Shown: positions 1-64,000 of the stretch, piece after piece | Numbering within the stretch: the first letter of the stretch is position 1 | Layout of the letters: every line of letters begins with the position of its first letter | DNA from: Orobanche coerulescens | Lineage: Eukaryota > Streptophyta > Magnoliopsida > Lamiales > Orobanchaceae | Direction of reading: 5' to 3' | NCBI GenBank assembly: GCA_033398695.1 | Contig: JAWKAU010000213.1 | Location: forward strand, 1 to 64,000 | DNA length: 64,000 nucleotides | Made by a program: the position numbers and the translations under genes | The notes under the pieces: generated by a model | What the model was told of the DNA's origin: nothing | Databases searched by the model: none | Seen by the model: the letters and a program-made list of their open reading frames with translations, nothing else

Positions 1-1941
1 TACTCAGCGTACTCGAATGCTAAAATATTTGAGTCAGACTCAATACAAATAAAAGAGACTCCAAGAATCTCAACGCATAATATCATTGTTTCTCGACCAC
101 TTCGTGATGGTCTTCTGTCGCTCCTCTTGATCGCATAACCTGGAATCATATAATACATGTCCACTCCCAAAAGGGGATTAGCAACTGAAATTTTGCTAGT
201 ACAAGTATGGTGAATACATGATGTAAATTTTATAGTGTCAACAATCGAGACCGTCTCAAGACCCATTATACTTATCACAATCAATCATTCATAATGTAAA
301 ATGGTTCGCCACGGGAACACATGTCAAATAAATGAGATAAGTTTCATAAAAGAAATGTAAAAATTCGAGAGACCTTTTTAAGTTTAAAAAACAGTTCAAA
401 AGAAAGCTATTGTAGTTGGAAATGTACCTTAAATAAAATTTTAAAGATAATAAGGTTCTCGAGTGGTTTTACAAAATGAGAAATCATTCCGAGTTTGTCT
501 CTGAGTAATACATTCAAAAAACTGAGGGTCTCCGACACAAATTAACATTTCTTCTTCAAAATTCTTTCGGAGTCCTTGGTCCAGAATTCATTAACCTCAT
601 CCCAAAATCATTAGGGTCATTGACCCATTTTCAATATAAAAATCCATCGACGATTATCCATATTTCTACCAAAGCTACGAAAACCCTCCGAGGCCTCATC
701 ATACCATTCTCTAGATGGACAATTGATTCATAATACACATATTTTAAAAAGGGTCTTTCAAAATATTTTATACATTTCGTATCAGTGTTTCAGTGATCAT
801 TCGGTCACACAAGTATTCTTTGAGCATGCTAGGAGCCGCACATTGACATGCATCGTACAACGACATTCAATATCTGTCATTGGTCGTCCCATGACTACCA
901 TGTCACCGTGCTGACGTCACTTCACCACGAGAGCCACCCCATGAATTCCCGCATCAAGCAACATCGTCGTTCACCTTCTAACAAAAGCCGCTCATTACAG
1001 CATACAAGACCAAACGACACTCCCCGCCCTCCTCAAGTTTGGATACGACTTACCACACAAACAAACAATCACGTTGTTCACAACACAAAATGACAATAAT
1101 TAAATAAATAAATATACATCACATATTATCCACAAATACACAAAAGTTCCAAACACGGATAACAAATCTTCAATCAATAAGATTTTCAAAACATCATTTA
1201 TCATATATTCGTAATCATTATCGTAGTAATCTACAAACGCCAAATAATGCCATCCCACAAGTTTAAGCTAGTACATTTATATATATTTCGAACTAAACAC
1301 GGGCGCAATTTATAGAGGTCGATAAAATGAACTAGAGAAATCCAAGTATATATAAAAACAAACATATACCATTGCTATATTATGAAATATAGATCATATA
1401 AACATCGACACTTGCCGAAGTCACGACCAAATCCATGAAAATAGCCTCCTCAATTGATTCCCAGGCCTTCTGGTCCTCTAAGACATGTAACAACATACCA
1501 AAATCAATCCTCACATAATCTAACTTAGAATACCACAAAATCCAACTCAAAGCCTTCTTAAACATTTCATTAAGCACCTTATGTGTGATGAACATAATAA
1601 TTCTCAATAAATCGCACTTAAATTCTATGAAATCCCAATACAAATCAACAATACCAGATCCAAGCTATGATTTCCTGTTTAATTCAACTAAATATCTCAT
1701 GCCCATAAACTACATACTAATTAAACGAACTAAGGTTGGAACCCCTACCTTAAAATCCTACAGATCTTTAAAATCCAAAGGTAAAACTCTTCAAATTCGG
1801 CTTCTATAATCATATGATATTGTAATATCACAAATAATTGATGTTCTAATGCTCTAAAATCGACCAAAAGTGGTTTGAGTTTGGAGGCTTTGCGAAGAAG
1901 GTGAGAGCGATTGGGAAAATAATGTAAAGACGCAGAAACTT

Positions 1942-1953
1942 GGTCTTATATAC
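1942..1953 (-). promoter_or_regulatory. TATA box of LTR E
   Basis: The minus strand reads GTATATAAGACC. Element C inserted about 17 bp upstream of it (1970/1971), the position where sibling element D carries its TTACGGCCGTAA palindromes, so E's upstream control region was cut off. Confidence 0.45.
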
Positions 1954-1965
1954 GCCCGCTGCAAA

Positions 1966-1970
1966 CCTAT
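1966..1970. repeat. Left target-site duplication of element C (cctat)
   Basis: cctat lies immediately before the C terminus and recurs at 54741-54745 immediately after the terminal ACA of C. Confidence 0.85.
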
Positions 1971-2178
1971 TGTAATATTCGTACTTTTCTACTTTTGGTA
2001 ATTTTCACTTTTAGTGCTTTTTCATTTTTGGCAACTCGCTTGTGAATATTTTGATATTCTGAAACTATATCATTCTGCACTTTTTGCTATTTGAATGAGT
2101 TTCGAGGCCGTTTTAATTGAATCTGTGAGATATTGCGACTTTTCAGCAATTAGGTTCGATTTTGGTAAATCTTGATTG
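1971..2178 (+). mobile_element. Element C left LTR, first piece (U3 start)
   Basis: Aligns with the start of the right LTR at 42686-42893, with the same order of words such as CTTTTGGTAATTTTCAC and GCACTTTTTGCTATTTG. It is cut at 2178 by array A. The last five bases, gattg, are the left target duplication of A. Confidence 0.9.
2174..2178. repeat. Left target-site duplication of array A (gattg)
   Basis: gattg recurs at 26381-26385. The uninterrupted allele is visible in C's right LTR near 42885-42905, where CTTGATTG runs straight into AAACTATC. Confidence 0.95.
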
Positions 2179-4549
2179 TGTAACACCCCGAGATATTCGG
2201 AATAATTACAACGCCGTAAACCCTTTTGGTAAGGATTTACAAGGCTAAATAAAAGAAATGCAAATATAATTCAACCTTACAACTGAAATTCAAAATACAG
2301 AACTGGTTCAACTGATCCGAAGAGTTTACTTATACAACCATATCGAAAATGACATTATTAAAACACACGTACTCGAGTACTAAAGTGAACCAAAAAGGCA
2401 AATCACAATAACAATAGACATCAACCACATCACTGAGCTATTTCATCGTCCTGTCGGTACTGTGGTTGCTTCCCCGCTCCTCGGCTACCTGAACATCAAA
2501 ACAATGTCCACCCCCGAAGGGTTAGCAAAATAATGCTAGTACAAGTATCATAATACATAAATCATCAGTGCATCAGAAAACATGCAAACGGACTTCCGTC
2601 ATCGGAATCTAACGATGTGAATCCTCACGATTCCATCAACACAATACAGGGTAATCCAGCGATCCAGCGCCCTTGGTATAGATCCCCATGATGATCCCGT
2701 CGGACCAACACATGGTGGAAAACCCATCCAGCGATCCAGCTTCTCAAAGATAGATCCCCATGATGATCCCGTCGACTAACGCATGGTGGACATTCGATCC
2801 AGCCTCAAAGATAGATCCTCATGACCCCCTCAGATCATTTATATCATAAACCAATCAATTATGCATACATATATGCATTTCAATTTGTTCATCAATACGA
2901 ACAATTAACAACGAATACCACGAGAAATTAAAGAAATAAATCTCATATTCGACAACATGAACAAAACCATATGCATGATCAAAGTTCCAATATAAATCAA
3001 ACTCAACATATGATACTTACCTCAAAAATGGCAAGAATGGAAATACTCCAACAAATGACACGCGTCCGTATATCACCGCCCCTCGATCGTCCCCTATGCA
3101 AGGCTCGGACATAAGAGAAAAAAAATAAAGAATTCCTCACACGTCGTATGAATGTCTAACAATCCGGTTTACGGCCGCAAGTTCTAAAAATGAATTCTGC
3201 ATGAACGACTTAGCGTGCGCTACATACTCTACGTAACGTGCGCTAGGCTTCGCTCGCTAACGCATTTAATTGACCAAGTTTAGCGACGCTTAGCCGTATC
3301 GACAGCCCTCTCTCAATACCGATCGCTTCGCTCGATGACGTAACGTACGTTACGTCCCCAACGTAGCGTACGTTACTCATTCCCGATAGCTCACGTTAAT
3401 ATATCATTTTAGCGTGCGCTAACCGTGCATGGCAGTCACTACTGGGTAAAAACTGGATAAAAACTCATGAATCTTCAGTGATAATACATGTCATCTCCGT
3501 GCATATCATGCTCATACAGTTTGTGAAAGATATCTACGGATTAAACGACTACAAGATACAAGGGTACGTATTATCATCAAAATTCATCTTGATCTCGAGA
3601 AAGTATCCTAAGTTCCTTTCGTCCTACGTTCCAAAACGCATGATTCCAATGTGTAACTTGATAATCTCCACCTACTGGTCATAATCGGTTTGAAGATACA
3701 TAAATATGCTTAGGAGTCCATATACTAAAAAGGTTCAATGGATTATACGGTGAATAAGTGCCGAAACATCAAAAATATCCTTCTAACACATGATGTTCGA
3801 CTACTAACGAATTTAACTGACTAGATAATCATGATCAAAACATCTTTCATACTAGTACTTAATATTGGTTAAGAATCACCTACCTCAAAGTAGTGAAGAG
3901 CAAGGAGGAACTCGAAGCAATCCAACGCCGAAGGCTTGAACACCAATCTCCAATGATCTATAATCTTCAACTCGAGCTAGGATGCTGATATGAAGGGTTT
4001 AGGATGAAGAGAGTAATTCTCTAAGTATAAGGATTCAGATGTGGGAAGTGAAAAGACTGAAAATACGAAAAGGATGCTGTCCTATTTATTGAAAGTGGTT
4101 ATTAGCGCGCGCTAGTCCATATTCATAGCGTGCGCTAACGGCTTACTGACTTCACTGTACTCAGCGTTTAGCGTGCGCTATCCTCATATGAGTAGCGTGC
4201 GCTAACGCGTTGACTTGGCTTTTCCCGAAAGCCGTCCAGGTTCATCCCGACATAATCCGACCAAGATCCCCGGCCTGATCTCACCTACCAACACGTCTCA
4301 ATCATATTGACCATGTATAGCGTGCGCTAAGGTTCCTTCACAGCGTGCGCTATGAATCCAAGTTAGCGTACGCTACACTGAGTCGATAGCGTGCGATACA
4401 TATGCAGAATCACAATTTTAAATCATATTCATGAAATCATACACTCAACAACACCGGATTATGAAATACGGAGAATAATACTCAGATCAAAATGCAACAA
4501 TTACAATATCACAAGTTCCAAATACATAGCAGAAATCTCGGGTATTACA
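2179..4549 (-). repeat. Array A LTR1 (outermost 3' LTR in element sense)
   Basis: 2371 bp, TG...CA ends. It holds the double hairpin block (about 2504-2555), leader tandem units with a CCCGTCGG core (2650-2830), a downstream palindrome cluster (about 3200-3430), a TATA region altered to AATAAATAG (4081-4091) and an upstream palindrome cluster (about 4103-4400). It shares the LTR4 state at most diagnostic sites. The stretch 3240-3330 reads as scrambled relative to the other copies. Confidence 0.93.
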
Positions 4550-4560
4550 TCCTTCCTCCC
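4550..4560 (-). other. Polypurine tract, interior 1
   Basis: The minus strand reads GGGAGGAAGGA immediately before the 3' LTR: the plus-strand priming site. In interiors 2 and 3 the tract reads GGGATGAAGGA (11795-11805, 19085-19095). Just upstream is a TTTCGGGACGAAAC-like word found at the same place in A, B, C and F. Confidence 0.8.
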
Positions 4561-4584
4561 TAAAAAGAAGTTTCGTCCCAAAAC

Positions 4585-5622
4585 TTAAGATGAAAACAAC
4601 TCTGGATATCTAGCCTTCATACTGTCCTCCGTTTCCCAAGTGGCCTCTTCAGCTCCATGTCGTGACCATTGTACTTTAACCAAGTGTATTGGTTTATTCC
4701 TCAATTGTTTGATCCGACTCTCAAGTATCTTGATTGGTTTCTCTTCGAAGGTACCGTCATTAGCTATCTCGATCTCGTCGAAATCAATGACGTGACTGGG
4801 GTCTGTACTTCCGCAATTGGGATACGTGAAACACACTGTGAACGTGACTCAGCGATGGCGGTAAGGCCAACCTGTATGCTAAATCCCCAACTCTCTCGAG
4901 GATCTCAAATGGCCCGATATATCTCGGACTTAGCTTACCTTTCCTCCCAAAACGGAAAATTCCTCATGTAGGAGACACCTTCAATAGTACGTGGTCCCCA
5001 ATGTCGAACTCTAGAGGGCGACGATGTACGTCTGCATAAGACTTCGTCGACTCTGGGCAGTCAACAGTCTCTCTCGAACCAAAGCTATCTTCTCTTGAGT
5101 CTGAACTATCAATTCCGGTTCCGTCCCGATCAAATCCGAAGAATCATCCCAGCACAGGGGTGATCGGCATCTTCTCCCGTACAAAGCTTCAAATGGTGCC
5201 ATCTTAATAGAAGCATGCCAACTATTATTGTATGTGAATTCAATCAACGGCAAATGAACTTCCTAATCTGTTGAGCAATCCAAAGCACAAGCTCTGAGCA
5301 TGTCTTCTACTGTTTGTATAGTCCTCTCGGACTGACCGTCCGTCTGAGGATGATAAGCCGTGCTAAAGTTGAGCTCAGTCCCCAAAGCCCTGTGAACTGC
5401 CTTCCAGAAGTGCGACACGAAGCGACCATCTTGATCTGAAATAATGGTCTTCGGCGTCCCATGCAATCTGACTACCTCTGCAATGAATACTCGCGCCAAT
5501 CTCTCGGGTCCCCAAGTATCTTTAATTCCTAGGAAATGAGCCGACTTGGTTAGTCGATCAACTACAACCCAAATCATGTTCATTCCCGTATTAGTCCTTG
5601 GCATACTGGTGATGAAATCCAT
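4585..5622 (-). pseudogene. Interior 1 pol 3' part: integrase core, GPY/F region and chromodomain, broken
   Basis: Three separate frames carry this part. 5263-5622 holds the integrase catalytic core from DFITSMPRT through the HPQTDGQSE motif, ending in the TAG shared by all copies (5263-5265). 5011-5253 carries the C-terminal core (YNNSWHASI, YGRRCRSP). About 4585-4800 carries the chromodomain with WSRHGAEEATWE. Relative to interiors 2 and 3 there is a loss of four bases at about 4799 and small indels at about 4970 and 5046. The product would integrate cDNA and, through the chromodomain, target heterochromatin. It is inactive as read, though some indels may be consensus errors. Confidence 0.85.
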
Positions 5623-6223
5623 CGAGATATCCTCCCACTTCCACTGTGGATCTAAGCGGCTTTAACATTCCGCAGTGTCGCCGATGTTCAATCTTAACTC
5701 ACGACAAGTCAAACACTTTGAAATGTATTCGCTACGCCCTTCTTCATATTCCCCACCGAAGTTTTGTTTTAGATCCTTATACATCTTACTCCCGCCCGGT
5801 GAATAGAATAAGGCGCGCTATGAGCTTCCTTCGTAATTGTCCGTCTCAAATCATCAAGACGGAACGCAAAGTCGACTCAAATCTCGTAACTCCATCATCT
5901 TGTATCACGAATCCTGGGCCTTTCCTTTCTTTACTTCGCCACATAATCAAGGATCGAGAATCGCTCAACCGCTTAGATTTGATCTCTCGACTAGTGATGA
6001 AGCCGGCCCATCACAAATAGTTGCCTCGATTCCCGGTGCCCATACTTCAATCCCTTCGCGGATCGGTTCCGTTGAATGCCGGTTTGGGATGTAAGTGCTT
6101 CCAACACTCAAGAGAAACAGTTTACGGCTCAATGCATCGGCTACTACGTTTGCTTTACCGGATGATAGAGAATCTCCAAGTCGTAATCCTTGATCAATTC
6201 CACCACCTTCTCTCGCCTCATGT
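5623..6223 (-). pseudogene. Interior 1 RNase H tail and integrase zinc-binding region, multiply frameshifted
   Basis: This nucleotide stretch aligns with 12890-13496 of interior 2, which encodes the RNase H end and the H-H-C-C region of integrase. It carries many 1-3 base differences, mostly where interior 2 has CTG or CAG: TTCTGCTA becomes TTCGCTA, ACCAGAAG becomes ACCGAAG, CTCCTGCCC becomes CTCCCGCCC. No frame stays open for long. Either this copy decayed unusually or the consensus is wrong at methylated CHG sites. Confidence 0.75.
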
Positions 6224-8179
6224 TTAATTCTTTCTCGTCAAGATGTACTTGAGGCTCTTATGATCTGTAAAGATCTGACAATGAGTGCCGTACAAATAAT
6301 GTCTCCAAATTTTCAATGCAAAGACTACAGCTGCTAGCTCCAGGTCATGAGTCGGGTAATTAACCTCGTACGGTTTTAACTGCCGAGAAGCATAGGCAAT
6401 CACCTTATCCTTTTGCATCAACACACATCCCAAACCCTGATTTGAAGCGTCGCTATATACCATGAATCCATCAGTCCCATCTGGTAACGCTAATATAGGT
6501 GCTGTCGTCAGTCTCTTCTTAAGCTCATCAAAACTAGCCTGGCATTTCTCATCCCACGTGAAATTTTGAGTTTTCTGTAACAGCTGAGTGAGCGGACGAG
6601 CAATTTTGGAAAATCCCTCTACAAAACGGCGATAATATCCAGCAATTCCTAAGAAACTCCAGACTTCTTTCACGTTATTAGGAACTTCCCATTCCAAAAT
6701 TGCTTCGACTTTCTTCGGGTCCACCTGAACTCCGTCAGCTGATATCACATGCCCAAGGAAAGTTACTTCCCTAAGCCAGAACCCGCATTTGGAAAGCTTT
6801 GCATACAGCTGTTCCTTCCTCAAGGTGCTCAAAACCACACGCAAATGTTCGGCATGCTCCTCTGTGTCCTTCGAATATATCAAGATGTCATCAATGAAGA
6901 CGACCACAAATTTATCCAAGTATTCTAAGAATACCCGATTCATCAATTGCATGAATACCGCAGGAGCATTGGTAAGTCCAAATGGCATCACTACAAATTC
7001 ATAATGCCCGTAACGGGATCTGAAAGCAGATTTCGGTATATCCGATTCCTTAATTCTCAACTGATGGTATCCTGATCGCAAGTCAATCTTCGAGAACACC
7101 CTTGCTCCTTGTAGTTGATCAAACAAGTCGTCGATCCGAGGTACAGGATACTTATTCTTGATTGTCACTTTGTTGAGCTCCCTGTAATCAATACATAATC
7201 GGAGGGATCCGTCTTTCTTCCGGACAAAGAGAACGGGCGCTCCCCAAGGAGAAATGCTAGGTTGAATATAACCCTTCTGTAACAATTCCTCCAGTTGCTT
7301 CTTTAGTTCATACATCTCGGTTGGCGCCATGCGGTATGGTTCTCTGGAAATAGGAGCGGCTCCAGGCTCTAATTCGATAGTGAACTCCACTTCTCTCTGC
7401 GGAGGTAACCCAGGTAGTTCGTCAGGAAATACATGTGAGAACTCATTCACAACTGAAATAGATGAGAGCTCTACTCCTTCCTCTTTCCTCATGGCATAGC
7501 ACCAAAGTCCATGACATCCCTGCTTTAGTAATTTCACGGCTTTCATTGCTTTGATCAATTTTCCCGAGCTTCCCGGTCTCCATCCTCGGAATAAGTGTTC
7601 AGATCCGTCATCAGCAATGATAGAAATGACTCTCTTTCGGTAATTCAGAATAGCTCCATAACGGTTGAGCCAATCGTCTCCGAGAATTAAGTCGTCACCA
7701 TGTATGTCAACTACAATAAGATTTGAGGACCAATCTCTCCCCCCTATAGACACTGGAAAATCTCTAGCTTCTAGGGTTCCCACAATTTTCTCTCCGCTCG
7801 GTAATCCCACAACATAAGGTTCACAATCATACAAGCACGAGATTTTCAAACGATTAACACAGTTCAAAGATATAAAAGAATGCGTAGCTCCTGAATCGAA
7901 TAAGACACTAACTGGTTGCAAAAGGATCTGAATCGTACCTGATGCAACCGCTGTGTTCTGATCGTCTGACTTCTTCATCTCGTAAATACGTGGAGGGACG
8001 AACCCAGCGCTAGATGCTTTTCTTTTCCCAACATTCTGCTGTTGGAAACCACTTTGCTGCGTCTGGTTTACACTAGTGTCCTTCGGAACCGGTACAGGAG
8101 TGCGAGTGCCAAAAGATCGAGTCGCATTCCCACAAAATGTTGCGCGATGCCCTTCCTGTCCACACTCGAAACAGGTCAC
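6224..8179 (-). CDS. Interior 1 protease-reverse transcriptase-RNase H (651 aa open frame, lacks gag)
   Basis: The open frame begins inside the second gag zinc knuckle ([14 protein letters not shown]), so the true start is lost upstream. In order: aspartic protease with [10 protein letters not shown], the linker with [17 protein letters not shown], reverse transcriptase with the YF/VDD-type motif [10 protein letters not shown], the connection region, and RNase H with YSDAS and TDHKSL. It ends at a frameshift after SLKYIL, at the same place where interior 2 breaks. It would copy the element RNA into cDNA inside virus-like particles. The core is unbroken, but the full polyprotein cannot be made from this copy. 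Confidence 0.88.
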
Positions 8180-9165
8180 AAGCGCAAGCGATCATGTCGA
8201 ACATGCCGCTTTGCCACGCTTATAACATTTCTTCCTGCGTCAAACAGCTTGGTGCCGCCGGAACTTCTTTCCACCTCGAGAAGGATGTGGAGGCCTCTGG
8301 ATGAATGAAAGAGGATCGGCCCCGCGAGGCCCACTACTCTTATTCTCCGTGAAGTTGCCACCACTTTCTCGCTTCTTTGCTTAGTTGATTTCTCTCACGC
8401 CTCTTTCATATCATGGCGAGTGCTTTGTCCCGATCTTGTCGCAAGGTGGTACATTCAAACCTGACATATCTTGCTGAATTTCCGCTTCATTCGCATGTCG
8501 AAATGAAAATCCTCTCCGCCTCGATTCGACCAAGTGGCGCACATAAGTCACCGGTGATTAAAGGTCTTAATCACGTCATCACGTATGCTTCGAATTTTGT
8601 GGTGAGAAAAACTCCTGACTCGGGCCTCTCTAACTGGGCGAGGACAATACCACGCTTCCATCATTAATTTGAACTCCGTCCAGTCGACATTATGCTCTTC
8701 AGGTCGAATGGCCTCCCACCAGTCGAAAGCCTCCCCCGTCAGAAGATACTGGGCGACCGGAACCTTTCTGTCGTTGGGACAGTTAATCCACGCAAAAATC
8801 TTCTCTAACTCCTTCAGCTAGTGATCCCAAGAAAGCGTCTCAGCAGAACCGTCAAATTTCGGAGGATGTAATTTGATCATCTCAGTAAGCTATTTGTCTC
8901 CCCGATTATCCACGTTATGCTGCTGTCCCATCGCCGTCTGCATGCGATCCACAACTCGAGCAAACTGGTTTATCTGAGCAACCACCTGCTGAAGCACTCC
9001 CGGCACATTAGGATCTGCATTATTATTCGCTGATCCCTGTTGTCCTCCGGAATGGGAATCCGTTCGACTAGCGGTTATCTCCGGGGTAGACACCGAATCC
9101 TCCTGTCTCATATTTCCACATCCGCGTCCACGACCACGTCCGCGTCCATGACCTCCTCTCAACAT
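8176..9165 (-). pseudogene. Interior 1 gag, broken
   Basis: Homologous to the gag of interior 2. The start, with the Arg-Gly-rich N-terminus, is at 9165-9163. The reading is broken by TAG in place of TGG twice (near 8891 and 8820; C to T changes in the methylation-prone context) and by many short indels at CAG/CTG between 8173 and 8610. The capsid core and the first zinc knuckle can only be followed in shifting frames. Gag would form the particle that packages element RNA. Confidence 0.8.
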
Positions 9166-9389
9166 ACTGTAAACACAAACACTCAATATCCAGGCGAAAC
9201 TTTCTAAAAGGAAGTCCATCAATGTTTACAAAACATGAATTAAATAAAACGGTAGTATTTGAGATTAGGAAACTTACAACCACGGTCCACACAACGATGC
9301 TGGCTCAGCAGTGATGTTACAAACGACCAATAATCAAATAACGTAAATAGACCCAACTGACCCGACTGCCAAGATATCCATGAATCTTA

Positions 9390-9401
9390 GCTCCGATACC
9401 A
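9390..9401 (-). other. Primer binding site, interior 1 (initiator Met tRNA)
   Basis: The minus strand reads TGGTATCGGAGC, five bases from the LTR2 boundary. It matches the plant iMet-tRNA primer site TGGTATCAGAGC except for one base. The same 12-mer occurs at 16685-16696 and 23981-23992. Confidence 0.88.
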
Positions 9402-9406
9402 TATTC

Positions 9407-11794
9407 TGTAACACCCCGGGATATTCGAAATAATTACAGTGCCGTAAACCCTTTTGGTAAGGATTTACAAGGCTAAATAAAAGAAATGTAAATATAATTC
9501 AACCTTACAACTGAAATTCAAAATACAGAACTGGTTCAACTGATCCGAAGAGTTTACTTATACAACCATATCGAAAATGACATTATTAAAACACACGTAC
9601 TCGAGTACTAAAGTGAACCAAAAAGACAAATCACAATAACAGTAGACATCAACCACATCACTGAGCCATTTCATCGTCCTGTCGGTACTGTGGTTGCTTC
9701 CCCGCTCCTCGGCTACCTGAACATCAAAACAATGTCCACCCCCGAAGGGGTTAGCAAAACAATGATAGTACAAGTATCATAATACATAAATCATCAGTGC
9801 ATCAGAAAACATGCAAACAGACTTCCGTCATCGAAATCCAACGATGTGAACCCTCACGATTCCATCAACACAATACAGGGTAATCCAGCGATCCAGCGCC
9901 CTTGGTATAGATCCCCATGATGATCCCGTCGGACCAACACATGGTGGAAAACCCGTCCAGCGATCCAGCGCCCTCAGCATAGATCCCCATGATGATCCCG
10001 TCGGACCAACGCATGGTGGACATTCGATCCAGCGCTCTCAGCATAGATCCTCATGACCCCCTCGGATCATTTATATCATAAACCAATCAATTATGCATAC
10101 ATATATGCATTTCAATTTGTTCATCAATACGAACAATTAACAACGAATACCACGAGAAATTAAAGAAATAAATCTCATATTCGACAACATGAACAAAACC
10201 ATATGCATGATCAAAGTTCCAATATAAATCAAACTCAACATATGATACTTGCCTCGAAAATGGCAAGAATGGAAATACTCCAACAAATGACACGCGTCCG
10301 TATATCACCGCCCCTCGATCGTCCCCTATGCAAGGCTCGGACCTAAGAGAAAAAAAATAAAGAATTCCTCACACGTCGTACGAACGTCTAACAATCCGGT
10401 TTACGGCCGCAAGTTCTAAAAATGAATTCTGCATGAACGACTTAGCGTGCGCTACGTACTCTACGTAACGTGCGCTAGGCCTGCCTGCTAACGTACGCAA
10501 TTGACCAAGTTTAGCGTACGCTAGCTGTGTACTGACAGTCCTCTCTGAACAGCCGACTGCCCTGCCTGATGACGTAACGTATGTTACGTCCCCAACGTAG
10601 CGTACGTTACTCATTCCCGATAGCGCACGTTAATATATACATTTTAGCGTGCGCTAACCGTGCATGGCAGTCACTACTGGGTAAAAACTGGATAAAAACT
10701 CATGAATCTTCAGTGATAATACATGTCATCTCCGTGCATATCATGCTCATACACTTTGTGAAAGATTTCTACGGATTAAATGACTACAAGATACAAGGGT
10801 ACGTATTATCATCAAAATTCATCTTGATCTCGAGAAAGTATCCTAAGTTCCTTTCGTCCTACGTTCCAAAACGCATGATTCCAATGTGTAAAACATAACA
10901 ACTTGATAATCTCCACCTACTGGTCATAATCGGTTTGAAGATACATGAATATGCTTAGGAGTCCATATACTAAAAAGGTTCAATGGATTATACGATGAAT
11001 AAGTGCCGAAACGTCAAAAATATCCTTCTAACACATGATGTTCGACTACTAACGAATTTAACTGACTAGATAATCATGATCAAAACGTCCTTCATACTAG
11101 TACTTAATATTGGTGAAGAATCACCTACCTCAAAGTAGTGAAGAACAAGGAGGAACTCGAAGCAATCCAACGCCGAAGGCTTGAACACCAATCTCCAATG
11201 ATCTATAATCTTCAACTCGAGCTAGGATGCTGATATGAATGGTTTAGGATGAAGAGAGTAATTCTCTAAGTATAAGGATTCGGATGTGGGAAGTGAAAAG
11301 ACTGAAAATACGAAAAGGATGCTGTCCTATTGATAGAAAGTGGTTATTAGCGCGCGCTAGTCCATATTCATAGCGTGCGCTAATGGCTTACTGACTTCAC
11401 TGTACTCAGCGTTTAGCGTGCGCTATCCTCATATGAGTAGCGTGCGCTAACGCGTTGACTTGGCTTTTCCCGAAAGCCGTCCAAGTTCATCCCGACATAA
11501 TCCGACCAAGATCCCCGGCCTGATCTCACCTACCAACACGTCTCAATCATATTGACCACGTATAGCGTGCGCTAAGGTTCCTTCACAGTGTGCGCTATGA
11601 ATCCAAGTTAGCGTACGCTACACTGAGTCGATAGCGTGCGCTACATGCGCAGAATCACAATTTTAAATCATATTTATGAAATCATACACTCAACAACACC
11701 GGATTATGAAATACGGAGAATAATACTCAGATCAAAATGCAACAATTACAATATCACAAGTTCCAAATACATAGCAGAAATCTCGGGTATTACA
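9407..11794 (-). repeat. Array A LTR2 (inner)
   Basis: 2388 bp. It shares the LTR3 state at diagnostic sites: CCCCGGGATATTCG at its left end, GATAGTAC in the hairpin block, GAACCCTCACG, a TATA region changed to CTATCAATAG (11328-11337), and CAGTGTGCGCTA in the palindrome cluster. It has no target duplication of its own. Confidence 0.93.
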
Positions 11795-11829
11795 TCCTTC
11801 ATCCCTAAAAAGAAGTTTCGTCCCGAAAC

Positions 11830-12504
11830 TTAAGATGAAAACAACTCTGGATATCTAGCCTTCATACTGTCCTCCATTTCCCAAGTGGCCTCTTCAGCTC
11901 CATGTCGTGACCATTGTGCTTTAACCAAGTGTATTGGTTTATTCCTCAATTGTTTGATCCGACTCTCAAGTATCTTGATTGGTTTCTCTTCGAAGGTACC
12001 GTCATTAGCTATCTTGATCTCGTCGAAATCAATGACGTGACTGGGGTCTGGTACGTACTTCCGCAATTGGGATACGTGAAACACACTGTGAACGTGACTC
12101 AGCGATGGCGGTAAGGCCAACCTGTATGCTAAATCCCCAACTCTCTCGAGGATCTCAAATGGCCCGATATATCTCGGACTTAGCTTACCTTTCCTCCCAA
12201 AACGGAAAATTCCTCGTTTAGGAGACACCTTCAATAGTACGTGGTCCCCAATGTCGAACTCTAGAGGGCAACGACGTACGTCTGCATAAGACTTCTGTCG
12301 ACTCTGGGCAGTCAACAGTCTCTCTCGAACCAAAGCTATCTTCTCTTGAGTCTGAACTATCAATTCCGGTTCCGTCCCGATCAAATCCGAAGAATCATCC
12401 CAGCATAGGGGTGATCGACATCTTCTCCCGTATAAAGCTTCAAATGGTGCCATCTTAATAGAAGCATGCCAACTATTATTGTATCTGAATTCAATCAACG
12501 ACAA
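11830..12504 (-). CDS. Interior 2 integrase C-terminus with GPY/F motif and chromodomain (224 aa)
   Basis: Same frame as the integrase core, separated from it only by the shared TAG. It shows YNNSWHASI and YGRRCRSP, the GPY/F-type [19 protein letters not shown], the HVSQLRKY segment, then a chromodomain (IKILESRIKQLRNK, WSRHGAEEATWE). Chromodomains at the integrase C-terminus define chromoviruses and steer insertion to heterochromatin, which fits the nested setting. The apparent methionine start is not a real start. Confidence 0.9.
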   Translation of the reverse strand: MSLIEFRYNNSWHASIKMAPFEALYGRRCRSPLCWDDSSDLIGTEPELIVQTQEKIALVRERLLTAQSRQKSYADVRRCPLEFDIGDHVLLKVSPKRGIFRFGRKGKLSPRYIGPFEILERVGDLAYRLALPPSLSHVHSVFHVSQLRKYVPDPSHVIDFDEIKIANDGTFEEKPIKILESRIKQLRNKPIHLVKAQWSRHGAEEATWEMEDSMKARYPELFSS

Positions 12505-12513
12505 ATGAACTTC

Positions 12514-13494
12514 CTAATCTGTTGACCAATCCAAAACACAAGCTCTAAGCATGTCTTCTACTGTTTGTATAGTCCTTTCGGACTGACCGTCCGTCTGAGG
12601 ATGATAAGCCGTGCTAAAGTTGAGCTCAGTCCCCAAAGCCCTGTGAACTGCCTTCCAGAAGTGCGACACGAAGCGACCATCTCGATCTGAAATAATGGTC
12701 TTCGGCGTCCCATGCAATCTGACTACCTCTGCAATGAATACTCGCGCCAATCTCTCGGGTCCCCAAGTATCTTTAATTCCTAGGAAATGAGCCGACTTGG
12801 TTAGTCGATCAACTACAACCCAAATCATGTTCATTCCCGTCCTAGTCCTTGGCATACTGGTGATGAAATCCATCGAGATATCCTCCCACTTCCACTCAGG
12901 GATCGGAAGCGGCTTTAACATTCCGGAAGGTCGCTGATGTTCAATCTTAACCTGCTGACAAGTCAAACACTTTGAAACGTATTCTGCTATGTCCTCCTTC
13001 ATATTACCCCACCAGAAGTTTTGTTTTAGATCCTTATACATCTTACTCCTGCCCGGGTGAATAGAATAAGGCGCGCTATGAGCTTCCTTCAGAATTGTCC
13101 GTCTCAAATCATCAGCATCGGGAACGCAAAGTCGACTCTGAAATCTCAGAACTCCATCATCTTGTATCACGAATCCTGGGGCCTTTCCTTTCTTTACTTC
13201 GTCACATAACCGAAGGATCAGAGAATCGTTCAACTGCTTAGATTTGATCTCCTCGACTAGTGATGAAGTCAGTTCCATCACAAATAGTTGCCCTTGGATT
13301 CCTGGTGCCCATACTTCAATCCCTTCGCGGATCAGTTCCCGTTGAATGCTGGTTTGGGATGTAAGTGCTTCCAACACTCGAAGAGAAACAGGTTTACGGC
13401 TCAATGCATCGGCTACTACGTTTGCTTTACCCGGATGATAGAGAATCTCCAAGTCGTAATCCTTGATCAATTCCAGCCACCTTCTCTGCCTCAT
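12514..13494 (-). CDS. Interior 2 RNase H tail and integrase core (326 aa)
   Basis: Begins with the end of RNase H ([16 protein letters not shown]). It continues through the integrase zinc-binding region (H-H in SAPYSIHPG, C-C in CLTCQQVK) and the D-D-E core: MDFITSMP, the SDRDGRF aspartate, and the glutamate of HPQTDGQSERTIQ. It stops at TAG 12514-12516, inside the core's C-terminal side. The same TAG is present in all three interiors, so it predates the duplications. The upstream frame join is at about 13495-13505. Confidence 0.9.
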   Translation of the reverse strand: MRQRRWLELIKDYDLEILYHPGKANVVADALSRKPVSLRVLEALTSQTSIQRELIREGIEVWAPGIQGQLFVMELTSSLVEEIKSKQLNDSLILRLCDEVKKGKAPGFVIQDDGVLRFQSRLCVPDADDLRRTILKEAHSAPYSIHPGRSKMYKDLKQNFWWGNMKEDIAEYVSKCLTCQQVKIEHQRPSGMLKPLPIPEWKWEDISMDFITSMPRTRTGMNMIWVVVDRLTKSAHFLGIKDTWGPERLARVFIAEVVRLHGTPKTIISDRDGRFVSHFWKAVHRALGTELNFSTAYHPQTDGQSERTIQTVEDMLRACVLDWSTD

Positions 13495-13496
13495 GT

Positions 13497-16460
13497 TTAA
13501 TTCTTTACGGTGAAGATGTACTTGAGGCTCTTATGATCTGTAAAGATCTGACAATGAGTGCCGTACAAATAATGTCTCCAAATTTTCAATGCAAAGACTA
13601 CAGCTGCTAGCTCCAGGTCATGAGTCGGGTAATTAACCTCGTACGGTTTTAACTGCCGAGAAGCATATGCAATCACCTTATCCTTTTGCATCAACACACA
13701 TCCCAGACCCTGATTTGAAGCGTCGCTATATACCATGAATCCATCAGTCCCATCTGGTGACGCTGATATAGGTGCTGTCGTCAGTCTCTTCTTAAGCTCA
13801 TCAAAACTAGCCTGACATTTCTCATCCCACGTGAAATTTTGAGTTTTCTGTAATAGCTGAGTGAGCGGACGAGCAATTTTGGAAAATCCCTCTACAAAAC
13901 GGCGATAATATCCAGCAAGTCCTAAGAAACTCCAGACTTCTTTCACGTTATTAGGAACTTCCCATTCCAAAATTGCTTCGACTTTCTTCGGGTCCACCTG
14001 AACTCCGTCAGCTGATATCACATGCCCAAGGAAAGTTACTTCCCTAAGCCAGAACTCGCATTTGGAAAGCTTTGCATACAGCTGTTCCTTCCTCAAGGTG
14101 CTCAAAACCACACGCAAATGTTCGGCATGCTCCTCTGTGTCCTTCGAATATATCAAGATGTCATCAATGAAGACGACCACAAATTTATCCAAGTATTCTA
14201 AGAATACCCGATTCATCAATTGCATGAATACCGCAGGAGCATTGGTAAGTCCAAATGGCATCACTACAAATTCATAATGCCCGTACCGGGATCTGAAAGC
14301 AGATTTCGGTATATCCGATTCCTTAATTCTCAACTGATGGTATCCTGATCGCAAGTCAATCTTCGAGAACACCCTTGCTCCTTGTAGTTGATCAAACAAG
14401 TCGTCGATCCGAGGTATAGGATACTTATTCTTGATTGTCACTTTGTTGAGCTCCCTGTAATCAATACATAATCGGAGGGATCCGTCTTTCTTCCGGACAA
14501 AGAGAACGGGCGCTCCCCAAGGAGAAATGCTAGGTTGAATATAACCCTTCTGTAACAATTCCTCCAGTTGCTTCTTTAGTTCATACATCTCGGTTGGCGC
14601 CATGCGGTATGGTTCTCTGGAAATAGGAGCGGCTCCAGGCTCTAATTCGATAGTGAACTCCACTTCTCTCGCGGAGGTAACCTGTAGTTCGTCAGGAAAT
14701 ACATCTGAGAACTCATTCACAACTGAAATAGATGAGAGCTCTACTCCTTCCTCTTTCCTGATGGCATAGCACCAAAGTCCATGACATCCCTGCTTTAGTA
14801 ATTTCACGGCTTTCATTGCTTTGATCAATTTTCCCGAGCTTCCCGGTCTCCATCCTCGGAATAAGTGTTCAGATCCGTCATCAGCAATGATAGAAATGAC
14901 TCTCTTTCGGTAATTCAGAATAGCTCCATAACGGTTGAGCCAATCGTCTCCGAGAATTAAGTCGTCACCATGTATGTCAACTACAATAAGATTTGAGGAC
15001 CAATCTCTCCCCCCTATAGACACTGGAAAATCTCTAGCTTCTAGGGTTCCCACAATTTTCTCTCCCCTCGGTAATCCCACAACATAAGGTTCACAATCAT
15101 ACAAGCACGAGATTTTCAAACGATTAACACAGTTCAAAGATATAAAAGAATGCGTAGCTCCTGAATCGAATAAGACACTAACTGGTTGCAAAAGGATCTG
15201 AATCGTACCTGATGCAACCGCTGTGTTCTGATCGTCTGACTTCTTCATCTCGTAAATACGTGGAGGGATGAACCCAGCGCTAGATGGTTCTCTTTTCCCA
15301 ACATTCTGCTGTTGGAAACCACTTTGCTGCGTCTGGTTTACACTAGTGTCCTTCGGAATCGGTACAGGAGTGCGAGTGCCAAAAGATCGAGTCGCATTCC
15401 CACAAAATGTTGCGCGATGCCCTTCCTGTCCACACTCGAAACAGGTCACAGCAGGCGCGAAACAGTCATGTCGAACATGCCCCGCTTTGCCACAGTTATA
15501 ACATTTCTTCCCTGCGTCTGAAACAGTTGGTGCTGCCCGGAACTTCTTTCCACCTCGAGAAGGATGTGGAGCCCTTCTGGATGAATGAAAAGAGGACTGG
15601 CCCCTGCGAGGCCCACTACTCTTATTCTCCGTGAAGTTGCCAGCCACTTTCTGCTTCTTTGCTTCCGTTGATTTCTCTACTGCTGCCTCTTTCATATCAT
15701 AGGCGAGTGCTTTGTCCTGATACTGTCGCAAGGTGGTACATTCAAACCCAGACATATACTGCTGAATTTCCGGCTTCATTCGCATGTCGAAATGAAAAAT
15801 CCTCTCCGCCTCGATTCTGACCAAGTGGCGCACATAAGTCAGCTGGTGATTAAAGGTCTTAATCACGTCTGTCACAGATGCTTCTGAATTTTGTGGTGAG
15901 AAAAACTCCCGGACTCGGGCCTCTCTAACTGGGCGAGGACAATACCACGCTTCCATCATTAATTTGAACTCCGTCCAGTCGACATTATGCTCTTCAGGTC
16001 GAATGGCCTCCCACCAGTCGAAAGCCTCCCCCGTCAGAAGATACTGGGCGACCGGAACCTTTCTGTCATTGGGACAGTTAATCCACGCAAAAATCTTCTC
16101 TAACTCCTTCAGCCAGTGATCCCAAGAAAGCGTCTCAGCAGAACCGTCAAATTTCGGAGGATGTAATTTGATCACCTCAGTAAGCCATTTGTCTCCCCGA
16201 TTATCCACGTTATGCTGCTGTCCCATCGCCGTCTGCATGCGATCCACAACTCGAGCAAACTGGTTTATCTGAGCAACCACGTGCTGAAGCACTCCCGGCA
16301 CATTAGGATCTGCATTATTATTCGCTGATCCCTGTTGTCCTCCGGAATGGGAATCCGTTCGACTAGCGGTTATCTCAGGGGTAGACACCGAATCCTCCTG
16401 TCTCATATTTCCACGTCCGCGTCCACGACCACGTCCGCGTCCATGACCTCCTCTCAACAT
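13497..16460 (-). CDS. Interior 2 Gag-protease-RT-RNase H polyprotein (987 aa)
   Basis: I start at the ATG at 16460, directly after a predicted splice acceptor (TGTTTACAG); the open frame extends 19 codons further up, into the intron. In order: an Arg-Gly-rich N-terminus; capsid from about residue 90 to 240 ([23 protein letters not shown]); two CCHC zinc knuckles at about 320-351 ([14 protein letters not shown], then [14 protein letters not shown]); aspartic protease with DSGA at about 432; reverse transcriptase with FIDD at about 764-767; RNase H with the YSDAS aspartate at about 913. It ends after SLKYIF by frameshift, at a spot where interior 3 has CTGG. The linker near 14680 also differs from the other copies. 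Chromovirus gag and pol in one frame is usual. Confidence 0.92.
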
Positions 16461-16461
16461 A

Positions 16462-16572
16462 CTGTAAACACAAACACTCAATATCCAGGGCAAACTTTCT
16501 AAAAGGAAGTCCATCAATGTTTACAAAACATGAATTAAATAAAACGGTAGTATTTGAGATTAGGAAACTTAC
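16462..16572 (-). other. Predicted intron just upstream of gag in array A
   Basis: In element sense the donor is GTAAGT at 16572 and the acceptor is TTTACAG ending at 16462, one base before the gag ATG (16460-16458). It is 111 nt, T-rich near the acceptor, and conserved at 9277-9167 and 23868-23758. Element C has a similar intron in the same place. Inferred from consensus sites, not from RNA. Confidence 0.55.
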
Positions 16573-16665
16573 AACCACGGTCCACAGGACGATGCTGGCT
16601 CAGCAGTGATGTTACAAACGACCAATAATCAAATAACGTAAATAGACCCAACTGACCCGACTGCC

Positions 16666-16683
16666 AAGATATCCATGAATCTT
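16666..16683 (-). other. Hairpin next to the primer binding site in array A
   Basis: The inverted repeat AAGAT...ATCTT lies directly downstream of the primer site in element sense. Copies are at 9371-9388 and 23962-23979. B, C and F have a hairpin of different sequence at the same position. Confidence 0.5.
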
Positions 16684-16701
16684 AGCTCCGATACCATATT
16701 C

Positions 16702-19084
16702 TGTAACACCCCGGGATATTCGAAATAATTACAGCGCCGTAAACCCTTTTGGTAAGGATTTACAAGGCTAAATAAAAGAAATGTAAATATAATTCAACCT
16801 TACAACTGAAATTCAAAATACAGAACTGGTTCAACTGATCCGAAGAGTTTACTTATACAACCATATCGAAAATGACATTATTAAAACACACGTACTCGAG
16901 TACTAAAGTGAACCAAAAAGACAAATCACAATAACAGTAGACATCAACCACATCACTGAGCCATTTCATCGTCCTGTCGGTACTGTGGTTGCTTCCCCGC
17001 TCCTCGGCTACCTGAACATCAAAACAATGTCCACCCCCGAAGGGGTTAGCAAAACAATGATAGTACAAGTATCATAATACATAAATCATCAGTGCATCAG
17101 AAAACATGCAAACGGACTTCCGTCATCGGAATCCAACGATGTGAACCCTCACGATTCCATCAACACAATACAGGGTAATCCAGCGATCCAGCGCCCTTGG
17201 TATAGATCCCCATGATGATCCCGTCGGACCAACACATGGTGGAAAACCCGTCCAGCGATCCAGCGCCCTCAGCATAGATCCCCATGATGATCCCGTCGGA
17301 CCAACGCATGGTGGACATTCGATCCAGCGCCCTCAGCATAGATCCTCATGACCCCCTCGGATCATTTATATCATAAACCAATCAATTATGCATACATATA
17401 TGCATTTCAATTTGTTCATCAATACGAACAATTAACAACGAATACCACGAGAAATTAAAGAAATAAATCTCATATTCGACAACATGAACAAAACCATATG
17501 CATGATCAAAGTTCCAATATAAATCAAACTCAACATATGATACTTGCCTCGAAAATGGCAAGAATGGAAATACTCCAACAAATGACACGCGTCCGTATAT
17601 CACCGCCCCTCGATCGTCCCCTATGCAAGTCTCGGACCTAAGAGAAAAAAAATAAAGAATTCCTCACACGTCGTACGAACGTCGAACAATCCGGTTTACG
17701 GCCGCAAGTTCTAAAATGAATTTCGCATGAACGACTTAGCGTGCGCTACGTACTCTACGTAACGCGTGCGCTAGGCCTCGCTAACGCACGTAATTGACCA
17801 AGTTTAGCGTCGCTAGCCGTTGTATCTTGTGATCCTCTTCAAACCGATCGCCGCTTCGATGACGTAACGTATGTTACGTCCCCAACGTAGCGTACGTTAC
17901 TCATTCCCGATAGCGCACGTTAATATATACATTTTAGCGTGCGCTAACCGTGCATGCTAGTCACTACTGGGTAAAAACTGGATAAAAACTCATGAATCTT
18001 CTGTGATAATACATGTCATCTCCGTGCATATCATGCTCATACAGTTTGTGAAAGATTTCTACGGATTAAACGACTACAAGATACAAGGGTACGTATTATC
18101 ATCAAAATTCATCTTGATCTCGAGAAAGTATCCTAAGTTCCTTTCGTCCTACGTTCCAAAACGCATGATTCCAATGTGTAAAACATAACAACTTGGTAAT
18201 CTCCACCTACTGGTCATAATCGGTTTGAAGATACATGAATATGCTTAGGAGTCCATATACTAAAAAGGTTCAATGGATTATACGATGAATAAGTGCCGAA
18301 ACGTCAAAAATATCCTTCTAACACATGATGTTCGACTACTAACAAATTTAACTGACTAGATAATCATGATCAAAACGTCCTTCATACTAGTACTTAATAT
18401 TGGTGAAGAATCACCTACCTCAAAGTAGTGAAGAACAAGGAGGAACTCGAAGCAATCCAACGCCGAAGGCTTGAACACCAATCTCCAATGATCTATAATC
18501 TTCAACTCGAGCTAGGATGCTGATATGAATGGTTTAGGATGAAGAGAGTAATTCTCTAAGTATAAGGATTCGGATGTGGGAAGTGAAAAGACTGAAAATA
18601 CGAAAAGGATGCTGTCCTATTGATAGAAAGTGGTTATTAGCGCGCGCTAGTCCATATTCATAGCGTGCGCTAACGGCTTACTGACTTCACTGTACTCAGC
18701 GTTTAGCGTGCGCTATCCTCATATGAGTAGCGTGCGCTAACGCGTTGACTTGGCTTTTCCCGAAAGCCGTCCAAGTTCATCCCGACATAATCCGACCAAG
18801 ATCCCCGGCCTGATCTCACCTACCAACACGTCTCAATCATATTGACCACGTATAGCGTGCGCTAAGGTTCCTTCACAGTGTGCGCTATGAATCCAAGTTA
18901 GCGTACGCTACACTGAGTCGATAGCGTGCGCTACATGCGCAGAATCACAATTTTAAATCATATTCATGAAATCATACACTCAACAACACCGGATTATGAA
19001 ATACGGAGAATAATACTCAGATCAAAATGCAACAATTACAATATCACAAGTTCCAAATACATAGCAGAAATCTCGGGTATTACA
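16702..19084 (-). repeat. Array A LTR3 (inner)
   Basis: 2383 bp, nearest to LTR2 by shared derived bases, including the altered TATA (CTATCAATAG at 18618-18627). Its stretch 17755-17850 reads scrambled at CTG/CAG words, as in LTR1. Confidence 0.93.
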
Positions 19085-19119
19085 TCCTTCATCCCTAAAA
19101 AGAAGTTTCGTCCCGAAAC

Positions 19120-19803
19120 TTAAGATGAAAACAACTCTGGATATCTAGCCTTCATACTGTCCTCCATTTCCCAAGTGGCCTCTTCAGCTCCATGTCGTGA
19201 CCATTGTGCTTTAACCAAGTGTATTGGTTTATTCCTCAATTGTTTGATCCGACTCTCAAGTATCTTGATTGGTTTCTCTTCGAAGGTACCGTCATTAGCT
19301 ATCTCGATCTCGTCGAAATCAATGACGTGACTGGGGTCTGGTACGTACTTCCGCAATTGGGATACGTGAAACACACTATGAACGTGACTCAGCGATGGCG
19401 GTAAGGCCAACCTGTATGCTAAATCCCCAACTCTCTCGAGGATCTCAAATGGCCCGATATATCTCGGACTTAGCTTACCTTTCCTCCCAAAACGGAAAAT
19501 TCCTCGTTTAGGAGACACCTTCAATAGTACGTGGTCCCTAATGTCGAACTCTAGAGGGCAACGACGTACGTCTGCATAAGACTTCTGTCGACTCTGGGCA
19601 GTCAACAGTCTCTCTCGAACCAAAGCTATCTTCTCTTGAGTCTGAACTATCAATTCCGGTTCCGTCCCGATCAAATCCGAAGAATCATCCCAGCATAGGG
19701 GTGATCGACATCTTCTCCCGTATAAAGCTTCAAATGGTGCCATCTTAATAGAAGCATGCCAACTATTATTGTATCTGAATTCAATCAACGACAAATGAAC
19801 TTC
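19120..19803 (-). pseudogene. Interior 3 integrase C-terminus and chromodomain
   Basis: Same content as 11830-12504: GPY/F-type motif, HVSQLRKY, chromodomain with WSRHGAEEATWE, ending LFSS then stop. Nearly identical to interior 2. Confidence 0.88.
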
Positions 19804-20427
19804 CTAATCTGTTGACCAATCCAAAACACAAGCTCTAAGCATGTCTTCTACTGTTTGTATAGTCCTTTCGGACTGACCGTCCGTCTGAGGATGATAAGCC
19901 GTGCTAAAGTTGAGCTCAGTCCCCAAAGCCCTGTGAACTGCCTTCCAGAAGTGCGACACGAAGCGACCATCTCGATCTGAAATAATGGTCTTCGGCGTCC
20001 CATGCAATCTGACTACCTCTGCAATGAATACTCGCGCCAATCTCTCGGGTCCCCAAGTATCTTTAATTCCTAGGAAATGAGCCGACTTGGTTAGTCGATC
20101 AACTACAACCCAAATCATGTTCATTCCCGTCTTAGTCCTTGGCATACTGGTGATGAAATCCATCGAGATATCCTCCCACTTCCACTCAGGGATCGGAAGC
20201 GGCTTTAACATTCTGGCAGGTCGCTGATGTTCAATCTTAACCTGCTGACAAGTCAAACACTTTGAAACGTATTCTGCTACGTCCTCCTTCATATTCCCCC
20301 ACCAGAAGTTTTGTTTTAGATCCTTATACATCTTACTCCTGCCCGGGTGAATAGAATAAGGCGCGCTATGAGCTTCCTTCAGAATTGTCCGTCTCAAATC
20401 ATCAGCATCGGGAACGCAAAGTCGACT
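19804..20427 (-). pseudogene. Interior 3 integrase core
   Basis: Same frame as the preceding segment after the TAG at 20428. It holds the zinc-binding region (SAPYSIHPG, CLTCQQVK) and the D-D-E core. It ends with the TAG at 19804-19806 shared by all three interiors. Confidence 0.88.
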
Positions 20428-21510
20428 CTAAAATCTCAGAACTCCATCATCTTGTATCACGAATCCTGGGGCCTTTCCTTTCTTTACTTCGTCACATAAC
20501 CGAAGGATCATAGAATCGTTCAACTGCTTAGATTTGATCTCCTCGACTAGTGATGAAGTCAGTTCCATCACAAATAGTTGCCCTTGGATTCCTGGTGCCC
20601 ATACTTCAATCCCTTCGCGGATCAGTTCCCGTTGAATGCTGGTTTGGGATGTAAGTGCTTCCAACACTCGAAGAGAAACAGGTTTACGGCTCAATGCATC
20701 GGCTACTACGTTTGCTTTACCCGGATGATAGAGAATTTCCAAGTCGTAATCCTTGATCAATTCCAGCCACCTTCTCTGCCTCATGTTTAATTCTTTCTGG
20801 ATGAAGATGTACTTGAGGCTCTTATGATCTGTAAAGATCTGACAATGAGTGCCGTACAAATAATGTCTCCAAATTTTCAATGGAAAGACTACAACTGCTA
20901 GCTCCAGGTCATGAGTCGGGTAATTAACCTCGTACGGTTTTAACTGCCGAGAAGCATAGGCAATCACCTTATCCTTTTGCATCAACACACATCCCAGACC
21001 CTGATTTGAAGCGTCGCTGTATACCATGAATCCATCAGTCCCATCTGGTAACGCTAATATAGGTGCTATCGTCAGTCTCTTCTTAAGCTCATCAAAACTA
21101 GCCTGGCATTTCTCATCCCACGTGAAATTTTGAGTTTTCTGTAACAGTTGAGTGAGCGGACAAGCAATTTTGGAAAATCCCTCTACAAAACGGCGATAAT
21201 ATCCAGCAAGTCCTAAGAAACTCTAGACTTCTTTCACGTTATTAGGAACTTCCCATTCCAAAATTGCTTCGACTTTCTTCGGGTCCACCTGAACTCCGTC
21301 AGCTGATATCACATGCCCAAGGAAAGTTACTTCCCTAAGCCAGAACTCGCATTTGGAAAGCTTTGCATACAGTTGTTCCTTCCTCAAGGTGCTCAAAACC
21401 ACACGCAAATGTTCGGCATTCTCCTCTGTGTCCTTCGAATATATCAAGATGTCATCAATGAAGAGGACCACAAATTTATCCAAGTATTCTAAGAATACCC
21501 GATTCATCAA
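20428..21510 (-). pseudogene. Interior 3 RT C-terminal half and RNase H, with an internal TAG
   Basis: 21223-21510 carries the catalytic FIDD motif of RT and ends at TAG where the siblings have TGG (VWSFLG). The same frame reopens to 20428 with YSDAS and [10 protein letters not shown]. Unlike in interiors 1 and 2, it runs without frameshift through the RNase H to integrase join ([11 protein letters not shown]), so it preserves the ancestral reading there. It ends at TAG where interior 2 has CAG (RFQSRL). Confidence 0.88.
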
Positions 21511-23253
21511 TTACATGAATACCGCAGGAGCATTGGTAAGTCCAAATGGCATCACTACAAATTCATAATGCCCGTACCGGGATCTGAAAGCAGATTTCGG
21601 TATATCCGATTCCTTAATTCTCAACTGATGGTATCCTGATCGCAAGTCAATCTTCGAGAACACCCTTACTCCTTGTAGTTGATCAAACAAGTCGTCGATC
21701 CGAGGTATAGGATACTTATTCTTGATTGTCACTTTGTTGAGCTCCCTGTAATCAATACATAATCGGAGGGATCCGTCTTTCTTCCGGACAAAGAGAACGG
21801 GCGCTCCCCAAGGAGAAACGCTAGGTTGAATATAACCCTTCTGTAACAATTCCTCCAGTTGCTTCTTTAGTTCATACATCTCGGTTGGCGCCATGCGGTA
21901 TGGTTCTCTGGAAATAGGAGCGGCTCCAGGCTCTAATTCGATAGTGAACTCCACTTCTCTCTGCGGAGGTAACCCAGGTAGTTCGTCAGGAAATACATCT
22001 GAGAACTCATTCACAACTGAAATAGATGAGAGCTCTACTCCTTCCTCTTTACTCATGGCATAGCACCAAAGTCCATGACATCCCTGCTTTAGTAATTTCA
22101 CGGCTTTCATTGCTTTGATCAATTTTCCCGAGCTTCCCAATCTCCATCCTAGGAATAAGTGTTCAGATCCGTCATCAGCAATGATAGAAATGACTCTCTT
22201 TCGATAATTCAGAATAGCTCCATAACGGTTGAGCCAATCGTCTCCGAGAATTAAGTCGTCACCATGTATGTCAACTACAATAAGATTTGAGGGCCAATCT
22301 CTCCCCCCTATAGACACTGGAAAATCTCTAGCTTCTAGGGTTCCCACAATTTTCTCTCCGCTCGGTAATCCCACAACATAAGGTTCACAATCATACAAGC
22401 ACGAGATTTTCAAACGATTAACACAATTCAAAGATATAAAAGAAGGCGTAGCTCCTGAATCGAATAAGACACTAACTAGTTGCAAAAGGATCTGAATCGT
22501 ACCTGATGCAACCGCTGTGTTCTGATCGTCTGACTTCTTCATCTCATAAATACGTGGAGGGACGGACCCATCGCTAGATGCTTCTCTTTTCCCAACATTC
22601 TGCTGCTGGAAACCACTTTGCTGTGTCTGGTTTACACTAGTGTCCTTCGGAACCGGTACAGGAGTGCGAGTGCCAAAAGATCGAGTTGCATTCCCACAAA
22701 ATGTTGCGCGATGCCCTTCCTGTCCACACTCGAAACAGGTCACAGCAGGCGTGAAACAGTCACGTCGAACATGCCCCGCTTTGCCACAGTTATAACATTT
22801 CTTCCCTGCGTCTGAAACAGTTGGTGCTGCCCGGAACTTCTTTCCACCTCGAGAAGGATGTGGAGGCCTCCTGGATGAATGAAAAGAGGACTGGCCCCTG
22901 CGAGGCCCACTACTCTTATCCTCCGTGAAGTTGCCAGCCACTTTCTGCTTCTTTGCTTCCGTTGATTTCTCTACTGCTGCCTCTTTCATATCATAGGCGA
23001 GTGCTTTGTCCTGATACTGTCGCAAGGTGGTACATTCAAACCCAGACATATACTGCTGAATTTCCGGCTTCATTCGCATGTCGAAATGAAAAATCCTCTC
23101 CGCCTCGGTTCTGACCAAGTGGCACACATAAGTTAGCTGGTGATTAAAGGTCTTAATCATGTCTGTCACAGATGCTTCTGAATTTTGTGGTGAGAAAAAC
23201 TCCTGGACTCGGGCCTCTCTAACTGGGCGAGGACAATACTGCGCTTCCATCAT
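21511..23253 (-). pseudogene. Interior 3 gag C-terminus, protease and RT N-terminal half (580 aa open)
   Basis: Contains the rest of the capsid ([16 protein letters not shown]), both zinc knuckles ([28 protein letters not shown]), protease with DSGATPSF, the linker, and reverse transcriptase up to [10 protein letters not shown]. It ends at a TAA where interior 2 has CAA (MQLMN), a C-to-T change on the coding strand. Confidence 0.9.
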
Positions 23254-23756
23254 TAATTTGAACTCCGTCCAGTCGACATTATGCTCCTCAGGTCGAATGG
23301 CCTCCCACCAGTCGAAAGCCTCCCCGTCGAGAGAAGATCTTGGCGGCCAGGAACCTTTCTGTCGTTGGGACAGTTAATCCCCGCAAAAATCTTCTCTAAC
23401 TCCTTCAGCCAGTGATCCCAAGAAAGCGTCTCAGCAGAACCGTCAAATTTCGGAGGATGCAATTTGATCACCTCAGTAAGCCATTTGTATCCCCGATTAT
23501 CCACGTTATGCTGCTGTCCCATCGCCGTCTGCATGCGATCCACAACTTGAGCAAACTGGTTTATCTGAGCAACCACCTGCTGAAGTACTCCCGGCACATT
23601 AGGATCTGCATTATTATTCGCTGATCCCTGTTGTCCTCCGGAATGGGAATCCGTTCGACTAGCGGTTATCTCCGGGGTAGACACCGAATCCTCCTGTCTC
23701 ATATTTCCACGTCCGCGTCCACGACCACGTCCGCATCCACGACCTCCTCTCAACAT
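23253..23756 (-). pseudogene. Interior 3 gag, N-terminal part
   Basis: Starts at ATG 23756 after the predicted acceptor at 23758. It has the Arg-Gly-rich N-terminus and the start of the capsid, up to a frameshift near 23320-23350. There interior 2 has CCCGTCAGAAGATACTGGG and this copy has extra bases at the CAG and CTG. The gag then continues in another frame from 23253 down. The frameshift is a prime suspect for a consensus error. Confidence 0.85.
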
Positions 23757-24328
23757 ACTGTAAACACAAACACTCAATATCCAGGGCAAACTTTCTAAAA
23801 GGAAGTCCATCAATGTATACAAAACATGAATTAAATAAAACGGTAGTATTTGAGATTAGGAAACTTACAACCACGGTCCACACGACGATGCTGGCTCAGC
23901 AGTGATGTTACAAACGACCAATAATCAAATAATGTAAATAGACCCAACTGACCCGACTGCCAAGATATCCATGAATCTTAGCTCCGATACCATGTTCTGT
24001 AACACCCCGAGATATTCGGAATAATTACAGCGCCGTAAACCCTTTTGGTAAGGATTTACAAGGCTAAATAAAAGAAATGTAAATATAATTCAACCTTACA
24101 ACTGAAATTCAAAATACAGAACTGGTTCAACTGATCCGAAGAGTTTACTTATACAACCATATCGAAAATGACATTATTAAAACACACATACTCGAGTACT
24201 AAAGTGAACCAAAAAGACAAATCACAATAACAGTAGACATCAACCACATCACTGAGCCTTTTCATCGTCCTGTCGGTACTGTGGTTGCTTCCCCGCTCCT
24301 CGACTACCTGAACATCAAAACAATGTCC

Positions 24329-24350
24329 ACCCCCGAAGGGGTTAGCAAAA
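24329..24350 (-). other. TTTGCTAAC plus C(UUCG)G hairpin block
   Basis: In element sense CCCC-TTCG-GGGG follows TTTGCTAA, which makes a C(UUCG)G tetraloop hairpin. Copies are at about 9738-9760 and 17029-17055, and with one G lost at about 2508-2530. Confidence 0.6.
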
Positions 24351-25033
24351 CAATGCTAGTACAAGTATCATAATACATAAATCATCAGTGCATCAGAAAA
24401 CATGCAAACGGACTTCCGTCATCGGAATCCAACGATGTGAATCCTCACGATTCCATCAACACAATACAGGGTAATCCAGCGATCCAGCGCCCTTGGTATA
24501 GATCCCCATGATGATCCCGTCGGACCAACACATGGTGGAAAACCCGTCCAGCGATCCAGCGCCCTCAGCATAAATCCCCATGATGATCCCGTCGGACCAA
24601 CGCATGGTGGACATTCGATTCAGCGCCCTCAGCATAGATCCTCATGACCCCCTCGGATCATTTATATCATAAACCAATCAATTATGCATACATATATGCA
24701 TTTCAATTTGTTCATTAATACGAACAATTAACAATGAATACCACGAGAAATTAAAGAAATAAATCTCATATTCGACAACATGAACAAAACCATATGCATG
24801 ATCAAAGTTCCAATATAAATCAAATTCAACATATGATACTTGCCTCGAAAATGGCAAGAATGGAAATACTCCAACAAATGACACGCGTACGTATATCACC
24901 GCCCCTCGATCGTCCCCTATGCAAGGCTCGGACCTAAGAGAAAAAAAATAAAGAATTCCTCACACGTCGTACGAATGTCTAACAATCCGGTTTACGGCCG
25001 CAAGTTCTAAAAATGAATTTTGCATGAACGACT

Positions 25034-25242
25034 TAGCGTGCGCTACGTACTCTACGTAACGTGCGCTAGGCCTGCCTGCTAACGTACGCAATTGACCAAG
25101 TTTAGCGTACGCTAGTATCTTGTCGATCCTCTTCGAGCACCGATCGCCTGCACGATGACGTAACGTACGTTACGTCCCCAACGTAGCGTACGTTACTCAT
25201 TCCCGATAGCGCACGTTAATATATATATTTTAGCGTGCGCTA
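25034..25242 (-). promoter_or_regulatory. Downstream palindrome array of LTR4 (8 sites)
   Basis: Variants such as TAGCGTGCGCTA, TAACGTACGTTA and TAGCGCACGTTA start at 25034, 25057, 25080, 25103, 25161, 25184, 25207 and 25231. All steps are 23-24 bp except one of 58. The array lies 700-900 bp downstream of the TATA box, inside the predicted leader intron. Confidence 0.8.
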
Positions 25243-25912
25243 ACCGTGCATGCCAGTCACTACTGGGTAAAAACTGGATAAAAACTCATGAATCTTCAGT
25301 GATAATACATGTCATCTCCGTGCATATCATGCTCATACGGGTTGTGAAAGATTTCTACGGATTAAACGACTACAAGATACAAGGGTACGTATTATCATCA
25401 AAATTCATCTTGATCTCGAGAAAGTATCCTAAGTTCCTTTCGTCCTACGTTCCAAAACGCATGATTCCAATGTGTAAAACATAACAACTTGATAATCTCC
25501 ACCTACTGGTCATAATCGGTTTGAAGATACATGAATATGCTTAGGAGTCCATATACTAAAAAGGTTCAATGGATTATACGATGAATAAATGCCGAAACGT
25601 CAAAAATATCCTTCTAACACATGATGTTCGACTACTAACGAATTTAACTGACTAGATAATCATGATCAAAACGTCCTTCATACTAGTACTTAATATTGGT
25701 GAAGAATCACCTACCTCAAAGTAGTGAAGAACAAGGAGGAACTCGAAGCAATCCAACGCCGAAGGCTTGAACACCATTCTCCAATGATCTATAATCTTAA
25801 ACTCGAGCTAGGATGCTGATATGAAGGGTTTAGGATGAAGAGAGTAATTCTCTAAGTATAAGGATTCGGATGTGGGAAGTGAAAAGACTGAAAATACGAA
25901 AAGGATGCTGTC

Positions 25913-25922
25913 CTATTTATAG
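25913..25922 (-). promoter_or_regulatory. TATA box of LTR4
   Basis: The minus strand reads CTATAAATAG, 11 bp downstream of the last palindrome of the upstream array. The equivalents are AATAAATAG in LTR1 (4081-4091) and CTATCAATAG in LTR2 and LTR3. Confidence 0.75.
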
Positions 25923-25932
25923 AAAGTGGTTA

Positions 25933-26229
25933 TTAGCGCGCGCTAGTCCATATTCATAGCGTGCGCTAACGGATTACTGACTTCACTGTACTCAGCGTTT
26001 AGCGTGCGCTATCCTCATATGAGTAGCGTGCGCTAACGCGTTGACTTGGCTTTTCCCGAAAGCCGTCCAGGTTCATCCCGACATAATCCGACCAAGATCC
26101 CCGGCCTGATCTCACCTACCAACACGTCTCAATCATATTGACCACGTATAGCGTGCGCTAAGGTTCCTTCACAGCGTGCGCTATGAATCCAAGTTAGCGT
26201 ACGCTACACTGAGTTGATAGCGTGCGCTA
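25933..26229 (-). promoter_or_regulatory. Upstream palindrome array of LTR4 (TAGCGYRCGCTA, 8 sites)
   Basis: 12-bp sites start at 25933, 25957, 26000, 26024, 26149, 26172, 26195 and 26218. Steps are 24, 43, 24, 125, 23, 23 and 23 bp. The core is perfectly or nearly dyad-symmetric and contains two or more CpG. Intervening 11-bp sequences are unrelated to each other. The same array is in LTR1-3. Confidence 0.85.
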
Positions 26230-26380
26230 CATGCGCAGAATCACAATTTTAAGTCATATTCATGAAATCATACACTCAACAACACCGGATTATGAATTAC
26301 GGAGAATAATACTCAGATCAAAATGCAACAATTACAATATCACAAGTTCCAAATACATAGGAGAAATCTCGGGTATTATA

Positions 26381-26385
26381 GATTG
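26381..26385. repeat. Right target-site duplication of array A (gattg)
   Basis: Matches 2174-2178. Element C sequence continues directly with AAACTG, as in its right LTR. Confidence 0.95.
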
Positions 26386-26737
26386 AAACTGTTGTTTTGA
26401 TATTTCTACAAGTTCATTTAATATTTTCAGATGTGTTTTGGGTTTTGATATTATTGTTCAACCCTGAATTGTGTTTTCCGGACATTTGGGCCATTTTGTA
26501 ATTTATCAAAGCTTTGGGTGTATTCTTTTATATTTGTTTTCGTATGCTTGGGTGGTCAGAATCACGTATTGGTTTGGTGCTCGAATTCATATTTTGACGC
26601 TCTTCCTAAGCGCTTCATTGAATGTTGTTAATCTTCGAGTTTTGCATTGTCCGGAGCTTGTTCGGGCTGCACATTTGAGTTGCTGTGCACAAGGAATTAG
26701 CGCATGCTATTTAACTTAATAGCGCACGCTAACTTAT
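26386..26737 (+). mobile_element. Element C left LTR, second piece
   Basis: Aligns with 42898-43020 plus 43505-43730 of the right LTR. It holds two palindrome sites, at 26698 and 26720 (22 bp apart), and is cut by element B five bases after the second. The last five bases, cttat, are B's left target duplication. Confidence 0.9.
26733..26737. repeat. Left target-site duplication of element B (cttat)
   Basis: cttat recurs at 36531-36535. C's right LTR has the uninterrupted GTTGTTGAGGCAG at about 43730. Confidence 0.92.
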
Positions 26738-27431
26738 TGTAATATCCGCAATTTTCGATTTCCGGTAATTTCTTTTTTTTCGGTCGGAGTCCATTTTGAC
26801 GACTCGCTCATGACCGTTTCGTCATTCTGAGAATGATTAATTCTACACTTTTTGACATCCGAGTTCGTTTCGGTGTCGTTTCGTTGAGTTCTGTGCTTTT
26901 TAGCGACTTTTCCGCACTTGAGTTCGATTCTTGCGAATCTCATCCGAAACTGTTGTTTCGAGTTTCCCGCAAGTCCGTTTATCTTTGTTGGACGTGTTGT
27001 GAACTTCGGTTTGGTTATTCGATCACGTATCGTGATTTTCGGGCCTTTGGGCCATTTTCGTAATTTCCCAAAGTTTGGGGTAATTACCTTCCGTTGTCGA
27101 ATTTCGAGCCTTCGGGTGGTCGGAATCGTGTGTCCTACTAGCTCTTAGATTCGTCTTTGTGAGTACTTCGTAACCGTATCTTCGGTTCGTATTCGAGTTC
27201 GGGTTTCGGTGTCGTTTTGTTGAATTAGGATTTCTAAACGGCTTTTCTAGGTATGAGTTCGTCTTTGTTAGATCACCATTAATTTTTGGTAACTCCAAAA
27301 ATTATAAATCTTTGCAATATTATAGAACATCGAGTTAGCTTTCCAATGGTTCAAACGGTGAGTCAATCGAGTCCGGACGAGAGAGTTATGGTCGTTTAGT
27401 GAAAGACTGTCACTGTCGGGCACCGTCAGAG

Positions 27432-27522
27432 CCTTTCGGCCGATAGGGAGGGCCGATAGACACTACTGCCGGCATTTGTATAGGGTATCGGTTGGGCCTA
27501 TCGGCCGATAGGCTGGCCGATA
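27432..27522 (+). promoter_or_regulatory. Element B palindrome pairs upstream of its TATA box
   Basis: The perfect 16-bp palindrome CCTATCGGCCGATAGG is at 27497-27512, overlapped by a half-copy 12 bp on. Another pair centres on GGCC at 27438 and 27451. TATA follows at 27539. The right LTR repeats this with the 16-mer at 34226-34241 and TATA at 34267-34277. Confidence 0.75.
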
Positions 27523-29247
27523 GGTCTGCCGTGTTACACTATAAATGTGTTGTTTCACAGAAATCGCTTCATTTCCTCCCCTTCTTCAACCGTGCGCGAG
27601 AGAGAGAGACTTGAGAGGGAGAGTTCCTCCATCTATCACTTACTTGTGTAAATTTCTTCATTCCTTTTCGATCGGGTGGCTCGGATTGCGGATCTAACCC
27701 GTGGTTTTTGGATTTGAATGCTTGATTCATCAAGAGGTAAGAATTCCTTTAACCCTACCTTTTTGGATAATTGGGGATTTTGGGGTTTTGTCCGATTCTT
27801 TCCGTTTTGTTGATGGATTGATGATTATTTAGATGTATTATATCATTTCCCTTGTTATTCCATGGTTGGATCGTATCGATTCGTTTTTTGAGTTGAGTTC
27901 TTGACCGACGCCTTGAAGGTGTCCGGTAAAATGTCTTAGAGGGGTTTTCGGGCGTTCTACGATTATTCTTCCTCGTATAGTCGATGATTTATTGATTGTA
28001 TGATGTTAGGGTCGTGTTTCTTGCGAAGAAACCGCGTTGAACCCTTTCGCTCGCCGCCGTCTTCCGTTTCGATAGCATTGGGCGTTTGAAGCTATCCGGT
28101 TGAGCCGTGTTCGTCGGAATACTTGCGTACCGATTTTGAGGCAAGTATCTTGTCCATACATTTCATGTTTCGTAGGCATAATTATTGATAAATGATTTTA
28201 TGCGAAATCCAATGTTTAATGAACGTAATAAGGGATCGGTATGTTCTCGATAAATGTTGTCTTTCAACAATAATTCTTGTAATTCGTGAATATATGTATT
28301 CTCGGAATATATGTGTTGGTTTTGTATGTTGAAAGATGCTACGATCACTTTGAGTGAGTTTAATAGACCGTAATCCTTTGCCGGGGATTACGTAAAGTTA
28401 TGTGTACTTGTTCGGTAAGAACGTAATGGGTGCGATATTGGTTGTTATTCCTTCGTGAGGAGATTGTGACACTTGGTGTTGCTTGGTATTGGTATTTACT
28501 TGTGGTTGTGTGACATTAGTTGTGAGTGTACGTCGACTAAAGTGGCCATTCTAGCGAAGTACCTAGCATTTGTATGCACATTCTAGTATTCGAATTATGG
28601 CTTCCCGTGGCGTTGTGGATGATATGTGTATGTTCACCTAGGGACGGTCCGACGGGGCCTCTAGGGATACGTATTGCCGTGAGTGTGCGTATCGTGAACT
28701 GTGGTTAGCCACCTGTGGATGTCCGACGGGCTCTGGGTACGGTGGTGGCCGTGAGTCTCGTACCAGGGTTAACTTTGAAATGTTTTGTTGGAGAACTGTG
28801 ATTTTTGGCGTATATTTCGTCTGATTAGGATGGCAGTCCAAATGGTAGGGTACTTAGCTGGAATGGCACCAATAAATGTGTTGTGAATGAATTGTCTCTT
28901 GGTTGTGATAATTTGGTATGGGTACGTGAGTCATGTGGTTGCTCTGTGCATTGTAGCTCTGTGGTATGATGAGTGAGACTGTTGTCATGGTAATGTTGGA
29001 TACGGTGTAATTTCCACCGGGGTATTCTTGCGAGTATGTGATGTGGATGATTTGGGTCGTGGACCCCTGTGTTGTGATTGGAATGTTATAATTGGGTCGT
29101 GGGCCCTGTTATCTGCTATCGGACTTGTATTTTGAAATAAACGATTGTTGTGCTATGTCCCTAAACATTTCGAAAGGCTTGAAAATTCTTAAATCCCAAA
29201 CGTTTTCAAAAACTCCCGAGATCGTAAAATGTTTTGTAAGTTGTAAA

Positions 29248-30654
29248 TGTAGGTCACAAGTCGTCCAGAAACAAGTCTAGAGGGGGGGTGAATAGACTTG
29301 TAGAAACTCTTGACCTCTTTTTCTCGAAGAGTGAGTTTCTTCAGCTGATGATCAAACAAATGACTAGAAGTCGTTTGTTCTTGGATATGTGCGGAAGTCA
29401 GCTGATGACGAATATAAATTAACTTAATGAAACACTTTAACAATGGATGCAGCAGTTAGAGTATGATGCAAGAAATGTAAATAACACGTGCGCTTATAGT
29501 GGTCTCAGAGGTGGGGTAATCCTCTACTAATCCACTTTTCTCCAAACCGATTGGAGATGAATTCACTATAATTCTCAACCGGTGATAAATATTAGTGATT
29601 CACTACACACTACAATGCCTTCCAACCGGTGGAATTCCGTGCCGTTGTACACAAACTTGATGCCTTGCACCTCTTGATCCTCGATCCTCGGATGCCTTTA
29701 TACCGCTACTTCAACCAAAGAAGTACCCTTACTCAAGATTTAAAGACAAGAGTGTTTGTCTTCTCCAACTAAAGAGCTTCCTTGAATATGAACTTTTGGA
29801 TCTGCTCTTTTTCTCGATGCTATTTGTTTGCTTAGGATTGCTTTGTTTGCTTTGATCGCTTAGAGTATAAGTTCGCACCGGTAGTTGCTCAGTTTCAAAT
29901 CTCTGGATATATAAAGATCACGATCTCTGAGCTTCTTCCTTGTAGCCGTTGCAAATCTGAACAAATCCGTCCGTTGGAGAGAGACTTCATTGTTTAATCT
30001 TTTAACGTTGCAAGGTTTGGATTCCCATTATTTAATTTCATCTTCCGACCGTTGTGATGACTTCTGCATGTGAGCGCCGAATCTTTTGAATATAAAAGGA
30101 TTAAAGTCTTTCACGGTGGGTCAGGATGATTTAAATAAATCATATCTCTTGCGGGAATCACTCCAATTTGTCTCTTCTCGTTGCATGTGAGCTTTCCGTA
30201 ATTTTTGACTTTTCAAAGCATGCTGACGTGGACTTGGAGTACTAGGCTGTAGTTGAGTAGACTGATGTGCAGCTTACTTCTCTGCAGGTAAGTCGTCTCG
30301 GCTGTATACTGTTTGAGATTTGTCTGATCAGGTGACTTCCCTGAGGTTCCTAGGCTGCAGTCTGGTCAAACTACTCTGACAATTTTTTAGTTGACCAGGG
30401 CTACTCTGATTGGAGTCGGCTGTACTTCTCTGATAGACTAGACTGTACTTTAGTACTTAGCCGATTTCCAGCCTAACTAACTTTGGCCTATAGAAGACAC
30501 TCATTTGGTTCTTCTTTACACTTTGCCAATTTTATACTTAACACATTTTGGCCTATGGAAGATACTCATTTGGTTCTTCCTTACATTTTGCCAATAAATA
30601 AACATTTGATTTTAAATTAATGACATCATCAAAATCTAACAAGTATTCCTAACA
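29248..30654 (+). mobile_element. Probable solo LTR (Copia-like) inside B's left LTR
   Basis: 1407 bp, absent from B's right LTR, beginning TGTAGGTCAC and ending TTCCTAACA, flanked by gtaaa at 29243-29247 and 30655-30659. It has no ORF. The word TAGAGGGGGGGTGAATAG near the start and GACATCATCAAAAT near the end are familiar from plant Copia LTRs, from memory. It has an internal near-duplication of about 50 bp (30484-30532 and 30548-30597). Family and orientation are less certain than the insertion itself. Confidence 0.8.
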
Positions 30655-31207
30655 GTAAAATGGTTTTATTCTTATCTTTCGTAATCTAAATTGTTTTGAT
30701 CAAGTGAATTATCTCGGGAAGTATATTCATGATTTCTATGTTCTTGGGGTATGATTTGTATGGCCTGTCTTTGTATTTATACTTGCACTAGCAAAACAAA
30801 GGGAGTTTTGCTAACCCCGAGTATTCGGGGTGGATGTCTGTATTGCGTCCGTGTATTTGCGAGTTCGGGAGCAATTCACAGGATCGTTACGAAGGATGAT
30901 GGAAGACGGCGATACTAATCACATGAAGACCGGTGTTGAATATTTGGTGATGTTTTGTTTTGTCTTTCCGTTGTGTTTACTTTCCCCTATGCGGGATTGT
31001 TGATTTATGTTAACCCCTGCGTGGGTATGAGTTACGAGAAAGAGTAATGTATGCTCGATGTGTATGTTGTGGTAAAAGACCAAATCGGTCTAATGGTTCG
31101 TTTGTTAGCCATGTCGGCATGTATAGTGTTAATGTGTTTTATGTATTTAGCCTGGTAGATCCTCACGGAGGCGGCGCTGTAATATTCCGAAGGGTTTGGG
31201 GTGTTAC

Positions 31208-33474
31208 GAGAATATGGTATCGAGCTTAGGTTGCGGAAACCTAGGTGCCGGGTCAGTTGTGTGTTGTTGGGTCTTGTCTTGTCTTGTCTTGTCGATTTTG
31301 TCCGACCGAGTCGTGTCGCGACGCGTCGCCCGAGGTGTCGGTCGTGATTAGTATCGAGGTGCGGCCATCATCTTCGTGCGAACTGTGGAAGTAAGTCTCC
31401 CTTCTTTGTGTTGTGCCTCGTGTGACACGAGCTATTTTTAGGATTATTTGTTAAGGGGTGGAATTTTATGTTAATTTTTATTTTCACGATATGTATTTAG
31501 TCAACTCGTATTTGATTTATACGAGGAGTGTCGCTTGTGATATCTTTTTATTGTTGTTTTTGTTCGTTGATGATTTTCGAATCGATTTGCACGCTTTACA
31601 AGTCTCTTGTGGAAGCTTTGTGCTTATACGCGTTCGACTTGTTCACTAGCCATGGCGGGAGGGTATTTTATCAGTGGTTTTGTTCTGAATGTGGTATTTT
31701 ATCGTTTATTTTCGTTTAAAGACATGTATTGTCTTGATTTTAAACGTTTTGATGCGTGTGCTAGGAGTTGTTTTAGTGAACGTCGGTATGTGTGAGTTCT
31801 GGGCATTCTGGCCTATTAGATTTTTGAAAACCTTGAGTATCTTAGAAAAATAAATTTCGAGACATACTTTTCAAATGAGTTATTTTCTTGTGGTACATCC
31901 TAGATGTCACAATATATTTCAAAATTTTTCTACCTCGAGGACCAAAATGTTTTGAGATATTTTCAACACTTTTATTTAGACCCGAGGGTCGAATATTTTG
32001 AAAGTTTTCGCTAAGAGAAAGTGTCCTCATTTTTTATCAAATGCGAAATGGTTCTCCAATGTCTCGATAACGATGTTTCAAGTTCGTACTTTTTGAAAGG
32101 TGATACTCAAGATCAACCGGTGTTCTTCTAAATTATTTTCAAAATGAGGTTTTCGTTTTTAAAACCTATCCATTCCCGTTTGAGGGCTGGGTATGAATGT
32201 ATGATGTTCGCGTTGTCATTTTGATACTTTCTCCCGAGTATGACCGAATTGGCGGTGTGAGCGTTGAGACGCTTTCCACGCATTGGTTGTGCTAGCCCCT
32301 GTGAGAGGCGGAGTGTTGGTATTGAATGTTGTCGCCTCATGGCAATTTCTGCGTTGTCGCGCATGTGCGAGCTGTTAGAGCTTGATTTGGTATGACCGTG
32401 TGCATCGGTGATGGTTCCGTTATGCGTCGATTGTTTAATGTCTTGTTACCTTGCTCCCGTTTTTGTGAATTTCGTGGACGAGGTCGGAGGTAATGCCCGT
32501 ACTATTTTGACTTCTGTGTTTTCTCTTCCCCAATCTATCGATTCGCTCATGTTCGTTGGTACTTTATGAACTTGTTCGGTATTTCAGTTTCATCGTCCGA
32601 ACGAGCTGTGATCTTGTTGTAGGCCGATCTGGTTATCGGTGTGATTTTTTTTCGAGTTCGGTTCGATTCTTGTGAACTTTGTTGGGAGTAACATCCTTTG
32701 GTTCTACTAGTCCTTTTATTCGAAGGATCGGATTACGAACTTCGTATTTTCTACTTTGTCGACTCATTTATGTTCGTTGACATTTCGAGCTTGTCTGCCC
32801 TTGTTTTTGTTTATCGAACGAGTGTGATATAATTTCGTGATAACTTATTTTTCGTTGTGACTTTTCAATCGCTATTCCCTTCGGTGGATCTTATGGGAAT
32901 GCATGTCTTGTAGTTCTCACGGATCATCCCGGGAGTTATTGTTGAACTTTATTGTTCTTCGTGATTCGAACATGATTCTTCGATTTTTGTTGTCTCGATC
33001 GTTTGTTTGATCGGTTTTGTTCTCGTTCCGTGATTGCTTAACGCTCGTGCTCCTTCGTAATTCCCTTTAGTTCGGGAAATTAGTTTCGTTTTCAATCTTC
33101 CATCCCTTAGGCGATGGGATTCCGTGTTTGTTCAGCGGTTGACTCGCGTTTTGATTGAGGTACCGTTGGGTTGGTCAATCATGTTGATTTTCGTTCGTTG
33201 TGTTTTGTGATTATCGGATAATTGACTTGACTATAGTATCCGTTTGATGACGCTTGTCACTTGTCGGTTTTATTATATCCCTAACAGCGACGTTGTGTTA
33301 GTCGCCGTGGAGCGTGTTTTCACGCCGTATGTTCCTTTGCGTTGTTTGTAATATTTCGCCGTTGGGCATTAGTTACGCATTCTTGTGTGTCTCGTTGAGT
33401 TTTTCCTGGCGGAATATTTCTTCTCCCTACTTGTTTTAAGTTTCGGGACGAAACTCCTTTTAAGGAGGGTAGAA
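31208..33474 (+). mobile_element. Element B interior, non-coding
   Basis: 2.27 kb. A primer-site-like TGGTATCGAGC is at 31215-31225 and a hairpin TTAGG...CCTAGG at 31226-31245. TCTTG repeats follow near 31270-31295. No frame over 80 codons shows any gag or pol motif. The 3' end has TTTCGGGACGAAAC (33441-33454) and a polypurine stretch TTTTAAGGAGGGTAGAA before the right LTR. Confidence 0.85.
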
Positions 33475-36400
33475 TGTAATATCCGCAATTTTCGATTTCC
33501 GGTAATTTCTTTTTTCGGTCGAGTCCGCTTTTGACGACTCGCTCATGACCGCTTCGTCATTCCGAGAATGATTAATTCTACACTTTTGACATCCGAGTTC
33601 GTTTGGTGTCGTTCGTTGAGTTCTGTGCTTTTAGCGACTTTTCCGCACTTGAGTTCGATTCTTGCGAATCTCATCCGAATCGTTGTTTGAGTTTCCCGCA
33701 AGTCCGTTTATCTTTGTTGGACGTGTTGTGAACTTCGGTTTGGTTATTCGATCACGTATCGTGATTTTCGGGCCTTTGGGCCATTTTCGTAATTTCCCAA
33801 AGTTTGGGGTAATTACCTTCCGTTGTCGAATTTCGAGCCTTCGGGTGGTCGGAATCGTGTGTCCTACTAGCTCTTAGATTCGTCTTTGTGAGTACTTCGT
33901 AACCGTATCTTGGTTCGTATTCGAGTTCGGGTTTCGTGTCGTTTGTTGAATTAGGATTTCTAAACGGCTTTTCTAGGTATGAGTTCGTCTTTGTTAGATC
34001 ACCATTAATTTTTGGTAACTCCAAAAATTATAAATCTTTGCAATATTATAGAACATCGAGTTAGCTTTCCAATGGTTCAAACGGTGAGTCAATCGGAGTC
34101 CGGACGAGAGAGTTATGGTCGTTTTAGTGAAAGACTGTCAGCTGTCGGCACTGGCCCAGAGCCTTTCGGCCGATAGGGAGGGCCGATAGACTCTCCGCCG
34201 GCATTTGTATAGGGTATCGGTTGGGCCTATCGGCCGATAGGCCGGCCGATAGGTCCCGGCGTGTTACACTATAAATGTGTTGTTTCAACGTAAATCGTTC
34301 ATTTCCTCCCCATTCTTCAACCGTGCTCTAGAGAGAGAGACTTTAGAGGGATAGTTCCTCCATCTATCACTTACTTGTGTAAATTTCTTCATTCCTTTTC
34401 GATCGGGTGGCTCGGATTGCGGATCTAACCCGTGGTTTTGGATTTGAATGCTTGATTCATCAAGAGGTAAGAATTCCTTTAACCCTACCTTTTTGGATAA
34501 TTGGGGATTTTGGGGTTTTGTCCGATTCTTTCCGTTTTGTTGATGGATTGATGATTATTTAGATGTATTATATCATTTCCCTTGTTATTCCATGGTTGGA
34601 TCGTATCGATTCGTTGTTTGAGTTGAGTTCTTGACCGACGCCTTGAAGGTGTCCTAGAAATGTCTTAGAGGGGTTTTCGGGCGTTCTACGATTATTCTTC
34701 CTCGTATAGTCGATGATTTATTGATTGTATGATGTTAGGTCGTGTTTCTTGCGAAGAAACCGCGTTGAACCCTTTCGCTCGCCGCCGTCGTCTTCGTTTC
34801 GATAGCATTGGGCGTTTCGAAGCTTTCCGGTTGAGCCGTGTTCGTCGGAATACTTGCGTACCGATTTTGAGGCAAGTATCTTGTCCATACATTTCATGTT
34901 TCGTAGGCATAATTATTGATAAATGATTTTATGCGAAATCCAATGTTTAATGAACGTAATAAGGGATCGGTATGTTCTCGATAAATGTTGTCTTTCAACA
35001 ATAATTCTTGTAATTCGTGAATATATGTATTCTCGGAATATATGTGTTGGTTTTGTATGTTGAAAGATGCTACGATCACTTTGAGTGAGTTTAATAGACC
35101 GTAATCCTTTGCCGGGGATTACGTAAAGTTATGTGTACTTGTTCGGTAAGAACGTAATGGGTGCGATATTGGTTGTTATTCCTTCGTGAGGAGATTGTGA
35201 CACTTGGTGTTGCTTGGTATTGGTATTTACTTGTGGTTGTGTGACATTAGTTGTGAGTGTACGTCGACTAAAGTGGCCATTCTAGCGAAGTACCTAGCAT
35301 TTGTATGCACATTCTAGTATTCGAATTATGGCTTCCCGTGGCGTTGTGGATGATATGTGTATGTTCACCTAGGGACGGTCCGACGGGGGCTCTAGGGATA
35401 CGTATTGCCGTGAGTGTGCGTATCGTGAACTGTGGTTAGCCACCCAGGGATGTCCGACGGGGCTCTGCGGGGTACGGTGGCCGTGAGTCTCGTACCAGGG
35501 TTAACTTTGAAATGTTTTGTTGGAGAACTGTGATTTTTGGCGTATATTTCGTCTGATTAGGATGGCAGTCCAAATGGTAGGGTACTTAGCTGGAATGGCA
35601 CCAATAAATGTGTTGTGAATGAATTGTCTCTTGGTTGTGATAATTTGGTATGGGTACGTGAGTCATGTGGTTGCTCTGTGCATTGTAGCTCTGTGGTATG
35701 ATGAGTGAGACTGTTGTCATGGTAATGTTGGATACGGTGTAATTTCCACCGGGTATTCTTGCAGTATGTGATGTGGATGATTTGGGTCGTGGACCTGTGT
35801 TGTGATTGGAATGTTATAATTGGGTCGTGGGCCTGTTATCGCTATCGGACTTGTATTTTGAAATAAACGATTGTTGTGCTATGTCCCTAAACATTTGAAA
35901 GGCTTGAAAATTCTTAAATCCCAAACGCGTTTTCAAAAACTCCGAGATCGTAAAATGTTTTGTAAGTTGTAAAATGGTTTTATTCTTATCTTTCGTAATC
36001 TAAATTGTTTTGATCAAGTGAATTATCTCGGAAGTATATTCATGATTTCTATGTTCTTGGGGTATGATTTGTATGGCTGTCTTTGTATTTATACTTGCAC
36101 TAGCAAAACAGTGGAGTTTTGCTAACCCCAGTATTCGGGGTGGATGTCTCAGACAAGGCCCGTGTATTTGCAGTTGGCCGGGAGCAATTCACAGGATCGT
36201 TACGAAGGATGATGGAAGACGGCGATACTAATCACATGAAGACCGGTGTTGAATATTTGGTGATGTTTTGTTTTGTCTTTCCGTTGTGTTTACTTTCCCC
36301 TATGCGGGATTGTTGATTTATGTTAACCCCTGCGTGGGTATGAGTTACGAGAAAGAGTAATGTATGCTCGATGTGTATGTTGTGGTAAAAGACCAAATCG

Positions 36401-36530
36401 GTCTAATGGTTCGTTTGTTAGCCATGTCGGCATGTATAGTGTTAATGTGTTTTCTGTATTTAGCCTGGTAGATCTTCACGGAGGGGGTCTGCGGCGCTGT
36501 AATATTCCCGAAGGGTTTGGGGGTGTTACA
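33475..36530 (+). repeat. Element B right LTR
   Basis: 3056 bp, aligned throughout with the left LTR. It carries a predicted donor AGAG/GTAAGAAT at 34467 and acceptor TATTTGCAG at 36173 (1707 nt), with GTTTTGCTAACCCC and a CCCC-AGTATTC-GGGG hairpin between (36116-36142). Differences from the left copy are mostly single-base indels in homopolymers and at CTG/CAG. Confidence 0.9.
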
Positions 36531-36535
36531 CTTAT
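36531..36535. repeat. Right target-site duplication of element B (cttat)
   Basis: Matches 26733-26737; C's LTR resumes with TGAGGCAGAAAG. Confidence 0.92.
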
Positions 36536-38077
36536 TGAGGCAGAAAGTCTCATACTTTCTGTAATGCCATACGCTAAGTCAGGATTAACGTATGCTAACT
36601 GTTATGGACAGAAGGTGTTGTCCTTCACTGAACTGCCTCTTTAGCGCACGCTATGTGTAGTATTAGCATATGCTATCGGGTTGTTGCAGATGTCCAGTTT
36701 GTTTTCAGGCTCGTTAGTACATGCTAATTATGTGTTAGCGCACGCTAATTGAGACCTGTATAAAAGGATGGACAACCGTTCTTATTCATTTTTTCTTCTA
36801 ATTTCCAACCCTACGGATGAGCGGACGTGAGAGAGGCAATCTTGAGGCGATTTGGTGCAACCTTTCATTATCTATCCCCATTTTTGGTTTGACAACAGAG
36901 ATTATACAACATCTAATACGTTTCTTCCTTCTGAATCGAAGAAAATTACTTAGAACTCTAGTTTGGGGAATTTTTGCGGGGTTTTCTTAGATTCATCCAT
37001 TGAATTCATTTTGGAGCTTGAAATCCTTGAGATTATGAAGTAATTACTCCGTATCCACGTTTCTCTTACGATTATATGAATGTTTTTTATATTACGTGGG
37101 TTTGAGAGGGTTTGGATGATTTCCAAACTCTATGTGAATATTCCTGAAGAATTGTGAATCGTAGACGGGATTTTTGGGAGTTCTTTCTTGTGAATTGAGT
37201 ATTGATTGTTGATTATCGTATTCCTTACGAATCGTTTAGGGCCGGAAGTCTGTTCTTGGACCAATTGAGCTTGAATACCTTTTCCCTTCGATTCAATATG
37301 TCTGAAAGGCAAGCATATGTTTATAATGATATGTTCTTGACTTTGAATTTGAAGTGTATGTATTGTGTGTGAGTATATGTTCACTCCGAGATGGGATGAC
37401 GGGTCCTCTGAGGGGTTGTTGCTTCTGGTGCGATCCATGAACATCTTTGGGTTAACCACTTCAGGACGGGCCGACGGATCCTCTGAGGGGTCGCTGCTTC
37501 TAGTACGATCCGCGGTTAATCACGTATATGTTTGAAATGTGAAATGATATGAGACTTTGTTATTTCGAAATACTAGTCTTGAATTTTATGAGATGATTTT
37601 ATGCTTACTTTAACGTTCAAGAAATATTACTTCATATTCGATATACTTGCACTAGCTATCCACGGCTAACCCCATACGGGAGAAGTACGTTTCATGTATT
37701 TCAGGTTCCAGACGAGCAGACGAGCAGCTACCGGGTCGGTGCGAAGATGATGGGCAAGAGTGATGTTGTGTCACTTCATTTTCTGTACTATTTATGTTCT
37801 CTATCTGAGATGTTGTATCCTTCATGAATTTTAGTACTTGAGTACTATTGGATGTTTTCTTGTTGTTTCGCTTGTATTATTTTGGGACTAATTCCCAATG
37901 ACTTTTACTCTGTCCGGCTTGATTTTTACTTTGGACATTAATTCTTATCTTCTTAAGTTTGATTATGTCTGGACTTTGTAGGTCAAAGTTCATGGTTATG
38001 TGTACGTATAGTCTTGTGGGCCCCATGAAGGGGCTCGCGGTGCTGTAATATACCCTGAATATATTGGGGGTGTTACA
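36536..38077 (+). mobile_element. Element C left LTR, third piece (promoter to LTR end)
   Basis: Palindrome sites start near 36565, 36586, 36642, 36664, 36715 and 36736. TATA TGTATAAAAGG follows at 36757, then a donor-like GAA/GTAATT at 37040. Two leader units with a GGCCGACGG core lie at 37391-37520, the GGCTAACCCC block at 37645-37683, and acceptor TATTTCAG/G at 37704. It ends GTGTTACA. Confidence 0.88.
36757..36767 (+). promoter_or_regulatory. TATA box of element C left LTR
   Basis: TGTATAAAAGG lies 10 bp after the last palindrome site (36736-36747). The right LTR has GTATATAAGG at 43961. Confidence 0.7.
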
Positions 38078-38082
38078 GAATA

Positions 38083-38094
38083 TGTTATCAAATC
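38083..38094 (+). other. Degenerate primer binding site of element C
   Basis: TGTTATCAAATC is five bases after the LTR end. It matches TGGTATCAGAGC imperfectly, with G-to-A and G-to-T decay. The hairpin TTAGG...CCTAGG follows at 38095-38115. Confidence 0.65.
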
Positions 38095-38196
38095 TTAGGT
38101 TTATGGATACCTAGGTTGTCGGTCTCTTTGTGTTGAATTGAGTCATCGTTTGTATACAGTATCACTACAATGCCACCATCTCAGTACGACCGGTGC

Positions 38197-38324
38197 TCGT
38201 AAGTTATCCTTATCTCTCTTCTCTCTTCTTTTATGTATCGTCTTCGAATTTGTACCTTTGGTAATCGTCACCTCGATGGTGTGTAATCTGAACTGTGCTC
38301 ACAAATATTATCATTGTTCCTCAG
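38197..38324 (+). other. Predicted pre-gag intron of element C
   Basis: Donor CTC/GTAAGTTATCC at about 38199 and acceptor ATTGTTCCTCAG at 38324, one base before the gag ATG at 38326, with a pyrimidine-rich interior. Same position and similar size to the intron in array A. Confidence 0.5.
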
Positions 38325-38325
38325 A

Positions 38326-39153
38326 ATGTCCATGAGTAGAGGATGCGGAGGCGGATGCAGTCGCAGTCGTGGGCGTGGCACAGCCGGTGGGGCGGACATG
38401 TCTTTCAGTGCTGACGTTGGTTCGACCACTACTACTTTATCGAACTCAGTGCATCCAAGTACAGATGGTCAGCAGGACCAGTCGGACGGCTAAGAAAATA
38501 ATGAGGATGTCGGTGTTGTGAACATTTTTCAGCAGGTGGCAAATCAAATGGCTCTCTTGACCCATACGATCCAACAGAATAACCCAAGCCCGACAGCTAA
38601 TACGGGTGCGGAAAGATGGCTCCAGGATGTAGTCTGTATGCATCCTCCATAGTTTATTGGTGATACTGATCCGGCTAGTTGTGAAAGCTGTCTTTTCGAG
38701 ATGGAAAAAGTTTTTGAAGCAGTTGGTTATCCCGAGGCGAGAAGAGTGCCCCTGGCTCAATATTTCCTTGCCAAGGAAGCTGCAACTTGGTGGCAGGCAG
38801 TTAAGCCTCAAGCTCATGTTGCTTCTTGGGATGAGTTCAAGAACTTGATGGAGGCCGAGTTTTGTCCTTGTCCAGTTCAAGAGAGCAGAATCCGAGCCTT
38901 TTTCGAGGCTAAGCCACAAGACATCTCAATTTCACAAGCAATAGTTGAGTACAACCAAAAGTTAGTCCATGTGAAGAATCTGGTGCGCGATGAGCATGAT
39001 AAGATCTGCCATTTCGATATGCAGATGAAGACAGAGATCTGGAACTATATGGCCGGGTTCGCCTGCACCACACTGAGAGAGTATCAAGACAAGGCACTGG
39101 TCTATGATTTGTTGAAATCGGCGACTGAGGCAACTACCGAACAGAAGAAATAG
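38326..39153 (+). pseudogene. Element C gag (broken)
   Basis: From ATG at 38326 one frame runs to TAG 39151, with internal TAA (near 38491) and TAG (near 38652). It shows an Arg-Gly-rich N-terminus, then capsid (TWWQAVKPQAH, YMAGFACTTLREYQDKAL), close to array A's gag. After the stop the frame continues to about 39350. There the first zinc knuckle has lost its cysteines (the Cys-x2-Cys reads YFNY), so RNA binding would be gone. Confidence 0.85.
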
Positions 39154-40213
39154 AAAACCACGGGGAACTTTTCTGGTAACAAGAGTAGTAATTTTCAGAG
39201 ATCCCATTCAGTTAACCATTATGTCGGCAAGTGGTCACATTCTTCTAGGAGTGGGAAGAGTTTTCATTCTGCTCCGGGTGCCTCGACTCGCGAGATGACA
39301 TACTTTAATTACAATCGTACTGGCCGCATCAACCATGAGCGCCATTTCCACCTCTGAGATGTAATACTTGCGGTCAGATGGGTCAGATAAGACCTTTGAT
39401 ACTCAAGATTCTGCCCCAGTACTTAGAGAGATGACTGTGAATCAATGTCAGTTATCCAGCCACAGTAGATTTTCTATAGAGGCCGGGGATGGGTCAGTCC
39501 ATTAGAGGGGGAGATTCTAATGCTGATTCGATACATCCATGAGTTTACAAGATGCGTCGAGTGGATGATATCAATGCAGCGGTGGCCTCAGGTACCATCA
39601 TATTCTATCTCATCCAGTGCTAGTGCTATTTGATTCTGGTGCTACACATTTCTTCATCTCCTTAGATTTGTGTATGCCGTTTGAGTATTGATTGCATAAC
39701 GGCTTGTGAGTCGTTTATTGTGAGACTCCCTAATGGGGGATAAAATCGTGGATAATCGCGAGATTAGAAATTATCTATTGAGCAAAGTAGGTGTTGACTG
39801 GTTTTCGAATTTGATTGTGGTTGATATCGAGGGTGAGGACTTGATCCTCGATTTAGCTCGAGAATCACGGAGCGATTATGAACTATCGCACTAAGGTTAT
39901 CACTATGATGATTGAGGATGGTTCCGAGTACTCTTTTGTGGGACGTAATCTAGATAAGAATAAATTGCTTATTAGCACCATGAATGTCGTGAAACTCCTG
40001 AATAAAGGTTGCATGGGCTATTGGTGTCATGCTTTGAAGACGGATGAGGGTAGAATCGATTTTTCTTCGATCCTAGTCGTTAATGAGTATCCAGATGTTT
40101 TTCCAGATGATTTTCCTGGATTATCGCCAGATCGTGAGATAGAATTTTCTATTGAATTAGAGCCTAACGTGGAACCGATTTCTAAGGCGCCTTATTGCAT
40201 GGCACTTTCATAA
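39154..40213 (+). pseudogene. Element C zinc knuckle, protease and linker remnant
   Basis: The protease DSGA motif is at 39632-39643, with several frameshifts between 39360 and 39877. 39878-40213 is an open linker (YWCHALKTDEG, VFPDDFPGLSPDREIEF) reaching the start of reverse transcriptase, where the copy is joined to a much later RT position. Confidence 0.8.
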
Positions 40214-40932
40214 ATACAGGAGTCATGCAGTTGATGAACAAGACATTTAGCGAGTATCTTGATAGATGTGTTTTCGTCTTCATTGACGATATTCTGATTA
40301 ATTCTCGAGATGAAAAGGAGCATGCCCAACACTCGCGTCTAATATTAGACATTTTGAGAGCTCAGCACCTTTATGCGAAGTTCTCAAAATGTGAATTCTG
40401 GATGAAGGAGGTTATCTTTATCGGCCATGTGATATTGGCCGAAAGAGTTCGTGTGGACCTGCAAAAGATTGAAGCAGTGTTAGATTGGACACTGCCTAAA
40501 AATGTAAAGGAAGTTCGTAGCTTTTTGGGTCTTGCGTGGTACTATCGTCGGTTTGTCGAGGGGTTCTATAAACTTGCTCGATCGCTTACACAGTTGCTCC
40601 AGAAGACGGAAAAGTTTGTTTGGACTGTTGAGAGACAGCAATGCTTTGATGAACTGAAGAAGCATTTGACGTCAGTGCCGGTTTTGGCTTTACCGCAAGG
40701 TAATGAGAGTTTTGCAGTATATAGTGACGCTTTAGATCAGGGACTCGGGTGTGTGCTTATGCAACACGATAAGACAATAGCATTTGCGTCGCGGCAGTTG
40801 AAGTTGTATGAGACGAATTATCCTACTCACGACTTGGAATTGGCAGCAGTCGTGTTTGCACTAGTGATTTGGCGGCATTATTTAGACAAAAAATCCTTCT
40901 ATTCTAAAAGAGGAATGGATCTTCGTGTCTGA
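40195..40932 (+). pseudogene. Element C RT (N-terminal half deleted) and RNase H
   Basis: Just after the [14 protein letters not shown] RT start, the sequence jumps to VMQLMNKTF. About 115 residues, including the first catalytic aspartate region, are missing compared with array A. Retained are [32 protein letters not shown] and RNase H up to VIWRHYL. A frameshift follows near 40885. Confidence 0.88.
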
Positions 40933-42650
40933 TCTATATGGATCACAAGAGTTTGATATATATTTTCAATCAGAAAGAGTTAAATATGAGACAACGCCGT
41001 TGGTTGGAATTGATAAAAGATTACGACTTGCAAATTCTTTACCATCCGAGAAAGGCAAACATCATCGCAAATGCGTTGAGCTAAAAAACGGCATCACTAC
41101 AGATGCTCGAGATCCTTACACCTCAAGAAAAGATTCGGCAAGAATTGATCGAACATGGAATACAATTTGGCTTCTGTGGGTGCAAGGACAATTGTGTACC
41201 CTCGAAATTACTTGATCTTTATTTGATGATATCAAAAGAAAGCAGTGGAGTGACCCAATGATTATTCAACTGAAGGAAGATGTGATTAAAAGGAAAGCTC
41301 CTCATTTTATGGTCCATGAGGAGAATATTTTGAGATTCCAGTATAGACTTTGTGTACTGAATGACTTAGAGTTGGGGCAAAAGATACTTGGAGAAGCCCG
41401 TGTTATGCCTTACTCAATCCATCCGGGGACGAGTAAGATGTACAAAGATTCGAAGCGAATTTTTTGGTGGAATAATATGAAAAATGATGTCACATTGTTT
41501 GTTTTGCTATATTTGACTTGCCAACAAGTCAAAATCGAGCATCAACGACCAGCAGGGTTGTTGAAGCCGCTTTCTATTCCCGAGTGGAAGTGGAAAGACA
41601 TTTTCATGGACTTTATCACTGGAATACGGAGGACTAAAGCTGGAATGAATATGATTTGGGTAATAGTCGATCGATTAACCAAGTCGGCACATTTCCTTGG
41701 TATTAAGGACACTTGGGGACCAGAGAGGCTGGCTCGGAAATTTATAACAGAGATTGTGAGATTGCATGGTACACCTAAAACTATCGTATTTGATCGAGAT
41801 GGCTATTTTCTATCATATTTATGGCAGGCGGTCCATCAGGCCTTAGGTACCGAGTTGAAGTTGAGTACATCTATTCATCCATAGTCAGACGGTCAGACTG
41901 AGCGGACGATTCAGACATCAGAGGATATGTTGCGGGCTTGTGCCCTATACTAGAGCAGTGAATGGGAACTACATTTACCGTTGATTGAGTTTACTTATAA
42001 TAACAGTTGGCATGCATCGATTCAAATGCCCCCCTTCGAAAAACTTTATGGTAGGCGATGTAGATCGCCATTCTGTTGCAATGAGGCCTCGGAGTTAATT
42101 GGGACAGAATCGAATATGTTAATCGAAACTAAGGAGAAGATTTTTACCTTTCGAGACCGTTTATTGACTGCCCAGAGTCGACAGAAATCATATGCTGATA
42201 TTCACCGTCGACCCTTGGAGTTGGAGATCATGTTTTGCTCAAGGTGTCTCCGACGAAGGGAGTTTTCCATTTCGAGAACAAAGGGAAACTTAGTCCGAGA
42301 TATATCAGATATATGTCAGACCATTTGAGATTTTAGACAGGGTTGGAGAATTGGCTTATCTCTTGGCACTACCTCCAACTTGAGTCGTCCATAATTTTTT
42401 TCATGTTTCTCAATTGAGAAAGTATGTACCGGATCCGAGTCATATTATCGATTACGGTGAGATCGATGTAGCCGAAGATGTTACCTTTGAAGAAAGACCG
42501 GTGAAGATCCTTGAGCGTAGAGAGAAACAACTCAGGCACAAAGTCATTCCGCTAGTCAAGGTATAATGGTCGAGGCATAGAGCCGAGGAAGCGACTTGGG
42601 AGACAGACGAGAAGATGCGTGTGAGATACCCCGAACTTTTTGTTTATTGA
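40933..42650 (+). pseudogene. Element C RNase H tail, integrase and chromodomain
   Basis: The RNase H tail is scattered at 40933-41215. 41258-41884 is an open integrase with SIHPGTSKMY, CQQVKIEHQRP, MDFITGIRR and the FDRDGYF aspartate, ending at TAG where array A has CAG (HPQ). A second block at 41981-42328 carries YNNSWHASI and YGRRCRSP. The chromodomain (about 42480-42650) has WSRH and EEATWE with TAA in place of a Gln codon. Inactive. Confidence 0.85.
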
Positions 42651-43025
42651 GTTTCGGGACGAAACTTTCTTTTAGAGGGGGACAACGTAATATCCGTACT
42701 TTTCTACTTTTGGTAATTTTCACTTTTAGTGCTTTTCCATTTTTGACGACTCGCTTGTGATCATTTCGATGTTTTGAAACTATCTCATTCTGCACTTTTT
42801 GCTATTTGAACGGTTTTCGAGGCTGTTTTAATTGAATTCGTGAAATATTATGACTTTTCCGCATTTAGTTTCGATTTTGGTAAATCTTGATTGAAACTAT
42901 CATTTCGATATTTCTACAAGTTCGTTTAATATTATCAGATCTGTTGTGGGCTTTGATATTATTGTTTAACCCCGAATCGTGTTTTCCAATGTTTAGGCCG
43001 TTTTTCCCAAAGTTTTGGGTGTAGT

Positions 43026-43496
43026 TAGGGATGTCAATGAGTCGGTTAGGGTATGAGTATGCCTCCTCCATACCATACCTTATTTGATTCGGATCAGTCG
43101 GGTATTACCCATCGGGTAATCGGGTACCCAATGGGTATTCGGGTACCCGTATACCCTATATTTAAGAATGTAAATATTTTTTAATATATATCATATATAC
43201 ATATAATGTAATTAATAAATCAATTTAGTATAGTAAATATTTAAAATATAATATTTTATATAATAATATATATAATATAACATAATATAATCTTTATGTA
43301 TTATATATAATAAAAATATATTTGTATAATTCAAACGGGTACGCGGGTCGTGTAATCGGGTCGGGTAATCGGATAATATACTATACCCATATCCTACCCG
43401 TACCCGATCATAAAATTTCGGGTTCGGCCGATACCCGACGCGATTTCGGGTTTATCCGACGGGTAGTATCGGGTACGGATAAAGTTGACATCTCTA
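43026..43496. mobile_element. hAT-like MITE (471 bp)
   Basis: Inverted termini TAGGGATGTCAA and TTGACATCTCTA differ by one base. The flanks GGTGTAGT (43018-43025) and GGTGTATT (43497-43504) look like an 8-bp duplication with one change, typical of hAT. C's left LTR at about 26516 has the empty site GGGTGTATTC. The arms are rich in CGGGTA/TACCCG words that can fold back; the middle (43150-43320) is AT-rich. No ORF, so mobilised in trans. Confidence 0.85.
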
Positions 43497-44033
43497 GGTG
43501 TATTCTTCTATATTTGTTTTTCGTACCCTAAGGTGGTCGGAATCATATATTGGTTTGGTACTCGAATTCGTATTTTGACGCTCTTCCTAAGCGCTTCATT
43601 GAACGTTGTCAATCTTTGAGTTTTGCGTTGTCCGGAGCTTGTTCGGGCTGACTGGGTTTCACATTTGAGTTGCTGCGCACAAGTAATTAGCGCACACTAT
43701 TTAACTTAATAGTGCACGCTAAGTTGTTGAGGCAGAAAGTCTCATACTTTCTGTAATGCCACGCTGGCGCACACCTAAGTCGGGATTAGCGTACGTTAAC
43801 TGTTATGGACAGAAGGTTCTGTCCTTTACTGAATTGCCTCTTTAGCGCATGCTATGTGTAGTATTAGCGTACGCTAACGGGTTGTTGCAGAGTGTCCAGT
43901 TCGTTTTCAGGCTAGTTAGCACACGCTAATCGTTGAGTTAGCGCATGCAAATTAAGACCTGTATATAAGGATGGACAACCGTGTTCTTATTCATTTCTTC
44001 TTCTCATTTCCAACCCTACGGATGAGCGGGCGC

Positions 44034-44038
44034 GATAG
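44034..44038. repeat. Left target-site duplication of element F (gatag)
   Basis: gatag recurs at 53501-53505. C's left LTR at about 36830 has a related uninterrupted sequence. Confidence 0.9.
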
Positions 44039-46789
44039 TGTAACACCCCCAGATTTAACCGGAAATATTACAGCGCCGTGGGCCCCGAGATGGAACCCAC
44101 AAGGCTAAAAGAAATTTTCGCAAACATTTACAAATGCCCAAGAGGCCAACGACGGTACTATCTTTAAAAATTCACAAAGACTTATAAAATCCATTTATCA
44201 AAAACCGTCGTAAAAACTCATTTGAAATCGCGAGGCCAAACAGCCGACACTCAAAAGTTTAGAAAACGACTTCCAAAGCAACCTCAGTTACCAGATACCA
44301 AAAGGTCATTTCAAAATACCCACGCAATGGAAAAGACCAACCATAAGGATACTCTAGCACGGAATACGAGAACCAATCAAAAAAACTCAATGCACACAAC
44401 ATGTCCTAGCGGTATCCTCAGGAAGCTCATCTCTTCACGACCGCTACAAGCTCGATACTCCAAGAACCTAAAAGAAATCCACGTGGTCGGCCATAATATC
44501 CACAATGATAACCGTCACATCACATTAAGAATACATACCAATGAGAATAAGAATACGACCAATGTAATCTTACCGCCATGACTTTACTTACTCAAGTAAT
44601 TCTCATCGAATAACCATTAAACTCGAACATAATATTTGTATTGTACCTCAAACAATACTCAAGATCCTCAAACTATCCTAACCAACTCACGATACGGAAA
44701 TCTACCATTTCTGACCAATACGATCCATCGAATAAAATCATCAAATCCCAAGACGATAACCAATTGTCCACCAAAGACAAGACCAAGGAAAATATGGAAC
44801 ATACCTCGAGATATGATGTGCCACGATAATCATATCAGTCTAATCCGATATCAGAACAATGCAATGCGGACAAGGTCCTAACACAAGACCTACAAATGCA
44901 TACTCATATGACAACGTCAATATGCTCAAAAACAATAACAACTATGTATACTCAATGGAAATCCCATGATCCAGCGCCCTCAGCGTAGATCCCAAGATGA
45001 TCCTACAAGATCAACACGAGGTGGATAACCAACAATATACATATGCACAACAATAACACAATCTTGGGTAATCCAACGATCAGGCGCCCTCGGCATAGAT
45101 CCCAAGATGATCCGTCGGACCAACACGAGGTGGAAAAACCCGTCCAATGATCCGGCGCCCTCGGCATAGATCCCAAGATGATCCGTCGGACCAACACGAG
45201 GTGGACATCCGATCCAGCGCCCTCGGCATAGATCGCGCGATCCCATCGGATCAACACAACATAAACAACACAATATGCATACACATATGCAAACAATATG
45301 TTCATCATCATGAACAACGCAACATGAGCGACAATATGACAAATCAATTAAGGCGACCTCATGTTCGACAACATGAATGATAATACGCATGATCAAATCA
45401 CTAACTCTAATTGAATCGATATAAGATACTTGCCCCGAGTCCTTCGGGAGAAATCTCGATGTCCAATCATCACCGACGATTATCCTCAATGCTCGGCGAT
45501 CCATACGAACAATGAACTATAGATACTCATATCCTCGTCTTTACCATAATGTAACCTTGATACTCGAACATACCAATAACTGAGATAAGCATATACATTA
45601 TGATTTATCTCCCAGAATCGAAAGAACGATATGCGATCCGAATACCCAGAGTTCACAATAATAATCATCACTATATGCATTATAAACGAAATGAAACTGA
45701 AACCATTCATTAAATATTATAACTGAGCAAGTAATAACTTGCCTCGATACCGATACGACGAAGCTGCTACCGAACACATTGCCTTTGAGCTCCTCAGCCC
45801 CGATCAAAAGCAATACAATGGACATACTCGAACGCGACCGCAATATCCGGTTATAATCACCGATCAACAATCTCAACCTATCGAAGAAATCAAATAACAC
45901 ATATCCGATAACAATCAACAACTGACAAACTAACCAATCGAACTCAACGGTTCAACACAACCTCGAATAAACACAGTCAGAACCAACCAAGTCAAACCAT
46001 CACGAATTCCTAATCAAAACACAAAAATACTGCACTGCCTGCCTACTTAGCGCACGTTAAACGCATAACGTAGCGTGCGCTAAGTTGTCCCGTTAGCGTG
46101 CGCTAGCCAGTAAGCTTAGCGTGCGCTAATGCTGTACAGTGGCATGCAATCCAAGCATCGACTAACATCTTGCAACTACGAATCCGAATGAAGGGAGATA
46201 TGAATCTCCATATCTCTTGAAGATAAACAACACCATAACTATCACAAGGATCATATCATTGTCCATATATCAATAATAACACCAACAATCAAACCGACTC
46301 GATAACAAGGATCATATCATATTCAATCCGGAATTCAACCTCGTATCATGATTTAACTCCTCTAAATCGATCAATATAATTAACAAGATTCAGAAATCCA
46401 TCTTAGATCGGGTTAAACGAATCAACATCCTTATAGTATGAAGAATCTTAACTAACATCCGAGACTCTTATCAAAATTCCATTGAATCCCATATAACATC
46501 ATCATATGATTATCCAACATGCTCCTTACATGAAATCATCCAAGAAAACGAACTATCATCAAGAGGATACGAAAATTACGGATTGGATGGACCAAGAATA
46601 AGAACACTAGACTCCATTCCAAGAATCATGAATAACTTGAAGAACAAGGTTTGAATCCATGCTCTCCATCTTAATCTTGTTAAAGATCATCATCTCTCAG
46701 TGTTTAGGAACTCCAAATGTTCTCCCAAGGTTGTCTCTATCGGGTGAAAGGAAAGAAATGGACGAAATGCTTCATGACACTGTTTGTCC

Positions 46790-46800
46790 CTTTATATAGA
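46790..46800 (-). promoter_or_regulatory. TATA box of element F left LTR
   Basis: The minus strand reads TCTATATAAAG about 9 bp after the nearest palindrome. The right LTR copy is at 52720-52730. Confidence 0.7.
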
Positions 46801-46809
46801 ATACCTTAC

Positions 46810-47294
46810 TAGCGTGCGCTAAACCATTATGTTTAGCGTGCGCTAGTCTTAGCGTGCGCTAACTGACTTTGTTAGCGTGCGCTATCGAAGCCCAGAGGCT
46901 ACTGTCTTGCTTCGTAAACTACCTTACGTACGTAATGCCCATGCATTAACGTCGTAAATCATCATGTCTAGCGTACGCAAGTCCTTACTCTTAGCGTGCG
47001 CTATCCGAAGTTGACTTACTACGGTGTTCACCTACCACTCGCCCCCACATTAAACAAAGCATCTTACAAGGATAAGATTCCTTGTTGGTGATATATATTT
47101 AGCGTGCGCTAAGCCTAATCTTTAGCGTGCGCTAATACTTCAGGACAACAACCATTGACTTACGAACGTGCGCGAAGCGGCCGGGTCCATACGCGATTCC
47201 TTGATCGGACTACATTAGCGTCGCTAACCTATGAACGTAGCGTGCGCTAATCACCGCGATAGCGTGCGCTATGCATGAATATCGGCGTGCGCTA
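46810..47294 (-). promoter_or_regulatory. Palindrome array upstream of element F TATA box (about 14 sites)
   Basis: Site starts: 46810, 46834, 46850, 46873, then 46924, 46947, 46969, 46992, then 47100, 47123, then 47216, 47238, 47260, 47283. Within groups the steps are 22-24 bp (one is 16). Even weak sites such as TTACGTACGTAA at 46924 keep the register. The right LTR has the series at 52740, 52764, 52787 and further sites to about 53210. Confidence 0.82.
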
Positions 47295-47583
47295 ATAAGG
47301 CTATACTTAGCCATTTTCCATGATTCTTGTCCAACGTCTCGACATACCAAAAGCGAACATAAGACACACTGAATCGATAATATCATCATACGATATACCC
47401 GATATCAAAATCGACAACCGATACACAATATCCTCAAATGTAGCGTCGACCAAATACGACAATTATACCAATATCGACATCTCGGTCCTTCATTTATTTT
47501 ATCCTCACTGCATGATTCCATCTGTACAATATAACTCGGATAAAATAATATCAAACAATGATAGTAGAAATTAGGATATTACA

Positions 47584-49975
47584 TTCTACACTTAAAATAA
47601 GTTTCGTCTCGAAACTTGCCATCCGTCATAGAAAACAAACAAACATCTTGTTCAACCCAAAATATCCCAAAACCATCACGACAACGATCAATCATCATCA
47701 TTACGAATATCCAAAAGAGCATACTTACAAATACGCAGTCGGCGATCTCAGGAGATACTAGCCAATCTCACATGCGGTCTCAATACGCTTACGATCACAA
47801 TTCCCGAGTCTCAACAAAATATATCATCTTCGGATGAAACAATCTGCCGAATCAAATCTTATGCTTTGATTACATAATCAAGTCTCGATTCGATAAGACG
47901 AATAATACACAATACATCTGCAAAACAATTGCCCAAAAACAACGACACGAATTCGAAACATCAACACAAAATCCGAGCGCTCAAATGATCACGGCCAATG
48001 ATCAACAATCAATCGAATTTATCATCGACATGATAAATTCCAATCGACCAACGGAGGTCAAAACACAATCGGGAATATCATCATCGTGATAAACTCCAAT
48101 ATTACCAATGAGCGATCAAAGAAAATCGAGAATACCTTCACACGGTAAACTCCACCACGATCAACACGGACCCACGAAATAGATATACGAAAGAATAACA
48201 TTCTCAAGCGACAAATCAATCACGCACCGTAGATCTCAATAAACATACCCAGTGGCGAACATTTTCCTCGGCATACGAACAACGAATCGCAAATCGGCGA
48301 ACATACCAATTCATACGCGGAGTGGAAAGCGACCACTCGATATCGAAACAACCGGTATGGGGTCACCATCCCCAAATCTACGCTTACAAGGAAATCATTC
48401 GGAATCACTAAGGTAAAATCGCGCTACTATCATACCAATGGAATCACATAGCACCTATGTTCCGGTTTCACAAAATCCCAAGTTTCCAAAATAATATTAT
48501 GCGCATGAATCTACAACACGCAACATATTTCTCTTATCCGATAAATCAACCGATCATCCGTGGATAACCAAACTACCATACTAACGTTCGAATCTCTTTC
48601 ATAGTACCATACTGATGTACTATCCAGTTCGTGAGTCTCACTCAGAACTCCACCACGATATGCATTATGCACTAAATGCACATGTATATCCATCACATTT
48701 TCAAAACCAGTTTGAAATCATATATTCTTGTCACGAAGACAATTTTCGAAAGTTCTTTCAAGAGTTTGAAAATCAAAACATAAATTTTGGTAAGACCACA
48801 AAATCAATTTTAAAAATTAAATCGGCTCGCTGGTGCCAAGTTCTCGATAAAAATTCTTTTCGAATATACACGATTAAATAAAATGAATTTTATGCAAATG
48901 CTTGTCCATATCCATACCCCTGTATACCACTTCGGCTCGTCACCAATATCCACTGATATTCCATCGGAAAACCACACGATAGAGTTCCAAATCTCAAATA
49001 TAAACTCCGACTAAAAACTCCTTTCCACATATGACTCATAGCGTCGGTCATTAACCCATCTTGGATCACCTTAAATATGATATGACAAAATATTGAAACG
49101 AATCAATACAATGAAAGACTTCCCGAGAAGTTCCATTTGAACAAGTAAACCAAAGCCTCGAAAGGCGGATAAAGTATTTTACAACTCTCGGGAGTTTTGA
49201 AAACAGGAAAGTCTTTTGAAACATTAGGGTCTCGGCCCGTATCTTGTTCCGCATTACAAGAAGTTTAAAAAGTAGGAAACTCTTTTCGGACCCCAAGTCT
49301 GAGTTATAAAACCATTTCAAAATCGATTGGGTCTCGGCCCAAAATCATTTTCCGTAAAACATCAGTAAAACATTCATTTTGAAAGGTATCATTTTCAAAT
49401 GATCAAAAGCGATTCATGAATTAACATGTCACATGTTCTTCTCAACCATGCACAATATTTTCTCCCGGATGCACAATTAGTTCCAAAATCTAACCAACAT
49501 CTTGATTTACAAAAATCGTGGTTTCTCAAGATCATCAATCTGTCCCACTCGACATCTCATCTTAACGCATGATATCTGCTGAATCTCAAGACACATCAAC
49601 TATAGAACAATAAATCTCAATGCAATTCAAAAATCGAATACTTACGGATCGTGAAGCGACGATTCCCGTGATCTTGGCACATGTCTAGACTCAAGAAAAT
49701 ACTCGACACGGTATTTTCAAAACACACGTTTTGCAAACTCGATTCGACTCAAGAACACAATACATCTCATTCGGAGAATCTCGTTAACACCATTTGGAAA
49801 AGTTATAACAAGCCCGATGCGATCTTGGCAAATCCGATAACGCGGCTTTGAGTGAACAACAAAGACTCACGGCTCTAGTATTTGTCAATCGACAACTCGA
49901 ATGACGCAACAAAAACACGACTCAACTCGACCCGAATGCCTAGGTTTTCTCAACCTAAGCTCCGATACCATATTC
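47584..49975 (-). mobile_element. Element F interior, non-coding
   Basis: 2392 bp without any frame showing retroelement motifs. 47990-48160 contains three loosely repeated segments on the words AATATCATCRT and GATAAACTCCA. 49060-49330 has repeated GGGTCTCGGCCC-type words. The leader hairpin CCTAGGTT...AACCTAA is at 49939-49958. Confidence 0.82.
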
Positions 49976-52900
49976 TGTAACACCCCAGATTTAACCGGAA
50001 ATATTACGGTAGCCGTGGGCCAGATGGAACCCACAAGGCTAAAAGAAATTTTCGCAAACATTTACAAATGCCCAAGAGGCCAACGACGGTACTATCTTTA
50101 AAAATTCACAAAGACTTATAAAATCCATTTATCAAAACCGTCGTAAAAACTCATTTGAAATCGCGAGGCCAAACAAATGACACTCAAAAGTTTAGAAAAG
50201 CGACTTCCAAAGCAACCTCGGTTACCGGATACCAAAAGGTCATTTCAAAATACTCACGCGGAAAAGACCAACCATAAGGATACTCTAGCGGCGGAATACG
50301 AGAACCAATCAAAAAAACTCAATGCACACAACATGTCCTAGCGGTATCCTCAGGAAGCTCATCTCTTCACGACCGCTACAAGCTCGATACTCCAAGAACC
50401 TAAAAAGAAATCCACGACGGTCACCATAATATCCAACAATGATAACCGTCACATCACATTAAGAATACATACCAATGAGAATAAGAATACGACCAATGTA
50501 ATCTTACCGCCATGACTTTACTTACTCAAGTAATTCTCATCGAATAACCATTAAACTCGAACATAATATTTGTATTGTACCTCAAACAATACTCAAGATC
50601 CTCAAACTATCATAACCAACTCACGATACGGAAATCTACCATTTCTGACCAATACGATCCATCGAATAAAATCATCAAATCCCAAGACGATAACCAATTG
50701 TCCACCAAAGACAAGACCAAGGAAAATATGGAACATACCTCGAGATATGATGTGCCACGATAATCATATCGGTCTAATCCGATATCAGAACAATGCAATG
50801 CGGAAAAGGTCCTAAAACTAGATCTACAAATGCATACTCATATGACAACGTCAATATGCTCAAAAACAATAACAACTATGTATACTCAATGGAAATCCCA
50901 TGATCCAGCGCCCTCAGCATAGATCCCAAGATGCTCCTACAAGATCAACACGAGGTGGAGAACCAACAATAAACCTATGCACAACAATAACACAATCTTG
51001 GGTAATCCAGCGATCAGCGCCCTCGGCATAGATCCCAAGATGATCCGTCGGACCAACACGAGGTGGAAAAACCCGTCCAATGATCCGGCGCCCTCGGCAT
51101 AGATCCCAAGATGATCGTCGACCAACACGAGTGGACATCCGATCCAGCGCCCTCAGCATAGATCGCGCGATCCCATCGGATCAACACAACATAAACAACA
51201 CAATATGCATACACATATGCAAAACAATATGTTCATCATCATGAACAACGCAACATGAGCGACAATATGACAAATCAATTAAGGCGACCTCATGTTCGAC
51301 AACATGAATGATAATACGCATGATCAAATCACTAACTCTAATTGAATCGATATAAGATACTTGCCGAGTCCTTCGGGAGAAATCTCGATGTCGATCATCA
51401 CCGACGATTATCCTCAATGCTCGGCGATCCATACGAACAATGAACTATAGATACTCATATCCTCGTCTTTACCATAATGTAACCTTGATACTCGAACATA
51501 CCAATAAGCGAGATAAGCATATACATTATGATTTATCTCCAGAATCGAAAGAGCGATATGCGATCCGAATACCCGAGTTCACAATAATAATCATCACTAT
51601 ATGCATTATAAGCGAAATGAAATCGAAACCATTCATTAAATATTATAAGCGAGCAAGTAATAACTTGCCTCGATACCGATCTGACGAAGGCGCTGCGAAC
51701 ACATTGCCTTTGTCTACGAGCTCCTCGGCCGATCAAAAGCAATACAATGGACATACTCGAAACGCGACCGCAATATCCGGTTATAATCACCGATCAACAA
51801 TCTCAACCTATCGAAGAAATCAAATAACACATATCCGATAACAATCAACAAGCGACAAACTAACCAATCGAACTCAGCGGTTCAACACAACCTCGAATAA
51901 ACACGGTCGAGAACCAACCAAGTCAAACCATCACGAATTCTAATCAAAACACAAAAATCGCACTTGCTTTGCCTACTTAGCGCACGTTAAGCGCATAACG
52001 TAGCGTGCGCTAAGTTGTCCCGTTAGCGTGCGCTAGCGGTAAGCTTAGCGTGCGCTAATCTTTGTCTGATGGCATGCAATCCAAGCATCGACTAACATCT
52101 TGCAACTACGAATCCGAATGAAGGGAGATATGAATCTCCATATCTCTTGAAGATAAACAACACCATAACTATCACAAGGATCATATCATTGTCCATATAT
52201 CAATAATAACACCAACAATCAAACCAACTCGATAACAAGGATCATATCATATTCAATCCGGAATTCAACCTCGTATCATGATTTAACTCCTCTAAATCGA
52301 TCAATATAATTAACAAGATTGAAATCCATCTTAGATCGGGTTAAGCGAATCAACATCCTTATAGTATGAAGAATCTTAACTAACATCGAGACTCTTATCA
52401 AAATTCCATTGAATCCCATATAACATCATCATATGATTATCGAACATGCTCCTTACATGAAATCATCCAAGAAAACGAACTATCATCAAGAGGATACGAA
52501 AATTACCTGGATTGGATGGACCAAGAATAAGAACACTAGACTCCATTCCAAGAATCATGAATAACTTGAAGAACAAGGTTTGAATCCATGCTCTCCATCT
52601 TAATCTTGTTAAAGATCATCATCTCTCAGTGTTTAGGAACTCCAAATGTTCTCCCAAGGTTGTCTCTATCGGGTGAAAGGAAAGAAATGGACGAAATGCT
52701 TCATGACACCTGTTTGTCCCTTTATATAGAATACCTTACTAGCGTGCGCTAAACCATTATGTTTAGCGTGCGCTAACTGACTTTGTTAGCGTGCGCTATC
52801 GAAGCCCAGAGGCTACTGTCTTGCTTCGTAAACTACCTTACGTACGTAATGCCCATGCATTAACGTACCTAAATCATCATGTCTAGCGTCGCAAGTCCTT

Positions 52901-53500
52901 ACTCTTAGCGTGCGCTATCCGAAGTTGACTTACTACGGTGTTCACCTACCACTCGCCCCCACATTCCGATGACATCTTACAAGGATAAGATTCCTTGTTG
53001 GTGATATATATTTTGCGTGCGTTTAGCCTTATCTTTAGCGTGCTCTAATACTTAAGGACAACAACCGTTGACTTACGAGCGTGCGCAGCGGTAGGGTCCA
53101 TACGAGAATCCTACGATCGGACTACATTAGCGTCGCTAACCTATTAACGTGGCGTCGCTAATCACGCACGATAGCGTGCGCTATGCATGAATATCGGCGT
53201 GCGCTAATAAGGCTATACTTAGCCATTTTCCGCAGATTCTTGTCCAAGCGTCTCGACATACCAAAAGCGAACATAAGACACAGAATCGATAATATCATCA
53301 TACGATATACCCGATATCAAAAGTACGACAACTGATACACAATATCCTCAAATGTAGCATCGACCAAATACGACAATTATACCAATACTGACATCTCAGT
53401 CCTTCATTTATTTTATCCTTACTGTACAGATTCCATGCTGTACAATATAACTCGGATAAAATAATATCAAACAACAGTAGTAGAAATTCCGGATATTACA
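49976..53500 (-). repeat. Element F right LTR (5' LTR in element sense)
   Basis: Aligned with the left LTR along its whole length. Differences cluster at CTG/CAG and at GG or CC runs (for example ACTGAGCAAG against AGCGAGCAAG). Confidence 0.9.
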
Positions 53501-53505
53501 GATAG
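53501..53505. repeat. Right target-site duplication of element F (gatag)
   Basis: Matches 44034-44038; C's LTR continues AGGCGATCTTGAGG, as in its left LTR. Confidence 0.9.
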
Positions 53506-54740
53506 AGGCGATCTTGAGGCATTTTGGTGCAACCTTTCATCATCTACCACCGTTTTTAGTTTGGAAACAAAGATTATACAACATCTAATCCGTTTCTTCC
53601 TTCCGAATCGAGGTAAATTCCTTAGAGCCCTAGTTTGGGGAGTTTTGGGTTTTTTTTCTTAGATTCATCCATTGAATTTGTTTTGAAGCTTGAAGTCCTT
53701 GAGATTATGAAGTTATTACTCTGTACCCACATTTTTCTTACGATTATACGAATGTTTTTGAATATTACTCAGATTTGAGGGTTTGGATGATTTCCAAACT
53801 CTATATTCTTGAAGAATTGTGAATCGTATATGGGGTTTTGGAACTTCCTTCTTGTGAATTGAGTATTGATTGTTGATTATCGTATTCCTTACGAATCATT
53901 TAGGGCCGGAAGTGTGTTCTTGGACCATTCGAGCTTGAATACCTTTTCCCTTCGATTCAATATGTCTCAAAGGCAAGTATATGTTTATGATTATATGTTC
54001 TTGACTTTGAAAGTGAAGTGTATGTATTGTGTGTGAGTATATGTTCACTCCGGGATGGGCCGACGGGTCCCTGAGGGGTCATTGCTTCTGGTGCGATCCA
54101 TGAACATCTTTGGGTTAACCACTCCGGTACAGGCTGACGGGTCCCCTGAGGGGTCGCTGCTTCTGGTACGATCCACGATTAATCACGTATATATTTGAAT
54201 TGTGAAATGATACGAGACTTAGTTATTTCGAAATACTAATCTTGAATTTTGTGAGATGATGTTATGCTTACTTTACCATTCAAGAAATATTACTTCATAT
54301 TCAATATACTTGCACTAGTTATTCTACGGCTAACCCCATACGGGAAAAATAAGTTTCATGTATTTCAGGTTCCAGACTAGTAGACGAGCGGGTATCGGGT
54401 CGGTACGAAGATGATGGGCAAGAGTGATGTTGTGTCATTTTATTTTCCATACTATTTATGTTCTCTATATGAGATGTTGTACCCTGCATGAATTTAGTAC
54501 TTGAGTACTATGGGATGTTTTCTTGTTTTTTTCACTTGTATTGTTCTTGACTAATTCCCAATGACTTTTACCCTGTCAAACTTGATTATTACTTTGGACG
54601 TTAATTCTTATTGTCTTCCGTTTGATTATGTTTAGATCTTATCGGTCAAAGTTCATGGTTACGTGTATGTATAGCCTTGTGGGTCCCACGGAGGGGCTCA
54701 TGACACTGTAATATATCCTGAATATCTTGGCGGTGTTACA

Positions 54741-54745
54741 CCTAT
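54741..54745. repeat. Right target-site duplication of element C (cctat)
   Basis: Matches 1966-1970. Element D's LTR begins only two bases further on, at 54748. Confidence 0.85.
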
Positions 54746-54747
54746 GT

Positions 54748-57700
54748 TGTAACACCCCCAACTCGGTCGAAATGCCACAACGCCATAGGCCTTTCTCATA
54801 ACGATCTACCAGGATAGACACCTTACATATCAACAACACCATTGACTGTCGAGGTCGAAAGATATGATAACGAACCGAAAAGGTCACTCGACATCACAAA
54901 AGACCATCATGGCCAACAACTCCATATGAGGACTAAATTTTAATGCATAAGAAAACTAGTATCTCAATTCCATAATACAACTCACACCCATGCACTGGTG
55001 ATCAAGCGATAAAAGAAAACCCTTGACTACAATAAAGCCAAAAGAAAAGACTTTGACTCTTGTGTGATTAACATCGTTGTCCTTCATCCTCTTTCAAGCC
55101 GACCCAGTGATTTCTCCCGAGCTGCAAATCCCTGAATGCATGAAAGGCACCCCCCACCAGAACTGGGGGTTAGCAAACTGGAATTTTGCTAGTGCAAGTA
55201 CAAAATATAAAAGTTATACAAAAAATATCCACGCAAAATCAAAGCAGTCACAAAGTCAACACAAGTCACATAATCACACAATCATCACCAAAGAACATTC
55301 GCATACGGAAGGATAAAAATCATTCATACTTTCACTCCTTTCCAAGGAGAAACAAAAATGAAGAAATTCTTGGCAAGTCCCATTGAGTCAAATGAGTTGG
55401 TTCGAAATCTTTGAAAATACTTTTCAAAAACACTTTGGTAAACTAGTTTGATAGCGCCATTTATTGACTAGGGCTAGGTTAATGGAAACAATTGAAAAGT
55501 AGTTCCAAATCTCTCGGGTTCCTTCACCCTAAACGCGCTTTCTCAGTGAATTCCTACTCAAGACCATTAATGACTAACTATCCCTCGAAGATCTCATCAG
55601 AAATCCTTTGTTATTTAATCCTTGATTTTCTTACTGATACCAATATTTTGAAAAAGGTTTGAAAAGGATTAAAGAGGCACGAATTCATTCGGTATCAGGG
55701 TCTAGCTATCATATAAGTTTCCTCGACTCTGAAGCCTGCCAAGAGCCTCCCCTGAAATATCTGTGCACCGGCGTTCACTACATTGTGGCGGCCGCTCATT
55801 TGTATATGTTGCTGTGCCGACGTGTCTCTCATAAGAGCCGCCCCTTGCATCACGCATTAGGCAACACCGTGGTTCCACCAACCACATGAGCCGCTCTTTG
55901 CAGCATACGCAGTCCGGAGTCCACATCCCCCCCTCCGCAGCTTCGGATACGACGAACCACACAAGAAAATATTACCATTGACAATCCATATAAGGTTCAA
56001 TCAACCAAATACACAAGAGCAATCACGTAAATTCAAGTCAACACAGAGGCTTCACATTCTACGACAAATATTCATAGCCACATAAGAAATTACATACATG
56101 GTACTCAACAAATCAGGTAACGTTATAATCATCAAGGTCTACCATTACAATCCTTATGCCTCAGCATTAATAATAACACAAGGTCTCACCTTCACATTCA
56201 TACAACTCACATTCACCACACAATTAATGCGCGAGTATAACGTTCGTAAAAGGAAGGCAACAACAACATATACGTATATAAATATATATAACATACATAT
56301 GTTATTATAAAACAATGTATAACTTTGTATAATTATGAAATTACATAGATATAATTCTTATAACAAGGTAAGTGCCTCAAATCCAACAAGCGAGCAAAAT
56401 GACGAAATAGCTTGAATGGATATGATCACGAACACCGAATCCGACGAATCGCCACCATGCGTCCAATAACCTAATTCGGATGAAGAAGGATGGATTAAAT
56501 GGTATATTTCATAAATTGATTCTCCTAACGATCTCTACACCAAATCCCAACCCTCGAATACCCGCTTTCCCTCCGAAATAGAAGCATCAAACAATCCAAA
56601 TATGTAATTAACCTTTTTGACCACCTAAATGATGTTTTTTTGAAAAACCTTAAATCATGAAAGTTGTATATAGTTGAAAATTCTTTCCAAGAAGGTATGG
56701 TTCATCAAAAACGAACATATAACGTATCGGAATTAAATAAAATGCCCGCTGACTAAGATCTCAAACTTAGAAATGAGATCTGAAAATGTTTTAGGTTTTT
56801 GAGTATAGTTCGGAATAAAATATGAGAAAAGGTAAAGGACGAGAGTTATAGACATTCCAAATTTTGAATCAACAAGAATCGTTAGATTCTAACGTAAATT
56901 GAATTTTATAGGAATTTTTGAAGTTGTTGTATATTCCATTCAAAATAAAACAGGATACGAAGATGACATTTTTGAGCCCACTTAAACTCTGAATTTGGAA
57001 AAGTTCATGAATGAAACTTGTAGAGGACGAAAATTTATTTCTAGAAGGTTTAGAACCATCAAATTCAAAACTATAATGAATTTAATACGAATTTTACAAT
57101 ATGGCTGACTGTTGTGACACAAACCTTACGAGAATCCCCAAAACAATATATAACACGAAACGATAATTACCCCCATTCGAATATCAAAACAAAACGTGAT
57201 TCCAATATTTCAGATATAATCAATACATTCGAATTATGCTAAGTGATTCAGTAATTTTTGGATTACGGACACAAAATCGAGGAAACTCTCCAAAATTCTG
57301 AGATCTAAGGTTCTGCACAATTACCTCGAATCGAAGAAGAAAGGATGACTAGATGATGTTAATCCACTCTTAACGACTGAGTATAGTGTTAAGAGATCAA
57401 AGGTTGGTTATCTTTCAAGTAAGATCGCCCCGAATCGCCCCAAAAAGCCGTTACCCGACACGAGGAGAAGAAATAATGTGTGTTTTGTTCTAATTAGAAC
57501 AATTGTGGGTTTATATCCCGCTGGAGTTACGGCCGTAATGGTATGTGTGCTATGTCCATAAAGAGACTACTCTTACGGCCGTAAAGGCATGCGGGTTACG
57601 ACCGTAACCTACCCTCTGACAACAGGTAACGTCCTGCTATCACTTTAGTCCCAAACGGCCTCAAAATGCGACGATTCAAGAAATTCGATGAAGCTCCTAC

Positions 57701-58123
57701 AAAGAGTTATCAACAACGAGCCTAAGTGCTAAATAAACACGCGATTCCGACCATCTTAGGGTACGAATAAACGAATACAAAATCTAGTGCCCAATATTTT
57801 TGGAAAATTACAAACAGCCCAAACGCTCGAGAATCACGATTCGAGCTAGAGCAACAACGCCCATGCTCACGACACGTCTGAAAATATTAAATGAACTTGT
57901 AGAAACAGCTAAATGATAGAACAAGATTTGCAAGAATCGAACCCAAATACATAAAAACCACAATAATTCACAGATTTCAACAAAACAGCTTCGAAACTTG
58001 TTCGGATGGTAAAATATGCAGAATAAAATAGTTTAAATTGTCGAAAAGGTTACAAGCGAGTCGCTAAAAATAAAAAATCTCAAAAAAGAGAAATTACTAA
58101 AAATAGAAGGTATGAATATCACA
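54748..58123 (-). repeat. Element D LTR (3' LTR in element sense)
   Basis: 3376 bp with TGTAACACCC...AATATCACA ends. In element sense: palindromes TTACGGCCGTAA and variants (57607-57527), TATA GGGATATAAACCC (57520-57508), donor CGAG/GTAATT (57324), acceptor ATTTGCAG (55122) and the TTTGCTAACCCCC hairpin (55180-55148). It abuts C's right target duplication with two bases between; the bases tatgt (54743-54747) may be its own duplication, but the partner is not in the window. Confidence 0.8.
57508..57607 (-). promoter_or_regulatory. Element D TATA box and TTACGGCCGTAA palindromes
   Basis: The palindrome is perfect at 57527-57538 and 57573-57584 and one base off (TTACGACCGTAA) at 57596-57607. 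Steps are 46 and 23 bp. TATA lies 7 bp beyond the nearest site. Same geometry as A and F with a different palindrome. Confidence 0.75.
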
Positions 58124-58385
58124 TTCCTCACACTAAAAAGAAGTTTCATTCCCGAAACTTAGAACAATAAAAGTTGGAAATGTAAAGCAACAGATTGAGA
58201 AATAATCAAAGTCACGGTTGTCGGAAATAGCAACGATTAAGACAATTATAAAATCTTCACTCGCCAATGCTAGGCTCTTCAAAGAAGAGAAGTAAAGGTT
58301 TGGGACATCCTCAGTCATTTGCTTTGCTCATCGATAGAGTGGCGTTCTTTGCCTGCTCAGAGACTATCTCGCAAAATTATATTCG
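58124..58385 (-). mobile_element. Element D pol 3' end remnant
   Basis: In element sense it ends with GTTTCGGGAATGAAAC and GTGTGAGGAA before the LTR, as in the other chromoviruses. No pol domain can be read here. Gag follows only 260 bp away, so nearly all of pol is deleted. Confidence 0.6.
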
Positions 58386-58771
58386 ATGACCCTCACACCC
58401 GCATCGGTAGCAAGTCAAGGGTGGAGAGGAACAATGTGCATGAACATACCCCGGGACATTGCAGTTGAAGCACCTTCTCATCTTACCGGAAGTCACGATG
58501 TTGGTTTAGAACTTTTAGCGCTCACACCCGACCGAGAAGACGGTGCATTCGAACGATGCGGGGGTTTGGGAACCTTAGTTTCTTTGCCACCCGAGAATCT
58601 TCGAGAAGTCTTTTGTCTCTTTGCCCTGCTCATGGGCTCGATCACCGAATAGATCTTATAGGATATCGTCCAATCTTGATACTCTTTCACGATAGCATGA
58701 ATCATTATCGTACAAACCACGTCACCACTTCCACAACCATTATGATGGCCACGTCTGCTAATGCTCGACAT
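58386..58771 (-). pseudogene. Element D gag remnant with two zinc knuckles
   Basis: ATG at 58771 follows an acceptor-like GTCCTAG. The N-terminus (MSSISRRGHHNG) resembles C's gag start. Most of the capsid is missing; after about 19 residues the frame enters an unrelated-looking join, then a basic Ser/Arg/Lys-rich linker to a stop near 58494. In the next frame 58386-58490 encodes the knuckles CFNCNVPGYVHAHC (the usual His is Tyr) and CYRCGCEGH. A gag reduced by internal deletion. Confidence 0.7.
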
Positions 58772-59199
58772 GCTAGGACATATAATACCATTCAGCACAA
58801 CAAACAAACAATAACACCAAAAATATCCACACAAGGCACATAATGAAATGCTGAAGTTGTATCCGCAACTCGAGAATACTTTCGACCATAGCACTCAGTA
58901 TCTTACGACCATAACATGCTGTTGAACAGCAAAAATCAGCCAGCAGTCCTGAACATCCCACAATGGTAATGGCGACACAAACATGAACAATTTTGAAGCA
59001 TGCATAGTATATATGAGTCCGAACGCTCTCATTTTACCCGAAAACGACACTATATGGGTCATGGAACAACTAACTCTTAGAGCGCAAACCTTAGAAATCA
59101 ACTTCTAATCCCCCGACGAGGATAATAATATTATGCACATAAACAATATGAGTGGGAATTCACACCGTCACACGAGTTATGAACTCGGGCGATAAGTAA
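58772..59199. other. Element D leader remnant and unclassified sequence
   Basis: In the D sense this should be the 5' leader, but I find no primer site or LTR boundary, so D is truncated somewhere before about 59200. No gene seen. Confidence 0.4.
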
Positions 59200-61628
59200 A
59201 ATATAGTGCGTAATTTATTATGTTAATTGTATGCTTTTATTATATTCATTTGAGCACATTAAATTAATTTCTACATATTTGAATTTTGGATGCAATTTAC
59301 TTCATAGTGGAATTTATTGATTATTTTAGGTATTTAGAGTATTTTTGGAGTTAGAAGAGCTATTTGGGCCATCATACGAGCACCCCATTGGAATTTGGGC
59401 CTTAAATATTGCTGCAGCCGCTAACACTAGATGACCTAGTGCCAGATCTAATTTTGGGATTTACTTACTTGAGGCCTAAGAAAAGAATTAAACACAACCC
59501 TAATGGCCCATACCGAGGCTGCCCCCACATCTATATAATGAGGACGAAGCAGTTGCAGAAGGTATCTCATCAAATCTTACACATCTATCTCCATCTTAAT
59601 TTTTCCTACATCTAGATCTCCCACTATCGAGCTAAGATAAGCGAATAGGGCACCACCAAGGCGGGCGGAGGACCATCATCGCAACAGGGCAGAGAAAGAA
59701 ACTAGATATACTTCATCGGTTTTATTTCTCTTATTATTTATGATTAACTCTGTCTTTTTTAGCCACGGGTAATTTATTATTTCATTTCTTAGCTATGTTT
59801 GAACCCGTACCTATTTATGATCTAATCCCGTAACATATTTTTGCTTTGATTCCGCTGAATTATCTTTGAGTTATTGGGCTAATTTATTTATGTTATAATT
59901 CACTTTGATTAGTTTGGCCAACTTAATTGAGGTTTTTATATCTATTGCTAGATCTAGGGTTACAGTACATAATCATTATAATTCTAAATCATAAGTAGCA
60001 ACAATTGATTTTATTCAGTTGGGTAACACAAAATCAAGATCCCTTGGGTCGAGCTTCTGAACTCAATATCTTGTCTATAACCATCATTTTGGTTCCTAAT
60101 GCATCTAATGAACAAGATTTAAAGAGCTTGTTTTAAATCCTTCGTCTAGATAGGTTTAATTGAAGAGCTTGTTTTAATTGAATAAACTTAAGAAACGATA
60201 GGAGTCAACAGAGCTTGTTGTTGATTTTAGAGTAGGAGTTCAATAAGAATTAAGGAAAGATAAGTGTTGCACTAAATAGTAATTTCTAGTAGGATGGCGG
60301 AACACGGAACTAAGAACTGAATTTTTTTTATTAATATATTTCCTTCTTGATTTTACTGCTTTGATTTTCTTACTTTCTTATTTATTTTCATTCAATTCGA
60401 ACAACCAACCCCCCTTTATTATTATTATTTTTAGTATTAATATTTTTAGTTCTAAATTATTCAACTCAATAAGTACAATTAATTCTTCCGCTCAGCGTGT
60501 GATCGACCCTTACTTACCAATACTACTATTTAGTATAAGTGAGTCAAGGATTGTTTATAATATTTAAGTTTGACGCGTCTCGACAGCACGGTCAAAATTT
60601 TGGTGATCTGAATCGAATAGTTCTTCCTTCAATGGCGAAAGAGGCGATACAAGAAGATAAGGAAAATCAAGATTTATGTGTCTCATAAAGTGGAAATCCA
60701 TATACCATCAAGCGATGCAATTAAGCGAATGCAGAGGGAGGAGTTTGAAGAAATACTCTTGATTGACGAGATCAATAATACATGTGCTCCATGAGATCAT
60801 ACCAAGACTGAACCATTTTCTATGGCATGGTCCCTCTACATATAAAAGGACTATGAATGTAATTAGAATTCTTTGCCCTAATGGGTTGAAGTGGCGCAAA
60901 AAAATAAAAATAATGGTGTATGTACTTGGTTTAAGACCTATACCAAAACCTCCATGGTGTGTTTGCTAAAAATTAAAGTTTCTAGTCGAGCCAACGACAT
61001 AAAATAAAGGCATTAGCTGGGAGGCAACCTAGTATTTATTTATTTATGTTTTTATTTTTTAGTTGTAGAACCAAATAAATTTCTCATTTCTTTCTTTTTT
61101 GTTTTTTATAGGTAACAGAGGCTCTTGGATATGGTTGGTCAACAATGGACTTTGAATCAAGTTTGAAGAAGGTTGACTATTGTGCAGAGAAATGATATTG
61201 GGCGACCCAGTACCGCAAATTGTCCCAGTGTGAGAATCTACAAGAAAGTCTACTTTTTCCCCAGGACTAACACATCTCATTACATGGTGAATTCTTCTCT
61301 CTACTGTGTGTTATCCTTTTCTATTAAAAGTGACATAATGCTTGATTAGTTTTTTAGAAAAACAGGGAACAAGTGGTGTGATCAATATCAAGTTTGAGAA
61401 AGTTTGTCATGTGAAAAATTGAGTTTTTAAATAGTCCTTAATTTTTGGTAATCGGTTCAAGTCATCTGCACTATTAGTCAAATGAAGTGTGCGGAAACAT
61501 TTCGCGGTTGTGATTGATCATTAGAAAATTTTAGATGGGATGCTTCATTGATTTTGACTAAAGGGTTTGAGCAAGGGTGTATGAGATTCAAATCAAAATC
61601 ACTTTCATGTGAGCTTTAAAACCTTAGG
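59200..61628 (+). mobile_element. Element G: deleted Athila/Tat-like Ty3/Gypsy remnant
   Basis: AT-rich. The stretch 60480-60600 has GATCGACCCTTACTTACC, then AATTTTGGTG, resembling the LTR end and TTTTGGCGCC-type primer region of Athila/Tat elements. At 60981-61035 comes TCTAGTCGAGCCAACGAC and then GGGAGGCAACCTAGTATTTA, a landmark I know from the region after pol in those elements. Gag and pol between are almost all gone. 61060-61628 would be the non-coding 3' part. Exact ends and TSD not found. Confidence 0.6.
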
Positions 61629-62305
61629 TGTAATACCCGGATTTTCAGTATAAATTTTTCGCATTATTTTATCTGAGATAAATTGTATAGCTTGGTGTCT
61701 ATACAGTATGGATAAAATAAATTGAAGATTGAGATAGCTATATTTGTACAATTGACGTAATTAGTCAACAATCATATTTTAGGATATCGTGTATCAATTT
61801 GTTTCGATTTGGATATCGGGTATATCATATGAGAATGTTATTGGATCAAGTATGTGTATTCAGTATGCCGTATGTTCGTATCCAGTATATCGAGACGGAC
61901 AGGAACAGTTGGATTTTGGCCAAGTGCTGAAGGCCGTTACGTACGCTAAGCTTAAGGACTAATGAACGCTATGTTGCTACGTGTTACGTACGTTATGCAT
62001 AAGGCATTAGGTACGTAACGAGAGGAATCAGGCAGGATCCGAGAGATGGCCGACAGGTGGGTCCCGTGGTCGGCAGCTTTCGGCGAAGAACGTGCATGGG
62101 CGAGTCAACCCTTGGTTAACCTACGTTATGACTGGTAAATTACGTATGTTAACTGTGTAATTTACTGTAGCAAGTCAACGTACGTATTACGCACACTATG
62201 AGCAAGGGTTACGTACATAAGGCATTGAACGAAATGAATCAGTGACCTCTGGACTGTCATTACGTATGCTACCAAGGTCAGATAGCATACGTAAGAGGGT
62301 GTTAC
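61629..62305 (+). mobile_element. LTR H (5' part), Ty3/Gypsy-like
   Basis: Starts TGTAATACCCGG, like the Tekay-type LTR starts in this window. Palindrome-like sites TTACGTACGCTA and relatives begin at 61937, 61961 (weak), 61984 and 62007, 23-24 bp apart, with more to about 62295. The LTR is cut by a CACTA terminus at 62306. No coding sequence. Confidence 0.6.
61937..62295 (+). promoter_or_regulatory. TTACGTACGYTA array of LTR H
   Basis: Four sites keep a 23-24 bp register (61937, 61961, 61984, 62007). Further TACGTA-centred words follow near 62120, 62143, 62175, 62205, 62258 and 62284. The related TATA box would lie beyond the CACTA insertion. Confidence 0.6.
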
Positions 62306-62570
62306 CACTAGTAGAAAAAACATCAACGACTTCGGTACGTCTCACTTCGGTAATGTATATTAGCGAAGTAAAAACAAACAGCAACTTCGCTTTTCAATTT
62401 AGGGAAGTAAACTACACACATAGACTTCAGTAAATGGTATCAAACAAAAAGGCAGGAGCTAGTTAGAAATTTTAAGTTCCAAAGACTTCGCTAATTTTAT
62501 AATTACTGAAGTAAAAAGTGTGAAATTTTTTTTTGACGCAATATTTTTACAACAGTGAAGTATACTTGAC
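62306..62570 (+). mobile_element. CACTA transposon terminus with subterminal repeats
   Basis: CACTAGTAGAAAAAAC matches the CACTA-superfamily terminal inverted repeat. It is followed within 250 bp by at least eight copies in both orientations of ACTTCGSTAA/TTACCGAAGT-like words (62329, 62344, 62363, 62384, 62403, 62424, 62482, 62507, 62556). The other terminus is not in the window, so the element extends past it or is truncated. Confidence 0.7.
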
Positions 62571-63447
62571 CTCAATTATTTTTCACACTCCAAAAATTTT
62601 TCAAACTCCAAAAAACCCTCCTTCTTCGCCTGCTCATTTCCTCCATTATTTCCTCCCAAATTTTTTTCCCGCTCCAGTAAAAACCTACTGCCGCTTCGCC
62701 CGCGATTAAGCTATATTCTTGCGGAGTCTGATGATTAGGGTTCTTTCATCGCCCCTTCGAGGTTTTTTTAGTTTCATCGAAATTTTTGGGGATATTTTCA
62801 ATCTAGATTTTATTATAGTTTTTACTCACACATTTTCTTTTATTCTTCTCATAATCGAATGTCTGCTGGCGAAATTGCTCATAATCGGACGACTGGTGGT
62901 GATATTGTACGAATTGGCTTAGGTAAGGTCTTTCTTTGGGTTTTTATTCTTCATAGTATATGTGTGGTGGGGTTTCTGTATGTGTTTGTTTCTGTATGTA
63001 TGTGAGTATTGTGTTTCTGAGTTTCTTAGGTCTTTCTTTGCAGATTCTGAAAAAAGATTTTTTCTATGGATTGATTTTGGGTTTTGTGGAATATATGTGT
63101 ATTGTTTGGGGGTTTTTCTTTGGGGGTTCAAGGTATATGTTGTTTCTTCATATATGTTAATTAGGGGCCATGTTAGGGTGATGTTAATTGTGTTTGAGTG
63201 ATGTTAGTCTTAATCGGGGTCTGCGTGAGTGATGTTAATTTGTGATCATGTTTCTGTATATTGTCATTGTTGATAGTGTTGGTGGTGATTCTGTTTGAGT
63301 TTGTTTAGTGTGTATGTATGTGAGTATTGTGCAAGATTTGATGCAAGTTTTAGTATGTTTGTTAATTGGCAAGATTGTTGGCAAGATTTGATGCATGAGT
63401 TGTAGAGTGCTTGATTGATATGATAAAATTTTATATTTGGTTGTCAA
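62571..63447 (+). other. Region inside the CACTA element: possible 5' leader, no recognised gene
   Basis: Pyrimidine-rich, then T-rich and GTGTGT-like sequence. A possible tiny first exon runs from ATG 62859 to a donor-like AG/GTAAGG at 62923; the 21-22 residue product begins MSAGEIAHNR and matches nothing I know. It could be a CACTA gene start or chance. Nothing else seen. Confidence 0.25.
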
Positions 63448-63540
63448 TGTTGACTCAAAGTATTTTGATGATGATCGTATTCAAAACATTTAACAAAACC
63501 TATCCCATCGAGCTGCTATATTGAAGGAAAATCATGTTCT

Positions 63541-63988
63541 TAGCGCACGCTACAGCCTGTATAGTAGCGCACGCTATAGAGGGAAAAAGTCACCTGCAGT
63601 CAGGCAAGTAATTTGCAGCCTAGTGGAGTCACCTGATGGATAGCGCATGCAAAATAAAAAATATCAGCACACGCTAACCTGTTATCTTAGCGCACGCTAT
63701 CATCTATTTATAGCGCACACTATCGCACTCAAGGCAGAGAGACAGTAAGGTCTGGACAGAAAAAGGAAAAGCATTTGCGCACGCTACGGATGTACACTTA
63801 CATACGCTATTCAGAGGTCTTAGCGCACGTTACATATCATATCTTGCGCATGCTACCGAAAAGTATTTTGGTAGTCCAGTAGGGTCTGGACTCATATAAA
63901 GGATGCTATTACGTACGCTAATCAAGCTAACGTACGCTATATGGAAAAGTTGTAGCGCACGCTACAATACATGTGTTAGCGCACGCTA
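63541..63988 (+). promoter_or_regulatory. Dense TAGCGCACGCTA array in an unassigned LTR-like tract
   Basis: Sites start at 63541, 63565, 63641, 63665, 63688, 63711, 63775, 63798, 63821, 63844, 63909, 63928, 63953 and 63977: 14 in about 450 bp. Most steps are 23-24 bp. A TATA-like CATATAAAGG at 63893-63902 follows site ten. The host element's ends are not in the window, so LTR identity is inferred from the shared motif. 63448-63540 holds nothing I recognise. Confidence 0.7.
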
Positions 63989-64000
63989 AACGTTCAAACT

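Follow-up and report, generated by a model that had tools for sequence, protein, structure and literature searches.

Phased, oriented 12-bp dyads upstream of the TATA boxes of nested plant LTR retrotransposons

Repeated motifs in described transposon promoters

Ty3/gypsy elements account for much of many plant genomes and, to our knowledge, few trans-acting regulators of these elements are known. Repeated host-factor sites in U3 drive LTR transcription in other retrotransposons, namely as the enhancer boxes of the Tnt1 LTR and the heat-response elements of ONSEN, which differ from the arrays reported here in their words and factors and in having fewer copies. En/Spm elements contain 12-bp subterminal motifs in many copies near the promoter, bound by TNPA, a protein that can also relieve silencing, but En/Spm is a DNA transposon and its binding protein is element-encoded.

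The closest precedent is that of the RM boxes of Ty1/copia Sireviruses. In the available text of PMC2829016, these are palindromic and CpG-bearing, form CpG islands, are present in many copies clustered upstream of the LTR TATA box, have divergent flanks and differ between elements, with no binding factor known; a CGG-CCG core is given for 12 of the 13 RMs of its Table 3, and box I of Tnt1 is also mentioned. The VANC-VANDAL targets of Arabidopsis, in the available parts of PMC5735166, consist of a short motif densely arranged in one orientation in non-coding transposon parts, and the motif differs between related families (PMC5735166, PMC10398659, the latter likewise in part).

The arrays described below belong to several LTR retrotransposon families (A to F) in a window of 64 kb, the whole stretch of DNA analysed. 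They resemble the RM boxes, as presented in the available text of PMC2829016, in their palindromic CpG-bearing boxes, upstream clustering, divergent flanks and change of box between elements. The Sirevirus threshold of at least eight clustered boxes upstream of TATA is reached in LTRs A4 (8 upstream, 16 in total) and D1 (11 upstream, 15 in total), with lower counts in D2 (7 upstream, 11 in all), C (6 and 7, at ≤2 mismatches) and F (4). The present elements are, however, Ty3/gypsy and not Ty1/copia, and the dyad of A, C and D (TAGCG-CA-CGCTA) is devoid of the CGG-CCG core, although CGGCCG does occur in those of F (TTACGGCCGTAA) and B (CTATCGGCCGATAG). A 23-bp step, a fixed TATA distance, an oriented centre and an array in R-U5 are found here and are absent from the Sirevirus description in that same text of PMC2829016. 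The initial annotation considered that the motif describes no known family: exact 12-mers and 10-mer cores were found in print only under titles unrelated to plant transposons, among the matches listed, but the general architecture has a Sirevirus counterpart in the part of PMC2829016 available.

Nested elements and their dyad arrays

Plant LTR retrotransposons nested in one another make up the window. Element A, on the minus strand, forms a complex of four LTRs and three internal regions (LTR-internal-LTR-internal-LTR-internal-LTR; 2174-26385) with a single outer target duplication, GATTG, at 2174-2178 and 26381-26385, as expected from recombination between LTRs. BLAST comparisons and flank sequences indicated that element C (plus strand) received both A and B (duplication CTTAT) in its 5' LTR and D (duplication GATAG) in its 3' LTR. 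The A2 internal region encodes gag, protease, RT and RNaseH, then integrase and SH3_Tf2-1, in the order typical of Ty3/gypsy, with a weak Chromo match (E 0.076). Its sense-strand frames of at least 90 aa correspond to gag, protease, RT, RNaseH and integrase, and none of that size was detected beyond gag-pol, which leaves a factor encoded by the element itself without support here and suggests one provided by the host or encoded elsewhere. Three antisense frames of 91-95 aa are also present inside pol. The homologues of the A2 proteins were plant retrotransposon proteins, some named Ty3/gypsy; for RT, top identity at full coverage was 76% and the best named match was from Rumex salicifolius (74%; 120 of 7946 matches listed), with many from Tanacetum among the matches listed, and the gag query yielded no match at E 1e-40. 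These elements probably belong to the Tekay/Del chromoviruses. LTR ends and some LTR segments are common to the families, indicating that their promoters are related by descent. The LTRs of A and D also have in common a 76% conserved R-U5 block (24458-24848 and 45055-45438) with an internal repeat of ~60 bp, in which no frame is open throughout in both A and D.

The word TAGCGYRCGCTA was matched 114 times at ≤2 mismatches on both strands of the whole 64-kb window, against a mean of 2.61 expected from 100 dinucleotide shuffles, with a largest shuffle count of 10. Sixty-four matches were located in 5.9 kb of U3 and 34 in 15.8 kb of R-U5, the latter all belonging to the second arrays of A and D, and the others were in an unassigned stretch at 63.5-64.0 kb (13) and in internal coding DNA (3), with none in B. 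The general form of the dyad is TWRCG-NN-CGYWA, and the generic pattern TWNCGNNCGNWA, written after the motifs had been seen, had 106 matches against 3.4 expected (30 shuffles). A strict 12-mer pair pattern was matched once in IMG/VR viral contigs (L001:12696-12730, record GC 0.72) and once in bacterial contigs (Aurantiacibacter, L002:396-429, record GC 0.61); with a single pair each, 22-23 bp apart, these are probably chance occurrences. A protein scan revealed no relative among viral contigs, and Rfam at gathering scores gave no match within the window.

LTR A4 (23998-26380, minus strand), part of the GATTG-flanked complex, contains an upstream array of eight TAGCGYRCGCTA matches at 25934-26229 (minus strand). 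All eight sites initially annotated in this LTR are present, but the start of the first is at 25934 and not at 25933, and one base of the site at 26172 is mismatched (CAGCGTGCGCTA). The last dyad ends 12 bp before the TATA box TATAAATA (25914-25921, minus strand), and the gap of 11 bp proposed between the array and CTATAAATAG was confirmed, with the dyad at 25934 and CTATAAATAG at 25913-25922 on the minus strand. A second array of eight sites (25034-25242, minus strand) lies ~680 bp downstream of TATA, in the transcribed part. The upstream and second arrays of the other A copies, also on the minus strand, are at 4103-4398 and 3211-3421 (A1), 11348-11643 and 10443-10656 (A2), and 18638-18933 and 17737-17946 (A3). 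Among the four A LTRs, TATAAATA is kept only in A4; the corresponding position is altered to AATAAATA in A1 (4083-4090) and to TATCAATA in A2 (11328-11335) and A3 (18618-18625). All four also contain TTACGGCCGCAA (24992-25003, and at 3169, 10401 and 17696), which resembles the F-type dyad and starts 42 bp from the start of the second A array.

The LTRs of D have a similar organization, on the minus strand. In D1, the upstream array (46810-47294) is followed after 11 bp by TATATAA (46792-46798) and four 12-mer sites lie downstream (46048-46128); in D2, the upstream array (52740-53206) is likewise 11 bp from TATATAA (52722-52728), with four downstream sites at 51978-52057. In both A and D, 693-703 bp separate the last upstream site from the start of the second array, which falls within the transcribed portion of the LTR. 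C lies on the plus strand; in its 5' LTR, the first pair of sites (26698-26731) is separated by the B insertion from the remaining ones (36565-36747), which form pairs 21-22 bp apart, some with three mismatches, and end 11 bp before TATAAAAG at 36759. The array of the C 3' LTR (43688-43950, plus strand) ends 11 bp before TATATAAG at 43962.

F, an LTR-like stretch from about 58122 downward that matches the beginning of the C LTR at 69.7% over 468 bp, carries a different dyad, TTACGGCCGTAA, on a scaffold like that of A, C and D. Its four sites (TTACGGTCGTAA, TTACGGCCGTAA, the decayed TTATGGACATAG, and TTACGGCCGTAA) are spaced at exactly 23 bp (57527-57607, minus strand), 11 bp from TATAAA at 57510-57515. 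E, a D-like LTR starting at 61629, has degenerate sites such as TTACGTACGCTA and TTACGTACGTTA at 61937-62294 (plus strand), partly at 23-24 bp steps. A CACTA-like terminus, CACTAGTAGAAAAAAC, is located at 62306 inside this LTR, and its far end, TACTAGTG (8 bp), was not found within the window. Without TAGCGYRCGCTA, B has CTATCGGCCGATAG and a second, singly mismatched version ahead of its TATA box, at another spacing: the dyads TTTCGGCCGATA and TATCGGCCGATA of its 3' LTR (34164-34239, plus strand) precede the TATA at 34270, and the 5' copy holds the same dyads at 27434-27510. A dense array of 13 sites in an unassigned element was also found at 63541-63988, its plus orientation being assumed. 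Just 12 bp remain between the last of these dyads and the end of the window, which is where one would expect a TATA box.

Phase, orientation and distance to the TATA box

Relative to TATA, dyads start at -24 and -47 in A4, at -23 and -47 in D1 and D2, at -23 and -44 in the C 5' LTR, at -23 and -45 in the C 3' LTR, and at -23, -46, -69 and -92 in F. The gap between dyad and TATA is thus 12 bp in A4 and 11 bp in both C LTRs, both D LTRs and F, and 30 bp in B, where the dyad is kept but the geometry is not. The position fixed relative to the core promoter that is expected of an operator array was therefore found in A4, C, D and F, and points to a function in the promoter.

A dominant step of 23-24 bp had been proposed, and the steps of LTR A4, in element order, were 23, 23, 23, 125, 24, 43 and 23. 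When single LTRs of A, C and D (A4, C3 and D1) were taken together with the 61.5-64 kb stretch containing E, 29 of 45 within-cluster steps were of 22-24 bp, against 3.39 expected from random placement (sd 1.72, maximum 11; 0 of 5000 placements reached 29). The 23-bp rhythm also persisted when copies were compared, its disappearance having been set beforehand as a reason to abandon the proposal. The step corresponds to about 2.2 helical turns and not to the two-turn register initially suggested. A pattern-free statistic, counting pairs of like palindromic 12-mers 22-24 bp apart, gave three pairs in A4, five in D1 and one each in F and E, counts reached by none of 400 shuffles. No such pair was counted in C3, the C sites being decayed, or in B, which is without the step.

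Spacers were annotated as unrelated, and their comparison agrees: over 109 spacer pairs from the 22-24 bp steps, within-LTR identity was 0.280 left-justified and 0.283 right-justified, close to the 0.264 predicted by composition, whereas motif identity was 0.86 (n=52). Tandem Repeats Finder detected no 23-bp array at 24990-26300 or 63500-64000, and tandem duplication of a 23-bp unit is disfavoured by this result on the two stretches together with the unrelated spacers. A related possibility is that the arrays are a by-product of repeated duplication of a short unit, the copies of which have simply remained. D1 offers an example at 46834-46861, where one extra dyad arose via a 16-bp duplication absent in D2, indicating that sites can be gained by slippage. 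Given the contrast between spacer (0.28) and motif (0.86) identity and the same TATA distance in A, C, D and F, we regard such an origin of the arrays as highly improbable.

The dyad had been treated as a neutral symmetric word, but its centre proved to be directional. In element sense, the centre was CA in 38, TA in 11, TG in two and CG in one of the 52 sites (A4, C3, D1 and E stretch), a count that relies on the assumed direction of the 63.5 kb array; leaving out the E stretch gave CA in 27 and TG in two. The direction holds although A and D are on the strand opposite to C and E. This orientation bears on a role at the RNA level, with transcript hairpins formed by the palindromes feeding small RNAs or serving in packaging or dimerisation. 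Folding was indeed better than in any of 200 dinucleotide shuffles for both A4 arrays, upstream (z -3.73) and downstream (z -5.03), and for part of the D1 upstream array (z -3.70), and small RNAs are drawn to the palindrome clusters of Sireviruses (Bousios et al. 2016, as cited in the part of PMC10760457 available). Shuffling destroys any palindrome, however, and such z-scores are expected from a DNA motif alone. With nearly all centres reading CA, adjacent copies would fail to pair at the two middle positions, whereas copies in mixed orientation could pair perfectly. Fixed placement relative to TATA is also left unexplained, and together these points make an RNA-level role quite improbable. 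Orientation and fixed TATA distance are better accommodated by a DNA-binding activator.

We therefore favour, with moderate confidence and on sequence grounds, the interpretation of the arrays as promoter-proximal operator sites for a putative host dimeric DNA-binding factor acting on LTR transcription. What is directly observed is the word, its phase, its presence in several families and its near-constant orientation, along with the fixed TATA distance and the lack of relation among spacers; from these we infer binding by a protein, its dimeric state, its encoding by the host and its activating effect. A sequence-specific dimeric protein, most likely host-encoded, would sit on each 12-bp dyad, with neighbouring dimers stacked at 22-24 bp intervals along almost the same face of the DNA. 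The last dimer would abut the TATA complex in the same register, and LTR transcription would depend on it. The operator array for a dimeric factor proposed initially thus gains from the word and phase amid random spacers, the TATA gap of 11-12 bp, the orientation and the swap of the dyad in F, but the element-encoded variant of that proposal found no support. As for the identity of the factor, none of the candidates known to us (BZR-type CGTGYG, NAC half-sites, FAR1/FHY3 and VOZ) seemed to fit all centre variants, and a literature search for a NAC site returned no match.

A host factor could also act in the opposite sense, recognizing the dyads and recruiting silencing to the LTRs. One common word would let the host target several families, and CpG-bearing sites would be natural targets for methylation. 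A target that harms the element should nevertheless be lost, but the families have retained the word as their spacers were replaced, and we consider a repressor or nucleation site of this kind unlikely.

Change of the dyad between families and copies

The operator interpretation can be extended to differences between families. The dyad reads TAGCG-CA-CGCTA in A, C and D and TTACG-GC-CGTAA in F; sites in E resemble TTACG-TA-CGYTA, and B has TATCG-GC-CGATA at another spacing. We tentatively suggest that Ty3/gypsy families may use one scaffold, with dyads at -23, -46 and onward, on which dyads are swapped between related families as a recognition code addressing diversifying host factors, so that each family might control its own expression and avoid or follow host silencing. 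Should the scaffold prove general, with a dyad that does change between related families, it would provide an example in which transposons rewire their regulator, amenable to direct testing and parallel to the Sirevirus palindromes and the VANC motifs. The 12-bp word with its strict phase and TATA distance is a ready bait and reporter for finding that regulator.

In every motif comparison between copies, conservation is favoured by the choice of sites for matching; counts are small, the A copies are not simple 5'/3' LTR pairs and the families are related by descent. Between A and D, with the justification kinder to the spacers, 64 of 72 motif bases were kept at six in-register sites, compared with 23 of 55 bases in the spacers. 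When the 5' and 3' LTRs of C were compared, differing bases amounted to 13/84 in motifs, 14/192 in spacers and 188/1803 elsewhere, indicating that the motif was not protected after insertion there, which fits a motif kept in the mobile lineage and decaying in dead copies. The D pair (motif 5/166, spacers 13/332, rest 63/2986) and the six pairs of A copies (motifs 1-4%, spacers 3-6%, rest 1-3%) do not clearly fit such a course. The motif changed less than the spacers in all six A pairs and in D, only C showing the reverse; compared with the rest of the LTR, its change was greater in D and in five of the six A pairs.

The CpGs within motifs were less changed than other CpGs in all six A pairs and in D (1/58 against 32/351 between D1 and D2), which may reflect the selection of matching sites or low methylation. 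This difference, although the count is biased by site choice, is in the direction expected if a protein bound dense same-direction motifs and removed DNA methylation, allowing the element to escape silencing as VANC does for VANDAL. CpG-bearing sites both upstream and downstream of TATA are in line with such an anti-silencing function, and the dense motifs in non-coding DNA, nearly all in one orientation (CA in 38 and TG in two of 52 sites), and the motif change between C, F and B resemble the VANC targets as described in the available parts of PMC5735166. VANDALs, however, encode VANC, whereas A2 is without an extra sense-strand gene among frames of at least 90 aa, and VANC targets grow as tandem repeats, whereas spacer identity here is 0.28 against 0.264 expected. 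With the fixed TATA distance indicating promoter function, anti-silencing by analogy with VANC would seem rather unlikely.

Motif and other CpGs changed about equally in C (7/24 and 57/190, respectively). LTRs A4, C3 and D1 and two copies of the B LTR gave an observed/expected CpG ratio of 1.20-1.35, and the E stretch one of 1.05.
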